The notes beneath the pieces are model-generated. The model searched no databases. It was given only the letters and a program-made list of their open reading frames with translations, and was not told the origin of the DNA. 64,000 nt of DNA from Pseudogemmatithrix spongiicola (GTDB lineage Bacteria; Gemmatimonadota; Gemmatimonadetes; Gemmatimonadales; Gemmatimonadaceae), in contig NZ_CP130613.1 in assembly GCF_030623445.1 (NCBI RefSeq), positions 2,666,001-2,730,000 on the forward strand, written 5' to 3'. The translations under genes were made by a program, and so were the position numbers. Shown one piece after another: positions 1-64,000 of this stretch (positions are counted from its first letter, which is position 1; each line of letters starts with the position of its first letter).

Positions 1-977
1 GCCATGCGCTCGGCCGTGCGCATCGCGCGCTTGAAGTTCTTCTCGCTGTCGCCGATGTACTTGTCGTAGAGGTTCGCGGGGTCGAGCTTGAGCAGCGGCA
101 GTCCCCACTCGCTGGCGACCGCCTTGGCGAACAGCGACTTGCCGCAGCCGGGCACGCCGAGCAGCAGCACGCCGCGGGGGAATCCCAGGCCGAACTGCGC
201 GGCGCGCTGCGGATCGTGCACGACGGCGCGGCGCTTGGTGAGCCAGGCCTTGAGGCCGGCGAGGCCCGCGACTTCGCCCAGGGTCTCGGTGGACGGCCAG
301 TAATCGAGCAGGCCGTCCTGTTCCACGATCTGCCGCTTCGCTTCGGCCGCGCGCTTCACGTCGCCGGCGCGCAGCGCGCCGTCCTCCATGATGAGCTTGG
401 TAATCACCTTCTCGGCTTCCGTCTGCGTGAGGCCGACGAGGTTGTTCACGAGGCGTGTGCGGTCCTCGTTGGTGAGGTCCACCTTCACCGGCATGCGCGC
501 CGATTGGTCGCGGATGATGCGCTCGAGCAGCTGGCGCTGCTCGGCGAATCCCGGCACCGGCAGCTCGAGGTGCACGGCGTGCGGGCGCAGTGAGTCCGGC
601 AGCGACACGCAATGGCCGCTGATCACGACGGCGCCGCGCCGCGTGCCGAACTGGTTGACGCAATCGAGCACGTGGCTGGCGACGACGGGGTCTTGGAGAA
701 AGTCGCCGAGCCCCTTGAAGTGGAACACGCCGACGGCTTCCTGAAGGACGCGGGCGAGGGCGGCCTGCGGCTCCGCGGTCTTCTCGATGAACGGGTCGGT
801 GGGCTGGTTGCCGCGGCGGATGCCGCGCGATCGGCTCCACGAGAAGAAGCCCAGCGAGAGTTGGCTGGCAATGAGCGCGAGCAGGTCGTCGGCCCGCTCG
901 GACTCGACCGTGTCGAGCACCAGCAGGGCGTACTTGCTGCGGATCAGCAGCTCGAGTTCAGCGACCGTATCTTTCAC
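1..977 (-). CDS. AAA+ ATPase (Ycf46-like), truncated by window edge
   Basis: The reverse strand reads from a GTG at 977 leftward off the window, so the C-terminal part is missing. The first ~240 residues form the helical N-terminal region seen in Ycf46-type AAA ATPases. The AAA module then begins and its Walker A, LGVPGCGKS, lies near 132-161, followed by a segment ending in YIGDSEKNFKRAM. Walker B and the arginine finger lie outside the window. Proteins of this family are thought to remodel other proteins; the substrate is unknown. An ATG a little upstream is in another frame and soon stops, so the GTG is the likely start. The gene faces the MFS gene that starts within about 25 bases on the other strand, so the two share a very short promoter region. 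Confidence 0.8.
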   Translation of the reverse strand, partial: MKDTVAELELLIRSKYALLVLDTVESERADDLLALIASQLSLGFFSWSRSRGIRRGNQPTDPFIEKTAEPQAALARVLQEAVGVFHFKGLGDFLQDPVVASHVLDCVNQFGTRRGAVVISGHCVSLPDSLRPHAVHLELPVPGFAEQRQLLERIIRDQSARMPVKVDLTNEDRTRLVNNLVGLTQTEAEKVITKLIMEDGALRAGDVKRAAEAKRQIVEQDGLLDYWPSTETLGEVAGLAGLKAWLTKRRAVVHDPQRAAQFGLGFPRGVLLLGVPGCGKSLFAKAVASEWGLPLLKLDPANLYDKYIGDSEKNFKRAMRTAERM

Positions 978-1001
978 GCGATGCAGGCCATGGGCGGAGA
1001 C

Positions 1002-2231
1002 ATGCGCGAAGATACGCCGAGAGGTGACAGCCCGCGAGCGTGGCGGATGCTGGGCTTGCTCGCACTGGCCGAGATGCTCGGCATGGCGCTGTGGTTCGCG
1101 GCGTCGGCGGCCGCGCCACAGCTGACGGCGCGCTGGGACTTAAGTCCGGCCCAAGTCGGCGGCCTCGCCACCGCTGTGCAGTTGGGCTTCGTGCTCGGCA
1201 CCGCCCTGAGCGCCGTGTTGAACCTCGCGGACCTCGTTCCGGCGCGGCGCCTGTTTGCGGCGTCCGCGGTGCTCGGCGCGGGCGCGAACTTGCTCCTGCT
1301 CGCCCTGCCGACCTACAGTGGCGCCCTGTTGAGCCGCGTGATCACCGGCGCCTGCTTGGCCGGCGTGTATCCGCCCGCGATGAAGATGGCGGCGACCTGG
1401 TTCCGCGCACGACGCGGCATCGCCATCGCGACGATCGTCGCCGCACTGACGGTGGGCAAGGCCTCGCCGTACCTCTGGCAGTCGCTGCCCGAGCTCTCGC
1501 TCGCAACGCCGATCCTCGCGGCCTCGGCGTCGGCGGTGATGGCCGCGTTACTCGTCCTACTGTGGTGGCAGGACGGCCCGCACGCCTTTCCGTCGCGCCC
1601 GTTCTCATGGGGACTCATCGGCGACGTCGTGCGCACGCGCCGCTGGCGCCAGGCCACCGGCGGGTATCTTGGACACATGGCCGAGCTGTACTCGTACTGG
1701 ACGTGGATTCCCGCGTTCCTGGCGGCGAGCGCCGTCGCGCAGCGCGGTGACGCAAGCGCCGCGCAGTCGCCATGGATCGGTGTGCTGGCCTTCGCGACCA
1801 TTGCCGTCGGTGCGCTCGGCTGCCTCTGGGGCGGCGTGATGGGCGACCGCATCGGCAGGGCGCGCATCGCCTCGCGCGTGATGCTGGCCAGCGGAGCGAT
1901 CGCCTTCACGATCGGGCTCGCCTTCGGACGCAGTGCCTGGTTGGTGGGGGCGCTCGCTCTCGCGTGGGGATTTTTCGTCATCGCCGACTCGGCGCAGTTC
2001 TCCACGCTGGTCACCGAAGCGGTGGAGCCACACGCCGTCGGTACTGCGCTCACGTTGCAGACATCGCTCGGGTTCCTGCTCACGACGCTCACGATCCAGG
2101 TGATTCCGCCGCTGGTGGACTGGGTCGGCTGGCAAGGCGCGTTCGTCGTGCTGGGCATCGGCCCCATGCTCGGCGTATATGCGCTGCGCGGCTTGGTACG
2201 CGAGGAGCGCGTCGCGAGGGCCCCCGCATGA
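1002..2231 (+). CDS. MFS transporter
   Basis: About 409 residues with roughly twelve hydrophobic segments, beginning MREDTPRGDS and then LLALAEMLGMALWF. A loop between the two halves is followed by GDRIGRARIASR, a typical MFS basic motif. It is an inner-membrane secondary transporter; the substrate cannot be read from sequence. Three in-frame ATGs lie at 981, 990 and 1002. The last is preferred because GGAG precedes it and the mapped protein then starts just before the first membrane segment, though spacing is short. The stop overlaps the next gene's ATG (ATGA at 2228), so it is probably the first gene of an operon running to 5694. Confidence 0.85.
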   Translation: MREDTPRGDSPRAWRMLGLLALAEMLGMALWFAASAAAPQLTARWDLSPAQVGGLATAVQLGFVLGTALSAVLNLADLVPARRLFAASAVLGAGANLLLLALPTYSGALLSRVITGACLAGVYPPAMKMAATWFRARRGIAIATIVAALTVGKASPYLWQSLPELSLATPILAASASAVMAALLVLLWWQDGPHAFPSRPFSWGLIGDVVRTRRWRQATGGYLGHMAELYSYWTWIPAFLAASAVAQRGDASAAQSPWIGVLAFATIAVGALGCLWGGVMGDRIGRARIASRVMLASGAIAFTIGLAFGRSAWLVGALALAWGFFVIADSAQFSTLVTEAVEPHAVGTALTLQTSLGFLLTTLTIQVIPPLVDWVGWQGAFVVLGIGPMLGVYALRGLVREERVARAPA

Positions 2232-3043
2232 GCGTCCTCGCCGTGATGCGCGCCTTCGACGACGGGCGCGACCGCGCGGAGTTCTACCGCGGCTGGCGCA
2301 TGGGGCTCACGGCGGGGCTGTCGCACCCGATGATCTTGTCGAAGTCGCTGGCACGTGGCGGGCTCGCGGGCCGCATCCGCGAGTATCTGCTCGCCGGCAC
2401 CGAGCGCGGCGAAGGCATCGCGACGCTCGTGAAGCGCGCGCCCCATCTCTTCGAGCCCTTCGAGTCGGCGCTGCTGGCGATGGGCGAGGAGAGCGGCCAG
2501 CTCGACCAGATGCTCACGCATCTCGCCGACTTCCACACGCGGCAGTACAAGGTCATCCTGGCACTGCGTAAATGGATGTCGTATCCGATGTTCGTCTCGC
2601 TGTTCGCCGTGGTGGCGCTGCCGCTGCCACTGGTGTTCCAGAATCGCGTCGGCGCGTACTGGACGGCGACGATCTCCGGGCTCGTGCTCTGGTTCGCGGC
2701 CGGCGGCCTCGTGTTCGCGCGACTGGCGCAGCGGTACCAGCAGCGGCCGCAGTTCGTACGGGCGCGCTTCGCACGCACCCTGGCGCTCTGCATTGGCGCC
2801 GGATTGTCGCTGCCCCGCGCCTTGCTGCTCGCTGGCGATGCCTCGGGGAGTCCGGCCCTGGCCGCGCACCTGCGGCGCATCGGCGAGCGGCGCTTGGGGG
2901 CGCAGCCCGCGCTGGACTCCCTGCGCGGCGCCCCCGTTATGACGCCCGAGCTCGAGGCGGCCTTGCTGGTCGCCGAGAAGACCGGAGATTTTGCCGGCCC
3001 CGTGGGGCGTCTGGCGGACCTGTACGAGGACGGCTTCAAGTAG
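2228..3043 (+). CDS. Type II secretion F-like (GspF/PilC family) protein, short form
   Basis: 271 residues. Two T2SSF-like halves can be seen. The first is around residues 15-105 with an EESGQLDQMLTHLADFH segment, followed by membrane helices at about 115-170. The second half, about residues 178-270, contains LCIGAGLSLPRALLLAG and VAEKTGDFAG. Full GspF/PilC proteins are near 400 residues with three membrane helices, so this one is short and lacks the last helix. GspF proteins anchor the assembly ATPase of type II secretion or type IV pili. No GspE or pilin gene is nearby; instead it is translationally coupled to an MFS gene before it. It could be a specialised stand-alone homologue. The family call is fairly sure; the role is not. 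Confidence 0.72.
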   Translation: MSVLAVMRAFDDGRDRAEFYRGWRMGLTAGLSHPMILSKSLARGGLAGRIREYLLAGTERGEGIATLVKRAPHLFEPFESALLAMGEESGQLDQMLTHLADFHTRQYKVILALRKWMSYPMFVSLFAVVALPLPLVFQNRVGAYWTATISGLVLWFAAGGLVFARLAQRYQQRPQFVRARFARTLALCIGAGLSLPRALLLAGDASGSPALAAHLRRIGERRLGAQPALDSLRGAPVMTPELEAALLVAEKTGDFAGPVGRLADLYEDGFK

Positions 3044-3052
3044 ATTTCCGGC

Positions 3053-4855
3053 GTGTACCGTCCGGCATCCCCGGCGCTGGGCGCCATCGCGCTCGCGACC
3101 TTCCTGACGCTCGTCCCCATTACCCTGCTCGTCCCCGGGCTCACCGAGCTCGTGGTCGACGCGCATGGCGGGACGCGGTTCCAGGCGCATCTGTTCGTGT
3201 CCCTGAACCAGTTCGCCGGCATCATCGCCGTGCCGGTGGCGATGGCCCTGCACCGGCGCTGGCCGCACACGCGGCGCTGGGTGGTCGGGTTGCTGCTGCT
3301 CGACGCCGTGGCCTTCCTCGGCATGGGCGCGGCGAACACGCTGGGCCAGCTCTTCGCCTGGCGCGCGCTCGATGGCATTGCGCATCTGCCGGCGGTGACG
3401 TTCCTCATGATCGCGGCGAATCGCTCCGGTGGCGAGCGGCGTGGCGCCTCGCTCGGCGTCGTAGCCGGCGCCCTGATGATCGGTGTGGCGGTGGGCGCGC
3501 CGCTGGGCGGCGTGCTTGTCGACGCGAATCGCGATCTCGTGTACACCGTCGGCGCGACGCTGCTCGTGACCGCGGCAGCGGCCGGTGCCTTCGTCACGGC
3601 GAGCGCCTCGCCGTCGCGCGATCCGAATGCGCGGTATCGCTGGGACCGCCGCCGCTTGGTGAGCTGGATGCCCTTGGCCTACGGCTTCGCCGATCGCTTC
3701 CTCATCGGTGTGTTCGTCTCGACGTTCACGCTGTTCCTCACCGAGGTGCACGGCGTGGGGGCCGCGACGCGCGGCATGTTGATGTCGCTGTTCCTGCTGC
3801 CGTTCGCCGTGCTCTGCTGGCCGGCCGGCAAGCTGGCCGATCGCGTCGGGTGGTTCGGCCCGCTGGTCGTCGCGAACGTGGCCTTCGGCTTGGTCTACGC
3901 GACATACGGCGTCCTCCCGCTCTCGCTGTTGCCCGTCGCGATGATTGCCAGCGGCGTGCTCAGCGCGGGCATGTTCGCACCGAGCCTGGTGCTGGTGAGC
4001 GATTTCGCGAAGCGCGGCGCGGGCGAGGGATTGTTCGGCAGCTTCCAGGTCGCGGGCTCGTTCGGCTTCCTGACCGGGCCGTTGGTGGGCGGCATCCTCG
4101 TCGAGACGCTGCGTGCGCCGAGTGGCGCTCCCGCGTGGGCGGCCATTTTCGCCGGTGTCGGCATCCTGCTCTCGCTGGGCGGGATCATCAGCTATCGCGT
4201 GCTCGGCCCCGTCGCCAAGAGCGATCGCCTGCCCGATCCACCGGGCCGTCACGGCGGTACCGTCAACGCCCCGCTGATCTCGCCGGATGTGGACTCGCGC
4301 GGCAACGCGTTCACGCGCGCCCTCGCCGTCGGGGCGATGCGGATCTTCGGCTGGAAGTTCAGCGGCGAGCGCCTGCCCGACATCAAGAAGTTCGTGATCA
4401 TCGTCGCGCCGCACACGAGCAACTGGGACTTCTGCGTCGGCGTGATGGCCATGTACGCCATCGGCATCCGCGGCACCTTCTTGGGAAAGGACACGCTGTT
4501 CCGCTTCCCGCTCGGCATCCTCATGCGCTGGCTCGGCGGGATCCCGGTGGACCGGTTCAGCAAGCAGGACGTCGTCACGCAGACCGCCGACCTCGTCGTC
4601 GCGCGCGAGCGCGTGATCATTGCGCTGAGTCCCGAGGGCACCCGCAAGCGCACGGAGCGCTGGCGCAGCGGCTTCTGGTGGATCGCCCACAAGGCCCAGG
4701 TGCCGATCGTGCCGGTGGCGTTCGACTTCTCCAAGCGGGAGATTCGCATCTACCCGCCGTTCGAGACGACGGGCGATCCGGACCGCGACATCGTCGAGTT
4801 GCGGACGCGGTTTACGCCGGAGATGGCCTTCGACCCGAGGAAGTACGTCGCATGA
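3053..4855 (+). CDS. MFS transporter fused to PlsC-type acyltransferase
   Basis: 600 residues in one uninterrupted frame from a GTG nine bases after the previous stop. Residues ~1-390 form a twelve-helix MFS transporter. After a linker, residues ~415-600 form a glycerolphosphate-type acyltransferase. The catalytic HX4D motif is HTSNWD starting at H454, and the substrate-binding block is SPEGTR at 526-531. The acyltransferase should move an acyl group onto a glycerophosphate or lysophospholipid at the inner membrane face. A transporter in cis suggests that the transported molecule is the acyl acceptor, as in the LplT/Aas lysophospholipid repair pair of enterobacteria. That functional link is an inference; the MFS half is not clearly LplT. 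The stop overlaps the next ATG by four bases. Confidence 0.85.
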   Translation: MYRPASPALGAIALATFLTLVPITLLVPGLTELVVDAHGGTRFQAHLFVSLNQFAGIIAVPVAMALHRRWPHTRRWVVGLLLLDAVAFLGMGAANTLGQLFAWRALDGIAHLPAVTFLMIAANRSGGERRGASLGVVAGALMIGVAVGAPLGGVLVDANRDLVYTVGATLLVTAAAAGAFVTASASPSRDPNARYRWDRRRLVSWMPLAYGFADRFLIGVFVSTFTLFLTEVHGVGAATRGMLMSLFLLPFAVLCWPAGKLADRVGWFGPLVVANVAFGLVYATYGVLPLSLLPVAMIASGVLSAGMFAPSLVLVSDFAKRGAGEGLFGSFQVAGSFGFLTGPLVGGILVETLRAPSGAPAWAAIFAGVGILLSLGGIISYRVLGPVAKSDRLPDPPGRHGGTVNAPLISPDVDSRGNAFTRALAVGAMRIFGWKFSGERLPDIKKFVIIVAPHTSNWDFCVGVMAMYAIGIRGTFLGKDTLFRFPLGILMRWLGGIPVDRFSKQDVVTQTADLVVARERVIIALSPEGTRKRTERWRSGFWWIAHKAQVPIVPVAFDFSKREIRIYPPFETTGDPDRDIVELRTRFTPEMAFDPRKYVA

Positions 4856-5694
4856 GCACTCGCCGAGAGGTTCTCCGTGCGTTGGGTGCGGCCGGACTCG
4901 CGATGTCGCTGCCCCGCGCGTTGCGCGGCGCGGATGCCGCAGATCGCCTCGAGGGTGTGGGCGTGCAGCTCTACACGCTGCGCAACGAGATGCGGCGCGA
5001 TCCCGAGGGTACGCTGGCGCGCATCGCCGAACTGGGGTTCAGCGAGATCGAGTGGTGGGGCGAGTATGGCCGGACTCCTGCGCAACTGCGGGCCCTGCTC
5101 GACCGGCATAGCCTGAGAGCGCCCGCATGGCATCTCGCGCCTGAGCTGCTCGCCGCCGAGCGGCTCGACGCGACGCTGCGTACCGCCGCGACGATGGGCC
5201 ACAAGCATCTCATCGTCGCCTGGTTGCCGCCCGCCCAGCGGACGTCGGATGGCTTCAAGCGCATCGGCGAGGTGTTGAGCACCGCGGGACGTCGCTTGGC
5301 CAGCGAGGGGATCCGCACCGGATATCACAACCACGACTTTGAGTTCGCGCGCGTCGGCGACCAGACCATCTGGGATGTGCTCGTGGCCAACACCGATGCG
5401 TCCGTCGTGGATCTCGAGCTCGATTGCTACTGGGCGTTCAAGGCTGGGCATGACCCCGTCACGATGCTGCAGCGCTACCGCGACCGCATCACGCATCTGC
5501 ACATCAAGGATTCCGCCGGCGCGCCGGAACATCGGCAGGTGGATGTGGGCGCGGGCGTGATCGACTGGAAGCGCGTGCTTGAGGTCGGCACGGCAGGGCG
5601 CGTGCGGCACGTGTTCGTCGAGCACGATGAGCCCGCGGATGCGTGGGCGACGGTGGCCGCGGGGCGGCGGCACCTGCAGAGTCTCGGGTACTAG
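4852..5694 (+). CDS. Tat-exported sugar phosphate isomerase/epimerase (AP endonuclease 2-like TIM barrel)
   Basis: 280 residues. The N-terminus, MSTRREVLRALGAAGLAMSLP, is a twin-arginine-like leader, so export to the periplasm is likely. The mature part is a PF01261 TIM barrel: GVQLYTLRNEM, then ELGFSEIEWWG, YHNHDFEF, a metal-binding DLELDCYW, then HLHIKDS and the terminal VEHDEP strand. These glutamate, aspartate and histidine positions fit a divalent-metal isomerase or lyase. In related bacteria such exported proteins work with Gfo/Idh and DUF1080 proteins on 3-keto sugars. Its direct partner here is unknown. It is the last gene of the 1002-5694 operon and overlaps the preceding gene by four bases. 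Confidence 0.85.
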   Translation: MSTRREVLRALGAAGLAMSLPRALRGADAADRLEGVGVQLYTLRNEMRRDPEGTLARIAELGFSEIEWWGEYGRTPAQLRALLDRHSLRAPAWHLAPELLAAERLDATLRTAATMGHKHLIVAWLPPAQRTSDGFKRIGEVLSTAGRRLASEGIRTGYHNHDFEFARVGDQTIWDVLVANTDASVVDLELDCYWAFKAGHDPVTMLQRYRDRITHLHIKDSAGAPEHRQVDVGAGVIDWKRVLEVGTAGRVRHVFVEHDEPADAWATVAAGRRHLQSLGY

Positions 5695-5728
5695 TCCCGC
5701 CTCGACGAGATCGATGCCGCGGCAGCGG

Positions 5729-7810
5729 CTACGCCATGACCTGCTCCACCGTCGCCAGCAACGCATTGATTTCGAACGGCTTCTGCAGGAACGCATCGGG
5801 CTTCACCGTCGCATCCGCCTCGCTCGCCTCGTGGCTGTAGCCTGAGATGAGGATGCTCCGCGTCTCCGGCGAGCGCTCGCGAGCCGCGCGGATGATCGCC
5901 AGCCCACTGCCGCCGGGCAACGAGAGGTCCGTGAGCAAGAGCTGGATCGGCGGCCCCTCCGCCCGCAGGAGATCGAGCGCGGTCCCCGCGTCCTCGGCAG
6001 AGCGCACGTCGAATCCCGCCCGCTGCAGCACGAGTTGCAACGTATGCCGGAGCACGGGCTCATCGTCCACGACGAGCGCTCGCACGCCCTGCCAGCGCTG
6101 CCGGGTCGGCGACTCGCCGCGGACCGGCCGCGGGCCGCTCGCCGACTCCTCCTCGACGGTCGGCAACAGGATCCGGAACTCGGTCCCCTGCCCTTCCACC
6201 GACTCGACCTGAATCTCGCCACCGAGGGACCGGACGATGCCGTGGACACTGGCGAGGCCAAGGCCGGTACCTTCGCTGGGCTGCTTGGTGGTGAAGAATG
6301 GATCGAAGATGCGGTCGAGATGGCGCCGGGGGATGCCGACGCCGGTATCGCGCACGCTCAGCTCGACGTAGGTCTCGCCGGGATGCGCAGAGGGCCATAT
6401 GCGCCGCGTGGCGTCGTCAGCGACGACGTCGCGCACGCTGACGAACAGCGTGCCGGACTCGCGCGAGGCCATGGCCTGTGCGGCGTTGGTGCCGAGGTTA
6501 AGCAGCACCTGATGCACTTCGGCAGCGTCGACCGCGACTTTGTGCCTGGCGCCGAGCTCCGTCTGGAAGCTGATCGTCGCGGGAATCGACGCCCGGAGCA
6601 ACGGCAATGTCTCGCTGACGACGGCCGCGAGCCGCTGGGGACGCCGGCTCCGGACCTCCTGGCGGCTGAACGCCATCATCTGACGCACGATGTCGCGCGC
6701 GCGTCGGCAGGCCATCGCGATGCGCTCCAGCGCCTCCGCCTGCGGACCACTCGCGGAGAGGCGCTCGACCTCGGCGACCGCAAGGATCGAGCCGATGATG
6801 TTGTTGAAGTCGTGCGCAATGCCCCCGGAGAGCGTACCGAGCGCCTCGAGCTTCTCGCCGCGGCGCAGCCGTTCCTCGAGGCGGCGTTCGTGCGTCACGT
6901 CGCGGAGGATGGCGACGAACTCGCCGGCGGACGGGTCGCGGAGCACGAGCGGCGAGACCGTGAGCTCGCATTCGAGCGGCGTCTCACTGTCGTTCGGGAT
7001 GCGCACCGTCCCGCGCCAGGCGCCAGCCACCCGCATCGCCTCGGCCAACGAGACGCCGCTCTCCGACTCAATCTCCTCGAAGTGCAGTTGCGTGGCGCCA
7101 GCCAGCAAGCGTGCGGCGGCCGCATTCGCGTAGTCCACCCGACCATCGCGATCGCAGAGAATGATGCCTTCGAGTGCCTGCGCCACCGCGCCGGCGAGTC
7201 GGTCGCGGCTCGTCGCGGACTTGCGTTCGCGCTCGAGCGAGCGCTCCAGCCACCGCATCAGCACCGCCACGGAGATCGTGAGGGTTGCGTCGACGAAGAG
7301 GAAGTTGAGCGCGATAAGCGTGAACTTGAGGCGCGGCGCGTCCGCCAAGCGTCCCATGGGAAGGTCCGCGGCGAAGAAGTAGCCGACGAACCCGAGTGTC
7401 GCCGACACGAGCAGCAGTGCCAGGATCGACGGCCGCAATCCCATGAGCAACGCGGTGAGAATCGGCACCGCCATCAGGTAGATCTGGCTGACTAGGCCGA
7501 CCGCCAGCAGGAAGTACACACCGACGGCGTACGCGATGCCGAGGAACAGTCCGGCGCGCCAGGCAAACGAAATGCGCGGATGCAGCGTGAGGATCCAGCA
7601 CGCGATGAGCGCGGTGAGATCGACGCCGATGGTCAGCCACATCCCGTCCCGATACGCGAGCATCATGCTCGGCACGCCGCTGAGCGTCCCGAGAATCAGC
7701 GACATCGCCAGCAGCGCGAAGAGGACTCGTTCGCGCCAACTGAGCGGATCCGCCTCCTCTTCGTCGGCGGTCGGCGCGATGCGGCGCCGGAGTTGCTCGA
7801 GAACGTTCAT
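5729..7810 (-). CDS. Membrane hybrid histidine kinase (PAS-HisKA-HATPase-REC)
   Basis: 693 residues, start MNVLEQLRRR at 7810. Residues ~28-175 hold about six membrane helices of a sensory module, followed by a basic/coiled linker, a PAS domain (~215-310), HisKA with the phospho-acceptor H333 in GGIAHDFNN, and HATPase_c with an N box (NLGTNAAQAM), DTGVGIP and GTGLGLAS. A C-terminal receiver follows (~576-693) with aspartate D628 in LLTDLSLPG. The HDFNN type of H box is typical of FixL/NtrB-like hybrid kinases. The phosphate target is not encoded beside it. The longer open frame starting at 8173 would add sequence with no resemblance to the family and is not used. Confidence 0.9.
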   Translation of the reverse strand: MNVLEQLRRRIAPTADEEEADPLSWRERVLFALLAMSLILGTLSGVPSMMLAYRDGMWLTIGVDLTALIACWILTLHPRISFAWRAGLFLGIAYAVGVYFLLAVGLVSQIYLMAVPILTALLMGLRPSILALLLVSATLGFVGYFFAADLPMGRLADAPRLKFTLIALNFLFVDATLTISVAVLMRWLERSLERERKSATSRDRLAGAVAQALEGIILCDRDGRVDYANAAAARLLAGATQLHFEEIESESGVSLAEAMRVAGAWRGTVRIPNDSETPLECELTVSPLVLRDPSAGEFVAILRDVTHERRLEERLRRGEKLEALGTLSGGIAHDFNNIIGSILAVAEVERLSASGPQAEALERIAMACRRARDIVRQMMAFSRQEVRSRRPQRLAAVVSETLPLLRASIPATISFQTELGARHKVAVDAAEVHQVLLNLGTNAAQAMASRESGTLFVSVRDVVADDATRRIWPSAHPGETYVELSVRDTGVGIPRRHLDRIFDPFFTTKQPSEGTGLGLASVHGIVRSLGGEIQVESVEGQGTEFRILLPTVEEESASGPRPVRGESPTRQRWQGVRALVVDDEPVLRHTLQLVLQRAGFDVRSAEDAGTALDLLRAEGPPIQLLLTDLSLPGGSGLAIIRAARERSPETRSILISGYSHEASEADATVKPDAFLQKPFEINALLATVEQVMA

Positions 7811-7952
7811 CGCGGGGGGGGGGAAGGACCGTTCCACGGCAATATGGCAGCGAGTACGGGCATCGGCCATCGGCGCGCAGAGCTTCTCGAGGGCAGAGGC
7901 TCCTCGCAGCACACCGGCGTGACGCCAGTTGCACCCGCGAGGTAGTACGCAT

Positions 7953-8366
7953 ATGACGACGTCTTCCCGCCGCAACGCACTCGTGGTCGCAGCACTGCTC
8001 TGCGTCGCTGGCTGCAAAGAGACCACGTCGCCCGCCGAGCGGTTCGCCGTTCCGATCGACGCGATCAGTGTGCCGAACACCGCGGCACCATCGGACACCG
8101 TCGTGGTCGGTTTCCGGTACGAGGCCAGCTGTGGCGCACGGGAAGTCACGCTTCGCCTCAGAGCCGACAGCATGGTGGTCGCCGTGTTTGCCGTGTTCCC
8201 ATCTGGCGGCCTAGTGTGCCCGGCCCTCTTGGCCTATGCCCACCGCACCGTTACCCTGACGCCGCCCGAGCGCTCCCAGCCATTCACCATCGTGTTCAAG
8301 CAGCCGACGGGCGCCGACAGCGTCCGGACGATTCGCACACCGCCGGCACTCACAGGCACGCCCTGA
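7953..8366 (+). CDS. Small lipoprotein, unknown function
   Basis: 137 residues. The N-terminus carries a basic stretch, a hydrophobic core and a lipobox ending VAGC at about residue 21, so lipid anchoring is expected. The mature part resembles a single beta-sandwich: short beta strands, two cysteines near ASCGAREV and LVCPALL, and a C-terminal PTGADSVRT. No family is recognised. It lies divergent to the kinase at 5729-7810, 142 bases apart. Proteins of this size and style are common in Gemmatimonadota. The ATG overlaps a TATGAC, so a downstream start is not excluded. Confidence 0.6.
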   Translation: MTTSSRRNALVVAALLCVAGCKETTSPAERFAVPIDAISVPNTAAPSDTVVVGFRYEASCGAREVTLRLRADSMVVAVFAVFPSGGLVCPALLAYAHRTVTLTPPERSQPFTIVFKQPTGADSVRTIRTPPALTGTP

Positions 8367-8553
8367 TCATGCCTGCTGCTGCAGGCGTTCTCGCTGACGA
8401 TTGGTGAACGTCCCCCGTCGGCCGCAGTCCGGTTTTCCTCCACTTGCCGGACCGCCCCTGCCGCCCCACCATTGAGTCACGCGACGGCATCGTGGCGACG
8501 TTTGCGGGCCCCTTCCGCATTCGTCCGCCGCCCGCACCGCTGCTGGAGCCTTC

Positions 8554-10878
8554 GTGGCACTCGGTCCGCAGGACCAAGATTCTGTCCCCTCGCCGATGCC
8601 ATTGGCCGGCTTGGGCTTGGCCTTGGTGTCGACCGGGCCTGACGGCAGCATTCGAAGCGCGAACTCGCTCTTCGGCAGCCTGACCGGCCTCTCGCGCGCG
8701 CAGCAGGCCAACCGCACGCTGCAATCGCTCTTCGCCGACGATAACGATCCGCTGCTGGTCAAGTCCTTCGTCGCGGCGCTTCAGTCCGGCCACGTCGACG
8801 CCGCCGAGTTCCTCTGCCAGGGGCCCGGCGAGACGCGCTTCTGGGCCGATGTCACCGCGACGCCGCGCGGTGCCGACGAACGGTTGGTCATCATCCGCGA
8901 CGTCACGGCCCGTCGCGCGGCCGACACGGCCCTCGGCAAGATTCCCTCGCACGACCGCCTCCTCATGGAGCGCGTGCAGGCCGGGATCGTCATCCACAAA
9001 GCGAGTACGGAGATCCTCTACGCCAACGCCAAGGCCACCGAGCTGCTTGGCGTCACGCATCACACCGTGCTCGGCGCCGTCAACACCGATCCCCGGTGGA
9101 ACTTCGTCGACGAGCACGGCCAGACCCTGCCAATCGACGAATATCCGGTGGGCCGCGCGGTGCGTACACGCGAGGTGGTGCGCCACCAACTCCTCGGCCT
9201 GCGCCGCGACAGCGACGGCAAGGAGATCTGGATCCTCTGCAACGCCTACCCGGTGACCGATGCCAGCGGCGAAGTCACGGAGGTGGTGGTCAGCTTCAAC
9301 GATGTCACCAAGCTCAAGCAGGCCGAGCAGGCGCTCCAGCGCTCGGAGGAGCGGCTGCAGCTCATCCTGCGCGGCTCGTCGGATGCGCCGTGGGACAACG
9401 ACTTCGAGCATGGCGAGGCCTACTACTCGCCGCGCTGGTATGAGATGCTGGGGTATGTGCCCGGCGAGTTGCAGGACGATCCCGACGCCTGGAGTCACGT
9501 CATCCATCCGGAAGACCGCCCGCGCGTACTCGCCGAGCTGCAGCGCTACTTGGATGATCCCACAGTCGATGCGTATGAGATCGAGTTCCGCTTCGTCCAC
9601 AAGACGGGGCGTGCCGTCTACGCCCTGTCGCGCGCCGTGATCCTGCGCGACGCCGAGGGCCGCGCCCGACGCGTGGCCGGAACCAACAGCGACATCACGG
9701 AACGCCGTGCGCTGGAGCTGCGGTTACGGCAGTCGCAGAAGATGGAAGCCATCGGGCAACTGGCCGGCGGCGTGGCACACGACTTCAATAACCTCCTCGC
9801 GGTCATCAACGGGAACCTCGAGCTGCTGCGCCAGGGCGTGGGCGGTCCGGAGGAAGCCGCCGAGCTGGTGCGCGACGCATTGGCCGCCGCCGACCGCGGA
9901 GCCAAGCTGACGCGCCGGCTGTTGGCGTTCTCACGGCAGGAGCGCTTGGAGCCAACCGCCGTCACGGTGGTCGATACGCTGCATGGCGTGGCGTCCATCC
10001 TGCGCCGCGTGATCAGCGCCACCATCAAGGTGGATGTGGACTGCCCGAGTGAGATGCCGCAGGTGCTGGTGGATCCCGGCCTGCTCGAAAACGCGTTGCT
10101 CAACCTCGCCATCAATGCGCGCGATGCCATGCCTGACGGAGGCCAGCTGACGCTGAGCGCGCGCGCCGTCGAGCTCCGGGCCACGTCCGACGATCCGGGC
10201 ACCGACAGCGGCGGGCTCACCGGTTCCTACGTGCAGATCAACGTGCGGGACACGGGCGTGGGCATGCCCGAGGAAGTGCTCGCGCACGCGACCGAGCCGT
10301 TCTACACCACGAAGCCCGTCGGCCAGGGCACGGGACTCGGCCTCGCGATGGTGTATGGCTTCGCCCGGCAGAGCGGCGGCGAGATGTCCATTGCGTCGTC
10401 GCCGGGCGCGGGCACGACGGTGACCTTGCTGCTCCCCGTCGCGCCGAAGTCCGCGACGTCCGCCGCGGCGCCACCGCGTGACGAGCCCGCGCCGCCGCGC
10501 ACGCGAGAAGAGACCGTCCTGCTGGTGGAGGACGACCACAGCGTGCGGCGCACCTGCATCCGCGCGTTGCAGCGCATGGGCTTCACCGTGCACGACGCCG
10601 AGGACGGTCCGTCGGCGCTGCGTCTGGCGAGCACGCTGCCGCGCATCGACCTCGTGCTCACCGATGTCATCATGCCCGGCGGAATGTCCGGCCCGGACCT
10701 CGTGTCGGCCATCCGCTCCGGCCGTCCGGACATTCCCGTCATCTATATGTCAGGCTACCACGCCGACATCCTGGATGCGGAGTCCACGCGCGCGGATTTC
10801 CACTTGCTGAACAAGCCGTTCACCATCGCGATGCTGCAGGCGGCGATGGATCGGGTGTTGCCGCGCCTCGCGACCTGA
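8554..10878 (+). CDS. Soluble multi-PAS hybrid histidine kinase
   Basis: 774 residues from GTG 8554 (an ATG at 8596 is an alternative). No membrane segment is evident. Three PAS domains follow each other at about 17-105, 140-250 and 265-385; the last ends in the PAC-like VAGTNSDITERRALE. Then come HisKA with H409 in GGVAHDFNN, HATPase_c with NLAINARDAM, DTGVGMPEEV and GTGLGLAM, and a receiver (~650-774) with D704 in VLTDVIMPG. The output is probably phosphotransfer to an unlinked regulator. The 187 bases between 8366 and 8554 hold no recognisable gene. Confidence 0.9.
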   Translation: MALGPQDQDSVPSPMPLAGLGLALVSTGPDGSIRSANSLFGSLTGLSRAQQANRTLQSLFADDNDPLLVKSFVAALQSGHVDAAEFLCQGPGETRFWADVTATPRGADERLVIIRDVTARRAADTALGKIPSHDRLLMERVQAGIVIHKASTEILYANAKATELLGVTHHTVLGAVNTDPRWNFVDEHGQTLPIDEYPVGRAVRTREVVRHQLLGLRRDSDGKEIWILCNAYPVTDASGEVTEVVVSFNDVTKLKQAEQALQRSEERLQLILRGSSDAPWDNDFEHGEAYYSPRWYEMLGYVPGELQDDPDAWSHVIHPEDRPRVLAELQRYLDDPTVDAYEIEFRFVHKTGRAVYALSRAVILRDAEGRARRVAGTNSDITERRALELRLRQSQKMEAIGQLAGGVAHDFNNLLAVINGNLELLRQGVGGPEEAAELVRDALAAADRGAKLTRRLLAFSRQERLEPTAVTVVDTLHGVASILRRVISATIKVDVDCPSEMPQVLVDPGLLENALLNLAINARDAMPDGGQLTLSARAVELRATSDDPGTDSGGLTGSYVQINVRDTGVGMPEEVLAHATEPFYTTKPVGQGTGLGLAMVYGFARQSGGEMSIASSPGAGTTVTLLLPVAPKSATSAAAPPRDEPAPPRTREETVLLVEDDHSVRRTCIRALQRMGFTVHDAEDGPSALRLASTLPRIDLVLTDVIMPGGMSGPDLVSAIRSGRPDIPVIYMSGYHADILDAESTRADFHLLNKPFTIAMLQAAMDRVLPRLAT

Positions 10879-10953
10879 CCACGTCGCGACTCGCGGGCGG
10901 GTCGCAGGCGTCGTATACTCTTTCGACCCGCTTCCGCTTCCTACACACCGAGA

Positions 10954-13812
10954 GTGACCGCCGTGACGGCCTACACCGCGTCATTGACCCTCCTGCGCCG
11001 GGCCGCCGGAATCGCGGCGTCCGCGGCGCTTGCTGCGTGTGTCCCTGAAGTCATCGTCGAGCCGCCGCAGGTCGCGAGCGTCTCCGTCTCACTCGCGACA
11101 ACGACCATCATGGTCGGAGCCACCACGCAGGCGACGGCAAGCGCGATGGATACTCGCGGGCTCTCGCTCTCGTCCGAGCTGCGCACTTGGACCTCGTCGG
11201 CGCCCCTCATCGCCTCGGTGTCCGGGAGCGGACTGGTGACAGGCGTCGCGCCGGGTACGGCGACGATCCGCGGTACGGTCATGGGGCGCACGGGTTCAGT
11301 GGACGTGACGGTGCTCGCCCCCGTCGCCTCGGTGCAGGTGAGCGGGGCGGGCGGCGTGAGCACGGTACAGCGCGGGAACACGCTGCAGCTGACTGCCACG
11401 CTACGGGACGCGGGCGGGGCGATCCTGACCGGCCGCTCGGTGACGTGGACAAGTTCCAATGCGGCATTTGCGTCGGTTTCTGCCAGCGGGCTGGTGACCG
11501 GTACCGGGACGGGCAGTGCCACCATCACCGCGACTGCGGAGGGCGCCAGCGGGACATTGCAGGTGACGGTCTCCACGGACGTCGCGACGGTCACGGTCAC
11601 CCCTTCGAGCCCGACGATCGCCCCCGTGGGTGCGGTGTTGACCGGCGGCACTCAGCAGCTGACGGCCACACCGCGGAGTGCAGCAGGCACGGCGCTGTCC
11701 GGGCGCGTCACGACGTGGCGTTCGCTCGACACCACCATCGCGGTCGTTGACGCGAGTGGCCTCGTGACGGCGGTGCGGCCCGGGTCTGTCGGCATCGAAG
11801 CCACGGTCGAGGGCGTGACGGGCAATGCATCCGTCACGGTGAGCAATTGCACGTCGGTGCCGTATGTCATCGGAACGTCGAGTGGGGCCCAGTCGCTCGC
11901 ATCGACCGACTGCATCGGCGCGTCGGACACGCGCTACGACCTGTACCGTTTCAGCGTCAACACCTCCACCATGGTCTGGTGGTCCTTCCAGCCATTGACG
12001 CCGGCGGGTGCCGTCCTTGGGCTGTTCAGGCGCGTCAGCAGCAGCGGCGATCGCGGCGACCTTGTCGTCGCGGGTGCCCAGGGCCACACGCTCGTCGGGA
12101 GCGGCACGCACCTGTTCTACCTTTCCAACGCGCTTGCGGGATCCACGGCTCTACCGGTGGGCTACACCTTCTCGACGACGAGCGCCGCCGCGAGCGGCGG
12201 CATCGGGTATCCGTCTGGCTGCACGATCGTTCCGGTCATCGTCGCCGGCGGCGTCGTCGCCACGCGCACGCTGGCCGCTGGCTGCGACGTCGCGACCCGC
12301 TACTACCATCGGTGGGCGATCTTCCTCGGCGCCGGAGAGAGCCTCACCGCCGCGCATACGTCGTCGGCCTTCGATGCATTCCTCGAGCTCTACGCCTTGG
12401 GCACAGACGGCAGCACGACGGGCGCGCTGCTCATGTCCGACAACAACTCCAACGGAGGCCAAGACGCACGGCTGACGTATTCGAACTCGACGGCGCGGTG
12501 GGTCGAGCTCCGGTCGACGTCCGCGGCCGCCGGCATGACCGGCAGCTACACGCTCAGCATGGCCATCGGAACCACTCCCGTTGCATCCGTCACGGTCACG
12601 GCACCAAGCACGTCGCTCCTCGCGAGCGGAACGCTGCAACTGACGGCGACTCCGCGAAACGCGGCGAACGTGGCGCTCACCGGTCGCACGGTGACGTGGT
12701 CGTCGTCGAATCCCGCCGCTGCGACCGTCAGTGCGTCGGGACTCGTCTCAGGTGTGGGTCCGGGGAGCACGGTGATCACCGCCACGAGCGAGGGCGTGAG
12801 CGGCACCCTCGCGCTGAGCGTGACGACCGACGTCGCAAGCGTCACGTATGCACCCGCAGGCGTGATCGGCATCGGCGTCGGCGGGACCCACACTCTCGTC
12901 GCGACGCCACGGAACGCCTCGGGTACGGCGCTCACCGGCCGGACGGTCACCTGGACCTCAACCGTTCCGCAGGCCGCAACGGTAGATGCGTCGGGTACCG
13001 TGACGGGCCTCGCGTCGGGCTCAACGACCGTTCGCGCCACGGTGGAAGGCGTGTCGGTCAGCATTCCCGTACAGGTGGTCTCTCCGGCATGCTCGGCGGT
13101 GAATCTGAACATCGGGACCACGGTCAGCAGTCGACTGCTGGCCAGCGATTGCGTCGTTGGCAGCTTCGCGGAGGATCGGTATCAGTTCATCGGCACCGAC
13201 ACTCGCATCGTGCGCTATCAGACCTCCACACCGAGTGCAAGCGCGCGGCTGTGGATCCAAATGCTCCAGAGCACCGCAGTCGGTCCAGCGAACGGATTCT
13301 CCGCCTCTGCGCTCGACTACACCGTCATCTACGGCGCGGGTACGCACTGGTGGAAGATGGTGGACTCCACGTCCATTGGCGCGAGCTACACTGTAGTCAC
13401 GTCTGTTGGATCGCTGGGCTCCGCATGCGGCACCCCACACATCTTGGCCATTGGCGGCGGTGCAACGTTCTCGCGCACTGTCGGCGCGGGCTCTTGCCTT
13501 GAGGCGACGTCAGGCCAGCGATACGACCGCTATTGGATTTGGCTGAACGAGGGTCAGACGGTGACCGTCGATATGACGTCTACGGCCGGCGGTGGGTTCG
13601 ATTCTTTTCTGCGGCTCCGTACCGACTTCGGCGTTCCAACGACGGTCGCCACCAACGACAATGCAGCCGCGGGTACGCTCAACGCGCGGCTCACCTTCAC
13701 CGCGCCGGCAGGCGGCGGCTCGTACGCGCTGGACGCAATGAGCAACGGCGGCGTCACCGGTCTCTACACGCTGACGATCTCCACAACGCCCGCCTCGCTG
13801 ATGAGCCCCTGA
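10954..13812 (+). CDS. BIG2-repeat surface lipoprotein with PPC-like modules
   Basis: 952 residues. The leader ends in ALAAC, a lipobox-like signal. The first ~300 residues hold three bacterial Ig-like (BIG2) domains, each with an RTVTWSSSNPAAATVSASGLVTG-like signature in variant forms. Next are two pre-peptidase C-terminal-like beta domains (~300-545) with RYDLYRFSV and acidic DNNSNGG turns. Two more BIG2 domains (~550-712) and two more PPC-like domains (~715-950) follow. So a BIG2-PPC block is repeated. The protein is probably exposed on the cell surface and may bind other molecules; no catalytic motif is seen. A TATACT sequence at 10914-10919 could be a -10 box. GTG 10954 is used; GTG 10963 is possible. 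Confidence 0.78.
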   Translation: MTAVTAYTASLTLLRRAAGIAASAALAACVPEVIVEPPQVASVSVSLATTTIMVGATTQATASAMDTRGLSLSSELRTWTSSAPLIASVSGSGLVTGVAPGTATIRGTVMGRTGSVDVTVLAPVASVQVSGAGGVSTVQRGNTLQLTATLRDAGGAILTGRSVTWTSSNAAFASVSASGLVTGTGTGSATITATAEGASGTLQVTVSTDVATVTVTPSSPTIAPVGAVLTGGTQQLTATPRSAAGTALSGRVTTWRSLDTTIAVVDASGLVTAVRPGSVGIEATVEGVTGNASVTVSNCTSVPYVIGTSSGAQSLASTDCIGASDTRYDLYRFSVNTSTMVWWSFQPLTPAGAVLGLFRRVSSSGDRGDLVVAGAQGHTLVGSGTHLFYLSNALAGSTALPVGYTFSTTSAAASGGIGYPSGCTIVPVIVAGGVVATRTLAAGCDVATRYYHRWAIFLGAGESLTAAHTSSAFDAFLELYALGTDGSTTGALLMSDNNSNGGQDARLTYSNSTARWVELRSTSAAAGMTGSYTLSMAIGTTPVASVTVTAPSTSLLASGTLQLTATPRNAANVALTGRTVTWSSSNPAAATVSASGLVSGVGPGSTVITATSEGVSGTLALSVTTDVASVTYAPAGVIGIGVGGTHTLVATPRNASGTALTGRTVTWTSTVPQAATVDASGTVTGLASGSTTVRATVEGVSVSIPVQVVSPACSAVNLNIGTTVSSRLLASDCVVGSFAEDRYQFIGTDTRIVRYQTSTPSASARLWIQMLQSTAVGPANGFSASALDYTVIYGAGTHWWKMVDSTSIGASYTVVTSVGSLGSACGTPHILAIGGGATFSRTVGAGSCLEATSGQRYDRYWIWLNEGQTVTVDMTSTAGGGFDSFLRLRTDFGVPTTVATNDNAAAGTLNARLTFTAPAGGGSYALDAMSNGGVTGLYTLTISTTPASLMSP

Positions 13813-13824
13813 CGGCTCCGTCCG

Positions 13825-14388
13825 TCAGTCGATCGCCGACATCGCAAACCGCGCCGTCACCTTCGCCTCGCCCACGCACTCCGTCGCGGTCGAGCTCTTC
13901 GAGACGGTCAGGTACTCGCAGAGCGTCACGATCAGCGTCCCCGACTCGCCCCCGACGGTCGGATGCACCGCCGCCGTGAACGAGAGCCCGAGCGGACGAT
14001 TGCGCGCATCGACGTCGGTCGGCGTCACGATGAAGCCCGCCCCGGTGAGACCGCCGGCCACCGCATGGTAGACGCGGTACTCGCTCGCGCGGTCTTCGAC
14101 GATGTCCGTCAGGTCGACGGCGGTTGGCAACAGGCGGTGTTCGAGGGTGATGCTGCCGACGTACGTTGTGCCGGTGCGGAATACGAGGTTGCCGACCTGC
14201 GCGGACACCGGCATCGGACCCGCGCCATCGGGGTCGTCAAGGTACGCGCTGATCGTGTCGCCGCCGCCCTGCGGCGTGAAACTGACGCGGACGCGGGTGA
14301 CCTCGGGCAGCTCGGCGCGCGGCTCCGTGAGCGATGCGCAGCCCGCGAGCATCAGGGAGAAAACCGGGAAGAAAGGACCTAGGCGCAT
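13825..14388 (-). CDS. Lipoprotein, unknown function
   Basis: 187 residues. MRLGPFFPVFSLMLAGC is a clean lipoprotein signal with the cysteine at residue 17. The mature region is beta-rich, with strands such as RVRVSFTPQGG and GTTYVGSITLEH. Near the end it has a cysteine pair (TLCEYL and ATECVGEAK). No family is recognised. The stop faces the end of the BIG2 gene only 12 bases away, so the two genes converge. Its start is 164 bases from the divergent S9 peptidase start; that gap contains TAGAAT at 14453-14458, a possible -10 for the peptidase. Confidence 0.7.
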   Translation of the reverse strand: MRLGPFFPVFSLMLAGCASLTEPRAELPEVTRVRVSFTPQGGGDTISAYLDDPDGAGPMPVSAQVGNLVFRTGTTYVGSITLEHRLLPTAVDLTDIVEDRASEYRVYHAVAGGLTGAGFIVTPTDVDARNRPLGLSFTAAVHPTVGGESGTLIVTLCEYLTVSKSSTATECVGEAKVTARFAMSAID

Positions 14389-14552
14389 GGATGAGTGGTG
14401 GCGCTTCGCGTTGCGGTTATGTCGCCGGCGAACGGTCCCCCGGCGCTTGCCGTAGAATACGCGACTCCGCCTGACAAGTTCCGCCGCGATTGCGGAGCCG
14501 CCCGTCGACCCGTAGCATCTGTCGCAGACCCCCACCCCAACCCTCGGACGTC

Positions 14553-16577
14553 ATGCCACGCCTCCGCTGGTCCCGCCTCGCCCTCGCGATCGCCTTCGTG
14601 CCGACGCTCCTCGCGGCACAGCAGCGTCGCCAGGCCCCGCCCGCCGATCGCCTCACCATCGCCGACTATCTCGCATGGGAGGACGTCAGCAACCCGCAGC
14701 TCTCCCCCGACGGTCGGCAGATCATCTACACGCGCAGCTGGATCGACGGCGTGAACGACCGTCGCAAGTCGGCGCTGTGGATCATGGACGCCGACGGCGC
14801 GCGGCAGCGCTTCCTGGTCGAGGGCTCCGGTGCCGTGTGGTCGCCCGACGGCACGCGCATCGCTTATCTCGCGGATGGCGAGCCGAGCGGCAGCCAGATC
14901 TACGTGCGCTGGATGGACGCCGAGGGCGCGACGTCGCAGGTGACGCGCCTGACGGAGAGCCCGAGCGGCGTGCAGTGGTCGCCTGACGGCCAGTCGCTGA
15001 GCTTCCACGCGCTGGTCCCGAAGCGCGAGCAGTGGGCGCTGGACCTGCCGCCGGCGCCGCGCGGCGCGCGCTGGACCGAACCGCCGCGCGTGGTCACGTC
15101 GGTGCAGTACCGCCGCGACCGCCAGGGTTTCATCCCCGAGGGCAGCACGCAGCTCTTCGTGGTCTCGGCCAACGGCGGCGCGCCGCGGCAGGTCACCAGC
15201 GGCGACTGGAACCACACGAACGGCGTCTGGACGCCGGACGGCAAGTCGCTGCTCTTCAGCGGCAACCGGGTGCCGGACGCCGAGTACAGCTGGCGGCAGT
15301 CGGACATCTATAAGGTAGACGTGGCGAGCGGTACGATCACGCAGCTGACGCGGCGTAACGGCCCGGACGGTAATCCGGTGCCCTCGCCGGACGGTCGCTA
15401 CATCGCATACACCGGCTACGACTCCACCGATGCGACCTGGCAGGACGCCGCGCTCTACGTGATGAACGCCGATGGCAGCGGCGCGCGCGCCCTCACCGCG
15501 GACCTCGACCGCTCGCCTGCGGAACTGATGTGGGACGCGCAGTCGCGCGGCATCTACTTCCAGGCCGACGACCGCGGCACGCGGCAGCTGCACTATGTGC
15601 CGCTCACGGGCGCGCGCCGGCAGCTGACGCAGGGCGCGCACATGCTGAACATCACGGACTTCCGCGGTGGCGTCATGGTCGGCACGCGCACGACGTCCGC
15701 CGAGCCGAACAACATCGTGAAGCTCAACGTGACCACGCCGCAGACGGTGGCCACGCTCACGCAGGTGAACGCGCAGTTGCTGGCCGGCAAGAAGCTCGCG
15801 ACCACGGAGGAGATCTGGTACACCTCCACGGACGGCCTGCGCATCCAGGGCTGGATCGTGAAGCCGCCCGACTTCGACCCGACCAAGAAGTACCCGCTGA
15901 TGCTCGAGATCCACGGCGGCCCGCACGCGATGTACAACGTCGGCTTCAGCTTCGCGCGGCAGGATCACGCGGCCCACGGCTACGTGATGCTCTACACCAA
16001 CCCGCGCGGCTCCACCGGCTACGGCTCGGCGTTCGGCAACGCCATCAAGAACGCGTATCCCGGCAAGGACTACGATGACCTGATGGCCGGCGTGGACTCG
16101 GTGATCGGCCGCGGCTACATCGACACGCGGCGCATGTACGTGTTCGGCTGCTCGGGCGGCGGCGTGCTCACGAGCTGGATCGTCGGCCACACCGATCGTT
16201 TCGCGGCGGCGAGCGCCAACTGCCCCGTGACCAACTGGTTCAGCTTCGTCGGCACCACCGACGGTGCGAGCTGGTACCGCAACTTCGAGAAGTTCCCCTG
16301 GGAAGACCCCAGCGAGCACCTGCGCCGTTCGCCGATCATGTACGTCGGCAACGTGAAGACGCCGACCATGCTGATGACTGGCGTGAACGACCTGCGCACG
16401 CCGATGGGCCAGACCGAGGAGTACTACGAGGCGCTCAAGGTGCTGCGCGTGCCGACGGCGATGATTCGCTTCAACAACGAGTGGCACGGCACCAGCTCGA
16501 CGCCGTCGAACTTCCTGCGCACGCAGGCGTACCTGCGCAGCTGGTTCGAACGCTGGCCGGAGTCGCCGCGGATGTAG
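14553..16577 (+). CDS. Secreted S9 family prolyl oligopeptidase-like peptidase
   Basis: 674 residues. A signal peptide (RLALAIAFVPTLLAAQ) is followed by a WD40-like/TolB-type propeller with repeated blades such as QLSPDGRQI, VWSPDGTRI, QWSPDGQSL and PSPDGRYI. The C-terminal alpha/beta hydrolase contains the catalytic triad: S534 in FGCSGGG, D613 in GVNDLRTP and H645 in EWHGTSS. It should cleave peptides (dipeptidyl or acylaminoacyl type) in the periplasm. Length and order match S9C peptidases. It runs convergent with hsp20 and shares a terminator with it. Confidence 0.92.
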   Translation: MPRLRWSRLALAIAFVPTLLAAQQRRQAPPADRLTIADYLAWEDVSNPQLSPDGRQIIYTRSWIDGVNDRRKSALWIMDADGARQRFLVEGSGAVWSPDGTRIAYLADGEPSGSQIYVRWMDAEGATSQVTRLTESPSGVQWSPDGQSLSFHALVPKREQWALDLPPAPRGARWTEPPRVVTSVQYRRDRQGFIPEGSTQLFVVSANGGAPRQVTSGDWNHTNGVWTPDGKSLLFSGNRVPDAEYSWRQSDIYKVDVASGTITQLTRRNGPDGNPVPSPDGRYIAYTGYDSTDATWQDAALYVMNADGSGARALTADLDRSPAELMWDAQSRGIYFQADDRGTRQLHYVPLTGARRQLTQGAHMLNITDFRGGVMVGTRTTSAEPNNIVKLNVTTPQTVATLTQVNAQLLAGKKLATTEEIWYTSTDGLRIQGWIVKPPDFDPTKKYPLMLEIHGGPHAMYNVGFSFARQDHAAHGYVMLYTNPRGSTGYGSAFGNAIKNAYPGKDYDDLMAGVDSVIGRGYIDTRRMYVFGCSGGGVLTSWIVGHTDRFAAASANCPVTNWFSFVGTTDGASWYRNFEKFPWEDPSEHLRRSPIMYVGNVKTPTMLMTGVNDLRTPMGQTEEYYEALKVLRVPTAMIRFNNEWHGTSSTPSNFLRTQAYLRSWFERWPESPRM

Positions 16578-16601
16578 CGCAGACTGCCTCGCACGAACAG
16601 C

Positions 16602-16639
16602 AAGCCGCCGCCCGCACCTCAGTGCGCGGGCGGCGGTTT
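16602..16639. terminator. Bidirectional intrinsic terminator
   Basis: An 11-base perfect GC stem (CCGCCGCCCGC at 16605-16615 with GCGGGCGGCGG at 16626-16636) is extended by G-T and two A-T pairs, with AA before and TTT after. It lies between the convergent S9 peptidase and hsp20 genes and can serve both. Confidence 0.8.
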
Positions 16640-16658
16640 GCTGCTCCAGCCTTCCGGT

Positions 16659-17144
16659 TCACTTCTTCGCGATCGGCACCGTGCGTGGCGGGGCCTTCTG
16701 CTGTTGCAGTTTCGGCACGCGAACCGTCAGCACGCCATTCGCGAACTCCGCGGAGACCTTCTCCTCCGCGACCTCGAGCGGGAACCGGAACGTCCGCTCG
16801 AACATCCCGTACTCACGCTCCCAGAGGTGGTAGGTGCGCTCCTTGTCCTCGGAGCGGCGCTCCTCCTCCTTCTTGCCCTTCAGCGCGAGCACGCCATCCG
16901 CCATGTTGATCTCGATGTTCTCCATCGAAATGCCGGGCAACTCGGCGGTGATCACGTACTCCGTCGGAGTCTCCGAAGCCTCGACGGCCGGTGACCAGGC
17001 CATCGCGTTGAACCGGCGTTCGAACGCCGGGCCGACCGGGAACTCGAGCCCGAAGGGCTCCTCGAAGAACCGGCGGAGGCGGTTCCGCATCGTCGCAAAC
17101 TCCCGGGGCGGCGACACGGGCGCGTCCTTCATGAGTGGTGACAT
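16659..17144 (-). CDS. Hsp20/alpha-crystallin small heat shock protein
   Basis: 161 residues. Residues ~50-145 are an alpha-crystallin domain: AELPGISMENIEINMADG, KGKKEEE, an RTFRFP strand, then FANGVLTVRVPK, which ends the domain. The C-terminal tail has a PRTVPI segment that can act as the I/V-x-I/V type anchor. The protein should hold unfolding proteins as a large oligomer in the cytoplasm. Its start codon is two bases from a CIRCE operator that includes the Shine-Dalgarno sequence, so HrcA control is expected. Confidence 0.93.
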   Translation of the reverse strand: MSPLMKDAPVSPPREFATMRNRLRRFFEEPFGLEFPVGPAFERRFNAMAWSPAVEASETPTEYVITAELPGISMENIEINMADGVLALKGKKEEERRSEDKERTYHLWEREYGMFERTFRFPLEVAEEKVSAEFANGVLTVRVPKLQQQKAPPRTVPIAKK

Positions 17145-17145
17145 C

Positions 17146-17166
17146 GCACTCCCTCCGTTGGAGTGC
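17146..17166 (-). promoter_or_regulatory. CIRCE operator (HrcA site) over the hsp20 ribosome binding site
   Basis: GCACTC - nine bases - GAGTGC, a perfect inverted repeat with the 6-9-6 layout of the CIRCE element bound by HrcA. The outer TTA/TAA bases of the consensus are not present. Read on the minus strand, the spacer carries GGAGG, eight bases before the hsp20 ATG. HrcA bound here could block transcription, and the element in RNA form could hide the ribosome binding site. Confidence 0.78.
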
Positions 17167-17290
17167 CCTCACGTTGGCATTTATGCAGCGCGCGCGCAGT
17201 CGGGCGATTGGCGGAACCCGTGTCCGCGCGCCGCTGAAGGGAATCCCGTGCGGGTTCTCCCTGCAGCGACGCAGCGGCGCGCGCGCGTCC

Positions 17291-17563
17291 CTAGCGCGCG
17301 CACTGCACACACCAGCGTGTCGCCGGCATGATCTGCAACCGCTCGACGGGAATGCGCCGGGCGCAGGCCTCGCAGATGCCGTACGTACCGTCATCAAGGC
17401 GCTGCAGCGCAAGCCGTAGCCCTTCGAGCTCGTCGCTGGTCTCTCCGGCGGCGACCGTGCGTTCGACGCGCGCAATCTCGCGGCGCAGTTCCAGCGCCGC
17501 TTCGGCAATGTCCATCGGCTGTCGTGCCGCAGGCTTCGGGCGTGCGAGTTTCGTCGGCATCAT
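17291..17563 (-). CDS. DksA/TraR-type C4 zinc finger protein
   Basis: 90 residues. An N-terminal helix pair (EAALELRREIARVERTVAAG) is followed by a DGTYGICEACARRI zinc finger with C64, C67, C85 and C88. This is the shape of short DksA/TraR family proteins that enter the RNA polymerase secondary channel. The usual DxxDxA tip of DksA is not obvious, so it may act differently. GGAG lies five bases before the first of two adjacent ATGs. Its start overlaps the stop of the small upstream gene by four bases (ATGA), so the two are translationally coupled. Confidence 0.85.
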   Translation of the reverse strand: MMPTKLARPKPAARQPMDIAEAALELRREIARVERTVAAGETSDELEGLRLALQRLDDGTYGICEACARRIPVERLQIMPATRWCVQCAR

Positions 17564-17739
17564 ACCGGCTCCGGTTCGAGGTGGCGCAGCGAGGGGTCGC
17601 CAAGTACGGCGACGACGGGCGCATCGGGGAATCCAACGAATGTCATCCGGTCGGGCTGGATTTCGCCGAGAGTCAACGGACCTTCGGCCAGGATCCAACC
17701 CGTCGGGTCCTGCCGATCGAATCGCAGGTGCCTGGGCAT
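17560..17739 (-). CDS. Small hypothetical protein coupled to the DksA-like gene
   Basis: 59 residues from MPRHLRFDRQDP to LRHLEPEPV. It is rich in proline and acidic residues, has no signal peptide or membrane segment, and contains no recognised motif. Support for it being real comes from the four-base overlap of its TGA with the next ATG and from codon use like its neighbours. An upstream ATG at 17778 would lie inside the terminator-like hairpin and is less likely. Function unknown. Confidence 0.5.
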   Translation of the reverse strand: MPRHLRFDRQDPTGWILAEGPLTLGEIQPDRMTFVGFPDAPVVAVLGDPSLRHLEPEPV

Positions 17740-17757
17740 GGGAGGGTGTGTTGGGGG

Positions 17758-17955
17758 AAAACGGCGACCGCCCCACATGCGCGATGGCAGGTGGGGCGGT
17801 CTCGCGCCGACGCGATGCGTCAGCGGGGCAGCAGCGGCAGACTATCCGCCGTGAGGCGTCACAGACATGCGCGCCCAGCCCGAACGAGACCGCGCAGGGA
17901 TGCGCAAGTCAGACACTCGGGTCTTGTGCGTGAGCGGGGCGGCGAGAAGCTGCAT
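17758..17955 (-). ncRNA. Candidate small RNA (or structured 5' leader), about 198 nt
   Basis: On the minus strand a promoter (TTGACT-16-TAGGTT at 17989-17962) is followed by about 190 bases without a convincing reading frame, then a strong hairpin and TTTT. Inside are two near-identical blocks, GCCCCGCTCACGCA and GCCCCGCTGACGCA. The layout fits an independent small RNA. It could also be an attenuated leader of the two genes that follow (17739-17291). No known RNA family could be recognised by eye. Confidence 0.4.
17766..17801 (-). terminator. Intrinsic terminator on the minus strand
   Basis: A perfect 11-base stem, GACCGCCCCAC with GTGGGGCGGTC, and a 14-base loop, followed on the minus strand by GCCG and TTTT (17761-17758). 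It ends the candidate small RNA and lies upstream of the 17739 start. Confidence 0.7.
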
Positions 17956-17961
17956 ACCGGG

Positions 17962-17989
17962 AACCTAGACCTTTTGTGGGGGAAGTCAA
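17962..17989 (-). promoter_or_regulatory. Sigma70-like promoter facing left
   Basis: TTGACT (17989-17984), 16-base spacer, TAGGTT (17967-17962) on the minus strand. The -10 matches the one in front of tRNA-Gln in this window. Confidence 0.5.
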
Positions 17990-18010
17990 CGCATCGCGCA
18001 CCCTGACGCG

Positions 18011-19756
18011 ATGACCCAGGGAGTTGCATTTTCCGGAATGGTCCAGACTCCGACACGCCCTCCCCAGCAGTCGCGCGAGCCCTACGACGTCGTCATCGTC
18101 GGCTCCGGCGCCGGCGGCGGCATGGCCGCCTACGAACTCACCAAGGCCGGCGCGCGCGTCGCGCTCCTCGAAGCCGGCGGCCACTGGGACAACACGAGCA
18201 GCCAGTACTCGGCCATGCTCAAGATGCCCTATGATTCGCCCCGCCGCGGGGCCTCCACCCCGGACCGCCCCTTCGGTGAGTGGGACGCGAACATCGGTGG
18301 CTGGCAGATCCCCGGCGAGCCGTACACCAAAGCCGAAGGCACCAAGTTCGACTGGTGGCGTGCCCGCATGCTCGGCGGCCGCACGAATCACTGGGGCCGC
18401 ATCTCGCTGCGCTTCGGGCCCGATGACTTCCGCCGCAAGTCGCTCGACGGCATGGGCGACGACTGGCCCATCACGTACGATGACCTCAAGCCCTGGTACG
18501 ACGAGGTGGATCGCCTGATCGGCATCTTCGGTTCGGTCGAGGGCCTGCCGAACGAACCCGACGGCATCTTCCACGCGCCGCCGGCCCCGCGTTACTACGA
18601 GCGCCGCGTCAAGGAAGCCTGCGACCGGATGCAGATCACTTGCATCCCCGCGCGACTCTCGATCATCACCAAGCCGCACAACGGACGCGCGCCCTGCCAC
18701 TACTGCGGCCAGTGCAACCGCGGCTGCATGACGAACTCGAACTTCAGTTCGCCCAACGTGCTGATCTTCCCCGCCCTGCGTACCGGGCGGCTCACGCTGG
18801 TCACCAACGCGATGGCCCGCGAGGTCAGCACCGGCGAGGACGGCCGCGCGACGGGCGTGCACTACATCGACAAGACTACGGGCGAAGACAAGCACATCCG
18901 AGGCAAGATCGTCGTGCTCGCGGCCAGCGCGCTCGAGACCTCGCGCATCCTGATGAACTCCAAGTCCTCGCGGCATCCGCAGGGCTTGGCCAACGCCAGC
19001 GGCGTGCTCGGCAAGTACATCACCGACACCACGGGCACGGACGTCGCCGGCTTCATCCCCTCGCTGGTGGATGTGCCGCGCCACAACGCCGACGGCGTGG
19101 GCGGCAATCACATCATGATGCCGTGGTGGCTCGACAACAAGAAGTTGGATTTCCCCCGCGGCTATCACATCGAAGTCTGGGGCGGGCTGGGCATGCCGAC
19201 CTACGGCTTCATGGGTGGCATCGAGCGCTATCCGGAGGGCGGCGGCTACGGCACCGACCTCAAGCAGCAGTACCGCAAGTACTGGGGCGCGACGGTCGGC
19301 TTCTCCGGCCGCGGCGAGATGATCCCCAACGACAAGTCGTTCTGCGAGCTGGATCCCACGGTCACCGACAAGTGGGGCATCCCGGTGCTGCGTTTCCACT
19401 GGGAGTGGCGCGACACCGAGTACCTCCAGGTGAAGCACATGCAGGAGACGTTCCGCGCAATCATCGCCGAGATGGGCGGCGAAGTGTGGAGCAACATGCC
19501 GACGCGCGAACAGGGCTACGGCATCGCCAACGGCGGCGCGATCATCCACGAACTCGGCGGCGCGCGCATGGGCGCCTCCGAGCGCGACTCGGCGCTCAAC
19601 AGCAACTGCCAGGCCTGGGACTGCGAGAACCTGTTCGTCGCCGATGGCGCGCCATTCGTGAGCCAGGCGGACAAGAATCCCACGTGGACCATCATGGCGC
19701 TGTCGATGCGGACCAGCGCCTACATCACGCAGCAGCGCCGTGCGGGGAGACTCTGA
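18011..19756 (+). CDS. GMC family FAD-dependent oxidoreductase
   Basis: 581 residues. The FAD-binding Rossmann motif VVIVGSGAGGG lies at about 27-37. A cysteine cluster HYCGQCNRGC sits mid-protein. The C-terminal GMC block has the catalytic H513 in IIHELGGARMG and N556 in KNPTWTIMA. It is related to the large subunit of membrane-bound gluconate/sugar dehydrogenases, oxidising a hydroxyl of a sugar or alcohol and passing electrons to a cytochrome or another acceptor. The next gene encodes the matching small subunit, one base after the stop. No twin-arginine leader is present here, but the partner subunit has one and could carry both. Start ATG 18011; ATG 18038 is possible. Confidence 0.9.
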   Translation: MTQGVAFSGMVQTPTRPPQQSREPYDVVIVGSGAGGGMAAYELTKAGARVALLEAGGHWDNTSSQYSAMLKMPYDSPRRGASTPDRPFGEWDANIGGWQIPGEPYTKAEGTKFDWWRARMLGGRTNHWGRISLRFGPDDFRRKSLDGMGDDWPITYDDLKPWYDEVDRLIGIFGSVEGLPNEPDGIFHAPPAPRYYERRVKEACDRMQITCIPARLSIITKPHNGRAPCHYCGQCNRGCMTNSNFSSPNVLIFPALRTGRLTLVTNAMAREVSTGEDGRATGVHYIDKTTGEDKHIRGKIVVLAASALETSRILMNSKSSRHPQGLANASGVLGKYITDTTGTDVAGFIPSLVDVPRHNADGVGGNHIMMPWWLDNKKLDFPRGYHIEVWGGLGMPTYGFMGGIERYPEGGGYGTDLKQQYRKYWGATVGFSGRGEMIPNDKSFCELDPTVTDKWGIPVLRFHWEWRDTEYLQVKHMQETFRAIIAEMGGEVWSNMPTREQGYGIANGGAIIHELGGARMGASERDSALNSNCQAWDCENLFVADGAPFVSQADKNPTWTIMALSMRTSAYITQQRRAGRL

Positions 19757-19757
19757 G

Positions 19758-20381
19758 ATGAGCGAGATGAACCGTCGCGACATGCTCGCGTCCATCGCGG
19801 CCGGAGCGGCTGCGCTGTCGATCCCCCGCGAAGGCCTCGAAGCCGCCGCCGCGCACGCGCACGAGGCCGTGGCCGCCGAGGAGCAGGCGCAGCAGCAGGG
19901 GCAGCAGCCAGCGGCGTACGTGCCGAAGCAGTTCACCGCGGACGAGTACCGCCTCGTGCGCCTGCTCGTGGACTACGTGATTCCCCGCGACGCGCGCTCG
20001 GGCTCGGCCACGCAGGCCGGCGTGCCACAGTTCATGGATTTCATCCTGGGCGAGTATCCCGGGAACCGCACGTGGATGAAGGACGGCATCGCGTGGGTGA
20101 ACGCCGAGTGCCGTCGGCGCTTCGGGCAGGGATTCATCTCCTGCAACGATGCGCAGCGGCGAGAGCTGCTCGACGCGATCGCCTATCCGCGACGGGCGCG
20201 GGAGCAGGATCGGCCGGTGGTGGAGTTCTTCAATCGCTTCCGCAACCTCACGTCGAGCGGGTTCTGGACGAGCCGCATGGGCATTGCGGACCTCGGGTAT
20301 ATCGGCAACCGACCGGTGATGGAATGGGTGGGCACACCGCCGAACGTGCTCGCGTGGCTCGAGCGGAGCAAGCCGTCGTGA
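19758..20381 (+). CDS. Gluconate 2-dehydrogenase subunit 3-like protein (Tat leader)
   Basis: 207 residues. The N-terminus (MNRRDMLASIAAGAAALSIP) is a twin-arginine-like leader. A Gln/Ala-rich linker follows, then the subunit 3 domain with FTADEYRLVRLLVDYVIPRD and a C-terminal FWTSRMGIADLGYIGN and W-rich end. This family is the small partner of GMC dehydrogenases, helping export and assembly. The gene starts one base after the GMC stop, and its stop overlaps the next gene's GTG. Confidence 0.88.
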   Translation: MSEMNRRDMLASIAAGAAALSIPREGLEAAAAHAHEAVAAEEQAQQQGQQPAAYVPKQFTADEYRLVRLLVDYVIPRDARSGSATQAGVPQFMDFILGEYPGNRTWMKDGIAWVNAECRRRFGQGFISCNDAQRRELLDAIAYPRRAREQDRPVVEFFNRFRNLTSSGFWTSRMGIADLGYIGNRPVMEWVGTPPNVLAWLERSKPS

Positions 20382-21787
20382 GCTTGCGGCACGTCTGCGG
20401 CACCGTCCTCCTGGGTGCGGTGCTCGTCGCCCCAAGTCACCTGCCGAGCCAATCGCCGCCGATGGCGCCGTCGGCCGCGCTCGCCCGCGAACTCCTCGCC
20501 GAGATGGTCGCCGCACGTACGCTTGACACCGGCAACACCACGCCGCTCGCCGAGTCCCTCGCCCGCCGCTTCCGCAGCGCCGGCTTCCCCACGGCCGACG
20601 TCATGGTCGTCGGCGCCGGCCCCAGCAACCGCAACTTGGTCGTCCGCTTCCGCGGCCGCGACAGCACCCGCGCCCCCATCCTCTTCCTCGCGCACCTCGA
20701 CGTCGTCGACGCCGAGCCGCAGCGCTGGCGCACCGACCCGTGGACGCTCACCGAGCGCGACGGCATGCTCTGGGGCCGCGGCGTCCTCGACGACAAGGGC
20801 CCGGCGGCGACCATTGCCGCCGCCTTCCTCGAGGCGAAGGCCGCAGGCTTCACACCGCAGCGCGACCTCGTCATGGCCCTCACCGCCGGCGAGGAGAGCG
20901 GCGTCGACAACGGCGTGCAATGGCTGGTCGCGAATCGCCCGGACCTCGTGCGCGCCGAGTACGTGGTGAACGCCGACGGCGGGGGCGGCGAGATGGAGAA
21001 CGGTCGCCGCATCGCCTTCAACGTGCAGGCGGCGGAAAAGGTCTACCTCGACCTGACGCTCACGGTGAAGGGGCCCGGCGGCCACTCGTCGATGCCCGAC
21101 GGCCCGAATCCGATCGAACGCCTCAGCAACGGCATCGCGCGCCTCGCGCGGCACGAGTTCCCGGTGAACATCACGCCGGTCGTGCGCAGCTACCTCGCGC
21201 AGCGCGCCCCGATGACGCCCGGCGAGCTGGGGCGGGCAATGGCTGCCCTCGGACGCAATCCGCAGGACTTCACGGCGGCGCGCACGCTCAGCGCCACGGC
21301 CACGACCAACGCCCTGATCCGCACGACCTGCATCACGACGCTCATGAGTGGCGGGACCGCACCGAACGCCATCCCCGCGACGGCAACCGCGAACGTGAAC
21401 TGCCGCGTCATTCCCGGAGAGCGTCAGGAACACATCGTCGAGGCCATCCGCCAAGCCATCGCCGATCCGACCGTCGAGATCGCCGTGCGCGAACCGATGA
21501 AGCCCAGCGAGCCGAGCCTCATGGGTCCGGAACTCCGCGCCGTGCTCGAGAGCACCATCACCGACCTCTACGGCCGCCTGCCCGTCATCACCTACATGGA
21601 GATGGGCGCTACCGACGGACTCTATTTGCGCTACGCGGGCATCCCGGTATTCGGGATCATCGGGCTCTTCGCGCCCAACGACATTCTCGCCTCACTGCAC
21701 GGCAATGACGAACGCGTACCCGTTGAGGCTTACGCGCGGTCCGCAGAGTTCATGCGGCGTTTGGTGCGGGCCCTCGGCACGCGCTGA
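20378..21787 (+). CDS. Secreted M20 family metallopeptidase
   Basis: 469 residues from a GTG overlapping the previous stop (GTGA). A signal peptide covers about the first 25 residues. The dinuclear zinc site of the M20 family is clear: H106 and D108 in AHLDVV, bridging D138 in GRGVLDDKG, E172 and E173 in TAGEESG. The dimerisation domain contains GGHSSMPDGPNP. It should act as a carboxypeptidase or dipeptidase in the periplasm. The last 58 bases overlap the end of the Rrf2 gene on the other strand. Confidence 0.9.
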   Translation: MSLRHVCGTVLLGAVLVAPSHLPSQSPPMAPSAALARELLAEMVAARTLDTGNTTPLAESLARRFRSAGFPTADVMVVGAGPSNRNLVVRFRGRDSTRAPILFLAHLDVVDAEPQRWRTDPWTLTERDGMLWGRGVLDDKGPAATIAAAFLEAKAAGFTPQRDLVMALTAGEESGVDNGVQWLVANRPDLVRAEYVVNADGGGGEMENGRRIAFNVQAAEKVYLDLTLTVKGPGGHSSMPDGPNPIERLSNGIARLARHEFPVNITPVVRSYLAQRAPMTPGELGRAMAALGRNPQDFTAARTLSATATTNALIRTTCITTLMSGGTAPNAIPATATANVNCRVIPGERQEHIVEAIRQAIADPTVEIAVREPMKPSEPSLMGPELRAVLESTITDLYGRLPVITYMEMGATDGLYLRYAGIPVFGIIGLFAPNDILASLHGNDERVPVEAYARSAEFMRRLVRALGTR

Positions 21788-22215
21788 CCGCGCGAGCCCG
21801 TGCGCGGCCGCGGCACCTCACGGCCCGCCATCCGCGCGACGGTCGTCTCGTGCAAGAAGGCGAGCACGCGATCCGCGATGGGCTTCCAGGCCTCATGCGC
21901 TTCGCAGGCGGCCGCGGCGTTGCAGCGCCCGCCGCCGAGCAAGCAGCCTCGGTACCGGGCAGGCGGATCGAACGGCTTCACGACTTCCGCGAGCGTGAGT
22001 GCGTCGGCGGCCCGGCCGAGCCGGAACCCGCCGCCTCGCCCGCGACGCGACTCGAGCACGCCGGCTGCCGCAAGCTGGTGCAGGAGCTTCGAGAGGTAGT
22101 TGGCCGGCACGTCCACGTCGGTTGCGAGGTCGTTGGCCTGTGCCCAGACGCCGGGCTCCAGCTTGGCGAGCCGCACGGCGACGCGCACCGCGTACTCGGC
22201 GCTTTGGTTCAGCAT
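21730..22215 (-). CDS. Rrf2 family regulator with three cysteines (NsrR/IscR-like)
   Basis: 161 residues. MLNQSAEYAVRVAVRLAKL begins the winged helix, followed by PANYLSKLLHQLAAAGVLESRRGRGGGF, the DNA-reading part. C91, C98 and C104 (C-x6-C-x5-C) match the place where IscR/NsrR bind a [2Fe-2S] or [4Fe-4S] cluster. A long basic tail of ~35 residues follows. Such regulators sense NO or cluster status. It is the third gene of the minus-strand operon that starts with the cytochrome b fusion, so it probably controls that operon and the divergent heme-copper operon. That target is an inference. It could instead be an IscR-like Fe-S regulator. Confidence 0.88.
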   Translation of the reverse strand: MLNQSAEYAVRVAVRLAKLEPGVWAQANDLATDVDVPANYLSKLLHQLAAAGVLESRRGRGGGFRLGRAADALTLAEVVKPFDPPARYRGCLLGGGRCNAAAACEAHEAWKPIADRVLAFLHETTVARMAGREVPRPRTGSRGQRVPRARTKRRMNSADRA

Positions 22216-22264
22216 CGGTCTCCCCCGTGCTGCGCGAGGAAGGCGCGGCTCGATGCGTCGTCGG

Positions 22265-22801
22265 TCACGGGGTGCGGAGCTGGAGCCGACCGTCGACGAG
22301 TGCGACGAGTGCGACAGCGGAAGCGGAGAGCGTCACGGTAGTGTCAAGCGTCAGGTCGCGCGGCACGGCGCCGCGCCGGACATTGCTTGAATCCATCGGG
22401 GCCTCCGCCGGTTCCACACGGGCGAACCGAATCACGACGCGTCGCTGACCGGGGGAGACGGGGAACTCATCGAGCACGAAGATCGCACGGTCATTGCGCA
22501 GCCCACCGCCCCGGAGCACACGGTCTTCGTGGGATGCACCGTCCACCGCCAGCGACAGCCGGTAGGTGGCCGACGCGCCGCTGCACTCGCGCGCTTGCCG
22601 CATGTGGGCGGGCCGAGTGGCGAGTTCCTCGGGCGTGAGGTCGCGGCATTGCTCGATGCGTTCCGGACGCGCCACCCACGAGAGGCGCACGACGGCCGCG
22701 TCGGCCCCATGCCAGCGCACGTCGGCGGCTGAGCTCTTCGCCAGGAGCCAGCCAAAGCCGACGGTCACGACGAGCGCCACGATGCGACGACGCCAGGTCA
22801 T
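22265..22801 (-). CDS. Membrane-anchored periplasmic protein of the heme-copper locus, unknown
   Basis: 178 residues. A single N-terminal membrane segment (RRRIVALVVTVGFGWLLA) is followed by a periplasmic beta-rich domain with two cysteines (EQCRDLTPEE and ARECSGASA) and LAVDGASHEDRVLRGGG. No family is recognised. It overlaps the cytochrome b fusion gene by four bases (ATGA at 22801-22798) and precedes the Rrf2 gene by 49 bases. The tight coupling suggests it serves the same respiratory protein, perhaps as a periplasmic subunit or assembly factor. Confidence 0.65.
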   Translation of the reverse strand: MTWRRRIVALVVTVGFGWLLAKSSAADVRWHGADAAVVRLSWVARPERIEQCRDLTPEELATRPAHMRQARECSGASATYRLSLAVDGASHEDRVLRGGGLRNDRAIFVLDEFPVSPGQRRVVIRFARVEPAEAPMDSSNVRRGAVPRDLTLDTTVTLSASAVALVALVDGRLQLRTP

Positions 22802-24369
22802 GCCTCGACCTCGGCCGGCAATGGCTCGCACAGCAAGCGAATATCCACGTCCTCCTCCACCTCAGGGCCATCGAGCGCCGTCACGGCGGCCACAAACGCG
22901 CGATACTCGGCGAGCGTCGCATCCGAGAGGCCGGCGGGTGCCGTCGTGAGGCAGACGCGCCGACGATCCACACGGGCCTGCAACTCGGCTTCCCGGTCGT
23001 GGAACATCCGCAAGTCGGTCCACTTGGGACCCTCGCGCGCCGCGCAATCACGCGGTGGGCAGCCGGCGACGAACACCCCGGCCGCGCCCTGCCGGAGCAA
23101 CAGCTCGATCACCGAGGTGTGCAGGGTGCCGATGCACGGCACCTCGTGCAGCGTCGCACCGGCGTGTCGCAGGTGCGCGCGCAGCGCCATGTCGGTCTGT
23201 CCGCAGTACACCGCAACGATCCGGGGACCGTTGCCGAGCGCACGGAGCTGTGGTAGCAGCGCGCTGCGAACGTCCACCAGTTGGTGCCGACCCGTGCGTC
23301 CTTCGGGGCCCACACCCATGGGCGCGCAGGACGCCGCGCAGATGCCACAACTGACGCAGAGGGCGGGATCCACCAGCGCGACGAGGGTCGGCCGGTTGTC
23401 CGTGCGCGGCACCATCGTGATCGCGCCCCACGGGCAATCCTGTGTGCACTGGTCACAGCCCGTGCAGAGGCGCGGATCCACCACGCTCGGCGCGAACGAA
23501 CCCTCGCGTGGGCGGCGCGTGAGCCACGGGACGGATACCGCGACCGCGAGCAGCAGTACCGTTGCGCCCCAGACGAGCAACGGGGGTCGCGACTCGGCGA
23601 GTGGGATCCACCACGCCGTGCTGAAGTTGAGCGGCGTGGTGGCGGGCACACGCAGCGCATCGGCCGCGGGCCCAAGCGGCGCGGGCATGGCGACTGCCAG
23701 CGCAATGAGTCCGAGCGCGAGGCCCCAACGCAGCGCGCGGGGCGGTGCGAGCATCGGGCGCGCGACCTTCGAGACATGCAGCCACAGACCGATGCCCATG
23801 CCCAGCGGCAGGCCGATGTGAACGAACAGATTGAGGAAGAAGAACGCCGACGGCATCGCACGGTCGCCGGCGAAGATGCGGCTCACGGGCTCGGAGAGCA
23901 CCGGCAGCACATCGAAGAGCCGCGCACCCGCCAGCGCCACGCGCTGTCCGAAGGAATCCCACGCCATCACGAAGCCCGTCCACGCGCAGGCGAGCCCGAT
24001 GCCGACCAGCGCGACGCCGGAGATCCACGCGCGGGCCCGCGGGCCCCAGCTGCGCGCTTGGCCAAACACGCGCAGCCCGTGAATGACCGCGGCCACGAGG
24101 AAGAGATCGGTGGCGTAGCGATGCACGCTGCGCATCCAACTGCCGAGCCACGGGTCGGCAGCGATGCGCTGCACGGAGGCCGCGGGCGCACCGACGCGAT
24201 AGAACAGGATGAGATAGAGTCCCGTGACCGTGAGCACCGCGAGCAGGTATGCGGCGATCGTGCCGCTCTGGTGCAGCGGATTGAGTCGCCAGACGGCGAC
24301 GCGGTGCATGGCGGCGTCGGCAACGCGCAGGCTTCGGCGCGTGGCGCGTTCGAGGTGTCGGAGAATCAC
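22798..24369 (-). CDS. Cytochrome b - 2x[4Fe-4S] ferredoxin - MvhD-like fusion protein
   Basis: 523 residues. Residues ~30-280 are a cytochrome b N-terminal domain. Four heme-ligating histidines are present as H83/H97 and H184/H198, each pair spaced H-x13-H as in bc1 cytochrome b. The C-terminal cytochrome b part with the PEWY quinol loop is absent. Two [4Fe-4S] motifs follow: C302, C305, C308, C312 and C338, C341, C344, C348. Residues ~380-475 resemble MvhD/FlpD, the [2Fe-2S] subunit linking hydrogenase to heterodisulfide reductase, with C389, C412, C437 and C442. The protein should pass electrons between membrane quinone or hemes and cytoplasmic iron-sulfur or thiol partners. GTG 24369 is used; ATG 24309 is an alternative. 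It is divergent from the heme-copper operon. Confidence 0.88.
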   Translation of the reverse strand: MILRHLERATRRSLRVADAAMHRVAVWRLNPLHQSGTIAAYLLAVLTVTGLYLILFYRVGAPAASVQRIAADPWLGSWMRSVHRYATDLFLVAAVIHGLRVFGQARSWGPRARAWISGVALVGIGLACAWTGFVMAWDSFGQRVALAGARLFDVLPVLSEPVSRIFAGDRAMPSAFFFLNLFVHIGLPLGMGIGLWLHVSKVARPMLAPPRALRWGLALGLIALAVAMPAPLGPAADALRVPATTPLNFSTAWWIPLAESRPPLLVWGATVLLLAVAVSVPWLTRRPREGSFAPSVVDPRLCTGCDQCTQDCPWGAITMVPRTDNRPTLVALVDPALCVSCGICAASCAPMGVGPEGRTGRHQLVDVRSALLPQLRALGNGPRIVAVYCGQTDMALRAHLRHAGATLHEVPCIGTLHTSVIELLLRQGAAGVFVAGCPPRDCAAREGPKWTDLRMFHDREAELQARVDRRRVCLTTAPAGLSDATLAEYRAFVAAVTALDGPEVEEDVDIRLLCEPLPAEVEA

Positions 24370-24413
24370 GGGCAGCGCCCCGGGGACTTCCCCGACAGCC
24401 CGCGAAACCGCAT

Positions 24414-24442
24414 TTGCGCCGAATCTCTCATAGGCGTATGAT
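24414..24442 (+). promoter_or_regulatory. Near-consensus sigma70 promoter of the heme-copper operon
   Basis: TTGCGC (24414-24419), a 17-base spacer, TATGAT (24437-24442). The first gene starts 56 bases downstream with GGAGG in place. It is the clearest -35/-10 pair in this section. Confidence 0.65.
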
Positions 24443-24443
24443 A
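24426..24443. promoter_or_regulatory. Dyad operator candidate over the -10 box
   Basis: TCTCATA-GGCG-TATGATA: the arms match at six of seven positions around a four-base spacer, and the inner TCATA/TATGA is perfect. The right arm includes the whole -10 box of the promoter for the heme-copper operon. A repressor bound here would block the promoter. The candidate binder is the Rrf2 protein at 21730-22215; an FNR/CRP-type regulator with an N4-spaced site is also possible. Confidence 0.5.
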
Positions 24444-24497
24444 TTTGCGATTCCGGCGCCCGTCCAGCCGGATGCCCCCCCCAATGGAGGACTGCGC

Positions 24498-24665
24498 ATG
24501 GATCCCACTCGGGACGAACAGGGCGACGAGCCCGTGCCGCGGCTGCAGCGGCTCTTCGACAACATGTGGTTGCTGCTGATCGTCGGTATGGTCGTGATGC
24601 TGGTCGTGTACACCGGCTGGGGGATGTTCGAGATCCTCACGATGCCGGAAGCCACCCTTCCCTGA
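24498..24665 (+). CDS. Small single-helix subunit of the heme-copper enzyme
   Basis: 55 residues: an acidic N-terminus (MDPTRDEQGDEP), then one membrane helix (WLLLIVGMVVMLVVYTGW). GGAGG lies seven bases before the ATG. Its place 16 bases before subunit II and its form match the small IIa/CcoQ-type helix subunits of oxidases. It probably completes the subunit II membrane part or stabilises subunit I. An upstream in-frame start at 24414 would sit inside the promoter and is rejected. Confidence 0.72.
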   Translation: MDPTRDEQGDEPVPRLQRLFDNMWLLLIVGMVVMLVVYTGWGMFEILTMPEATLP

Positions 24666-24681
24666 GCCGAGCCCCCCCACA

Positions 24682-25287
24682 ATGCTCACCAAAGTGCACA
24701 CGGGACTCGATCCCGTCCCCGGCGTGTGGTGGAAGCCGGCCCACAAGTCCGAGAAGATCTGGGTCGGCATCGCCTTCGTGTGGTGCATGATCCTCTTCGC
24801 GATGATGCCGCTCTGGCACTGGAAGGGCGGCCAGAACCCGTCGGGCATCCGTCGCAAGGTCGATCCGCAGGCGTTCTACGCGCGCACCGTCGCCTTCGCC
24901 GCGCAGCACCAGATCGGCGATGACCGCGGCGTGCCGATCGTCGCGCCGCCGCCGGGCTCCGACATCTACCTCACGGCGATGGCCTACCAGTGGTATCCGA
25001 TCCTGCAGCTGGAGAAGGACAAGGAGTACACGCTGCACCTCTCCGCGCTGGACGTGAACCACGGCTTCAGCCTGTATCCGCTCAACGTGAACTTCCAGGT
25101 GATTCCGGGCTACGATTACGGCCTGCGCGTGACGCCGACGGCGAGCGGTGACTTCCGCATCATCTGCAACGAGTTCTGCGGCATCGGGCACCACACGATG
25201 GTGGGCCGGATGATCGTCGTGGACGAACAGGGCGCCGTCGTCGCCGACAACGAGTCGGCGAGCGTGCACGGGGAGGACCGGAAATGA
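24682..25287 (+). CDS. Heme-copper oxidoreductase subunit II (CuA)
   Basis: 201 residues. One membrane helix at ~26-46, then a periplasmic cupredoxin. The dinuclear CuA ligands are complete: H127 in DVNHGFS and C162, E164, C166, H170, M173 in CNEFCGIGHHTM. It therefore takes electrons from cytochrome c or a small copper protein and hands them to subunit I. The single helix and short length resemble ba3-type subunit II. The stop overlaps the subunit I start by four bases. Confidence 0.93.
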   Translation: MLTKVHTGLDPVPGVWWKPAHKSEKIWVGIAFVWCMILFAMMPLWHWKGGQNPSGIRRKVDPQAFYARTVAFAAQHQIGDDRGVPIVAPPPGSDIYLTAMAYQWYPILQLEKDKEYTLHLSALDVNHGFSLYPLNVNFQVIPGYDYGLRVTPTASGDFRIICNEFCGIGHHTMVGRMIVVDEQGAVVADNESASVHGEDRK

Positions 25288-27035
25288 CCGCCCCCGCCAT
25301 GACCGCGGAGTCCTTCCGCACCTGCGAAGTCACCGGCCGCAAGATCCATCGGCAGGCCGAGCTGCTGGTCCGGGCGAACGCCGTCGTCGCCGTGGTCGCG
25401 CTTCTGATCGGCGCGATCGCCGCGCTCCTGCTCGTGCTCACGCGCTGGCAGGCCGTGCACCTGCTGCCCGCCGACTGGTACTACCGGCTGCTCGGCGTGC
25501 ACGGCATGAACATGCTGATCTTCTTCATCATCTATTTCGAGATGGCGGTGCTGTGGTTCGCGGGCACCGTGCTGCTCAACGCACGGCCGGCGGCCCCGCG
25601 CTTCGGCTGGTTCAACTTCGGCCTGATGCTGCTCGGCACGCTGATGGTGGAGTGGGCCCAGTGGACCGGCCGCGCCGACGTGCTGTTCACGTCGTACACG
25701 CCGCTGCGCGCGCATCCCGTCTACTACCTCGGCATCATCCTCTTCGCCGTGGGCGCGCTGCTGGTCACGTTCCAGTTCTTCGCGACGCTGAGCATCGCCA
25801 AGAAGGAGCGCACGTACGAAGGCTCGATGCCGCTGGTCGTCTACGGCGCGCTGACGGCGGCGATCATCGCGGTGATCACGCTGGTGCACGGCGCGCTGAT
25901 CTACGTGCCGACCTTCCTGTGGTCGCTGAACCTGATGGAGATGCCCGACCCGCAGGTGTACCGGATGGTCTGGTGGGCGCTGGGCCACTCGTCGCAGCAG
26001 ATCAACATGGCCGCGCAGGTGGCCATCTGGTATATGCTCGGCGCGCTCACCGTCGGCGCCGTCGTGCTCAACGAGAAGGTGAGCCGCACGGCCTTCGTGC
26101 TCTACATCCTGTTCATCTCGATGGCCTCGGCGCACCACCTGCTGGTGGACCCGGGCTTCGGGCCGGCGTGGAAGATCACGAACACCTCGTACTTCATGTA
26201 TATGGCCGTGCTGGCCTCGATGATCCACGGCTTCACGATCCCCGCTGGGATGGAACTCGGGATGCGCTTGCGCGGCTACACCGAGGGCCTGTTCGGATGG
26301 CTGCGCCGCGCACCCTGGGGCGACCCAGGATTCAGCGCGCTGGTGCTCTCGGTGATCATCTTCGGCTTCGTCGGTGGCATCACCGGCGTCACGATCGGCA
26401 CGGAGCAGATCAACATCGTCGTGCACAACACGCTGCGCGTGCCGGGCCACTTCCACTCCACCGTGGTGAGCGGCACGGCGATGGCCTTCATGGGCGTCAC
26501 CTACTACCTGCTGCCGCTGGTGTTCCGGCGGAAGGTGGCGTTCTGGGGCCTGGCGAAGATCCAGCCGTACCTCTTCTCGCTCGGCGTGCTGCTGCTCGCG
26601 ATGGGCATGACCTTCGCCGGCAGCTTCGGCGTGCCCCGTCGGCACTGGGACATCTCGTTCAGCAACGCGCCCTACGGCGTGGAGTTCACGCCGGCGGTCG
26701 ACCTGATGCTCGCCATCATGGGCATCGGCGGCATCCTCGCCGTGACCGGTGCGCTGATCTTCATCGCGATTGCGGTGAAGTCGGTGTTCTTCGGCGAGAA
26801 GATCGAGACGATCACCCGCGGCACGGCGATGGTCGGCGTGCCGCAGGGCCTCACGCACCCCCCGGTGCACGCGGCCGATGCCGACGCCAGGAACGAGGAG
26901 TTCCACGCGCCGGCCCGCGGCTGGATGGGCCCGACGCCGGGGACGATCATCCTCGTCGCGGTGTTCTTCATCGCGTTCGTGACGTACTACTTCACCAACT
27001 GGAAGTTGCTGTCGTTCCTATGGAAGGTCGGTTGA
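25284..27035 (+). CDS. Heme-copper oxidoreductase catalytic subunit without the active-site tyrosine; probable non-canonical NO reductase
   Basis: 583 residues with about thirteen membrane helices. All metal ligands are present: H73 and H391 for the low-spin heme, H389 for the high-spin heme, and H235, H284, H285 for CuB (LGHSSQQ, SAHHLLVDPG, PGHFHS). In oxygen reductases of A and B type, the residue four after the first CuB histidine is the cross-linked tyrosine (HPEVY). Here it is Q239. The alternative helix VII tyrosine of cbb3 oxidases is also missing (isoleucine at that place). The HHLLVDPGF segment is closest to B-type oxidases. Published non-canonical NO reductases derived from oxidases, such as eNOR, lack this tyrosine, so NO reduction is the favoured role (from memory; not proven here). 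It is not cNOR/qNOR, whose HLWVEG motif is absent. Confidence 0.85.
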   Translation: MTAPAMTAESFRTCEVTGRKIHRQAELLVRANAVVAVVALLIGAIAALLLVLTRWQAVHLLPADWYYRLLGVHGMNMLIFFIIYFEMAVLWFAGTVLLNARPAAPRFGWFNFGLMLLGTLMVEWAQWTGRADVLFTSYTPLRAHPVYYLGIILFAVGALLVTFQFFATLSIAKKERTYEGSMPLVVYGALTAAIIAVITLVHGALIYVPTFLWSLNLMEMPDPQVYRMVWWALGHSSQQINMAAQVAIWYMLGALTVGAVVLNEKVSRTAFVLYILFISMASAHHLLVDPGFGPAWKITNTSYFMYMAVLASMIHGFTIPAGMELGMRLRGYTEGLFGWLRRAPWGDPGFSALVLSVIIFGFVGGITGVTIGTEQINIVVHNTLRVPGHFHSTVVSGTAMAFMGVTYYLLPLVFRRKVAFWGLAKIQPYLFSLGVLLLAMGMTFAGSFGVPRRHWDISFSNAPYGVEFTPAVDLMLAIMGIGGILAVTGALIFIAIAVKSVFFGEKIETITRGTAMVGVPQGLTHPPVHAADADARNEEFHAPARGWMGPTPGTIILVAVFFIAFVTYYFTNWKLLSFLWKVG

Positions 27036-27943
27036 CGTCCCCCGCGAGGCCACGGCCGCCGCTGGCGGCCGTGGCCCTCGCGGCCATCCTCGCCATCAGC
27101 GTGGCGTGGTGGGCCCTGGCCCTCTGGCCTTTGGAGCCCACTGCGCCGGAGTGGCTGCTTCGCACGCGTGAGGTCTGCTTCGGCTCCACGCACAGCGGCC
27201 TGCCGCACGCCGGTGGCTGGCTGCTGTTGATCGGCGAGCCCATCGGGCTCATCGGGTTCCTCGCCATCGTCTGGGGCGAGGAGCTCCGCGCCGACCTGCG
27301 ACGCATCCGTGCGCACGCGGCCGGCGGCGTCACGATGGCCGTGGTGGCCATCCTCGTCGTCTCCGGGCTCTTCGCCTCGGTGCGCCGCGTCGCTGCGGCC
27401 TCGGGCGGCGACGCCGAGCCCTTCGCGCTCAACGCCGACCTCCCGGCGCGCGGTTCGGCGCTGGCCCCGGCGCTCTCGCTCATCGACCAATCGGGCGAGG
27501 CGGTCTCGCTCGCGCAGTTCACCGGACGCTGGGTGATAGTCACTTTCGCCTTCGGGCACTGCGAGGACATCTGCCCCGTGATCGTCGAACACGCACGCCG
27601 TGCGCGCGCGGACGAAGGCGCCACGGACATCCCGATCTTCGTCGTCACGCTGGATCCCTGGCGCGACACGCCGGACCGCCTCGCGTTCATCGCCGGCGCC
27701 TGGCAGCTCGAGGGCGAGGACCGCGTGCTCTCGGGCTCGGTGGAGATCGTCAACGCCACGCTGGACCGCTGGCGCATCGCGCGCGAGCGCGACGAGAACA
27801 CCGGCATGATCGCCCACGGCAGCACCATCGTGCTCGTGGACCCGCAGGGTCGCGAGGCCTGGCGCGTGGAAGGCTCGCCGCAGCGCATTCGCGAAGCCAT
27901 CGCGCTCGCCCGCGTGGAGTCGAAGGCCAGCGAATCCCGCTGA
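27020..27943 (+). CDS. SCO1/SenC family copper chaperone with extra N-terminal membrane domain
   Basis: 307 residues, starting 16 bases inside the end of subunit I. The C-terminal thioredoxin-like domain has the copper-binding C181-x3-C185 (GHCEDICPV) and H266 (MIAHGS). SCO proteins deliver copper to CuA of subunit II, which fits its place. Unusually, the N-terminus has about three membrane helices (~17-33, ~62-80, ~98-115) and a THSGLPHAGG loop, where most SCO proteins have one helix. The added part may help to dock to the enzyme. Its stop is followed by the convergent cupin gene. Confidence 0.9.
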   Translation: MEGRLTSPARPRPPLAAVALAAILAISVAWWALALWPLEPTAPEWLLRTREVCFGSTHSGLPHAGGWLLLIGEPIGLIGFLAIVWGEELRADLRRIRAHAAGGVTMAVVAILVVSGLFASVRRVAAASGGDAEPFALNADLPARGSALAPALSLIDQSGEAVSLAQFTGRWVIVTFAFGHCEDICPVIVEHARRARADEGATDIPIFVVTLDPWRDTPDRLAFIAGAWQLEGEDRVLSGSVEIVNATLDRWRIARERDENTGMIAHGSTIVLVDPQGREAWRVEGSPQRIREAIALARVESKASESR

Positions 27944-27978
27944 GCGCCGCGCGTATCGCGCGGCGCTCCCGCCACCGC

Positions 27979-28302
27979 TCAGTGCTTGCGGATGATTGAC
28001 GCGAGGATGCAGAAGCGCTCGGCGTCGGCGCGCATCCCGTGGAGCTCGCCGGGCGCGTAGGTCACCACCGTGCCGGGGCCTGCCGAGGTCTCGCCGTCGG
28101 GGCCGGAGATCGTCCCGCGCCCGCTGATCACCGTCAGCAGCACCGTCGCCTCGGACGTATGCGGCGCCACTTGCTGCCCCGGCTCGATGCGAAACACCAC
28201 CAGCCGCACGCCGGGCACATCGTGCACCACCGCCGTCGCCGGCCGGCTGGGATGGGCTTGCACCGCCGCCTCGGCCGCAGCCTGCACATCGAGGACGTTC
28301 AT
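27979..28302 (-). CDS. Cupin domain protein
   Basis: 107 residues forming one cupin barrel: VVFRIEPGQQVAPHTSEATVLLTVISG with one histidine of the usual metal site, a central GPDGETSAGPGTVV turn and APGELHGM at the second motif. It is small and cytoplasmic. Its start overlaps the DUF542 gene stop (ATGA), so the two are translated together. Cupins of this kind accompany DUF542/hemerythrin proteins of NO stress loci in several bacteria. Its ligand is unknown. Confidence 0.8.
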   Translation of the reverse strand: MNVLDVQAAAEAAVQAHPSRPATAVVHDVPGVRLVVFRIEPGQQVAPHTSEATVLLTVISGRGTISGPDGETSAGPGTVVTYAPGELHGMRADAERFCILASIIRKH

Positions 28303-28508
28303 CGCGCCTCCGCCATCGCCCGTGCCAGCGCGTCGAGCAGCGCCGTCTCGTCGACGAGGTCGGCGATCGCCGCCTCGTGCACCGTGCGGTGCGCCCCGCA
28401 GCAACTGTCCACGCCGAATGCGTTGAACACGGCCATCGTGGCCGGATGTTGAGCCATCAGGTCATCCACGGTGCGAGACCGCAGGTCGGACGTCGTCAGG
28501 TCGGTCAC
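28299..28508 (-). CDS. DUF542 (ScdA_N) domain protein, RIC-type N-terminal module
   Basis: 69 residues from a GTG with AGGAG before it. The sequence matches the N-terminal domain of the iron-sulfur cluster repair proteins YtfE/ScdA: TVDDLMAQHPATMAVFNAFGVD followed by the conserved SCCGAHRTVHEA cysteine pair. The di-iron hemerythrin domain that usually follows is missing, so this is the stand-alone version. Such proteins are induced by nitric oxide. It starts a minus-strand pair with the cupin and is divergent from the SufR-like regulator. Confidence 0.85.
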   Translation of the reverse strand: MTDLTTSDLRSRTVDDLMAQHPATMAVFNAFGVDSCCGAHRTVHEAAIADLVDETALLDALARAMAEAR

Positions 28509-28526
28509 GGGAGCTCCTGGAAGATT

Positions 28527-28544
28527 TCAAGGAAAATACCTTGA
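28527..28544. promoter_or_regulatory. Perfect palindrome between divergent DUF542 and regulator genes
   Basis: TCAAGG-AAAATA-CCTTGA, an exact 6-6-6 inverted repeat. It lies 18 bases before the DUF542 GTG and about 88 bases before the regulator GTG, in the only AT-rich patch of the region. This is a likely operator for the SufR-like regulator or an NO-responsive factor. Confidence 0.55.
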
Positions 28545-28631
28545 CTATTGACCCGGCGCAAGCCATTCTCACTGCACCAACGCAGCTGCCCTCCGACCGC
28601 CCGCCTCACTCGCCTCCGCTTCCCGGCCGCC

Positions 28632-29267
28632 GTGTACGAACCGACACCGCTCACCCCGAGCCATCGCGGCGTCCTCGACGCGCTCAAGCGTCGCGGCCGC
28701 AGCACCGTCCCCGAGCTGGCCCGCGAACTCTCGCTCAACGTCGAGACGCTGCGCGAGCATCTCCAGACGCTCGAGGCGCGCCAGCTCGTCGCGCGCGTCG
28801 GCAGCGCCAAGGGCGGACCCGGACGGCCGAGCATCCTCTACGCGCTCACGGAGAGTGCCGAGGCGCTGTTTCCGCGCAACGAGGGCGAGCTGCTGCGCGG
28901 ACTCTCGGCGTTTCTCGTCGAGGCCGGCCACACGCCCCTGCTGCGCAAGTTCTATGACCGGCAGCTCGCCGAGCGTCGCCGTGCCGCGATGGCGCGCGTG
29001 GAGGGACTCGAGGGCGAGGAGCGCCTGCAGGAAGTGCTGCAGATCTTCACCGAGTTGGGCTATATGCCGGAACTGGACGAAGTCGACGGCGCGCCGCGCC
29101 TGCGGCTCTGTCACTGCCCCGTGCGCGATATGGTCGCTGCGACGCACGTGCCCTGCCGCGCCGAGATCTCGCTGCTGCGCGACCTGCTCGGCGAGGATCC
29201 CAAGCGCGTCAGCTTCATTCCCGACGGCGCGGAGTCCTGCAGCTACCAGCTCGACGTCCGCGGCTGA
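28632..29267 (+). CDS. SufR-like (COG2345) helix-turn-helix regulator with iron-sulfur cysteines
   Basis: 211 residues from GTG 28632. Residues ~8-75 form a winged helix (GVLDALKRRGRSTVPELARELSLNV is its core, given here in part as KRRGRSTVPELARE). A coiled dimer region follows with LRKFYDRQLAERR. The C-terminal domain has C160, C162, C175 and C203 (LCHCP, PCRAE, SCSYQ), the placing seen in SufR and related regulators that bind a [4Fe-4S] cluster. The cluster can sense NO or oxidative damage. It probably controls the divergent DUF542/cupin pair through the palindrome at 28527-28544 and also itself. An upstream ATG at 28548 is possible but adds an atypical basic segment. Confidence 0.82.
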   Translation: MYEPTPLTPSHRGVLDALKRRGRSTVPELARELSLNVETLREHLQTLEARQLVARVGSAKGGPGRPSILYALTESAEALFPRNEGELLRGLSAFLVEAGHTPLLRKFYDRQLAERRRAAMARVEGLEGEERLQEVLQIFTELGYMPELDEVDGAPRLRLCHCPVRDMVAATHVPCRAEISLLRDLLGEDPKRVSFIPDGAESCSYQLDVRG

Positions 29268-29321
29268 AGTCCCCCGTCGCGAGGCGACGGTTTACACCCC
29301 CAACCCCCGGAGCGAGCGCCG

Positions 29322-29552
29322 ATGGCGACGCCGACCATGCTGGATGTCCGTACGATCCCACCGCGTGAGAAGCACGCGACCATCTTCCGCACCTTCGACG
29401 CCCTCGCGCCGGGCGAGCACTTCACCCTGGTGAACGACCACGACCCGGTGCCGCTGCACTATCAGTTCCAGACGCAGCGCACGGGCGCGTTCCGCTGGGA
29501 GTACACCGAGCGCGGTCCGAGCATCTGGCGCGTGGAGATCTCGCGGCGCTGA
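29322..29552 (+). CDS. DUF2249 protein
   Basis: 76 residues. The whole protein is one DUF2249 domain: LDVRTIPPREKHATIFRTFD, FTLVNDHDPVPLHYQF and a C-terminal WEYTERGPSIWRVEI. DUF2249 domains occur beside nitric oxide reductases, hemerythrins and denitrification regulators; their biochemical role is unknown. It is 54 bases after the SufR-like gene and probably in the same transcript. Confidence 0.85.
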   Translation: MATPTMLDVRTIPPREKHATIFRTFDALAPGEHFTLVNDHDPVPLHYQFQTQRTGAFRWEYTERGPSIWRVEISRR

Positions 29553-29588
29553 AGGCACGGGGCGCCCGTCTGGCGCCCGGCGCGGGTA

Positions 29589-30632
29589 TCAGCCGGCCGC
29601 GGCGGCGGGTTCGTGCCGCAGCGGCACCCACACCGCGTGCACCGCGAGCACGCCCAGCGTGAGGGCCAGCGTGCCGACGAACTGGTGCAGCACGCCGAGC
29701 GCGACGGGCACCGCCATCAGCAGCGTGACGATGCCGAGCCCGAACTGCACGGCGATCGCCATGCCGAACCAGCGCACGGCGGTCGCGCCGTACTCCCCGA
29801 GGATCTCCGGCCGCGCGCGCCAAGCGAGCACGAGACTGAGAATCCCCGTGAGCGTGGCCAACACGCGATGGTGGAACTGCGCCGCGACGGGATTCTCGAA
29901 CGCGTTCGTCCACCAGCCGACCAGCGCCTGGTAGCCCGGCGGCACGACCTGGCCGCCCATCAGCGGAAACTCGTTGAACACCTTGCCGCCGCGCAGGCCG
30001 GCGACGAACGCGCCGGACACCACGGTGATCGCCAGCAAGCTCACGACGCCGAGCACCGCCCAGCGCCACGGCGCCTCGGCGCGCACTTCCTCACGCCTGG
30101 GATCGAGGTCCGCCCAGGTCCAGAGGGCGATGACGAGGATCGTCAGCGCGAGCGTGAGGTGCGCGGCGAGCCGATACGCGCTCACCTCGGTGCGCACCTC
30201 GAGGCCACTGCTCACCATGTACCAACCGAGCACCCCTTGGGCCAAGGTCAGGAGCGGCAGCCACGCCAGTCGCATCGCGTAGCGTTGCGGCATCGTGCCC
30301 TTGGCGACGAAGTACAGGAAGGGAATCGCGAAGACCAATCCCACGGCGCGCGCGGCGATGCGATGGAACCATTCCCACCAGTAGATCCACTTGAACTGCG
30401 CCATCGTGATGCCGGCGTGCGTGGTCTGCGCCTGCGGGATCTGCTGGAACTTCCGCAGCGCGTCGTCCCAGGCGGCCTCGTTCATCGGCGGGAACACGCC
30501 GGCCACCGGCTTCCACTCGGTGATGGAGAGCCCGCTCTCGGTGAGGCGGGTGATGCCGCCGATCACGACGGCGAAGAACACCGACACGATGCAGGCCATG
30601 AGCCAGCGTCGGACCGCGATGTGCTCGTGCAT
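29589..30632 (-). CDS. ctaA: Heme A synthase (CtaA/COX15 family)
   Basis: 347 residues with eight membrane helices. Conserved family segments are visible: GGITRLTESGLSITEWKP near the N-terminus, WEWFHRIAARAVG (heme histidine), RLAAHLTLAL, FHHRVLATLTG and LHQFVGTLAL with the paired histidines for the heme b cofactor and heme o substrate. It lacks the N-terminal extracellular cysteine pair of Bacillus CtaA, as in the proteobacterial/mitochondrial COX15 class. It converts heme O to heme A, so at least one heme a enzyme is made, perhaps the heme-copper enzyme encoded next to it. ATG 30632 is chosen. Confidence 0.92.
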   Translation of the reverse strand: MHEHIAVRRWLMACIVSVFFAVVIGGITRLTESGLSITEWKPVAGVFPPMNEAAWDDALRKFQQIPQAQTTHAGITMAQFKWIYWWEWFHRIAARAVGLVFAIPFLYFVAKGTMPQRYAMRLAWLPLLTLAQGVLGWYMVSSGLEVRTEVSAYRLAAHLTLALTILVIALWTWADLDPRREEVRAEAPWRWAVLGVVSLLAITVVSGAFVAGLRGGKVFNEFPLMGGQVVPPGYQALVGWWTNAFENPVAAQFHHRVLATLTGILSLVLAWRARPEILGEYGATAVRWFGMAIAVQFGLGIVTLLMAVPVALGVLHQFVGTLALTLGVLAVHAVWVPLRHEPAAAAG

Positions 30633-30707
30633 GCATGGACGATAGTCAGGACGCCGCCCGAGTGCTATCTCTAAAGCGTCACCTTCACCCGGAATCTGGA
30701 CACGGTA

Positions 30708-31946
30708 ATGAGCGCACCCCTCGGCGTCGGCTTCATCGGTTCGGGCTTCAACACCCGCTTTCACATCCAGGGCTGGCGCGGCGTCCGCGACGCGGACGTG
30801 CGCGGCGTCTGGTCACCCAACGCGGCGAACGCCGCCAGCGCGGCCAGGCTCGCCCGCGACTGCGACGTCGGTCAGGCGAAGGCCTACAAGTCCATCACGG
30901 CGATGGTCGCCGATCCGAACATCGACGCCCTCTGGCTCTGCGGCCCCAACCAGGCGCGCATCGAGAACGTCGAGGAGATCGTCCACGCCATCAAGAGCGG
31001 CAAGGGCACGCTCAAGGGCATCGCCTGCGAGAAGCCGCTGGCCCGCAACGTGGCCGAGGCCGAGGAGGTGCAGCGCCTCGTGAAGAGCGTGGGGCTCAAG
31101 ACGGGCTACCTCGAGAACCAGCTCTTCGCGCCGCACGTCGAGGCGGGCAAGAAGCTCATCTGGGCCCGCGGTGCGGCCACGACCGGCCGGCCGTACCTCG
31201 CCCGTGCCGCCGAGGAGCACTCGGGCCCGCACGCGCCGTGGTTCTGGAACGGCGCACTGCAGGGTGGCGGCGTGCTCAACGACATGATGTGCCACTCGGC
31301 GCTCGTCGTGCGTCACCTCCTCACCGAACCGGGCAAGCCGCTCAGCTCCGTGAAGCCCGTGCGCATCACCGGTCACATCGCCTCGCTCAAGTGGTCGCGA
31401 CCGAGCTACGCGAAGAAGCTCCAGAAGACCTACGGCCGCGCCATCGACTACACCAAGCGGCCCAGCGAGGACTACGCCAGCATCCTCATCGAGTTCAAGA
31501 CGGCCGACGGCCACAAGGTCATCGGCGAGGCCTCCACGTCGTGGAGCTTCGTCGGCGCGGGCCTGCGCCTCTCGGCCGAGTTGCTCGGCCCCGAGTATTC
31601 GATGAAGTGGAACTCGCTGGACTCCGGCCTCAACCTGTTCTTCTCGCGCGAAGTCACCGGCCGCGCCGGCGAAGATCTCGTGGAGAAGCAGAACGCCGAG
31701 CAGGGCGTGATGCCGGTCGTTCCCGAGGAGTACGCGGCCTACGGCTACACGAACGAGGACCGCCACTTCGTGCGCGTCTTCCAGGGCAAGGAGAAGGCGA
31801 TGCTCGACTTCGCCGACGGCGTCGAGGTGGTGAAGATGCTGATGACGGCGTACCGCTCGGCCGAGCAGGGCAAGACGCTGGCGTATCCCAACCGCGGCAT
31901 CGATCGCTATATGCCGAAGGTGGCCAAGGGCACCTGGCGGCCGTGA
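30708..31946 (+). CDS. Gfo/Idh/MocA family oxidoreductase
   Basis: 412 residues. The Rossmann fold starts GVGFIGSGFNTRFHIQGW, and the family EKP motif is ACEKPLARN. A C-terminal alpha/beta domain carries GGGVLNDMMCHS with a histidine at the active site. There is no signal peptide, so it acts in the cytoplasm with NAD(P). The substrate is likely a sugar or sugar derivative. It is coupled to the MFS gene that follows by a GTGA overlap, which suggests uptake and oxidation of the same compound. Confidence 0.9.
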   Translation: MSAPLGVGFIGSGFNTRFHIQGWRGVRDADVRGVWSPNAANAASAARLARDCDVGQAKAYKSITAMVADPNIDALWLCGPNQARIENVEEIVHAIKSGKGTLKGIACEKPLARNVAEAEEVQRLVKSVGLKTGYLENQLFAPHVEAGKKLIWARGAATTGRPYLARAAEEHSGPHAPWFWNGALQGGGVLNDMMCHSALVVRHLLTEPGKPLSSVKPVRITGHIASLKWSRPSYAKKLQKTYGRAIDYTKRPSEDYASILIEFKTADGHKVIGEASTSWSFVGAGLRLSAELLGPEYSMKWNSLDSGLNLFFSREVTGRAGEDLVEKQNAEQGVMPVVPEEYAAYGYTNEDRHFVRVFQGKEKAMLDFADGVEVVKMLMTAYRSAEQGKTLAYPNRGIDRYMPKVAKGTWRP

Positions 31947-33184
31947 CGCCGCGGCTCGGCCTGCGGGAGAACTGGGCCCAGTTCTCCCTGCTGGTGCTGG
32001 TCAACGGCTTCGTCGGGGCGATGGTCGGGCTGGAGCGCAGCATCCTCCCGGCCATTGCCGAGCAGGAGTTCCTGCTCGCCGCGCGCACGGCGATCCTCTC
32101 GTTCATCGTCGTCTTCGGCATCGCGAAGGCGGCCACGAACTATCTCGCCGGCCGTCTGTCGGACCGCTTCGGCCGCAAGCACGTCCTCATCGCCGGCTGG
32201 ATCCTCGCCGCACCGGTGCCCTTCCTGCTGATGTGGGCACCGAGCTGGAACTGGATCCTCGCGGCGAACGCGTTGCTCGGCGTGAGTCAGGGCCTCACGT
32301 GGTCCACGACCGTGATTATGAAGATCGACCTCGTCGGGCCGCGGCAGCGCGGGCTCGCGATGGGGTTCAACGAGTTCGCCGGCTACGTCGCGCTCGCATT
32401 GAGCACGCTGGCCACGGGCTACGTCGCCGCGCGCTACGGCCTGCGCCCGGCGCCGTTCCAGATGGGCATCGGCTTCGTCGCCATCGGCCTGCTGCTGTCG
32501 GCATTTCTCGTGCGCGACACACGCGACCACGTGCATCTCGAAGCGCAGGCGCACAGCGGCGACGCCGACGCCGCGCCGATTCCCAGCCAAGCGGAGATCT
32601 TCCGGCTCGCGACGTACCGCGAGCCAACGCTCTCGAGCATTTCGCAGGCGGGGCTCGTCAACAATCTCAACGACGGCCTCGCGTGGGGCCTCTTCCCGCT
32701 CGCCTTCGCCGCGGCGGGAATGTCGCTCGCGCAGATCGGGGCGCTGGCGGCGCTGTATCCCGCGGTGTGGGGATTCGGCCAACTGGTGACGGGCGGACTC
32801 TCGGACCGCATCGGGCGCAAAGGCCTCATCGTCTGGGGGATGTGGACGCAGGCGATCGGCATTGCCGTGATCGCGATGTCGGATCGCTTTGCGGGATTCG
32901 CCGGCGGCGCCGTCCTGCTCGGCGTCGGCACGGCGATGGTCTATCCGACGCTGTTGGCCGCGATCGGCGACGTGGCGCATCCGCGCTGGCGCGCCTCGGC
33001 GGTCGGGGTGTACCGGCTGTGGCGGGACCTCGGCTACGCCTTCGGGGCCGTGCTCGCCGGCGTGCTCGCCGATCGCTTCGGCATCGCCGTCGCCATCTGG
33101 GTGACCGCGGCCATCACCTTCGGCTCGGGGACGGTGTCGGCGCTGCGGATGCGCGAAAGCTCGGGCGCCTCGCGGAGTCCCTGA
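31943..33184 (+). CDS. MFS transporter
   Basis: 413 residues, twelve membrane segments. Two MFS signature loops are clear: GRLSDRFGRKHVL in the first half and GGLSDRIGRKGLIV in the second. The central loop is Asp/His-rich (RDTRDHVHLEAQAHSGDADA). It starts at a GTG overlapping the Gfo/Idh stop. The substrate is unknown, probably the one oxidised by its partner. Confidence 0.88.
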   Translation: MTPRLGLRENWAQFSLLVLVNGFVGAMVGLERSILPAIAEQEFLLAARTAILSFIVVFGIAKAATNYLAGRLSDRFGRKHVLIAGWILAAPVPFLLMWAPSWNWILAANALLGVSQGLTWSTTVIMKIDLVGPRQRGLAMGFNEFAGYVALALSTLATGYVAARYGLRPAPFQMGIGFVAIGLLLSAFLVRDTRDHVHLEAQAHSGDADAAPIPSQAEIFRLATYREPTLSSISQAGLVNNLNDGLAWGLFPLAFAAAGMSLAQIGALAALYPAVWGFGQLVTGGLSDRIGRKGLIVWGMWTQAIGIAVIAMSDRFAGFAGGAVLLGVGTAMVYPTLLAAIGDVAHPRWRASAVGVYRLWRDLGYAFGAVLAGVLADRFGIAVAIWVTAAITFGSGTVSALRMRESSGASRSP

Positions 33185-33232
33185 CCCAGGATGTCTGTGG
33201 CGGAGGATGACCGGCCCGTGTAGGTTCACTGA

Positions 33233-33637
33233 ATGCACCCGCACGGCCTGACGCGCTCGCTGCTCTTCGGCGCCGCACTCCTGATGGGAGTGGGGCAGTC
33301 GGTGAGCGCGGTCGCCCACGGCACGGCGCACGCGCACGAGGCGACGCACGAGTCCGTGGCAGTGCACGGACACGATCACGATCACGAAGCGGCCGACGTC
33401 AGCGACGCGCTCGCCGTCTCGCCGGACGCCCATCAGCACGAGCATCCTCACGCGGTCGTCAGCGCGGGCCTGAAGTCGCGTACGGACTGGACGCCCATCG
33501 ACCTCGCCGTCGCGGCGGAGGTCGGGCTCCTGCCGCCGCGCGGTGACGTCTTGCCTCCTCGCGAGGCGTTCGCGTCGGACCCGCCCGCCGCGCGACGACA
33601 TTCCAGCGTCAGCCCTCGCGCGCCGCCGGCGCGCTGA
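33233..33637 (+). CDS. Secreted histidine-rich protein at the metal efflux locus
   Basis: 134 residues. A signal peptide (~1-26) is followed by many histidines: HGTAHAHEATHE, HGHDHDHE and HQHEHPH. These can bind zinc, copper, nickel or cobalt in the periplasm. The C-terminal half is basic and proline-rich. No domain family is recognised; similar short proteins stand before czc-like genes in other bacteria. A TAGGTTC sequence lies just before the ATG. It is 93 bases before the efflux operon, with TACAAT at 33716-33721 as a possible -10 for the next gene. Confidence 0.7.
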   Translation: MHPHGLTRSLLFGAALLMGVGQSVSAVAHGTAHAHEATHESVAVHGHDHDHEAADVSDALAVSPDAHQHEHPHAVVSAGLKSRTDWTPIDLAVAAEVGLLPPRGDVLPPREAFASDPPAARRHSSVSPRAPPAR

Positions 33638-33730
33638 GCCTCGCGTGCCCGGCACGCGCCTGATGCCCTGACAGTCCCGCGCCCGCCGGCGACCGCCGCG
33701 CCGAGCGGGGACTCCTACAATAGAACCCCG

Positions 33731-34996
33731 ATGTCGTTCCGCACTCGCGGGACCGCGCATCTGCGCGCGCTCGTGTTGCTGGCCTGCCTCGCGGCACCAG
33801 CGGCCGCGCAGCAGGCCGCCGACCCGCTTCCTCTCGATTCCGCCGTGCAGCGGGCGCTGCGCGCGCACCCGCGCGTCGCCGCCGCCCGGGCCGCGCTCCT
33901 GGCCGCCGACGCCCGGACGCGGCAGGCCGCTGCGCTCGCCAATCCCAGTCTCTCGTGGCAGTACGAGCGCACCTCACGCGCCGGAGCCGAGAACTCACAG
34001 CACATCACGACGCTGGCGCAGCCGCTGGCCTTGGGCCAGCGCGCGGCACGCCGGGACGCCGCGGCCGCCGACGCGCAGGCCGCGGCCGCCGATCTCCGCG
34101 CCGCCGAGCTGGACGTCGCCGTGATGACGGTGACCGCCTACGCGGCGGTGCTCGAGGCCGAGCGACGGCTCAGCATCGCGACGCAGTCGGCGCGGGCCTT
34201 CGCCGAGGCGCAGCGCATCGTGGATGCCCGGCTCGCCGCCGGCGATGCGTCGGGCTACGAGCAACGCCGCGTGCAACTCGAGGCTGCACGCTACACGGCC
34301 GTGCGCGAGGCACGCGCCGTCGAGGCCCGTCGTGCGCGGCGCGCCCTGCGCGCACTCGTCGACCCCGCGCATCGTGGCGACGACGTCCCGTTCGCGCTCA
34401 CCTTCGACGCCACGCGCGCACCGACACTCAGTGACGACTCCCTGCTCGCGCAGGGCCTGGCGCAGCGACCCGACCTCCAAGCCGCGCGCGCACGCGTCGA
34501 AGCCCGCGTGGCCTCGGCGCGGCTCGCCCAATGGGAGCGCCTGCCCGTCCCGACGCTCGTCGGCGGCCTCAAGACCGAGACCGCCGCTGGGCTGGGCGCA
34601 CTGCGCGGCATCGCCGCCGGTGTCACCATCCCGCTGCCGCTGTTCGACCGCCGCACCGGCGCCCGTGATGCCGCCGCCGCCGATGCGGAGCAGGTACGGC
34701 AAGAGCTCGTTGAGCTCCAGCGGCAAGCCACGCAAGAGATCATCGCGGCCAGCGACGCGCTGCGCAGCGCTGCCACGCAGCTCGCCCTGCTCGAGCCGGC
34801 GCTCGGCGAGAATGCGGCACGCGCCCTCGCCGCCGTCAATGCGGCCTTCGCCGAGGGAGACATCCCGCTCGAGGCCTGGCTGAACGGCCTACGCGCATAC
34901 GACGAAGCCGAAGAAGCGTTCGCGACGCTGCGAGCGGACGCCCTCGTGCGCCGCGCCGAGTTGGCGCGCGCCATCGGCCAACCTTTCCTGGACTGA
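33731..34996 (+). CDS. Outer membrane efflux protein (TolC/CzcC family)
   Basis: 421 residues. A signal peptide ends near AAPAAAQQA. Two TolC repeats are visible, each with long helices rich in alanine and arginine; LAQPLALGQRAARRDAA and ITIPLPLF-type segments mark the barrel strands. It provides the outer membrane exit of a tripartite RND pump with the two following genes. The closeness of the next start (5 bases) shows one operon. Confidence 0.9.
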   Translation: MSFRTRGTAHLRALVLLACLAAPAAAQQAADPLPLDSAVQRALRAHPRVAAARAALLAADARTRQAAALANPSLSWQYERTSRAGAENSQHITTLAQPLALGQRAARRDAAAADAQAAAADLRAAELDVAVMTVTAYAAVLEAERRLSIATQSARAFAEAQRIVDARLAAGDASGYEQRRVQLEAARYTAVREARAVEARRARRALRALVDPAHRGDDVPFALTFDATRAPTLSDDSLLAQGLAQRPDLQAARARVEARVASARLAQWERLPVPTLVGGLKTETAAGLGALRGIAAGVTIPLPLFDRRTGARDAAAADAEQVRQELVELQRQATQEIIAASDALRSAATQLALLEPALGENAARALAAVNAAFAEGDIPLEAWLNGLRAYDEAEEAFATLRADALVRRAELARAIGQPFLD

Positions 34997-35001
34997 CTCC
35001 C

Positions 35002-36507
35002 GTGCCCTCTCTCCATACTCTCGTGCATTCGCGACGCGCCCTGCTGGCGCTCGCCCTTGGCTTCTCCGCAATGGCGGCCTGTGCCGATACGCCCGGCGAT
35101 GAGTCCGCGGCACCCGAGCGTGCCGGCGGCGTCATCACGCTCTTCACCGACTCCACCGAGCTCTTTATGGAGCACCCGGCGCTGATCGTCGGCGTGGGCG
35201 GCACGTTCGCCGCCCATCTCACCGACCTCACGGACTTCGCGCCGCTGCGCTCAGGACGCATCGTGCTCACATTCACGCCGCGCAGCGGTGGCGCGCCGCT
35301 CGTCGTCACGCAGGACGCGCCGCGCGTGCCGGGCATCTATGGGCCGGCACCCGTGTTCACGGCGCCGGGCATCTACGACCTGGTCATCGACGTCGAGAGC
35401 CCGCAGGCCCGCGACCGCATCGAGGTCCCGGGGCTCGTCGTGTATGCCACGGAGGACGACGCGCCCCTCGACGAGGGCGGCGAGGACGGCGGTATCGCAT
35501 TCCTGAAGGAGCAGCAATGGAAGACGCCGGGCTTCCGCACCGACTTCGCGGTTTCCGGCACGCTGGCGATCGCCGTGGACGTACCGGGCGAGGTGATGCC
35601 GGCGCCGGGTGCTGCGCAGGTCGCGCCGGCACCGGCGAGTGGTCTGCTCGAGCTCTCGCCCGATGCGCCGGCCGTCGGGATGCGCGTGCGCCGCGGCGAC
35701 GTGCTCGCCCGCGTCCGTCCTACGCTCGGTGACGGCGGCGCGAGCTTCGCCGACGCCCGCGCGCGGCTGCGCGAAGCCGAGGAGGAGCACGCCCGCGCCG
35801 AGCGCCTGCTCGCCGCGGAGGCGATTCCCGAGCGCCGGATGCACGAGGCGACCGTTGCGCTCGACGCCGCGCGTGAGGCGCTGGCGGCGATCGGCGGTGG
35901 TGCGATCACGGCGGACGGTCTGGTGGAACTGCGTGCCCCGATGGACGGCATCGTCACCGAACGCTGGGGGACGGCGGGCGCGCGCGTCGAAGCCGGCGCG
36001 CCGCTGTACTCGCTGGTGGATCCGTCGCGGCTGTGGGTCACGGCCTTCGTGCCGGTGGACGTCGTCGGCCGGGTGGACCGCGGCGCGCGGGCCGTCGTCA
36101 CGCCGGAAGGGTTCTCCGACCGCTTCGCCGCGCGCCCGCTCGGTGTGAGCGCCGCCGTGGATTCGCTGACCCGCGCCGTGCGCGTGAGCTACGCGCTCGA
36201 GGGCCTGCGCGAGCCGCTGCCCGTCGGTGCATTGGCGCGCGTGGCGGTACCCACGCGCTCGCGTGGGGCCGGCATCGTCGTGCCGGCCGGCGCGGTGCTC
36301 GACGAGGATGGCACGGCGATCGTGTTCGTGCAGACCTCCGGCGAGCGCTATGAGCGCCGCGTGGTGCAGGTGGATGGCGGTGACGGACGCTCCGTACTCG
36401 TCCGCAGCGGCCTCAACGCCGGCGAGCGCGTCGTCAGCGGGGCGGCGTACCACGTGAAGCTCGCCTCGCTCTCCACGGCCGTGCCTGCGCACGGCCACGA
36501 ACACTGA
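35002..36507 (+). CDS. RND periplasmic adaptor (CzcB-like) with N-terminal Ig-like domain
   Basis: 501 residues. The leader ends in a lipobox-like MAAC (C27). Residues ~40-150 form a beta-sandwich resembling YtkA/FixH-type domains. It is followed by the barrel-sandwich/lipoyl halves (RVRRGDVLARVRP and VELRAPMDGIVTERW), a hairpin of helices (ARLREAEEEHARAERLL) and the beta-barrel and membrane-proximal domains. It ends HGHEH, a possible metal site. It links the inner membrane pump to the outer membrane channel. The extra N-terminal domain is unusual for CzcB. Confidence 0.9.
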   Translation: MPSLHTLVHSRRALLALALGFSAMAACADTPGDESAAPERAGGVITLFTDSTELFMEHPALIVGVGGTFAAHLTDLTDFAPLRSGRIVLTFTPRSGGAPLVVTQDAPRVPGIYGPAPVFTAPGIYDLVIDVESPQARDRIEVPGLVVYATEDDAPLDEGGEDGGIAFLKEQQWKTPGFRTDFAVSGTLAIAVDVPGEVMPAPGAAQVAPAPASGLLELSPDAPAVGMRVRRGDVLARVRPTLGDGGASFADARARLREAEEEHARAERLLAAEAIPERRMHEATVALDAAREALAAIGGGAITADGLVELRAPMDGIVTERWGTAGARVEAGAPLYSLVDPSRLWVTAFVPVDVVGRVDRGARAVVTPEGFSDRFAARPLGVSAAVDSLTRAVRVSYALEGLREPLPVGALARVAVPTRSRGAGIVVPAGAVLDEDGTAIVFVQTSGERYERRVVQVDGGDGRSVLVRSGLNAGERVVSGAAYHVKLASLSTAVPAHGHEH

Positions 36508-36517
36508 GCGCCGCCCG

Positions 36518-39500
36518 ATGATGAACGCATTGATCAAATGGGCGCTGCAGCGGCGCGTCGTGGTCCTCGCGGCCGCGACCTTGCTGCTCGCCACCGGCGC
36601 GTGGACCGCCGCACGGTTGCCGGTGGACGTGTTTCCGGACCTGACGGCGCCGACGGTCACCGTCCTCGCCGAGGCGCACGGTATGGCGCCGGAGGAAGTC
36701 GAGGCCCTCGTCGCCTTCCCGATCGAGACGGCCGTGAACGGCGCCACCGGCGTGCGTCGCGTGCGCTCGTCGATCGCACAGGGCATCGCCGTGATCTGGG
36801 TGGAGTTCGACTGGGAGATGGAGATCTTCCGTGCCCGGCAGATCGTCACCGAGAAGCTGCAGGCGGCCGCCGCGAGCCTCCCGGACGACCTCCCACCGCC
36901 GGTGCTCGCCCCCGTGTCGTCGGTGATGGGCGAGATTATGATGATCGGGCTCTCGTGGCGCGGCGATACGACACCGTCCCTCGAGCGCGCGATGGCGCTG
37001 CGCACGCACGCTGACTGGACACTGCGCCGCCGCCTGCTCGCGCTGCCGGGCGTCGCGCAGGTCATCCCGATCGGCGGCGAGGTGAAGCAGTACCAGATTC
37101 ATCCTGACGCCGAGCGGATGCGCGCGGCAGGCATCACGCTCGGCGACCTGCTGCGCGCCGCCGAGGGTGCCAACGTGAACGCCTCGGGCGGCGTGTATAT
37201 GGATCGCGGGCAGGAGATTGTCATCCGCAGCGTCGGGCGCGCCCGCAGCGTGGAAGACATCGGCGCGACCGTCGTCGCGGCACGCGGCGGCGGCGCCGTG
37301 ACCCTCGCCCAGGTGGCGACCGTGCGCGTGGGGCCAGCGCCGCGTTACGGCGACGCTTCGGTCAACGCGCTGCCTGGCGTCGTGCTCGCCGTGCAGAAGC
37401 AGCCCGGCGCCAACACCCTCGCCCTCACGGAGCGGATCACCGAGGAGCTGGCGGCCATCCAGCCGACGCTGCCCGAGGGGATGCACATCGAGACCGAGCT
37501 GTTCCGGCAGGCGGACTTCATCACCGTCGCCATCCGCAACGTGGTCCACGCGCTGCGCGACGGCGCCCTGCTCGTCGTGATCATCCTCGCCCTGTTCCTG
37601 GCCAACAGCCGGGCCACGGCGATCTCGGTGCTCGCCATCCCGTTGTCCCTGGCCGTCGCCGTGCTGGCGATGCAGCTGCTCGGCATCGGCATCAACACGA
37701 TGTCGCTCGGCGGGATGGCCATCGCCATCGGCGCGTTGGTGGACGACGCCATCATCGACGTCGAGAACGTGCTGCGCCGCTTGCGCGAGAACGCGGTGCT
37801 GGCCCCTGAAGCACGCCGCAGCGTATTCGACGTGGTCTTCGATGCCTCCGTCGAGATCCGCAGCTCGATCGTCAACGCGACGGCCATCATCATCGTGGTC
37901 TTCCTGCCGCTGTTCTTCCTCGGCGGCGTGGAAGGGCGCCTGCTGCAGCCCCTGGGCTTCGCCTACGTGGTGTCCATCCTCGCTTCGCTGGTCGTGGCGG
38001 TGACGGTCACGCCGGTGCTCTGCGCCTGGCTGCTGCCGGCAAGCGCCGAGGGTGCGGGTGCCCACGACAGCCGCGTGGTGCAGTGGCTGAAGCGGCACTA
38101 CGCCACCTTGCTGGAGCGCGTGCTCAACGCCCCGCGACGTACCCTGATCGGCGCGCTGGCCGCCTTCGCGCTCACGATGGCCACACTACCGCTGCTCGGC
38201 ACCGCCTTCCTGCCGGAGTTCAACGAAGGCGCGCTCACGGTGAGCGTGGTGACGGTGCCGGGCACCTCGTTGGCCGAGGCCAGCGCAATCGGCCTGCGCG
38301 TCGAGCGCATCCTGAAGGCCGACTCCGCCGTGCTCAACACGGATCGCCGCCAGGGCCGCGCCGAGCTCGACGAGCACGCGCAGGGCGTGAACGCCGCCGA
38401 ACTGGACGTGACGCTCAAGCCTGACGTGGACAAGGAAGCGCTCTTCGCGCGACTGCGCGCCCAGTTCGCCTCGATCCCCGGCACCAACGTCACGATCGGC
38501 CAGCCGATCGGCCATCGCATCGACCATATGCTCTCGGGCACGCGCGCGAACATCGCGGTGAAGATCTTCGGGCCCGACCTGCAGGGCCTGCGCGGCGTCG
38601 GCACCGCGGTGCGCGACGCCATCCAGGACGTCGAAGGCATCGCCGACCTGCAGCTGGAACAGCAGGTGGACGTGCCGCAGCTGCGGCTGGACGTGGACCG
38701 CCTCGCGCTGGCGCGCTACGGCCTGACGCCGGGCGACTTCGCCGAGGCGGTGGACGTGGCGTTCAACGGTGAGGTCGTCTCGCAGTTGCTGGAGGAGGGC
38801 CGCAGCGTGGATCTCGTGGTGCGGCTCGAGGAGTCGCAGCGTCGCTCGACGGAGGCCATCGCCGCGATGCCCGTGGCCACGCCCACGGGCCAGCGCGTGC
38901 CCATCGGCCGGCTCGCGCGCGTCACGATGACGCGCGGGCCGAACACCATCTCGCGCGAGAACGTGCAGCGCAAGATCGTCGTGCAGGCCAACGTGGCGGG
39001 CCGTGACCTGGGCTCCGCCGTGGAGGAGATCCGCGCGCGCATCACCCGCGACGTCGCGATGCCGCCGGGCTACTTCGTGGAGTACGGCGGGCAGTTCGAG
39101 GCGCAGGAGGAATCCACGCGCACGCTGCTCTCGCTGTCGGTGCTGGCCATCGCGGCGATCTTCCTGATTCTCTACGGGGAATTCAAGTCGGCGCGCCTCG
39201 CGACCCTGGTGATGGCCAACCTGCCGCTGGCGCTGATCGGTGGCGTGGCGGCGGTGGCGTTGAGCGGCGGCGTGGTCAGCGTGGCCTCGCTCGTCGGCTT
39301 CGTGACGCTGTTCGGCATCGCGACGCGCAACGGCATCCTCCTCGTGACGCACTACCGGCAGCTCGAGTCCGACGGGGTGTCCGACCACGAGGCCGTGCTG
39401 CGTGGTTCGCTCGAGCGGCTCTCTCCCATCCTGATGACCGCACTCACCGCCGGTCTCGCGCTGATTCCGCTCGCGCTCGGCGGCGGCGAACCCGGCAACG

Positions 39501-39631
39501 AACTCCAGACCCCGATGGCCATCGTCATTCTCGGAGGCCTCATCTCCGCGACCGCACTCAATATGATCGTCCTCCCTGCGCTGTACGCGACGTACGGACA
39601 GCGTTCCACGCCCGCTCCGGAGCACCCGTGA
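36518..39631 (+). CDS. Heavy-metal RND efflux permease (HME family)
   Basis: 1037 residues with the twelve-helix RND layout and two large periplasmic loops. Conserved blocks include FPDLTAPTVTV, EEVEALVAFPIE and, in the fourth helix, VDDAIIDVEN (D409, D410, D414, E416), which carries the proton and metal relay acids. This LVDDAIIDVEN form differs from the DGAxxxVEN of zinc/cobalt CzcA and the DAAIVMIEN of copper/silver CusA. It resembles the HME class without a known metal. It pumps cations from periplasm or cytoplasm through the CzcC-like channel. Its stop overlaps the HupE gene by one base. Confidence 0.92.
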   Translation: MMNALIKWALQRRVVVLAAATLLLATGAWTAARLPVDVFPDLTAPTVTVLAEAHGMAPEEVEALVAFPIETAVNGATGVRRVRSSIAQGIAVIWVEFDWEMEIFRARQIVTEKLQAAAASLPDDLPPPVLAPVSSVMGEIMMIGLSWRGDTTPSLERAMALRTHADWTLRRRLLALPGVAQVIPIGGEVKQYQIHPDAERMRAAGITLGDLLRAAEGANVNASGGVYMDRGQEIVIRSVGRARSVEDIGATVVAARGGGAVTLAQVATVRVGPAPRYGDASVNALPGVVLAVQKQPGANTLALTERITEELAAIQPTLPEGMHIETELFRQADFITVAIRNVVHALRDGALLVVIILALFLANSRATAISVLAIPLSLAVAVLAMQLLGIGINTMSLGGMAIAIGALVDDAIIDVENVLRRLRENAVLAPEARRSVFDVVFDASVEIRSSIVNATAIIIVVFLPLFFLGGVEGRLLQPLGFAYVVSILASLVVAVTVTPVLCAWLLPASAEGAGAHDSRVVQWLKRHYATLLERVLNAPRRTLIGALAAFALTMATLPLLGTAFLPEFNEGALTVSVVTVPGTSLAEASAIGLRVERILKADSAVLNTDRRQGRAELDEHAQGVNAAELDVTLKPDVDKEALFARLRAQFASIPGTNVTIGQPIGHRIDHMLSGTRANIAVKIFGPDLQGLRGVGTAVRDAIQDVEGIADLQLEQQVDVPQLRLDVDRLALARYGLTPGDFAEAVDVAFNGEVVSQLLEEGRSVDLVVRLEESQRRSTEAIAAMPVATPTGQRVPIGRLARVTMTRGPNTISRENVQRKIVVQANVAGRDLGSAVEEIRARITRDVAMPPGYFVEYGGQFEAQEESTRTLLSLSVLAIAAIFLILYGEFKSARLATLVMANLPLALIGGVAAVALSGGVVSVASLVGFVTLFGIATRNGILLVTHYRQLESDGVSDHEAVLRGSLERLSPILMTALTAGLALIPLALGGGEPGNELQTPMAIVILGGLISATALNMIVLPALYATYGQRSTPAPEHP

Positions 39632-40350
39632 TGCGTCCACGCCCCTTGCCGAATCGCCTGGCGACGGCACTCGCACTCACCGCCATCGCCACGCTCGTGC
39701 TGGCGCCGAGCGAACTGCTCGCGCACGGCGTGACGGCCGGCGACAAAGGCTACTTGCAGCAGGTGACCGGCGTGCTGCTCGCGCCCTTCGCCTACCTCGG
39801 CGCCAAGCATATGGTCACCGGCTACGACCACCTGCTGTTCCTCGCCGGCGTGATCTTCTTCGTGTATCGCCTGCGCGACGTCGCGCTCTACGTGACCCTG
39901 TTCGCCATCGGCCACACCGTGACGCTGATGGGCGGCGTTCTGCTCGATGTGCGGGTCAACGCCTATCTCGTGGATGCGGTGATCGGCCTGTCGATCGTCT
40001 ACAAGGCGCTCGACAACCTCGGCGCATACCGCGTGTGGTTCGGCTGGCAGCCGGACGCCCGCGCCGCGACGCTGCTGTTCGGACTCATCCACGGCCTCGG
40101 CCTCGCCACGAAGATGCTCGACTACGACGTGGGCCACGACGGCCTGCTCGCGAACCTCATCGCCTTCAACCTCGGCGTCGAGCTGGGCCAGCTGCTGGGC
40201 CTCTCCGCCATCCTCATCGCGATGGGCTACTGGCGCCGCAGCGCCAGCTTCGCACGGCACAGCTTCGCCGCGAACGCCACGATGATGTCGCTCGGATTCC
40301 TGCTCGCGGGCTACCAGCTCGCCGGTTTCTTCCTCTCTCCCGCCTCGTGA
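39631..40350 (+). CDS. HupE/UreJ_2 family membrane protein
   Basis: 239 residues. A signal-like first helix is followed by six to seven membrane helices with histidines in helices: GYDHLLFLAGV, AIGHTVTLMG and GLIHGLGLA. The HupE/UreJ family is linked to nickel or cobalt movement, though C-terminal HupE modules near RND pumps have not been assigned a metal. It begins in the same TGATG as the pump stop and overlaps the next start, so it belongs to the efflux operon. Confidence 0.85.
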   Translation: MRPRPLPNRLATALALTAIATLVLAPSELLAHGVTAGDKGYLQQVTGVLLAPFAYLGAKHMVTGYDHLLFLAGVIFFVYRLRDVALYVTLFAIGHTVTLMGGVLLDVRVNAYLVDAVIGLSIVYKALDNLGAYRVWFGWQPDARAATLLFGLIHGLGLATKMLDYDVGHDGLLANLIAFNLGVELGQLLGLSAILIAMGYWRRSASFARHSFAANATMMSLGFLLAGYQLAGFFLSPAS

Positions 40351-40355
40351 CCACG

Positions 40356-41000
40356 ATGAACACCTCGATGCAGCCTTCGCAGCAGGACCTTCCCAGCCCG
40401 CAGCGCTTGCGGCGGGCGACGCTCACCGCCCTCGGCGTGGCGGCGTTGCTGCTCGTCACCGTCGTGATGCCGGCGGAGTACGGCGTGGACGTGACCGGCG
40501 TCGGCCGCGTGCTCGGCCTCACCGAGATGGGCGAGATCAAGCAGCAGCTCGCACGGGAGGCCGCCGCGGCGGAGGCCGCCGAGCGTGCGGCCGCCGCCAG
40601 CGGGAGCGAGGCCGCGCCGAGCGACGCGACGCCCGCGGCTGAAGCAACGCCAGCCGCGCCGACCGCCACGGCGGCGTCCCGCACGGATACGGTGCTCGTC
40701 GCCCTCGCGCCGAATGCCGGGAAGGAAGTGAAGCTCGTGATGCCGAAGGGTATGTCCGCGACCTATGCCTGGACCAGCACCGGCGGCGCCGTGAACTACG
40801 ATATGCACGGCGACTCGACCGGCGTGCCGAACAGCTACATCCCGTACGGCAAGGGCACGCGCGTCGAGGCCGACAGCGGCGTGCTCACGGCCGCGATGGA
40901 CGGCGGCCACGGCTGGTTCTGGAGGAACCGCTCCGGGCGCGACGTGGTGGTGCGATTGATCGTCTCGGGCAATTACTCCGAACTGAAGCGATTCTTCTAG
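40356..41000 (+). CDS. Transmembrane anchor protein of the HupE/RND cluster
   Basis: 214 residues. One membrane helix (TALGVAALLLVTVVMPAEYGVDVTG is its region; core VAALLLVTVVMP), an Ala/Glu coiled segment, a low-complexity ATPAAEATPAAP linker, then a periplasmic beta domain with KVKLVMPKGM-like strands and a DGGHGWFWRNR signature. Proteins annotated as transmembrane anchors with this layout often follow HupE genes. Its function is not known. ATG 40356 is used; GTG 40347 overlaps the HupE stop (GTGA) and is equally possible. Confidence 0.75.
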   Translation: MNTSMQPSQQDLPSPQRLRRATLTALGVAALLLVTVVMPAEYGVDVTGVGRVLGLTEMGEIKQQLAREAAAAEAAERAAAASGSEAAPSDATPAAEATPAAPTATAASRTDTVLVALAPNAGKEVKLVMPKGMSATYAWTSTGGAVNYDMHGDSTGVPNSYIPYGKGTRVEADSGVLTAAMDGGHGWFWRNRSGRDVVVRLIVSGNYSELKRFF

Positions 41001-41026
41001 CCGACGACACCTCAGGGAGGCTGACA

Positions 41027-41935
41027 ATGCGAAGCATCCGACATACCGCCGTGGCGACCCTCGCGCTCCTGTCGACGGCCACCATCACCCCCGCCGCCGC
41101 ACGAGGCCAAGGTCCGGCGCCCGTGGACCGCGCAGGCATCGAACGGGCACTGGGCCGCCCGAGCGCGGTGCTGCCCGGCGGTGTCGTGCGCATCGGGATG
41201 CCGCGCAGCGACCTCCGCGTCCGTGTCGGCGGCACGCCGATCCGCGCAAACTTCGCGCTCGGCTCGTGGGTCGCGTTCCTACCGACCCCCCACGGGACGA
41301 TGGCGATGGGCGACCTCGTCGTGCTCGAATCGGAGCTCGCCGACGTCCTGCTCGAGCTGCAGCGGGCCGGCATCGAGCAGTCCGCGATTCACCACCATCT
41401 CGCCGGTGAGTCGCCGAGTGTGCTGTACGTCCATCTCCACGCGCACGGCGATGCGCTCAAGATCGCCGAGGGCGTGCGCGCCGCCGTGGCGAAGACCGGC
41501 ACGCCGGCGCCGGGGCGGGAACCGGCGACCGTACCGCTGCCGGCCACGCTCGACAGCGCCGCACTCGCCGCCGCGCTCGGACGCCCGGCGCCGATCAATG
41601 CCGGCGTGATGAACTTCAGCGTGCCGCGTCCGGAGACACTGCGCGCGGGCGGGCACCCCGTGCCCGCCTCGATGGGCCTCGCGACCGTGATGAACTTCCA
41701 GCCCACCGGTCCTGGACGAGCCGCGATCACCGGCGACTTCGTGCTGCTCGGCGCGCAGGTCAACCCCGTGATCCGCGCACTGCAGTCGCAGGGCATCACC
41801 CCGACCAGCCTGCACAACCACCTCCTCGATGACGAGCCGCGGCTGTTCTTCCTGCACTTCTGGGCCGAGGACGATGCGGTGAAGCTGGCCCGCGGGTTGC
41901 GCGCCGCGCTCGATGTGATGACCGCGACGCCCTGA
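41027..41935 (+). CDS. DUF1259 (LppY/LpqO-like) secreted protein
   Basis: 302 residues. A signal peptide is followed by two homologous halves (~36-160 and ~175-300). Each half starts ALGRP and ends with a histidine cluster: SAIHHHLAGESP in the first, SLHNHLLDDEP in the second, then a conserved VHLHAHGDALK / LHFWAEDDAVK strand-helix. The histidines could bind metal. The gene has a strong GGGAGG six bases before its ATG. DUF1259 proteins recur at metal-resistance loci; the role is unknown. Confidence 0.85.
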   Translation: MRSIRHTAVATLALLSTATITPAAARGQGPAPVDRAGIERALGRPSAVLPGGVVRIGMPRSDLRVRVGGTPIRANFALGSWVAFLPTPHGTMAMGDLVVLESELADVLLELQRAGIEQSAIHHHLAGESPSVLYVHLHAHGDALKIAEGVRAAVAKTGTPAPGREPATVPLPATLDSAALAAALGRPAPINAGVMNFSVPRPETLRAGGHPVPASMGLATVMNFQPTGPGRAAITGDFVLLGAQVNPVIRALQSQGITPTSLHNHLLDDEPRLFFLHFWAEDDAVKLARGLRAALDVMTATP

Positions 41936-41945
41936 AGGCGGGGCG

Positions 41946-42614
41946 TCAGCGCAGGCGCTGCACGGCCGCTCGCATCTCCGCGATTACCCCCGCGTCGACC
42001 GCGCGGGCGTGGACGCGGGGCACGCCGGTCTGCGCGATGATGCGCGCGACGTTGTGCGCCCGCACACCGCCGCCAATGAGCACGTCGATGCGCCCGTCGG
42101 CACGCGCGTGCAAGCGACGCAACACCGGAACCCCGGCGCTCGCGTCGGCTGCCTGGCCGCTGGTGAGCACCTCGTGGATCCCGAGGGTGACCAGCTGCTC
42201 GAGCGCTTCATCGGGATCCGGCGTCAGGTCGAACGCGCGGTGACAGACCGTGCGCAGGCCCTCCGCCGCCGTCACGAGCGCGCGCATCCGCTCAACGTCG
42301 AGACGGCGATCCAACTGCAGCACGCCGAAGACCACGCCCGTCGCGCCGCAGGCGCGCAGGCGCGGGATGTCGCGCAGCATCTGCGCGAACTCGTCGGCAT
42401 CGTAGGTGAAGTCGCCCGCGCGGGGGCGGAGCATCGCGTGCACCGGCACGTCGGTACCCTGCACCACCGCGGCGACCGTGGCGTCGGAGGGCGTGAGTCC
42501 GCCTTCCCCCGGCCCGCAGAGCTCGAGGCGATCCGCGCCCGCCCGCTCGGCGGCGGCAGCCTGCGCGACGGTCTCGACGTAGGCCTCGATGAATGGACGC
42601 GGCAGCGTGGGCAT
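41946..42614 (-). CDS. cutC: CutC family protein
   Basis: 222 residues, one TIM barrel. Family marks are ERAGADRLELCG near the N-terminus, MLRPRAGDFTY, VVFGVLQLD, CHRAFDLTPDP and VLTSGQAADA. CutC was linked to copper homeostasis, but its enzymatic role is unsettled. It converges with the DUF1259 gene, 10 bases apart, next to the metal efflux operon. Confidence 0.92.
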   Translation of the reverse strand: MPTLPRPFIEAYVETVAQAAAAERAGADRLELCGPGEGGLTPSDATVAAVVQGTDVPVHAMLRPRAGDFTYDADEFAQMLRDIPRLRACGATGVVFGVLQLDRRLDVERMRALVTAAEGLRTVCHRAFDLTPDPDEALEQLVTLGIHEVLTSGQAADASAGVPVLRRLHARADGRIDVLIGGGVRAHNVARIIAQTGVPRVHARAVDAGVIAEMRAAVQRLR

Positions 42615-42659
42615 CGCAGAAAGTTGGCGTCGGAGGCCCCGACACGCGACACTTCACGT

Positions 42660-43229
42660 ATGCGCTCACGCCTCCGGCCCGCCATCCTCGCCGCCATCGC
42701 CCTCGCCAGCACGGCCTGCGAGCCCACCGTCATCATCGAGCGCGACGAGACCGTGCGCATCCCGTCCGGTGCCAGCTGGTCGTGGAGCACGGCGGACGGC
42801 GACGGACCGAGCGCCGCACAGGGCGAAGTCGTGCCACCGCCGGACATCCACGACCGACTCAGCGACGCGATCGCCCAAGGCCTCGAGGCCCGCGGATTCC
42901 GCCTCACCACACCGGACGCGGCGGAGTTCTTCGTGCATTTCCATCTCGCGCGCCGCGAAGTCGTCGATACCATCCCGCGGACCGACGCCCCCCGCGCCGT
43001 CGGCGACCGCGATCCGCAGGACTGGGGACGCTACGGCGACCCCGAGCAGATGCGTGAGCGCACGATGACCTGGCAGGAAGGCTTGCTCGTCGTCGACGCG
43101 CTCACGGCCGACGGCCGCAAGGTGGCCTGGCGCGGCATCATCTACGGAGAGATCAAGCCGCAGGCCGAGCGCGATCCCACCAGCGCGATCCGCAGCGCCG
43201 TCGAGCGGCTACTGGCCGAGTTTCCCTGA
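42660..43229 (+). CDS. DUF4136-like lipoprotein
   Basis: 189 residues. MRSRLRPAILAAIALASTAC is a lipoprotein signal with the cysteine at residue 20. The mature part has the DUF4136 layout: a first strand SGASWSWSTADG, helix HDRLSDAIAQGLEARGFRL, FFVHFHLARREVV, then WQEGLLVVDALTADGRKVAWRG and a final helix. Function is unknown; it is probably attached to the outer or inner membrane on the periplasmic side. It is divergent from cutC with 45 bases between. Confidence 0.75.
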   Translation: MRSRLRPAILAAIALASTACEPTVIIERDETVRIPSGASWSWSTADGDGPSAAQGEVVPPPDIHDRLSDAIAQGLEARGFRLTTPDAAEFFVHFHLARREVVDTIPRTDAPRAVGDRDPQDWGRYGDPEQMRERTMTWQEGLLVVDALTADGRKVAWRGIIYGEIKPQAERDPTSAIRSAVERLLAEFP

Positions 43230-43237
43230 ACGGATTC

Positions 43238-43358
43238 TCACCACGAAGGCGCGAAGGGAGTCGCGATGAACTCGAGGCCCCGCAACCCTCGGGAGGCAAT
43301 GCCTCTTGGAGTCGCGGGGCCTTGGGTGTGCAGGGGACCCTTCGTGCCTTCGTGGTGA
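43238..43358. repeat. Intergenic inverted-repeat element, copy 1
   Basis: Ends are TCACCACGAAGGCGCGAAGG (43238-43257) and the inverted CCTTCGTGCCTTCGTGGTGA (43339-43358), matching at 19 of 20 positions. The centre holds a second hairpin with GGCCCCGC and GCGGGGCC. The same ends occur at 59740-59876, so this is a dispersed mobile-type repeat without coding capacity. It lies between the DUF4136-like and Gfo/Idh genes. Confidence 0.78.
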
Positions 43359-43371
43359 TTACCGCTGATCG

Positions 43372-44727
43372 CTACAGCGACCACCCGGCGCGATACGTCG
43401 GCATCACCCACTCGCTCGGCGCCTGCACGTTGGTGATCGCGCCGGTGTCGGGGTTGAGCTCGAGCGTCTGCCCCATCCGCGTCGCGAGGCAGCCGAGGAG
43501 GATCATCTCGGTCATCGGCGCGGCGTAGCTGGCGAAGTTGCTGCCCGGCTGCGTGCCGCCCTTGATGGCCTCGATCCACTCCTGGTACACGCCACCCGTG
43601 CGCGGGTACTTCTGCGGCACCGGGTTCGCCTGCAGGTCCTTCCACTGCTGGTCGTTCACGAGGCGCGGGTTCTCCGAATACGTGCCCGCGAGGATCATGC
43701 CCTTCGTGCCGTGCCAGATCTGTCCGCCCGTGGCCGAGTGCGGGAAGTCGAGGTCGGCAGGCCAGTCGGTCGGCTTCGGCGGCAGCAAGCCGCCGTCGCG
43801 CCAGACCAGTTCCACCGCGCGGCGCGAGCCGATCGCCGGGAACTCATACGTGATGCGCTCCTGCGCCGGCGCCATCTCGGCGTAGAGTTGCGTGCTTTCT
43901 GGGATCACGCGCGCCGGATACTTGAGTCCCAGCACCCAATACGCGGCGTCCATGATGTGGCAGGCCATGTCGCCCATCGCACCCGTGCCGAAGTCCCACC
44001 ACCCGCGCCAGTTGAACGGCGCGTAGCTCGGATGCCACGGCCGCTCCTGCGCCGGCCCGAGCCAGAGATTCCAATCGAAGGTCGGCGGCACGTTGTGCAT
44101 CTCGCTCGAGCGATTGCGCGCCTGCGGCCAGATCGGGCGGTTGGTCCAATAGTCGATCTTCGAGACCTCGCCGATCACGCCGGCTTCCACCCACTCGCGG
44201 ATGAGGCGGATGCCTTCCTGCGCGTGCCCCTGGTTGCCCATCTGCGTGATCTGGCGCGGCCGGCGTGCCGCCTCGGCCTGCAGCGCGCGCACCTCGCCGA
44301 TCGTGCGCGCCAGCGGCTTCTGGCAGTACACGTGCTTGCCCATCTTGAGCGCCATCATCGCCGCCACGGCGTGCGTGTGGTCGGGCGTCGAGACGGTCAC
44401 GGCGTCGATGTTGTTGCGCTCCTTCTCCAGCATCTCGCGGAAATCCCTGTAACGCTTCGCGTTCGGGAACTCGCGGAATGCGCGCTCGGCGCTGCGCCAA
44501 TCCACGTCGGCGAAGGCGACCAGGTTCTCGGAGGAAACGCCGCGGACGTCGGAGTGCCCCATGCCACCCACGCCGATGCAGGCGATGCGCAGCTTCTGCG
44601 ATGGCTGTCCCTGCGGCGCGGCATACTCGCCCAAGGCGTGCAGCGGCTTCGGCATCGCGGCGAGTGCGCCGGCGGCCGCGAGGCCGGTGACGACGGTACG
44701 GCGGTCCAGCTGACGATCACGGGACAT
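43372..44727 (-). CDS. Tat-exported Gfo/Idh/MocA family oxidoreductase
   Basis: 451 residues. DRRTVVTGLAAAGALAA is a twin-arginine leader, so the folded, cofactor-loaded protein is exported. The Rossmann motif is ACIGVGGMGHSD. The catalytic lysine stands in YCQKPLART, with Q in place of the usual E. Then GTGAMGDMACHIMDA carries the active-site histidine. It ends the operon 47444-43372 with two DUF1080 proteins and an MFS transporter. A role in periplasmic oxidation or reduction of glycosides at C3 fits this context. Confidence 0.9.
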   Translation of the reverse strand: MSRDRQLDRRTVVTGLAAAGALAAMPKPLHALGEYAAPQGQPSQKLRIACIGVGGMGHSDVRGVSSENLVAFADVDWRSAERAFREFPNAKRYRDFREMLEKERNNIDAVTVSTPDHTHAVAAMMALKMGKHVYCQKPLARTIGEVRALQAEAARRPRQITQMGNQGHAQEGIRLIREWVEAGVIGEVSKIDYWTNRPIWPQARNRSSEMHNVPPTFDWNLWLGPAQERPWHPSYAPFNWRGWWDFGTGAMGDMACHIMDAAYWVLGLKYPARVIPESTQLYAEMAPAQERITYEFPAIGSRRAVELVWRDGGLLPPKPTDWPADLDFPHSATGGQIWHGTKGMILAGTYSENPRLVNDQQWKDLQANPVPQKYPRTGGVYQEWIEAIKGGTQPGSNFASYAAPMTEMILLGCLATRMGQTLELNPDTGAITNVQAPSEWVMPTYRAGWSL

Positions 44728-44735
44728 CGCGAACC

Positions 44736-45947
44736 TCAGGGGTTGGCAGGGGACTTGGAACCGCTGCGGAACAGCAGGAGGAAGAGCACAAAGACCGCGA
44801 GGGCCATGTAGGCGGGAATCGGCCAGATGGCCGACCAATCGTGCAGCGTGACGCCGCTCGCGTCATCGACGGTGGCGTAGCGGTTGACCACCCAGCCCGA
44901 CACGAACGCACCGACGAAGTAGCCGAGCCCGTTGGTCACGAAGTTCACGAAGCCCTGCGCCGCCCCGCGGATGCTCTCGCCGGCCCGCTGGTCCGTGTAG
45001 ATCTGCCCCGCGACGAAGAAGAAATCGTAGCAGACGCCGTGCAGCAGGATGCCCACGTAGATCATCCACATGCCCGGGCCGGCGTCGCCGCCGGCGAAGG
45101 CGAAGTAGCGCGCGCCCCAGGCGAGCATGCCGACCAACAGCACCGTCTTGATGCCGAAGCGCATCAGGAAGATCGGCAGCGCGATGAGGAAGAAGATCTC
45201 GCTCATCTGCCCGAAGGTCTGGATGAACGCCGGGTTCGGCGCGCCGATCTCGTTCAGGAAGGGATTCGTGAACGCGTAGTAGAACTGCAGCGGGATGCAG
45301 AGCAGGAAGCTGCCCAGCGTGAAGATCAGGAAGTCACGGTGGCGCAGCAGCTTCAGGGCATCGAGGCCGATGGCGTCGCCGAAGCTGAACGGACGCCCCG
45401 CGCCCTTCGGCGGCGTGGCCGGCAGCGCGAACGAGAACAGGCCCAGCGCGAGGCTCGCCGCCGAGGCGACCTGCATCGGCAGGTTCAGCGCGTCGGCCTG
45501 CAGGACCTTGCCGATGAGGATGCCGGCCGCGATCCACCCGATCGTCCCCAGCACGCGGATGGCCGGGAACTCCTTGGCCGGATCCTTGATGTGGTGGAAG
45601 GCGACGGCGTTCGTGAGCGACAGCGTCGGCATGTAGCAGATCGCGTAGACGATCAGCACCGGATAGAACGTGGTGAAGTCCCGCTGCTGGGCGACGAACC
45701 ACATGAGCCCGCCGCCGGCGAGGTGCAGCACGCCGAGCAGCTTCTCGGAGTTCACGAAGCGGTCGGCGACCATGCCCATGAAGAACGGCGAGATCAGCGC
45801 GGCGATGGCCGTCGCGCCGTAGGCGGCGCCGATCTGCGTGTCGGCGAAGCGCAGCGTCTGGCCGAGGTATGTACCCATCGTCACGAACCAGCTCCCCCAG
45901 ACGAAGTACTGGAGGAACATCATCACCCCGAGTCGCGCCTTGATCAC
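44736..45947 (-). CDS. Nucleoside/sugar:H+ symporter-like MFS transporter (NupG/XapB type)
   Basis: 403 residues from a GTG that overlaps the DUF1080 stop (GTGA). Twelve helices; the NHS-family marks include [20 protein letters not shown] at the start, [21 protein letters not shown] mid-protein and a C-terminal [19 protein letters not shown]. In these operons such carriers are thought to import the sugar made by the DUF1080 and Gfo/Idh proteins, not nucleosides. Substrate is inferred. Confidence 0.87.
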
Positions 45948-46633
45948 GGCAGCTCCCGGATGCGCATGCCACGGAACGACACGACGTCGCCGTGGTCCTG
46001 CAGGCCGATATGGCCGCGACGGGCGCGCCCATACGACGGCCACTGGGCGAACTTGGAGGCGCGGATGCGCCCGAGCCATTCGCTGGAACCGAGCTCGTAC
46101 TCGGCGACCTTCACGCCGTTGAGCCAATGCTCAACGCGGTTTCCGCGGGCCACCAACCGCACCGCGTTCCATTCGCCTGCCGGCTTGGCCGCCGACGGCT
46201 GCGTGGCGTAGAGCCCGAAGTTGGCCCCCGCCGAGGTCAGTGCGCTGCGACCGTCGGGATGTCCGGCATTGTCGAGCACCTGCATCTCCGTCGCGTTCTC
46301 GAAGATGCGATCCGTCCCTTCGTTGGCCCAGAAGAAGATGCCGCTGTTCCCGCGCGCGGCGACGCGCCATTCCAGCTCGAGCTCGAAGTCATTGAACTGC
46401 TGCCGCGTGATGATGTCGGCTCCCGCACGTCGCGTCAGTACGCCGGACGCGGCGTCGAAGTCCCAGCCCGTCGGCAAGCTGTCCATGCGGTAGCCGCGCC
46501 AGGCCTCCGCGCGCTGCAAGTCGATCCACGGTCCCGCCGCCGCGTTGGTCGGCGACTGTGCCACGGACACACACGCCGAGAGTGACAGGAGAGCCGGCAC
46601 CAGGGCGGCATGGCGGAGAAGTCGGGCGCTCAT
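45944..46633 (-). CDS. DUF1080 (3-keto-disaccharide hydrolase) lipoprotein
   Basis: 229 residues. The leader ends in SLSAC, a lipobox. The rest is a jelly-roll DUF1080 domain: [47 protein letters not shown] and [21 protein letters not shown]. Members of this family cleave 3-keto-glycosides. The protein is 36% or so shorter than double-domain forms but complete. It lies between its paralogue (46716-47444) and the transporter. Confidence 0.88.
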
Positions 46634-46715
46634 CGCAGGAGGGGAATGGGAGGGGTCCGCGCGTACCAGCGAGAAGATGCCTGCGTTCGTTCACCGGCGA
46701 AAGCCGCCGTCCCGG

Positions 46716-47444
46716 CTAGCGCGCGAACGGACGGACCCGGAGTCCGCGATACTGTACGCGATCGCCGTGGTCCTGCAGGCCGAGCAGTCCGCAGGGCGCG
46801 AGTCCGAACTCCGGCCATTCACGGAACTTCGAGGCGGCCACGCGCGCGCGGTAGTCCTCGCTTCCGACGCGGTACGCGACGACAAGCACATCGTTGAGCC
46901 AGTGCTCCACCGAGTCCCCGCGTGCGATAATGCGGGCGCGGTTCCACTCCCCCACCGGTCGCGTCGCGTCGCGTGCCGCCGCGTACACCGCGTAGAGCGC
47001 ACCCGCCGACGTCAGCGTGTTGCGGCCATCGTTGTGTGCCGCGTTGTCGAGCACCTGCATCTCAGGCGCATGGTGCCAGATGATGCGCGGGTTCTCCGTC
47101 GCGCGGTAGAACACGCCGCTGTTGCCGCCGCGCTCCAGGCGCCACTCGAGCGCCAGTTCGAAGTCGCAGAACGCCACGCGGGTCACGATGTCGCCCGCGA
47201 GCCCTGCCCGCGTCAACACGCCGGACTCGGCGTCGAACACCCAGTTCCGCGGCAAGGAATCCGCACGGTACCGACGCCACGCCTCCGGGCGCTGCAGATC
47301 GATCCACCCATCGGGCGACATCGCCATCGGAGCCTGCTGCGCGCCGGCGGGAACGCCCGGGAGCAGCATGGAGGCCGCCAGGGCGACCGCGCTCAGCATC
47401 GCCGTCCGGAGGGCAGCGAGCGGATGAGAGGTGAACGGCCGCAT
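46716..47444 (-). CDS. DUF1080 (3-keto-disaccharide hydrolase) secreted protein
   Basis: 242 residues, with a signal peptide ending near PAGAQQ. The domain follows the same order as its neighbour: [46 protein letters not shown] and GLLGLQDHGDRVQYRGLRVRP. The two proteins are clearly paralogues from a local duplication, but only this one lacks a lipobox, so one may be soluble and one anchored. It is the first gene of the operon reading left to 43372. Confidence 0.88.
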   Translation of the reverse strand: MRPFTSHPLAALRTAMLSAVALAASMLLPGVPAGAQQAPMAMSPDGWIDLQRPEAWRRYRADSLPRNWVFDAESGVLTRAGLAGDIVTRVAFCDFELALEWRLERGGNSGVFYRATENPRIIWHHAPEMQVLDNAAHNDGRNTLTSAGALYAVYAAARDATRPVGEWNRARIIARGDSVEHWLNDVLVVAYRVGSEDYRARVAASKFREWPEFGLAPCGLLGLQDHGDRVQYRGLRVRPFAR

Positions 47445-47555
47445 CACGGGGGAGCAAGGGGGAGAGTCGAGGACTGCTGCTGTCGCAAGATGGCCGTGCC
47501 GGCTCCGCACGGGAAGCCGCGTGACACACGGCGGTCCCCGGTGGTATGCTACGGC

Positions 47556-48272
47556 ATGCGACCCAGACTCGGCTTCCCTCACCGGACCGTCGCCGCAGCG
47601 GTGCTCGCGGCCTGGCTCGTGGTCGGCACGGCCTGCAGCGAGTCGACGGAGTTCTTCGGCCCCGGTGAACCCACGCTCCGCAATCCGCAGATTGCCGCCA
47701 TCGGCGGCTCGACCGGGTTCCCCGAAGGCTACCTCGGCATCTACGCCGAGCCCAGCGACCCCGAGCTCCGCTTCGCGGCCGGCGACCGCGTCGAGATGGT
47801 GGTCGTCTCACCCACCGGTGATTCGGTGGCGCTTGAACTGGGCCGCCGCTACTGCGAGGTCGCCACCAACCATTTCTCGATATGCCACGAGTACGTGTTG
47901 ATGCTCGACACCGTCGTGGCGTTTCCGGAGATGCAGCGACGGCTCACCGACGCCGGCTACGGGCTGAACCGCCTCGGCAGCGACCGGTTCGCCGTGGCCT
48001 ATGACTTCTACCGTCGTCCGATGACCACCGCAAATCTCGCGTCGATGGCGGGCATCCGGAGCGCAGGCTACAACTCGATTGCATCGCTGGCGCTGCCGCC
48101 GCAGGACCTTGCAGGACGCGGACTGTACGGCGCCATCGCCATAACGCGGGCAGCGTCCCCGACCACGGACCTCCTGCTCAACGTGCCCGATACCGGCTCG
48201 GTGACCGTACGGTACCGGCAGCCGGATGGCACCGTGCTCAGCCGCACCGTGAACATCACGCCGCTGTTCTAG
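47556..48272 (+). CDS. Lipoprotein, unknown function
   Basis: 238 residues. The leader ends in VVGTAC (cysteine at residue 27). The mature part has RNPQIAAIGGSTGFPEGYLGI, two cysteines (RRYCEVATNHFSICHEY) and a beta-rich C-terminus (TVRYRQPDGTVLSRTV). No family recognised. It is divergent from the DUF1080 operon with 111 bases between, where TATGCT stands shortly before the ATG. Confidence 0.62.
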   Translation: MRPRLGFPHRTVAAAVLAAWLVVGTACSESTEFFGPGEPTLRNPQIAAIGGSTGFPEGYLGIYAEPSDPELRFAAGDRVEMVVVSPTGDSVALELGRRYCEVATNHFSICHEYVLMLDTVVAFPEMQRRLTDAGYGLNRLGSDRFAVAYDFYRRPMTTANLASMAGIRSAGYNSIASLALPPQDLAGRGLYGAIAITRAASPTTDLLLNVPDTGSVTVRYRQPDGTVLSRTVNITPLF

Positions 48273-48318
48273 GGCGCCCGACGACCGGCCCCGCGTCCCC
48301 ACTCCTCGCAATCCCCTC

Positions 48319-48711
48319 ATGCCCTCCATCAACACCAGTGCGACCGACGTGACGTTCCACCGCTGGTCCGACATGCCCAAGGAAGCAGTCACGGACCAGA
48401 TCTCCCGCCGCCTCGTCACGGGCCAGGGCATGATGCTCGCCCACGTGTATCTCGCCAAGGGCGCCATCGTCCCCAAGCACCAGCACCACAACGAGCAGAT
48501 CACCTACATCCTCGAGGGCGCGCTGCGCTTCTGGATCGGCGACGCGGGTGAGCAGGTGATCGACGTCCGCGCGGGCGAGGTGCTGCACATTCCGTCGAAC
48601 GTCTGGCACAAGGCCGAGGCGCTCGAGGACACGCTGGACGTGGATGTGTTCAATCCGCCGCGGCAGGACTGGCTCGACGGCACGGACGCCTACTTCCACA
48701 ACACGAAGTAG
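48319..48711 (+). CDS. Cupin domain protein
   Basis: 130 residues, one cupin barrel. Motif 1 is KHQHHNEQITYILEGALRF with the histidine-glutamate metal site (HQHHNEQ); motif 2 is HIPSNVWHKAEA. Such small cupins bind one metal and can be isomerases or dioxygenases; the substrate is unknown. The stop is two bases before the SDR GTG, so they form a pair. Confidence 0.87.
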   Translation: MPSINTSATDVTFHRWSDMPKEAVTDQISRRLVTGQGMMLAHVYLAKGAIVPKHQHHNEQITYILEGALRFWIGDAGEQVIDVRAGEVLHIPSNVWHKAEALEDTLDVDVFNPPRQDWLDGTDAYFHNTK

Positions 48712-48713
48712 CG

Positions 48714-49502
48714 GTGGATCTCGGACTGAAGGGCAAGGTCGCGTTCGTCGCGGCCTCGAGCCGCGGCCTCGGCGCAGCCATCGCGGAAGAGCTGGCGGCG
48801 GAAGGCGCACGGATCGCCTGCTGCGCGCGCACGGCGGAGATCCACGCGAAGGCGGCGGCCCTGGCCTCTCGCTACGGCGTTGACGCGATCGGCATCGAGG
48901 CCGATGTGTCGCAGCCCGCCGACGTCACGCGCGCCGTGGACGCCGCAATCGCGAGGTTCGGTCAGGTAGATGTCCTCGTCACGAATGCCGGCGGCCCGCC
49001 GCCCGGCCCGTTCGAGAGTCACACGCCGGACGCCTGGGAGAAGGCCGTCGCGCTCAATTTGCACAGCGTGGTGAATCTCGTCCGCGCCGCGCTGCCGGGG
49101 ATGAAGGCGCGCCGCTGGGGGCGCATCCTCAACGTGACGTCCATCGCGGTCAAGCAGCCGGTGGACAACCTCATCCTCTCGAACAGCGTGCGCGCCGCCG
49201 TCACCGGATTCGCGCGCACGCTCGCCAACGAAGTCGCAGCGTTCAACATCACCGTGAACAACCTGTTGCCCGGCTATACGCGCACCGAGCGGCTCGACCA
49301 GCTGGCGGCGGCGAACGCCGCGGCGAAGGGCGTCGCCAAGGAAGCCGCGTTCGCCACCTGGGAGCAGCAGATCCCGATGGGCCGCGTCGGCGAGCCGCGG
49401 GAGTTCGCGGCCCTCGCCGCCTTCCTCGCGAGCGAGCGAGCCAGTTACATCACCGCGCAGAACATCGCCGTCGATGGCGGCTGGATCCGCTCGCTGCTCT
49501 AG
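48714..49502 (+). CDS. SDR-fold protein with altered catalytic residues
   Basis: 262 residues. The Rossmann motif is AASSRGLGAAIA and the NAG strand is TNAGGPPPG. The usual catalytic serine is S143 (VTSIAV). Thirteen residues later the tyrosine is replaced by S156, and the lysine four further on is R160 (LSNSVRAA). So the YxxxK motif is missing. A subgroup of beta-ketoacyl-ACP-reductase-like SDRs has the same changes. It may bind NAD(P) and act by another mechanism or not act as an oxidoreductase. Start GTG 48714. Confidence 0.88.
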   Translation: MDLGLKGKVAFVAASSRGLGAAIAEELAAEGARIACCARTAEIHAKAAALASRYGVDAIGIEADVSQPADVTRAVDAAIARFGQVDVLVTNAGGPPPGPFESHTPDAWEKAVALNLHSVVNLVRAALPGMKARRWGRILNVTSIAVKQPVDNLILSNSVRAAVTGFARTLANEVAAFNITVNNLLPGYTRTERLDQLAAANAAAKGVAKEAAFATWEQQIPMGRVGEPREFAALAAFLASERASYITAQNIAVDGGWIRSLL

Positions 49503-49524
49503 TCGCACATCCAACACAACGACC

Positions 49525-50451
49525 GTGGCCAAGATCGGCGAGACCCAATACATCTGGAAGGACGGCGCCTTCATCGACTGGAAGGACGCCAACGTCCATG
49601 TGCTCGCGCACTCCGTCCAGTTCGGCTCGGCGGTCTTCGAGGGCATCCGCTGCTACGCGACGCCCAAGGGCCCGGCGATCTTCCGCCTGCGCGAGCATCT
49701 GAAGCGGATGCTCAACTCGTGCAAGATCTACCGCATGCCGGTGCCGTACAGCCTCGACGAGCTGGTCGAGGCCAACCGCGCGCTCGTCCGCAAGAACGGG
49801 ATTGACGCCTGCTACCTGCGCCCGATGGTGATTCGCGGCTATGGCGCCGCCGGCATGGTGCCGTTCGACAGCCCCGTCGAGGTCTATCTCCCCTGCTGGC
49901 CCTGGGGCGCCTACCTCGGCGCCGATGCCCTCGAGAAAGGGGTCGATGCCTGCGTGGCCAGCTGGAATCGCGTGGCCCCGAACACGATCCCCGCCATCGC
50001 GAAGATCGCCGGCAACTACCTCAGCGGCCAGTTGATCAAGATGGAGGCGCTGCAGAACGGCTTCGACGAGGCCATCGCCCTCGGGCCGGACGGCATGGTG
50101 AGCGAGGGCTCGGGGCAGAATGTGTTCGTGGTGGATGGCGGCGTGCTCTACACGCCGCCGATCGACGGCACGTTGTTGCCGGGCATCACCCGCAGCTCGG
50201 TCCTGGCGATCGCCGAGGACCTGGGGCTCAAGCACGTGGTCCAGCCGCTCGCGCGCGAAGTGCTGTACACCTGCGATGAACTGTTCGTCTGCGGCACGGC
50301 GAGCGAGATCACGCCCGTGAGGAGCGTGGACCGCCTCCCGGTCGGCGATGGAAAGGTCGGGCCCGTGACGCGTGCGCTACAGACGCGGTTCCTCGACATC
50401 GTGAATGGGCGCACCGAGGACACGCACGGCTGGCTCACGTTCGTGCGCTGA
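49525..50451 (+). CDS. ilvE: Branched-chain amino acid aminotransferase
   Basis: 308 residues from GTG 49525. It is a fold-type IV PLP enzyme. The PLP lysine is K160 in AIAKIAGNYLSG. HSVQFGSAVFEGIRCY, YLRPMVIRGYG and SEGSGQNVFVV are the typical IlvE blocks. It makes or breaks down valine, leucine and isoleucine by transamination with glutamate. It is followed by a terminator and tRNA-Gln on the other strand. Confidence 0.95.
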   Translation: MAKIGETQYIWKDGAFIDWKDANVHVLAHSVQFGSAVFEGIRCYATPKGPAIFRLREHLKRMLNSCKIYRMPVPYSLDELVEANRALVRKNGIDACYLRPMVIRGYGAAGMVPFDSPVEVYLPCWPWGAYLGADALEKGVDACVASWNRVAPNTIPAIAKIAGNYLSGQLIKMEALQNGFDEAIALGPDGMVSEGSGQNVFVVDGGVLYTPPIDGTLLPGITRSSVLAIAEDLGLKHVVQPLAREVLYTCDELFVCGTASEITPVRSVDRLPVGDGKVGPVTRALQTRFLDIVNGRTEDTHGWLTFVR

Positions 50452-50464
50452 CCGCGGACGCATA

Positions 50465-50506
50465 AACGAACGAAGGGCGCCCCAGTTGGAGCTCCCTTCG
50501 TTCGTT
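50465..50506. terminator. Bidirectional terminator hairpin between ilvE and tRNA-Gln
   Basis: A perfect 13-base stem (AACGAACGAAGGG with CCCTTCGTTCGTT) around a 16-base loop. It lies 14 bases after the ilvE stop and 18 bases beyond the 3' end of the convergent tRNA. There is no long T run, so it may also act as a processing site. Confidence 0.65.
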
Positions 50507-50524
50507 CATATGCTATTACCGAGT

Positions 50525-50596
50525 TGCCCCTCCAGGTTTCGAACCTGGAACCTCCTGATCCAGAGTCAGGCGCTCTGCCAGTTGAGCTAAGGGGCA
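50525..50596 (-). tRNA. tRNA-Gln (CTG)
   Basis: 72 bases on the minus strand fold as a cloverleaf: acceptor TGCCCCT/AGGGGCA, D arm GCTC/GAGC, anticodon stem CCTGA/TCAGG with loop CTCTGGA (anticodon CTG), and T arm CCAGG-TTCGAAA-CCTGG. CCA is not encoded. glnS, which charges this tRNA, starts only 2.1 kb away on the same strand. Confidence 0.96.
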
Positions 50597-50625
50597 TCAC
50601 TCTACGGTTTCCCGCAGAGACACGA

Positions 50626-50654
50626 AACCTAAGCGGAATCGGCGCCCCGAGCAA
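50626..50654 (-). promoter_or_regulatory. tRNA-Gln promoter
   Basis: TTGCTC (50654-50649), 17-base spacer, TAGGTT (50631-50626) on the minus strand, about 30 bases before the tRNA 5' end. The -35 is identical to that of tRNA-Ala in this window. Confidence 0.6.
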
Positions 50655-50748
50655 CCCCTGAGAAATGCACGCAAGTCGCTGTTAGACAGCAACTTGCGAT
50701 CCCTCTGCACGGCCGACATCGTGTCCGCGACCTCAACCCACCACCGCT

Positions 50749-51009
50749 ATGTCGTTCACGACCGGCCTCAACATTGTCATCATCCTCTGCGCGGCCGGCG
50801 TGTTCGTGCAGTCCTTCCGCATCGAGCCTGAATCTCGCGGGAAGCTGCGGTTGCTCAGCCTTGGGTTCCTCCTCATGGGCGTCTCCGACTTCCTCAAGCC
50901 GGTCTCAGAGGCGCTCGCCCTCGGCGTCGAGGCCGCGGGGCTCCTCATCTTCCTTTGGGTCGGCGTGCGCGCGCTGATTGCGCCACAGCCGGCGAAACCC
51001 CAGGGCTGA
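50749..51009 (+). CDS. Small membrane protein, unknown
   Basis: 86 residues with three short hydrophobic stretches: NIVIILCAAGVFVQSF, LRLLSLGFLLMGVSDFL and VEAAGLLIFLWVGVRAL. A membrane protein without a recognised family. It converges with glnS, six bases apart. The 152 bases before it hold the tRNA-Gln promoter on the other strand and no other gene. Confidence 0.6.
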   Translation: MSFTTGLNIVIILCAAGVFVQSFRIEPESRGKLRLLSLGFLLMGVSDFLKPVSEALALGVEAAGLLIFLWVGVRALIAPQPAKPQG

Positions 51010-51015
51010 GCGCGC

Positions 51016-52710
<1,695 letters not shown>

Positions 52711-52855
52711 CGGGCGGTGGACTGAGGACAGGCCTGAAAGCTAACGATGCGGACTGCGGCCATGGTCGCTCGACGTAGGCCACGGCTCGTCCCGCCCCAG
52801 GAGCGGTCCGTCCCCACGAGAAGCCAACCGAGCCGCGCGCGCGTAGGTTCTCCAC

Positions 52856-53674
52856 GTGATCACCCGCGTCCTCATCGCCGACGACGAGCCCCTGGCCCGC
52901 GAGCGGCTGCGCGAGCTGCTGCGCAGCCTCGCCCCCGGCGCAGCGCTGCGCGAGGTCGGCGATGGCGGAGCCGCGGTGGAGGCCATCCGCGATTGGGCGC
53001 CGGACGCGGTGTTCCTCGACGTGCAGATGCCCGGCGGCGACGGGTTCGCCGTCGTCAGCGCGATCGGTGCGCAAGCCATGCCGCCGACCTGCTTCGTCAC
53101 CGCCTACGATGCCCACGCGCTGCGGGCCTTCGAGGTCGCCGCGGTGGACTACGTGCTCAAGCCCTTCGACGACGCGCGCTTCGAGGCCGCCTGGACGCGG
53201 CTGGCACAGGTGCACGCGGCGCGCAGCCTCGTCGACGAAGCGCGTCGCTTCAGTGCCCTGCTCGCGGCGGTGGCGGGTACCGCCGCCACGACGGGCGGCG
53301 GAGAGTCGGAGAACCCCGCCAGCGCTGCCACCGGGCGCTTCGCCGAGCGCTTGGTCATTCGCGACGGCGACCGCAGCTATCCGGTGCAGGTCAGCGACAT
53401 CCGCTGGATCCAGAGCGACGGCAACTACGTCGATCTCTTCACACCCGCCGGCCGCCACACGCTGCGCGAAACGCTGCAGGAACTCGAGCGCCGGCTCGAC
53501 CCCGCCCGCTTCGTGCGCATCCACCGCCGCGTCATCGTCGCGATCGACCAGATCAGGGAACTGCAGCCGTGGTTCGCGGGCGACCAAGTGCTCATCCTCC
53601 GCGACGGCACCAAGCTGCGCGTCTCGCGCACACGCCGCGAGGCGGTCGTGTCGCGGCTCGAGGGCCGCGGGTGA
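52856..53674 (+). CDS. LytTR family response regulator
   Basis: 272 residues from GTG 52856. A receiver (~1-120) has D55 in VFLDVQMPGG and a DYVLKPFDD loop. After an Ala/Gly linker, the LytTR DNA-binding domain (~168-268) shows RWIQSDGNYVDLFT and FVRIHRRVIVAIDQI. It should be phosphorylated by the kinase encoded directly after it, with a GTGA overlap. TAGGTTC stands shortly before the start. Confidence 0.92.
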   Translation: MITRVLIADDEPLARERLRELLRSLAPGAALREVGDGGAAVEAIRDWAPDAVFLDVQMPGGDGFAVVSAIGAQAMPPTCFVTAYDAHALRAFEVAAVDYVLKPFDDARFEAAWTRLAQVHAARSLVDEARRFSALLAAVAGTAATTGGGESENPASAATGRFAERLVIRDGDRSYPVQVSDIRWIQSDGNYVDLFTPAGRHTLRETLQELERRLDPARFVRIHRRVIVAIDQIRELQPWFAGDQVLILRDGTKLRVSRTRREAVVSRLEGRG

Positions 53675-54744
53675 ACCCGTCACGCCGGCTGCGCATCGCC
53701 ATCGTCGCGGTCTGGATCGTCCCCGCCCTCGTGGCGACGCTCGGCCTGCGCCTCGTTCCCTCACGCCTCAACCCCGACCTCGGCCTACTGCCGATCCTCG
53801 CGTCGCAGCTGCTCATCTGGCTACCGTGGGGCGTCTGGTCGTCATTGATCGCCGCGCTGGGCGAGCGCCTGCCCTTCGAACGCGGCGGACTGCTCCGCTC
53901 GCTGGCGGCGCATGCAGTGCTGGGAGTGTTCGTCGTCCTCGCGCAGATCGTGGTCATCTGGGCCGTCACGCTGGCCTTCGGCATGAACGAGCCGCGCAGT
54001 CTCGAGTCCACCCTCGTCATCGGCATCCGGCTCTACGGCGACTTGCTGCTCGTCATCTACTGCGCCGTCGTCGGGACCTTCGCGGGCCTGCGCTGGCAGC
54101 GCCAATGGCAGGCCGCCGCGCTGCAGGCGGCGCAGCTTCGCGAGGACGTCGCCCGCGCGAGCCTGCAGGCGCTGCGTGCGCAACTCAATCCGCACTTCCT
54201 GTTCAACGCGTTGAATGCGGTCGTGACGCTGATCGGCCGTGACCCCGCGCTTGCGCGCGACATGGTCGTGCGGCTCGCCGACCTGCTGCGGGCCACGCTC
54301 ACGGCGGGCGAGGCGCAGGAGACGTCGCTCGACCAGGAGCTCGACCTCACGCGCCGGTATCTCGAGATCGAGCAACTGCGCTTCGCCGATCGGCTCCGCG
54401 TGGAGTGGGTCATCGAACCCGGACTCGGGCATTGGCGCGTGCCCGCCTTCGCGCTGCAGCCCTTGGTCGAGAACGCCCTGCGCCACGGCCTCGCCCGGCG
54501 GCGCGCGCCGGGGACCGTGCAGATCATCGCGCGGCGTGACGACACAGTGCTCGAGCTCCGCGTGGGCAACGACGGGCCCGACGAGCCGGTCGATGCGGCG
54601 GCGACTGACGGCGCGGGCATCGCGGTCGGCAACCTGCGCGCCCGCTGCGAGCGGCTCTACGGCGCCGACGCCTCGCTGGCGCTGCAGCCGCGCGCCGACC
54701 GCGGCATGGACGCGATTCTCCGGCTGCCGCCGCGTTCGAGCTGA
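53671..54744 (+). CDS. LytS-like membrane sensor histidine kinase
   Basis: 357 residues. Four membrane helices fill residues ~8-140. Then a PF06580 kinase domain has the phospho-acceptor H175 in QLNPHFLFNAL and an ATPase domain with PLVENALRHGLA and GIAVGNLRARC. It partners the LytTR regulator encoded before it. The stimulus is unknown. No other partner is seen beside it. Confidence 0.92.
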   Translation: MNPSRRLRIAIVAVWIVPALVATLGLRLVPSRLNPDLGLLPILASQLLIWLPWGVWSSLIAALGERLPFERGGLLRSLAAHAVLGVFVVLAQIVVIWAVTLAFGMNEPRSLESTLVIGIRLYGDLLLVIYCAVVGTFAGLRWQRQWQAAALQAAQLREDVARASLQALRAQLNPHFLFNALNAVVTLIGRDPALARDMVVRLADLLRATLTAGEAQETSLDQELDLTRRYLEIEQLRFADRLRVEWVIEPGLGHWRVPAFALQPLVENALRHGLARRRAPGTVQIIARRDDTVLELRVGNDGPDEPVDAAATDGAGIAVGNLRARCERLYGADASLALQPRADRGMDAILRLPPRSS

Positions 54745-54750
54745 CGCGAG

Positions 54751-56433
54751 CTACTGCGGCAACGGCACGGAGCGCAGGACCACGGGCGGCAGCGCGCGCT
54801 CGTGCGCGCGGCGCTCTCCCGTCTCGGTCCAGAACGGCCACGCGCTCGACGCCACATACACGAACCGGTCCCCGAGCACGACGCCCACCGTCATCTCGCC
54901 CTCGAGATCGCTCGGCGCATCCAGGACGTCCGCGCCGGTGAGCGCGCGCCCGGCCGCATCCAGCCGGACCCGCATCACGCGATTCGGCGTCGAACCGTTG
55001 TGGATCGCGATCAGCGCGCCGGCATGCACCCGCAGGCCATCCACCCCGCGCAACGTGCGGCCATCCGCCGCCGTCAACGGCGCGAGGGAGTCCGTCGCGA
55101 GATCCCAGCGAAAGAGACCGCGCGACCAGTCGGCCACGTACGCCACATCACCCGTGGCCGTCACGGCGATGCCCTGCGGGGAGCGGAGCAGCGCGCTGCG
55201 CACCGTCTCAAGCTCCGCGGCATTACGGCGCAGGCGATACAGCACGCCGCGCAAGCCGTCACTCACGAGCACGCTGCCGTCCGGCGCGAGCGCGATCTCG
55301 CCGGGCATGCCGTCGCCGGCGCCGAGGCGGAGCCGACGGCGCAGCGCCCCATCGGGATACGAGACCTCGAGCAGCTCGGCGACGACGCCCTCATCGGCTG
55401 CCCGAGGCGCCATGTGAGGCAGCCGCGCGGTCGTCAGCCAGACGGCCGCGCGCGCCGAGTCGAACACCGCGCCCATCACGGCGCCCACGTTCGCGTCTGC
55501 GCCGAGCAGCCAGCGCCGCGACCCTGTGGGCGATACGACGAGCACATCGCGATGCCGCAGGCTCGTGATGAGCAGCGTGCCATCGCGTGGATCCGCGGCG
55601 AGGCCCTCGGCGAAAAACAACGTGTCGGAATCGATGACCCGCGCGTCCGGGGACTGCGCGAGCGGGAGCTCCGCGTCGATGCCGGGCCGCGCCGGCGTCC
55701 GGTCGAGCGCCACGCGGGCCGCCGCCTGCAAGCGACGCACCCGCACGCTGTCGGACCCACCGCCAGGGATACGCGGCGGCAGCGACTCCGGCGGGATGCC
55801 GAGCATACGTTCGATCAGCACCACGGCCGCGAGATACGTGCCCTCGCGATTCGCGTGCAGGCCGTCGCTGCTGTACGGATCGAGCGGCGGCGTGGCGGCG
55901 AGCGCCGCCGTGAACGCGTCACCGGCGGGGGCGAGGATGCCCTCGGTGACGGTCGCCGCCGTGGCATAGCTCAGGAGCGCCGCCGCGGCGTCGAAGCGGC
56001 GACCGCTCGACGGCCAGATCTGGTAGAACACCGGCTCGGCGCCCGCCGTGCGAATGTGCGGCGCCCAGGCCCGCGCCCAGGTCTGCAGGTGAACCTGCGA
56101 TTCGGGCAGCGCCGAGGTGCCCTGCTGCAGCACGACCCAGCGCCACGCCGATCCCGCCAGCGCCTCGTGCACCACGCCAGTCGCGTAGTGATCGGACAGC
56201 GCGTAGTTCGCCTCGGCGACGCTGGCCACGCGCAGGCCGGTGTCACCCATGCTCCGGGCGAGGTCGCGCACCATGCGCGGCAGGTCGTTGGTGTACGTGT
56301 GCGAGTTGCCGACGAAGAGGATGTTGCGCGTGCCCGGCAGGCGCGGCGGGTCGCGCTGCGGCTCGAGCAGCTCGAGACATCCGGCAGCCAGGGGCGCACA
56401 GAGCGCGATCGGGAGCATGAGGGCGGGTCGCAT
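54751..56433 (-). CDS. SGNH-hydrolase and beta-propeller fusion lipoprotein
   Basis: 560 residues. The leader ends in LAAGC (C19). Residues ~35-230 have an SGNH-like domain: the block I serine is S44 in FVGNSHTY, and the DxxH pair is in SSDGLHANREG. From ~290 an NHL/SMP-30-like propeller follows, with repeated blades such as AEGLAADPRDGTLLI, PGEIALAPDGSVLVSDG and SPQGIAVTATGDVAYVADW. It may be an esterase placed on a sugar- or lactone-binding propeller. Substrate unknown. Confidence 0.8.
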   Translation of the reverse strand: MRPALMLPIALCAPLAAGCLELLEPQRDPPRLPGTRNILFVGNSHTYTNDLPRMVRDLARSMGDTGLRVASVAEANYALSDHYATGVVHEALAGSAWRWVVLQQGTSALPESQVHLQTWARAWAPHIRTAGAEPVFYQIWPSSGRRFDAAAALLSYATAATVTEGILAPAGDAFTAALAATPPLDPYSSDGLHANREGTYLAAVVLIERMLGIPPESLPPRIPGGGSDSVRVRRLQAAARVALDRTPARPGIDAELPLAQSPDARVIDSDTLFFAEGLAADPRDGTLLITSLRHRDVLVVSPTGSRRWLLGADANVGAVMGAVFDSARAAVWLTTARLPHMAPRAADEGVVAELLEVSYPDGALRRRLRLGAGDGMPGEIALAPDGSVLVSDGLRGVLYRLRRNAAELETVRSALLRSPQGIAVTATGDVAYVADWSRGLFRWDLATDSLAPLTAADGRTLRGVDGLRVHAGALIAIHNGSTPNRVMRVRLDAAGRALTGADVLDAPSDLEGEMTVGVVLGDRFVYVASSAWPFWTETGERRAHERALPPVVLRSVPLPQ

Positions 56434-56549
56434 GCATACAGCATGCGACGCAGATTTCGGATGCGCGCTCCGGCAGGGACGGACCGCGCACGCCGCGGGA
56501 CCGACCGCACCGGCCACCGCGGCGCTGAACGCCATCCACCGGAGTCCGC

Positions 56550-57077
56550 GTGACCGACGACCTGCGCTATCCCATCGGCCCGTGGCGGCCGCCGACGTCC
56601 GCCGTCACGCCCGAGTGGCGTGCGAACCACATCCGCGACATCGCCGAACTGCCGGCGCAGATGCGGGCCGCCGTCGCGGGCCTGGATGACCGCCAGCTCG
56701 ACACGCCCTACCGGCCCGGCGGCTGGACGCTGCGCCAAGTGGTGCACCATGTCGCCGACTCGCACGCCAACGGCTTCATCCGCCAGAAGCTGGCGCTCAC
56801 GGAGTCGAACCCCACCGTGAAGCCGTACGACGAGGAGCGGTGGGCCGAGCTGCCGGATGCACAGCTGCCGATCGATGTCTCGCTGCGCATGCTCGACGCG
56901 ATCCACGAGCGTTGGGCCGCGCTGCTGCGGGCACTACGGCCCGAGCGCTTCAGCGCGCCGTACCAGCATCCGCAGTCGGGGCCGCAGACGCTCGACAGCT
57001 CGCTGTCGAACTACAGCTGGCACGGGCGGCACCACGTGGCGCACATCACGGCGTTGCGAGTGCGCCAGAGCTGGTAG
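56550..57077 (+). CDS. DinB/YfiT-like metal-dependent protein
   Basis: 175 residues forming a four-helix DinB bundle. Metal-binding histidines are in VVHHVADSHANGF and in HGRHHVAHITALR. The N-terminal YPIGPWRPPT is typical of the YfiT (bacillithiol transferase-like) branch. It probably moves a thiol or small group between metabolites. Start GTG 56550, 116 bases from the divergent SGNH gene. Confidence 0.88.
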   Translation: MTDDLRYPIGPWRPPTSAVTPEWRANHIRDIAELPAQMRAAVAGLDDRQLDTPYRPGGWTLRQVVHHVADSHANGFIRQKLALTESNPTVKPYDEERWAELPDAQLPIDVSLRMLDAIHERWAALLRALRPERFSAPYQHPQSGPQTLDSSLSNYSWHGRHHVAHITALRVRQSW

Positions 57078-57836
57078 TCAGGGCAGCGCCACTTCCGTCA
57101 TGTAGCGCACCACGCCGTTCGGTTGGTGCACCTCACCGGCGACCATGTACGGCGATTCATCGACCATGAACCACACGGCGAGCAGCGTCGGGTCGCCGTA
57201 GCGCCGCTCCTCGATGCGCCACGCGTTCCAGTCCTTGCCCTCTACAGGCGTGCGTTCGCGCCCGACCACGGTGAAGACGCGCCGCTCGGTGCGCTGCATG
57301 TTCGGCCCCCACATCGGCGCGACGATCACGAGGCCCGGCTGGAGGCGCATCGCCATCGGCACCAGATCGCTGGCCGAGGCCACGTAGCCCGGCTGGTCGA
57401 GCTCGACCGCGACAGGCACGAAATCCGGCGTGTTCACCTTCCGACGCCCGGTGACCTGTGTGCCGTCGAGCCGGAGCTGGACCTCGATGCCGTCGCTGCC
57501 GAAGCGGTGATACGCGTACGGCTGCAGTGTGCGCGCGTCGTAGGTCTGTCGGATCTCCCAGGTGCTGCGCGGACCGTTCACCGGCATCTGCGTGCCGATC
57601 GTCACCCATCGGTGCACGGCGCGGCCCGCGGAGTCGCCGTGCAGGAGCTCGTTGGTCCATTCGGCCACCACCGGGCCGTCCGGCGCGCCGAGGCGTACGG
57701 TGACCTTGGCGCGGTGCGGCGCGTAGATGCGCGCGTCGACCTGGGGTGCGCCCATCGTGAGGAACACGGTGTCCGGCGCCGTCAGCGGAACGGACAGGGG
57801 CGCGACAACGGCGAGCGCGGCAAGGACTGCAAGCAC
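57078..57836 (-). CDS. Secreted protein resembling DUF3108, unknown
   Basis: 252 residues from GTG 57836, with AGGAGA in place. A signal peptide (~1-20) is followed by beta strands: VTVRLGAPDGPVVAEWTN, VQLRLDGTQVTGRRK and a C-terminal half rich in tryptophan and arginine (WRIEERRYGD, WFMVDESPY). The fold style recalls DUF3108/LolA-like barrels. It converges with the DinB gene. Function unknown. Confidence 0.65.
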   Translation of the reverse strand: MLAVLAALAVVAPLSVPLTAPDTVFLTMGAPQVDARIYAPHRAKVTVRLGAPDGPVVAEWTNELLHGDSAGRAVHRWVTIGTQMPVNGPRSTWEIRQTYDARTLQPYAYHRFGSDGIEVQLRLDGTQVTGRRKVNTPDFVPVAVELDQPGYVASASDLVPMAMRLQPGLVIVAPMWGPNMQRTERRVFTVVGRERTPVEGKDWNAWRIEERRYGDPTLLAVWFMVDESPYMVAGEVHQPNGVVRYMTEVALP

Positions 57837-57934
57837 GGGCGTCTCCTGGCGGGGTTACCCGTTGAGACGGGCACCGGCCGCAAAGGGTTTCCGGCCGCGC
57901 GCGCGGCCGCGGGGGCCGGGTCCCGGAAACACGA

Positions 57935-57960
57935 ACGGCGCGAACCGAAGTTCGCGCCGT
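57935..57960 (-). terminator. Terminator with a cUUCGg loop after tRNA-Ala
   Basis: A perfect 11-base stem with a four-base loop; on the minus strand the loop is C(TTCG)G, the stable tetraloop. It lies 110 bases beyond the tRNA-Ala 3' end. A second large hairpin (arms GTTTCCGG/CCGGAAAC at 57887-57930) follows. The rest of 57837-58069 holds nothing recognisable. Confidence 0.6.
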
Positions 57961-58069
57961 CTCAGGAAATCCCTGCAGGGTGCCTCGCACGCCGTCATTG
58001 GAACTCTACGTCCTACCGATCGGCGGCGGGCTTACTTCCTGCAAGGGGGGAAACCTTGGTCCTGCCTAT

Positions 58070-58141
58070 GGAGCTGAGGGGGATCGAACCCCTGACCTCT
58101 GCAGTGCGATTGCAGCGCTCTCCCAGCTGAGCTACAGCCCC
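58070..58141 (-). tRNA. tRNA-Ala (CGC)
   Basis: 72 bases on the minus strand: acceptor GGGGCTG/CAGCTCC (with one G-T pair), D arm GCTC/GAGC, anticodon stem CTGCA/TGCAG with loop ATCGCAC (anticodon CGC), T arm AGGGG-TTCGATC-CCCCT. CCA is not encoded. Confidence 0.95.
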
Positions 58142-58168
58142 GAAGCGCGTGTGGGTCAGGCCCCTGTC

Positions 58169-58197
58169 GTCCTACCTACCCTAGACGACCCGAGCAA
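58169..58197 (-). promoter_or_regulatory. tRNA-Ala promoter
   Basis: TTGCTC (58197-58192), 17-base spacer, TAGGAC (58174-58169) on the minus strand, about 28 bases before the tRNA. Same -35 and spacing as tRNA-Gln. Confidence 0.6.
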
Positions 58198-58306
58198 GTT
58201 CCCGTCACGCATACGGCCCCGCCCGGTGTGGCTGGGGCGAGGCCGCCGAACGCAGTAAACTAGCGGCAGCGGGAACCCTGCGCCACCCCCTGCCCTTCCT
58301 CTGAGC

Positions 58307-59734
58307 GTGACCGCCAAGATCCCGCTCCATCGCCTCGAGTCCGAGTACGTCCGTGGCCAGCTCTCCCTGCGCCGCCGCGACGCCAACCAGGCCGACCTCC
58401 GCCCGACAGGCGAGTACGTGCTGTACTGGATGCAGGCCACGCATCGCTTCGAGGACAACTGGGCCCTGCGCTACGCCGTCCTGCAGGCCGACGCGATGGG
58501 CAAACCGCTGCTCATCCACCAAGGCCTCGATCCGACCTACGAGCACGCCAACGACCGCATCCACACGGTCATCCTCGAGAACGCCGTGGCGCTGCATCGT
58601 CGCGCGGCCAAGCTGGGACTGCGCTACCAGTTCGTGCTCCGCCGCCGCCGCGACGACGACCGTCGCGTGGTCGATCGCCTGGCCGCTCGGGCCACCCTCG
58701 TGGTCACGGATCTCTTTCCCACGGCGGGGATCGCCGCGCGTACCGCGCGGTTCGCGGAGCGCTGCCCGGTGCGCGTCGTCGAGGTCGAATCGCACTGCAT
58801 CGTGCCGTTCGGCAACTTCGTGAAGGAAGAGTACGCGGCGCGTACCATCCGTCCGAAGATCGCCAAGGTGCTCGACCACGCGCTCGAACCCGTCGAGGAC
58901 CGCGGGCCCCGCGCCAAGTTTCCGCAGGCGCTGTGGGATTCCCTCGAGGTGGAGCGCCTCGACCTCGAGGCGCTCGATGTTCGCGCCGCTGTGGCCAGCT
59001 GTGAGATCGACCACGCGGTTCCGCCCGTGCCCTTCCCCAGCGGATTGGACGGTGCCCGCGCGCGGCTCGCGGCCTTCTGCGCCGGCGCACTCGCCGACTA
59101 CGCCGAGCGCCGCAACGAGCCCTCCGACACCGAGGGCAGCTCGCGGCTCTCGCCCTACCTGCACTTCGGGCAGATCTCCGCCGCCGAGGTACTGCGCACC
59201 GTGCGCGCCGCGGGCCACAAGGCCTCGGCCGAGAAGTTCGCCGATGAGTTGGTCACCTGGCGCGAGCTCGCGTTCAATTTCTGCGTCCGAAATCCCCATC
59301 ACGGCAAGCTCAAGGGCCTGCCCGACTGGGTGCACCGCTCGATGGAGAAGCACAAGGACGATCCGCGCGAGGCCATCTACTCCCTGGAGCAGCTGGAACG
59401 GGCCGAAACGCACGACGAGCTGTGGAACGCCGCCCAGCGCGAGATCGTAAGCACGGGCTACATGCACAACGTGACGCGCATGCTTTGGGGCAAGTCGGTG
59501 CTGCTCTGGACGGCGCGCTACAAGCATGCGCTCGAGCATCTGATCCTGCTCAACAACAAGTACGGCCTCGACGGACGCGACCCCTCGAGCTACGGCGGCA
59601 TCCAGTGGTGCTTCGGCAAGTTCGACCGGCCGTGGTTCGACAAGCCCGTCTTCGGCGTGATCCGACCGATGTCCCTGGCCCGGGCGCGGGAGAAGTTCGA
59701 CGCCGAGGCGTATATCCGGATGTTTCCGCGGTAA
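58307..59734 (+). CDS. Deoxyribodipyrimidine photolyase, class II
   Basis: 475 residues from GTG 58307. The N-terminal alpha/beta part contains LYWMQATHRFEDNWAL, the class II signature, and HANDRIHTVILE. The C-terminal FAD-binding helical part has LSPYLHFGQISA, TWRELAFNFC, STGYMHNVTRMLWGKS and YGGIQWCFGKFDRPW. It repairs UV-made cyclobutane pyrimidine dimers with blue light. It stands alone, with about 165 bases of upstream sequence that also hold the tRNA-Ala promoter on the other strand. Confidence 0.93.
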   Translation: MTAKIPLHRLESEYVRGQLSLRRRDANQADLRPTGEYVLYWMQATHRFEDNWALRYAVLQADAMGKPLLIHQGLDPTYEHANDRIHTVILENAVALHRRAAKLGLRYQFVLRRRRDDDRRVVDRLAARATLVVTDLFPTAGIAARTARFAERCPVRVVEVESHCIVPFGNFVKEEYAARTIRPKIAKVLDHALEPVEDRGPRAKFPQALWDSLEVERLDLEALDVRAAVASCEIDHAVPPVPFPSGLDGARARLAAFCAGALADYAERRNEPSDTEGSSRLSPYLHFGQISAAEVLRTVRAAGHKASAEKFADELVTWRELAFNFCVRNPHHGKLKGLPDWVHRSMEKHKDDPREAIYSLEQLERAETHDELWNAAQREIVSTGYMHNVTRMLWGKSVLLWTARYKHALEHLILLNNKYGLDGRDPSSYGGIQWCFGKFDRPWFDKPVFGVIRPMSLARAREKFDAEAYIRMFPR

Positions 59735-59739
59735 CTGCA

Positions 59740-59876
59740 TTCACCACGAAGGCACGAAGACACGAAGGCCTCAAATGCGCGTCTCGGCGTGGGTCAGTCG
59801 CGGCCGCATGCTGTGGCAGTGCTCACGACACGCGCGCCGGCCGATTTCCTTCTTGACTTCGTGCCTTCGTGGTGAA
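59740..59876. repeat. Intergenic inverted-repeat element, copy 2
   Basis: Ends TTCACCACGAAGGCACGAAG (59740-59759) and its exact inverted copy (59857-59876), 20 of 20. The same ends, with one change, flank 43238-43358, but the ~100-base centres differ. A reading frame that runs from 59775 into the next gene only adds this repeat and is not real. Confidence 0.82.
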
Positions 59877-59900
59877 AAGCAGTTGTCACTAGCTTTCCGA

Positions 59901-60866
59901 ATGCACGAAAACCTCCTGCCGAGCGCCGAGGAGATCCGCGCCGCGTACGCGCGGATCGCGCCGCATGTGCTGCGGACGCCGCTGGTGCACGACGCCGAGC
60001 TCTCGGCACGCGTCGGCGGCACGGTGCTGCTCAAGCTCGAATGCCTGCAGCACGGCGGCTCGTTCAAGCTGCGCGGTGCGCTCAATGCGGTGATGAGCCT
60101 CGAGCCCTCCGCGCGGGCCAATGGCATCGTCGCATCATCCGCCGGCAACCACGGCATCGGCGTCGCCATGGCCGCCCAGCGACTCGGCGTGCGGGCCACC
60201 GTGTTCGTGCCAAGTACCGCACCAGCAGTAAAGCGCGACAAGATCGCGGCGCTCGGCGCGATCGTCGACGCCTCGCAGCCGAGCTACGATGCCGCCGAGG
60301 ATGCGGCGAAGGCGTTTGCGGCTCGCACCGGCGCGACCTTCGTGAGCCCCTGCACCGGCCGCAACCTGCTCGCCGGCGCCGGCACCGTCGCGCTGGAGAT
60401 CTTTGACGAGCGGCCGGAGACCGTCACGCTCGTCGTGTGCGTGGGCGGCGGCGGACTGGTGGGTGGCATGGGTGGCTTCGTGCGCGACGCCGCGCCGCAG
60501 GTGCGCGTGCTGGCGGCGCAGTCCATCAAGACCAACGCGATGGCACTGGCGCTCGCCGCCGGCCATGCGGTCGACATTCCCGACGAACCGACGCTCTGCG
60601 ATGGACTCGCCGGACGCGTGGACGCCGAGATGTACGCGCAGGGCAAGGCGGCCATCGACGAGATCGCCACTGTCGAGGAGTCGGACGTGGCCGCGGCCAT
60701 GCGATTCCTGCATCGGCAACACGGCCTCGTGGTCGAAGGGTCGGGTGCGGTCGGCGTCGCGGCGCTGCTCCGCGGCGCGCTGAAGCCCTCGGCATTCCCT
60801 GTCGCGGTGACCGTCAGCGGCGCGAACATCGAACGTGGGCGCTTCGAAGCGCTGCTCGCGGGCTAA
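59901..60866 (+). CDS. Threonine/serine dehydratase-like PLP enzyme
   Basis: 321 residues, start ATG 59901. It is a fold-type II PLP enzyme: K56 in GGSFKLRGA forms the aldimine, SSAGNHGIGVA binds the substrate, and CVGGGGLVGGM holds the phosphate. There is no C-terminal ACT regulatory domain, so it is the short catabolic type (threonine/serine dehydratase or racemase). It removes ammonia from hydroxy amino acids. The upstream sequence is the inverted repeat. Confidence 0.9.
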   Translation: MHENLLPSAEEIRAAYARIAPHVLRTPLVHDAELSARVGGTVLLKLECLQHGGSFKLRGALNAVMSLEPSARANGIVASSAGNHGIGVAMAAQRLGVRATVFVPSTAPAVKRDKIAALGAIVDASQPSYDAAEDAAKAFAARTGATFVSPCTGRNLLAGAGTVALEIFDERPETVTLVVCVGGGGLVGGMGGFVRDAAPQVRVLAAQSIKTNAMALALAAGHAVDIPDEPTLCDGLAGRVDAEMYAQGKAAIDEIATVEESDVAAAMRFLHRQHGLVVEGSGAVGVAALLRGALKPSAFPVAVTVSGANIERGRFEALLAG

Positions 60867-60867
60867 C

Positions 60868-61965
60868 GTGCACGTGAGACGGTGGTCCCGTCTGCTGGCG
60901 CTGGCCGCAGCCGCGGCGTGCTCGAACGATACGCCGACCGCGGCGACGCCTGGTCCCGCGTGGCATTTTCCATCCAGCGATGCCAGTTGGGCCACCGTGC
61001 GCCCGGTCGAGGCGGGCTTCGACTCCACCGCGTTGGCCGCCGCGCTCGACTGGGCGGGAGAGCAGAACAGCAGTGCGGTCGTCGTGGCCTGGCGCGGTCG
61101 CATCGTCGCCGAGCGCTACTGGAACGGCTGGACCAGCCAGACCCGCGGCCCCTACTTCTCGGCCGGAAAGACCATCACGGCCGCGCTGACGCTGGACCTC
61201 GTCAGCGACGGCGCGCTGGCTTTGTCAGACGCGGTGTCGACGCACCTCGGCGCCGGCTGGTCGCGCGCCGGGACCGCGGAGGACAGCATCACGGTCCGAC
61301 ACCTCCTCGCGATGGCCTCGGGCACCGACGACTCCTTGCGGCGCATCGTCGCGCCGTCGGCCAACCGGTTCTACTACAACAATCCGGCGTACTATCAGAT
61401 GTTCGGCGTCGCAGCGGCAGCGGGGAGCGCGACGTTCCCGCAGCTGGTGCAGCAGCGCATCCTCACGCCGATCGGCATGTCGCGCACGCTGTTGATCGCC
61501 AACGAGGACACGGGTGAGCCGGGGTTCGTCTTCGTGGGCTCGGCGCGCGACTTCGCACGCTTCGGCATCCTGACGCTCAATCACGGACGCTGGAACGGCG
61601 CGCAGCTCGTGGCCGACAGCGCCTTGCTCGCGCGCGCACGGCAGCCATCCGGTACGGACAACCTCTCGTACGGCTGGCTCTGGTGGCTGAACGGCGGCGC
61701 GTCACACCGGACGCCGGGCTCGTATCTCCTGCCCACGAATGCCGGCCCGATGTTCCCAGCCGCGCCCGTGGATCTCGCCGCCGCGCTCGGGCTGGATGAC
61801 AAGAAACTCTACGTCGTCCCCTCGCTCGACCTCGTCGTCGTGCGGCTGGGAGACCGAGCGCCCATCTCCGGCGCCGTGAGCCCGGCGGCCGTATCCAGCT
61901 TCGACAACGCGTTCTGGACGCGCCTGATGCTGGCGCGGCCTGGTACCGGCGCAGGGCTGCGCTAG
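60868..61965 (+). CDS. Serine beta-lactamase/esterase-like lipoprotein
   Basis: 365 residues from GTG 60868, one base after the previous stop. A lipobox ends at C18. The class C beta-lactamase fold shows S98-x-x-K101 (SAGK) and Y169-x-N171 (YYN) with GTDDSLRR between. The third KTG-like box is not clear. Most proteins of this kind are esterases or D-amino peptidases and not resistance enzymes. It is anchored outside the inner membrane. Confidence 0.86.
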   Translation: MHVRRWSRLLALAAAAACSNDTPTAATPGPAWHFPSSDASWATVRPVEAGFDSTALAAALDWAGEQNSSAVVVAWRGRIVAERYWNGWTSQTRGPYFSAGKTITAALTLDLVSDGALALSDAVSTHLGAGWSRAGTAEDSITVRHLLAMASGTDDSLRRIVAPSANRFYYNNPAYYQMFGVAAAAGSATFPQLVQQRILTPIGMSRTLLIANEDTGEPGFVFVGSARDFARFGILTLNHGRWNGAQLVADSALLARARQPSGTDNLSYGWLWWLNGGASHRTPGSYLLPTNAGPMFPAAPVDLAAALGLDDKKLYVVPSLDLVVVRLGDRAPISGAVSPAAVSSFDNAFWTRLMLARPGTGAGLR

Positions 61966-62010
61966 GCTCTGCACGGGGCGTTGTCACCGTCAGGCCTTAG
62001 ATTTGCCGGG

Positions 62011-62937
62011 ATGCACCTGACGTTCCTCGGCACCTCCGCCTCCCGCCCCACGGTCGAACGCGGCCTCTCGTCCATCGCGCTCGCACGCGACGGCGAGACG
62101 CTCATGTTCGACTGCGGCGAAGGCACGCAGCGGCAGATGATGCGCTACGGCGTCGGGTTCACGCTCGAGGACATCTTCTTCACGCACTTCCACACCGATC
62201 ACTTTCTCGGGGCGCTGGGATTGCTGAAGACGCTGGCGCTGCAGCTGCGCGAGCAGCCCCTGCGCATCTGGGGGCCGAAGGGCGCACAGGCGCTGTTCAA
62301 GCGCGCCGAAGGCTTGGGCAACGAGAAGCTCACGTTTCCGCTGACCGTGACCGATCTCGAGCACGGCGCGGTAGTGCGCCGCAAGGACTACGAGATCCGC
62401 GCCTTCGACGTGGAGCACCGCAAGGGCGCGGCGCTGGGCTTCGCGCTCGTCGAAGACATCCGCCGCGGGCGCTTCGACCCCGACCATGCCCGCGCGTTGG
62501 GCATCCCCGAAGGTCCGCTCTGGGGCCGCATCCACAAGGGCGAGACCATCACGCTCGACGACGGCCGCCGCATCGCGCCCAGCGAGCTCGTGGGGCCGGA
62601 GCGCCCGGGGCGCCGCGTCGTCATCACCGGCGACACGCGGCCCTGCGCGGCGACCATCGAGCACGCGGTGGGCGCGGACCTCTTGGTGCACGAGGCCACC
62701 TTCGGCGACGAAGAGGCCGCGCGGGCCATGGAAACGATGCACTCGACGGCGCGCGAGGCGGCGACGGTCGCCAAAATGGCCGGCGTGAAGCGCCTGGCGC
62801 TCACGCACTTCTCGGCGCGCTATTCGCGCGACCCGAGCGACCTGGGCCGCGAGGCGCGCGAGGTGTTCACGGGTGAGGTCATCCTCGCCAAGGACGGCAT
62901 GGAACTCGAGGTTCCGTTTCCGGATCAAGCGCCCTGA
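62011..62937 (+). CDS. rnz: Ribonuclease Z
   Basis: 308 residues. The metallo-beta-lactamase signature is H59-x-H61-x-D63-H64 (THFHTDHFLG). Other zinc positions follow in VVITGDTRPC, VHEATFGDEE and LTHFSARY. It cleaves the 3' trailer of tRNA precursors. Both tRNAs in this window lack an encoded CCA, as expected for RNase Z substrates. TTGTCA stands at 61981-61986 upstream. Confidence 0.95.
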   Translation: MHLTFLGTSASRPTVERGLSSIALARDGETLMFDCGEGTQRQMMRYGVGFTLEDIFFTHFHTDHFLGALGLLKTLALQLREQPLRIWGPKGAQALFKRAEGLGNEKLTFPLTVTDLEHGAVVRRKDYEIRAFDVEHRKGAALGFALVEDIRRGRFDPDHARALGIPEGPLWGRIHKGETITLDDGRRIAPSELVGPERPGRRVVITGDTRPCAATIEHAVGADLLVHEATFGDEEAARAMETMHSTAREAATVAKMAGVKRLALTHFSARYSRDPSDLGREAREVFTGEVILAKDGMELEVPFPDQAP

Positions 62938-63037
62938 TGTGACGCGAGCGCCGGGTCGCGCCGTCATATAACGGTATTGCGCCCTCGTGTACCCGACGAC
63001 AGCATACCATGGTCCGTCCCCACGACCGGAGATTCCC

Positions 63038-64000
63038 GTGACGCGCTCGACTCGGATGCTCGCCGCTCTCGCGGCGCTGATGACCGCTGGCACATCGCTG
63101 GACGCCCAAGCGTCCGGGACAGTGGACCTCGCCGGTCTCTTCCGGTACTCGCAGCTCGACGAACGCGCTGCGGCGGAACCGGGAGTCGGGTTCGGCGGAC
63201 GGCTCGGCATCTTCATGTTCCCGAACGTGGCGCTCGAAGTCACCCACGCGCTCACGACCACTGCGGACACGCCGGAGGCGCGGCAGTCGCCGCTGCACCT
63301 GCATCTCGCGCGGCACTTCCGCTTCAATGACGGCGTCGCCTTCATCCTCGGTGCCGGCTGGGTGCGCGATCGCACCAACGGCATCCAGCCCAACGGCTCG
63401 CTCGAGGCCGACGGCGTGTCCGCGATCGCCGGCCTGCAGATGAACTTCACGCGGCGCCTCGCGCTGCGCGTGGACGCCGTGTACGACCACTTGCCGGTCG
63501 CGCGCTACGATGCCGCCGGCCCCGAGGCCGCAAATCTCCACCTGCAGGCCGGCCTCTCGCTGCGCTTCCCGCCGCCGGACCGGGACCGCGACGGCGTGCT
63601 CGATCGTGTCGACCTCTGTGCAGACACCCCGGTTGGCGCGACGGTCAACGCACAGGGCTGCCAGCCCGACGCCGATGGCGACCGCGTGCCCGATGTCGCG
63701 GATCGCTGCGCCAACACGCCGGCCGGCACGCCGGTCGACGCCAGCGGCTGCCCGCTCGACAGCGACGGCGACGGCGTCCTCGACACCGCCGACCGCTGCG
63801 CGAACTCGCCGGCGGGACAGCCGGTCGATGCGAGCGGCTGCCCGCGCGATTCGGACGGCGACACCGTCATCGACATCGCCGACCGCTGCCCGAACACGCC
63901 CGCCGGCACGCCCGTCGACGCCAACGGCTGCCCGCGCGACGCCGACGGGGACAACGTACCGGACAACCTCGATCGCTGCCCCAACACGCCCGCCGGTACG
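63038..64000 (+). CDS. OmpA-like outer membrane protein with TSP3 repeats, truncated by window edge
   Basis: GTG 63038 with GGAG in front. A signal peptide (~1-25) is followed by an eight-stranded-type barrel (~28-178) with strands such as VDLAGLFRYSQ, LHLHLARHFRF and LHLQAGLSLRFP. From residue 181 a calcium-binding thrombospondin type 3 region repeats every 30 residues, each with DxDGDxVxDxxDxC and a closing GCP. At least four and a half repeats are in view. An OmpA C-terminal peptidoglycan-binding domain is expected after the window edge. The 100 bases before the start hold no other gene. Confidence 0.9.
   Translation, partial: MTRSTRMLAALAALMTAGTSLDAQASGTVDLAGLFRYSQLDERAAAEPGVGFGGRLGIFMFPNVALEVTHALTTTADTPEARQSPLHLHLARHFRFNDGVAFILGAGWVRDRTNGIQPNGSLEADGVSAIAGLQMNFTRRLALRVDAVYDHLPVARYDAAGPEAANLHLQAGLSLRFPPPDRDRDGVLDRVDLCADTPVGATVNAQGCQPDADGDRVPDVADRCANTPAGTPVDASGCPLDSDGDGVLDTADRCANSPAGQPVDASGCPRDSDGDTVIDIADRCPNTPAGTPVDANGCPRDADGDNVPDNLDRCPNTPAGT
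63578..64000 (+). repeat. 90-base tandem repeat encoding TSP3 units
   Basis: Units start at 63578, 63668, 63758, 63848 and 63938, each 90 bases. Protein copies are near-identical, for example NTPAGTPVDA with a following GCP. The array continues past the window end. Confidence 0.85.

Follow-up and report, generated by a model that had tools for sequence, protein, structure and literature searches.

Organisation of the locus

The window, by which we mean the whole stretch of 64,000 nucleotides that was analysed, belongs to a 3.26-Mb single-contig genome placed in the Gemmatimonadota by its named relatives, and the features found in it are collected in Table 1. Two divergent operons meet at about 24370-24498. 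The leftward operon encodes, in this order, a cytochrome b fusion protein, a 188-aa protein and an Rrf2 regulator; the rightward operon encodes a subunit IIa-like ORF, a CuA subunit II, a heme-copper subunit I and an SCO protein. A palindrome with one mismatch to TATCAT-N6-ATGATA lies between them. All the genes named in the first-pass annotation were recovered at the places it gave, with a support well above chance. Upstream, at 18011-20381, the window also encodes a GMC oxidoreductase and a gluconate-2-dehydrogenase subunit 3-like protein with no apparent link to NO.

Table 1. Position, strand and supporting evidence of the features at the locus (positions counted from the first letter of the window)
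Feature	Position	Strand	Basis
Rrf2 regulator, Fe-S type, CLLG...C...C..H subtype	21730-22215	-	Pfam Rrf2, E=4e-27
Membrane-anchored protein of 188 aa, its gene overlapping the cytochrome b gene at the latter's end	22265-22831	-	conserved neighbour
Cytochrome b6 / 2x[4Fe-4S] / FlpD (MvhD) fusion, putative eNOR electron-transfer partner	22798-24369	-	co-occurrence, profiles
Palindrome TCTCATAGGCGTATGATA (TATCAT-N6-ATGATA), predicted Rrf2 operator	24426-24443	.	comparison across loci
Subunit IIa-like one-helix ORF	24498-24665	+	precedes the CuA gene at most loci
eNOR subunit II, CuA site	24682-25287	+	Pfam COX2; ligands kept
eNOR subunit I, heme-copper catalytic, Gln239 replacing Tyr	25284-27035	+	E=5e-62
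SCO copper chaperone, N-terminal membrane part	about 27020-27943	+	Pfam SCO1-SenC, 9e-23; kept after subunit I
Cupin	27979-28302	-	Pfam Cupin_2; overlaps the DUF542 gene
DUF542 (ScdA_N), stand-alone	28299-28508	-	Pfam, E=5e-10
SufR-like winged-helix regulator, C-terminal Cys	28548-29267	+	linked to denitrification genes
DUF2249 protein	29322-29552	+	Pfam, E=2e-30
Heme A synthase (CtaA), for the supply of heme	29589-30764	-	Pfam COX15-CtaA, E=1e-95; near eNOR in several relatives

Classification of the heme-copper enzyme

Subunit I is a B-family heme-copper protein whose closest solved structures are ba3 oxidases. It reads GHSSQQIN at the site where oxidases read GHPxVYFW, the Gln being Q239, which bears out the tyrosine-less enzyme of the first-pass annotation. 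The motif H-x-x-Q-Q-[IV]-N is retained in all the ~120 subunit I orthologues, from many phyla, whereas GHxxVYFW is retained in seven Tyr-type B oxidases (haloarchaea, Deinococcus, Geobacillus, Gemmatimonadota), relative to which the Gln-type group is monophyletic (FastTree, support 0.925). The cross-linked His-Tyr pair of B-family O2 reductases is absent, no Tyr being found at +4 from the CuB His. In subunit II, the CuA ligands H127, C162, E164, C166, H170 and M173 are all conserved.

The enzyme eNOR is already known, as a purified protein from Rhodothermus. It is marked by a Gln at the position of the cross-linked Tyr of the B-family subunit I, a diagnostic site that is occupied by Asn in sNOR and CuANOR and by Asp in gNOR (PMC8756737). 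Since both this Gln and a cupredoxin (CuA) subunit II gene directly upstream of subunit I are found in the window, we file the enzyme as an eNOR on these two features. Linkage to nirK is a further trait shared with described eNOR (PMC8756737, PMC4653789). The SCO gene had also brought sNOR into consideration, as the norSY-senC systems of Nitrosomonas and Bacillota likewise combine a B-family subunit I, a cupredoxin subunit II and SCO/SenC in one operon (PMC6967387), but they have Asn where the window enzyme has Gln (PMC8756737 Table A4) and this class was discarded.

Two variants were observed among related loci. In the eNOR-like subunit I of Thermus thermophilus plasmids (L038:7983-9668, L039:7821-9503), GHFK replaces GHFH, so that the second His, a heme ligand in ba3, is a Lys. 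In several phyla, a second heme-copper-fold protein adjoins eNOR (L101:11710-13218, L099:6352-7851, L105:17994-19568, L119:17836-19566, L112:7679-9223, L108:10601-12034, L076:14775-16214, L080:13928-15292); it has lost the His-His pair that binds CuB but retains the HYH that binds heme and, in helix VI, one His (GHxLQ), and is possibly a heme-only relative of the NO reductase.

Genomic evidence for NO as the probable substrate

With Gln at the Tyr position, the reaction expected is 2 NO -> N2O rather than O2 to water. We surveyed 298 Gemmatimonadota genomes, counting NirK and NosZ over curated cut-offs: an eNOR orthologue occurs in 67, NirK in 42 and clade II NosZ in 99. NirK is present in 20 of the 67 genomes with eNOR against 22 of the 231 without (p=8e-5), and eNOR also co-occurs with NosZ (p=0.004 over the 298 genomes, p=5e-4 inside the family); the eNOR-NirK link inside the family is not significant (p=0.14), and these p-values are optimistic because the genomes are related. 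All three of NirK, eNOR and NosZ are found together in nine genomes, and neither nirK nor nosZ passes its cut-off in 24 of the 67. At the level of gene order, four genomes (G166, G167, G238, G217) have a NirK over cut-off no more than a few kb away from eNOR, NirS and NirJ adjoin it at other loci, and eNOR and NirK share one operon in Ardenticatena (PMC4653789). The first-pass annotation had proposed comparing gene order across genomes and had held that an order conserved only with oxygen reductases would speak against a role in NO metabolism; the order is indeed conserved, and it is NirK or NirS that neighbours eNOR in relatives.

The enzyme might instead be a high-affinity B-family O2 reductase that merely lacks the Tyr, its regulators answering to low oxygen. 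The fold and the closest solved structures would suit such an enzyme, oxidases too are served by heme A synthase and SCO, and O2 reduction has been argued for the related sNOR of Nitrosomonas (PMC6967387); the genome moreover already has two oxidases, one of them aa3 (GHPEVY) and the other probably of the cbb3 type. We consider this very improbable, because the Tyr is absent from all the ~120 orthologues and because the NirK/NirS neighbours and the nirK/nosZ co-occurrence are both missing for Tyr-type B oxidases: the 30 genomes with Tyr-type-like B oxidases show no tie to NirK (p=0.64) or NosZ (p=0.72). NO reduction is thus well supported as the predicted function, by the Gln of all orthologues, the NirK/NirS gene order and the co-occurrence with nirK and nosZ.

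Denitrification genes in the source genome

Genome content was assessed by family searches against curated cut-offs. In the window, cNOR, NirK, NirS and NosZ gave no match over cut-off, in line with the absence of cNOR, nitrite reductase and nitrous oxide reductase reported for it earlier. Outside the window, a clade II nosZ (G000:C1:2318037-2319836, 923 bits) is accompanied by NosD and an ABC transporter and lies beside an NsrR/RirA-like Rrf2 protein; over the whole genome, NirK, NirS and NarG gave nothing over cut-off and NrfA no match. Of the genes that the first-pass annotation had suggested seeking elsewhere in the genome, nosZ was therefore found and nirK and nirS were not, and its description of a partial denitrifier or an NO detoxifier agrees with a genome that has eNOR and NosZ without nirK, nirS, narG or nrfA. 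This gene content predicts a consumer of the NO and N2O that other organisms produce. A small CcoN-like membrane protein (145-153 aa) recurs beside nosZ, nirK and SufR-like genes, including next to the nosZ of this genome (L137:12569-13030; similar at L157:10936-11373, L161:7935-8375 and L170:2795-3250).

The cytochrome b6/ferredoxin/FlpD fusion

Compared by profile with solved structures, the 523-aa fusion protein matches cytochrome b6 (1.7e-31), an HdrA/FwdF-type ferredoxin and MvhD (8e-14), and its structure model (pLDDT 89) has the bc1/b6f fold. His83, 97, 184 and 198, the eight ferredoxin Cys and the four FlpD Cys are 97-100% conserved over 64 loci. The protein resembles known cytochrome b6 and MvhD/HdrA carriers in its b6 part with two b hemes, its ferredoxin and MvhD domains and its fold, but unites these three parts in a single polypeptide next to an NO reductase and, unlike cytochrome b6 carriers, has no Rieske protein gene alongside. 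Both eNOR and the fusion occur in 67 of the 298 genomes, and in 64 they occur together (Fisher p=2e-57, optimistic for related genomes); eNOR stands without it in G119, G175 and G203, the last holding a divergent 46% homologue, and the fusion without eNOR in 3 genomes. On this co-occurrence, the fusion is an almost obligate partner of eNOR. Its gene is divergent from eNOR in the Gemmatimonadota and lies on the same strand, downstream of SCO, in Proteobacteria, Bdellovibrionota and others. The first-pass annotation had remarked that the set, cytochrome b fusion included, does not match a textbook nor operon; this needs qualifying, as the enzyme is assigned to a known kind and the fusion is no oddity.

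Judging by the bc1-like fold and the positive N-terminus, the Fe-S/FlpD part probably lies in the cytoplasm. The 188-aa companion combines an N-terminal membrane helix with a beta-sandwich and two invariant Cys, and a fold search against the PDB gave nothing below E=1e-3. As neither a Rieske protein nor a cytochrome c is encoded with the fusion, and as its Fe-S/FlpD end would face the cytoplasm, away from CuA, it could also act as a sensor of redox state or quinones, or as an independent ferredoxin:quinone enzyme, and stay next to eNOR because the two are regulated together. We regard this as rather unlikely: the co-occurrence in 64 of 67 genomes and a linkage kept across differing gene orders favour a direct partner.

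The Rrf2 regulator and its predicted operator

The Rrf2 protein has exactly three Cys (C91, C98, C104), as had been noticed earlier, plus H107, and these residues are kept in most eNOR-linked Rrf2 proteins. It resembles NsrR in its Rrf2 fold, its three Cys and its position beside NO genes. It nevertheless scores 46 bits against a cut-off of 182 for the NCBIfam NsrR equivalog, its spacing is C-x6-C-x5-C-x2-H, and the operator predicted for it departs from gATGyAT-N5-ATrCATc, the consensus of NsrR (PMC1274295); an assignment to NsrR was rejected.

A search for dyads just upstream of the IIa gene gave only a weak signal, because Rrf2 is the first gene in most relatives; the palindrome came to light when the search was moved to the DNA divergent from the cytochrome b gene. 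Its arms give TATCAT and TATGAT, -10-like and one per strand, so that it overlaps -10-like elements of both divergent operons. No second site in the 3.26-Mb genome has one mismatch or fewer, and at eNOR loci the 163 kb upstream of eNOR contain 25 such sites, the 1.35 Mb of flanking DNA none. Perfect sites number 23 in the 298 genomes. Nine are at eNOR; in G037 and G237 the site separates nosCZ from an Rrf2 gene, and in G044 it adjoins an Rrf2 gene. The Rrf2 proteins at these last three sites have CxLGR-x-x-C-x5-C-x2-H, as do most at eNOR loci. Because the palindrome recurs at eNOR and beside nosZ, near Rrf2 genes of one subtype, comparison makes TATCAT-N6-ATGATA the likely Rrf2 operator, and an iron-sulfur regulator belonging to the locus itself probably switches eNOR. 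The same palindrome separates the nosCZ operon from the divergent Rrf2 gene at L168:4271 and L169:4132, which suggests that eNOR and nosZ are under shared control in relatives. That a regulator other than the neighbouring Rrf2 binds the palindrome seems improbable to us: a clear site is missing at some Rrf2-bearing eNOR loci and for some sites the surrounding DNA that was examined holds no Rrf2 gene, but the perfect sites far from eNOR (G037, G237, G044) also abut Rrf2 genes of the same Cys signature.

A second, looser module

The SufR-like regulator is not a SufR (45.7 bits, NCBIfam cut-off 178.8). Its orthologues (at least 45% identity) are present in 17 of the 298 genomes, among which 11 have eNOR (p=1.4e-4), 14 NosZ (p=2.6e-5) and 7 NirK (p=0.004), and its gene travels with DUF2249, DUF542 and cupin genes. 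The block lies near eNOR in few genomes (the window and L071/G146, L070/G166 having the SufR-like gene alone). Since few eNOR loci have them, DUF542, cupin and DUF2249 were excluded from the conserved eNOR core; judged by this distribution, cupin, DUF542, SufR-like and DUF2249 genes form a second, looser denitrification-linked module. The single compact NO locus proposed by the first-pass annotation holds up as an NO-reduction locus on the genomic evidence, made up however of two modules, the second present at few eNOR loci. On Thermus plasmids, Rrf2, DUF542 and cupin genes come immediately after the eNOR genes. DUF2249 genes go up when Haloferax denitrifies (PMC11218638); in Thermus, nitrate respiration involves two DUF2249 proteins, DrpA and DrpB (PMC6282519).

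Proposed function

We propose that the core at 21730-27943 encodes a respiratory eNOR-type NO reductase performing 2 NO -> N2O, which would receive electrons through the CuA of subunit II and be matured by SCO and heme a/o synthesis. One proton channel is expected of an eNOR, and energy conservation may use a K-channel-like path formed by Glu24 (subunit II) and S312, H315, Y250 and N241 (subunit I), all conserved, but the ba3 residues Y244 and T312 are V246 and H315 here. The fusion and its 188-aa companion would form a dedicated electron-transfer module between the cytoplasm, the quinone pool and eNOR, direction and route being predicted. The Fe-S-type Rrf2 presumably sits on TATCAT-N6-ATGATA over both -10 regions and represses both operons, until NO damages its cluster and releases it from the operator. 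Together with the clade II NosZ of this genome, eNOR would consume external NO and N2O, and the cupin/DUF542/SufR-like/DUF2249 genes would serve as an accessory set against NO or Fe-S damage. We give the respiratory core, dedicated fusion module, NO-released repressor, cooperation with NosZ and accessory block, taken jointly, a probability of about 0.82.

A related reading, compatible with this one, is NO detoxification without a respiratory role, in which the system guards aerobic metabolism from the NO of neighbours and the fusion feeds in cytoplasmic reductant. The genome has no NO-producing nitrite reductase, the DUF542 and SufR-like block suggests Fe-S damage, and the predicted Rrf2 control would also fit; as the NosZ of the same genome, an operator common to nosZ in relatives and the partly conserved K-channel-like path point to respiration, we judge it possible rather than probable.

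Significance

Described eNOR differ from the one found here in that the b/ferredoxin/FlpD partner, the Rrf2 regulator and the operator are undescribed for them, and the Gemmatimonadota unnamed among their bearers, in the literature searched. That literature yielded no account of the partner module, of the Rrf2 subtype and its operator, or of eNOR in the role of NO reductase of Gemmatimonadota; the primary eNOR paper lay outside it and may already describe parts of this. We lean towards the view that eNOR in the Gemmatimonadota and several other phyla is a dedicated respiratory unit whose b6/ferredoxin/FlpD carrier connects NO reduction with the quinone pool or with reductant of the cytoplasm, and that a non-NsrR Rrf2 subtype, acting through its own operator TATCAT-N6-ATGATA, governs a hitherto undescribed NO or redox regulon made up of eNOR and, in some species, nosZ.

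Gemmatimonadota stand out among the carriers of clade II nosZ. Surveys found many with nir and nosZ and without nor, or no genome with a complete denitrification pathway (PMC12569097, PMC10581226). Given the 67 of 298 genomes with eNOR and the nine with NirK, eNOR and NosZ, this nor gap may partly be missed annotation; plasmid records label relatives of the gene "cbb3-type" or "b(o/a)3 oxidase". The locus suggests how bacteria thought to be without a nitric oxide reductase convert NO to N2O, and the partner and the operator open two questions to testing, the source of the electrons for eNOR and the means by which it and NosZ are switched, both of which bear on which bacteria produce or remove N2O.

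What the first reader, a model, noticed from the sequence alone, without database searches (positions are those of the whole stretch)
25284..27035. Heme-copper catalytic subunit with glutamine in place of the active-site tyrosine
All six metal-ligand histidines are present (H73, H235, H284, H285, H389, H391), but the tyrosine that oxygen reductases cross-link to the CuB histidine is Q239, and the helix VII tyrosine of cbb3 enzymes is missing too. That argues against normal oxygen reduction. Non-canonical NO reductases of oxidase origin (eNOR and relatives) lack this tyrosine, and one from Rhodothermus marinus is known to reduce NO. The enzyme here has a CuA subunit and a B-type-like helix VII, so it could be one of these families or a new one.
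Basis: partly seen in the sequence, partly recalled or inferred. Interest (0 to 1): 0.87.

Follow-up and report, generated by a model that had tools for sequence, protein, structure and literature searches.

The report
Nitric-oxide reductase (eNOR) gene cluster
The gene encodes a respiratory enzyme related to oxygen-using oxidases that most probably turns toxic nitric oxide into nitrous oxide; it belongs to a described enzyme family (eNOR), is common in this bacterial phylum, and sits beside an unusual, tightly linked electron-carrier gene.

Summary
In detail: the 583-aa heme-copper subunit I has all six ligand histidines, glutamine (Q239) replaces the cross-linked tyrosine, and the cbb3 helix VII tyrosine is Ile278. 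It is not a new family. Gln here, with a CuA subunit encoded just upstream, is the published mark of eNOR, a characterised NO reductase related to B-family oxidases. In a 54-row tree all 25 Q rows form one group (100/100), apart from Tyr-bearing B-type, A, C and cNOR/qNOR rows. About 84 of 395 Gemmatimonadota genomes carry the gene. A curated nirK lies beside it in 7 of 80 named loci, the nearest relative included. The host has no cNOR, qNOR or curated nirK, nirS, narG or nrfA, but has nosZ. Less ordinary is the divergent neighbour, a cytochrome b6 / HdrA-type ferredoxin / MvhD fusion, present in 79 of the 84 eNOR genomes and in 3 of the other 311. It may be an electron partner. NO turnover and that partnership are inferred, not shown. 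Murali et al. 2024, the key eNOR paper, could not be read.

The parts
25284..27035 (+). eNOR subunit I (heme-copper catalytic subunit); Q239 in place of the active-site Tyr; ligands H73/H391 (low-spin heme), H389 (high-spin heme), H235/H284/H285 (CuB)
   Evidence: roles of the ligands by homology to ba3 (recalled numbering)
24682..25287 (+). subunit II with CuA site (H127, C162, C166, H170, M173) and E24 at the place of ba3 E15
   Evidence: Pfam COX2 just above cut-off (22.3 against 22 bits); the five CuA ligands are in 85 of 85 aligned rows and E24 in 84 of 85
24498..24665 (+). small one-helix membrane protein (55 aa from the ATG at 24498)
   Evidence: homologue near subunit I in 76 of 80 named loci; M29 of the longer ORF reading is conserved in 69 of 78 rows, P42, Q45, D49, W69 and G70 in 78 of 78
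27032..27943 (+). SCO1/SenC copper chaperone with N-terminal membrane part (start not fixed)
   Evidence: PF02630 E 8.5e-23; C177, C181 in 77 of 77 and H262 in 76 of 77 rows; 75 of 80 named loci
22798..24369 (-). cytochrome b6-like / 2x[4Fe-4S] HdrA-type ferredoxin / MvhD (FlpD) fusion, divergent from the eNOR genes
   Evidence: heme ligands H83, H97, H184, H198 and 12 cluster cysteines in 71-74 of 74 rows; 79 of 84 eNOR genomes and 3 of 311 others
22265..22831 (-). 187-aa protein of no Pfam family, directly after the cytochrome b fusion
   Evidence: no Pfam match at E 0.05; 65 of 80 named loci
21730..22215 (-). Rrf2-family regulator with C91, C98, C104 (Fe-S type, NsrR/IscR-like)
   Evidence: PF02082 E 3.7e-27, TIGR00738 above cut-off; three Cys in 53 of 53 rows; 52 of 80 named loci
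29589..30764 (-). CtaA / COX15 heme A synthase
   Evidence: PF02628 E 1.1e-95; found within the fetched flank in 15 of 80 named loci
28548..29267 (+). SufR-like winged-helix regulator, loosely linked
   Evidence: 3 of 80 named loci
27979..28302 (-). small cupin protein, loosely linked
   Evidence: PF07883; 2 of 80 named loci; a cupin-like gene is also beside the Thermus eNOR

Best explanation
This is the two-subunit CuA-containing nitric oxide reductase eNOR. Electrons from a periplasmic cytochrome c or cupredoxin enter at CuA (subunit II), pass to the low-spin heme (H73/H391) and on to the high-spin heme (H389) and CuB (H235, H284, H285). Two NO molecules are reduced there to N2O and water. 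Because Q239 replaces the cross-linking Tyr, the site cannot supply the Tyr electron used in O-O cleavage, so O2 reduction is at best poor. Protons probably come from the cytoplasm through a B-family-like K path (subunit II E24; subunit I S312, H315, T318, N263, Y250), so turnover is probably electrogenic. In this host, which has nosZ but no recognisable NO-forming nitrite reductase, it most likely removes NO made by neighbours or arising chemically and passes N2O to NosZ. The Rrf2 protein is a plausible NO- or Fe-S-responsive regulator. Shown: ligands, Gln, CuA ligands, tree place, gene linkage. Inferred: electron donor, proton path, NO turnover, regulation, role in the cell.
For: Gln at this position plus a cupredoxin subunit II gene immediately upstream is the published eNOR criterion (PMC8756737, passages read); both hold here. 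eNOR is biochemically characterised and related to B-family oxidases (PMC11388526, passages). Tree: 25 Q rows on one side of a branch at 100/100; 18 Tyr B-type rows at 98/97; holding the Q rows with the A rows is rejected, p-AU 0.0046. Nearest solved chains are B-type ba3 and 7deg by sequence and by Foldseek with the model. Signature unlike B-type rows: Q238, Q239, N241, Y274, H315 in 88 of 88 Q rows against 0 of 18 Tyr rows; E86 in 88 of 88 against at most 1 of 18. A nirK over its curated cut-off lies beside the gene in 7 of 80 named loci, L074 (Ca. Eisenbacteria) among them. In 395 genomes nirK is in 22 of 84 eNOR genomes and 31 of 311 others (p 4e-4); nosZ in 40 of 84 and 86 of 311 (p 9e-4). 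Own genome: nosZ present; no cNOR/qNOR, no curated nirK, nirS, narG or nrfA.
Against: No activity data. No sequence deposited under the name eNOR was in the tree: the R. marinus, R. profundi and haloarchaeal enzymes were not retrieved, and the Thermus rows are not the accession named in PMC8756737. The co-occurrence tests are not corrected for relatedness, and most eNOR genomes (62 of 84) have no curated nirK. H391 reads K in 2 of 88 Q rows (possibly misalignment, not followed up). The model is middling (pLDDT 71.9, pTM 0.76) and low just at 284-290 and 369-388, so it says nothing precise about the site. By VIA-align, A-type, B-type and C-type chains are nearly tied at Z 26-28.
Confidence: 0.9

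Rival explanations
1. A B-family oxygen reductase that lost its Tyr but still reduces O2 (slowly or with another Tyr), kept for micro-oxic respiration.
For: Fold, CuA subunit and K-path-like residues are B-type; SCO and CtaA neighbours suit an oxidase. Y250 and Y274 are invariant in Q rows.
Against: Q rows form their own clade with several fixed site changes; I278 replaces the cbb3-type Tyr; nirK linkage. The genome already has an A-type oxidase and a cbb3 oxidase.
Confidence: 0.05
2. A bNOR (CuANOR), sNOR, gNOR or other non-eNOR reductase with a convergent Gln.
For: Several of these also carry a cupredoxin-type subunit II and are B-family related (PMC8756737 and PMC11388526, passages).
Against: Table A4 of PMC8756737 gives N for sNOR and CuANor, D for gNOR and E for cNOR/qNOR, against Q for eNOR. 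No reference rows of bNOR, sNOR or gNOR were in my tree.
Confidence: 0.03
3. An enzyme for another substrate, or a sensor or degenerate oxidase, rather than an NO reductase.
For: Most eNOR genomes in the phylum (62 of 84) lack curated nirK; PMC8756737 itself leaves open 'reducing NO or alternative substrates'.
Against: Metal ligands and CuA ligands are kept across the family, so it is under selection as a redox enzyme; nirK and nosZ association.
Confidence: 0.02

Closest known systems
eNOR (Hemp and Gennis; characterised enzyme reported by Murali et al. 2024, not readable here)
   Same: Gln for Tyr, six His, CuA subunit II just upstream, B-family relationship
   Different: Host phylum Gemmatimonadota. 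The divergent cytochrome b6-ferredoxin-FlpD gene is not mentioned in the eNOR passages that I read; it was not found in the fetched flanks of the Thermus and Thermomicrobium loci.
T. thermophilus cytochrome ba3 and other B-family oxygen reductases
   Same: Fold, CuA subunit with the E15-like Glu, several K-path positions
   Different: Y237 to Q239, Y244 to V246, T312 to H315, V236 to Q238, W239 to N241; separate clade
Defluviimonas sp. plasmid cluster (L086, NZ_CP156080.1)
   Same: 50% identical subunit I with Q; small ORF, subunit II, SCO, cytochrome b-ferredoxin-FlpD and a relative of the 187-aa protein in one cluster
   Different: heme O synthase CyoE and a hemerythrin in the cluster; winged-helix regulator instead of Rrf2
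Chloroflexi protein RME88945.1 (a domain table in PMC8756737)
   Same: listed with cytochrome b6, DMSOR-beta-like ferredoxin and FlpD domains
   Different: listed in a survey of the nitrite-reductase-linked C1 cytochrome domain, as I read the table, not for a link with eNOR
HdrA and MvhD of the methanogen Hdr-Mvh complex (PDB 5odc)
   Same: Ferredoxin part and FlpD part of the fusion match HdrA and MvhD
   Different: No HdrA flavin domain and no hydrogenase found in it; fused to a cytochrome b6-like membrane part

Membership tests
eNOR | Gln at the active-site Tyr position of subunit I (criterion of PMC8756737) | tested here: met
   Q239; 88 of 110 rows share it
eNOR | All heme and CuB ligand histidines kept | tested here: met
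   H73, H235, H284, H285, H389, H391
eNOR | Cupredoxin/CuA subunit II encoded immediately upstream | tested here: met
   24682-25287; CuA ligands in 85 of 85 rows
eNOR | Own clade near B-family, apart from A, C, cNOR and qNOR | tested here: met
   100/100 for 25 Q rows
eNOR | Groups with sequences named eNOR (R. marinus, R. profundi, Natronomonas) | not tested
   No such record was fetched; the Thermus rows are relatives, not the accession cited in PMC8756737
eNOR | One proton channel (K-type) | tested here: inconclusive
   E24(II), S312, T318, Y250 kept; Y244 and T312 positions changed to V246 and H315; no water or channel calculation
eNOR | NO reduced to N2O | not testable with these tools
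   no assay
B-family oxygen reductase | His-Tyr cross-link tyrosine on helix VI | tested here: not met
   Q239
C-family (cbb3) oxygen reductase | helix VII Tyr; C-type clade | tested here: not met
   I278; tree
cNOR/qNOR | Glu at the site; cNOR/qNOR clade | tested here: not met
   Q239; tree
bNOR (CuANor) and sNOR | Asn at the site (Table A4 of PMC8756737) | tested here: not met
   Q239; no reference rows in the tree
gNOR | Asp at the site (same table) | tested here: not met
   Q239; no reference rows in the tree
nNOR | not read in any held paper | not tested
   name only

The most novel reading that the evidence does not exclude
The cytochrome b6 / HdrA-type ferredoxin / MvhD fusion with its 187-aa companion is a dedicated electron-transfer partner of eNOR. 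It would be a Rieske-less membrane module with two b hemes, two [4Fe-4S] clusters and an FlpD cluster that couples a cytosolic low-potential redox pool and quinone to NO reduction, perhaps with crossed-over (bifurcating) electron flow. That would make this eNOR part of a larger, undescribed NO-respiring complex in Gemmatimonadota and some other phyla.
Probability: 0.3. Interest if true: 0.65.

Novelty: new member of a known kind. Interest (0 to 1): 0.38.

Why it matters
Two genome surveys of Gemmatimonadota speak only of NorBC or norB in the passages I read (NorBC in at least 9% of genomes in PMC9426454; norB by environment in PMC10581226). In the 395 genomes searched here about 21% (84) carry this eNOR-type gene, and 10 carry eNOR, curated nirK and nosZ together. 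Annotation pipelines call it cytochrome c oxidase (plasmid records), so NO and N2O budgets drawn from genomes can miss it. The tightly linked cytochrome b6-ferredoxin-FlpD gene gives a testable lead on how some eNORs get their electrons.

Tried and rejected
FNR/NNR-type boxes: no strict box anywhere in the window; with two mismatches 10 matches against 4.5 expected, none near the cluster's promoters. Upstream of subunit II a strict box is found in 1 of 80 loci (L086), so regulation by such a factor is not supported for Gemmatimonadota.

Model search: the AF2 model is too uncertain at the site to test whether another Tyr reaches CuB, and I found no coordinates among the script files. VIA-align did not separate A, B and C types.

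First tree: it held two very long rows (L095, L121), and my label rule put L096 into group C by its name; L095 (Tyr) joined the base of the Q clade at 98/92 on a branch of 3.12. The second tree drops L095 and L121 and mends the labels. Both give the Q clade 100/100.

The three genomes with the fusion but no eNOR (G109, G141, G177): in G141 and G177 the contig ends at the fusion gene; G109 is a real case. Of the five with eNOR but no fusion (G119, G175, G203, G326, G369), G119 and G369 show only fragments of eNOR at contig starts, G326 lacks the fusion in 15 kb, G203 is a 46% outlier, and G175 was not looked into.

napA, nirBD and other nitrogen genes were not searched in the own genome. The cNOR-like Sulfuricurvum row (L118) was fetched in the hope of a gNOR; it grouped with cNOR.

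Literature: searches. Only PMC8756737 holds FlpD together with cytochrome b and nitric oxide, and only it came up. Many 'enor' hits are other words. Murali et al. 2024 is not held, so whether it describes this gene cluster is unknown to me. PMC8780969, PMC12548093, PMC7618691 and PMC13386854 gave nothing useful.

Full report
What is there. The reported gene is real: window 25284-27035 (+), 583 aa, COX1 family at E 4.7e-62. Helix VI reads GHSSQQIN where B-type oxidases read GHPxVYFW; helix VII has Ile (I278) where the own cbb3 has its Tyr. The window lies in a single-contig 3.26 Mb genome, and the nearest named relatives are Gemmatimonadaceae MAGs.

The family. In an alignment of 110 rows, column 239 is Q in 88, Y in 20, A in 1 and a gap in 1. 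All twelve weaker Gemmatimonadota relatives that I read (L099-L108, L111, L112; 29-34% identity) have Y. Q238, Q239, N241, Y274 and H315 are in 88 of 88 Q rows and in 0 of 18 Tyr B-type rows, E86 in 88 of 88 and at most 1 of 18, while Y250, S312 and E324 are largely shared. H391 reads K in 2 of the 88. The 88 rows contain one duplicate record (L110 = L026).

Tree. With 54 rows (25 Q, 18 Tyr B-type, 4 A, 2 C, 5 cNOR/qNOR) every group is one side of a branch; Q 100/100, B-type 98/97. Holding the Q rows together with the A rows is rejected (p-AU 0.0046). The Q clade holds Thermus, Thermomicrobium, Defluviimonas, Ca. Eisenbacteria, Myxococcota and Gemmatimonadota rows. The cNOR, qNOR, A and C rows are plasmid records, most of them named by their annotation, and the host's own oxidases. 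Only 19 of the 80 named loci were in the tree.

Comparison with what is known. PMC8756737 (passages read) identifies eNOR by Gln at this site, says this separates it from other NORs and from oxygen reductases, notes subunit II immediately upstream and lists one predicted proton channel. PMC11388526 (passages) states that eNOR has been biochemically characterised, is related to B-family oxidases and reduces NO under micro-oxic conditions. PMC8114936 and PMC13274419 (passages) report eNOR genes in Zetaproteobacteria and in a verrucomicrobium, the latter with NirK.

Subunit II and proton path. The five CuA ligands are in 85 of 85 aligned rows; E24, at the place of ba3 E15 (that placement is my reading by eye, ba3 sequence recalled), is in 84 of 85. 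By the HMMER alignment to ba3 (ba3 numbers recalled), Y237, Y244, Y248, S261, S309, T312, T315 become Q239, V246, Y250, N263, S312, H315, T318. A K-type path is therefore partly kept and partly remodelled. This is inference from sequence.

Neighbourhood. Of the 80 named loci, counted without removing those cut by a contig end: subunit II 78, small ORF 76, SCO 75, cytochrome b6-ferredoxin-FlpD fusion 72 (69 of these divergent and upstream, as in the window), 187-aa protein 65, Rrf2 52, CtaA 15, nirK 7, SufR-like 3, cupin 2. All 7 nirK candidates pass the curated TIGR02376 cut-off: L006 (the 91% relative), L008, L024, L029, L057, L074, L076. The Rrf2 keeps three cysteines in 53 of 53 rows.

Genome survey. 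In 395 genomes of the phylum, 185 have some match to the protein and 84 have an eNOR-type match (46% identity or more, partial ones at contig ends included). Curated nirK is in 53, nosZ in 126. nirK: 22 of 84 against 31 of 311 (p 4e-4); nosZ: 40 of 84 against 86 of 311 (p 9e-4); all three genes in 10. The fusion gene (full or long partial match at 45% identity or more) is in 82: 79 of 84 eNOR genomes and 3 of 311 others (Fisher p 7e-73). I measured the distance for 25 of the 79 pairs: all 25 are on one contig, 24 of them 0.8-1.7 kb apart, the other 8.7 kb. None of these tests corrects for shared descent, but the fusion is also beside eNOR in L073, L074, L076 and L086, from other phyla or unplaced, with other gene orders.

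The fusion gene. Residues 27-203 match cytochrome b6 structures, 294-351 the HdrA ferredoxin part and 389-466 MvhD. H83/H97 and H184/H198 fit two b hemes; eight ferredoxin cysteines and C389, C412, C437, C442 are kept in 71-73 of 74 rows. The host also has another cytochrome b (521-aa frame) and an NrfD-type protein as in alternative complex III, so quinol can probably reach cytochrome c without the fusion. What the fusion does is not known.

The host. PF00115 finds five places: an A-type oxidase, a CcoN-CcoO-like cbb3, this gene, and two short sub-threshold matches. nosZ is present; curated nirK, nirS, narG and nrfA are not. The simplest role is NO removal and respiration feeding N2O to NosZ.

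Verdict. An eNOR: known family, well supported, function inferred. The unusual part is the linked cytochrome b6-ferredoxin-FlpD gene, which I offer as the novel reading at 0.3.

Noticed in passing
22798-24369 (-), with 22265-22831 (-): Cytochrome b6 / HdrA-type ferredoxin / MvhD fusion and a 187-aa protein of no Pfam family; the fusion tracks eNOR across the phylum (79 of 84 genomes).
   Followed up: partly
L005:1486-1947 (G000:C1 about 2320568-2321029), next to nosZ at G000:C1:2318037-2319836: 153-aa protein that matches only the first third of COX1 (E 7e-7, below cut-off), close to nosZ; function unclear.
   Followed up: no
L004:379-2604 (-): Membrane protein stretch weakly like the start of COX1 (33.7 bits, below the cut-off), followed by a 358-aa ORF with no Pfam match, near a cysteine desulfurase-like ORF.
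   Followed up: no
L006, L008, L024, L029, L057, L074, L076: Copper nitrite reductase genes lie within 10 kb of eNOR; in five of the seven the nirK ORF also scores weakly against a cbb3 subunit III (cytochrome c) model at its C-terminal end.
   Followed up: partly
L088 (12001-13659) and L089 (12001-13338), Thermus thermophilus plasmids: eNOR-type genes annotated as cytochrome oxidase lie beside an Rrf2 regulator, a DUF542 gene and an AraC-binding/cupin gene; a cytochrome P460 gene is nearby in L088.
   Followed up: no
L086, Defluviimonas plasmid, upstream of subunit II at 7406: The only strict NNR/FNR-type box found upstream of subunit II (1 of 80 loci).
   Followed up: no
33731-39631: Outer-membrane efflux protein, HlyD/CusB-type adaptor and AcrB-family pump in a row.
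   Followed up: no
10954-13812: 952-aa protein with five Big_2 immunoglobulin-like repeats and a weak PPC match.
   Followed up: no
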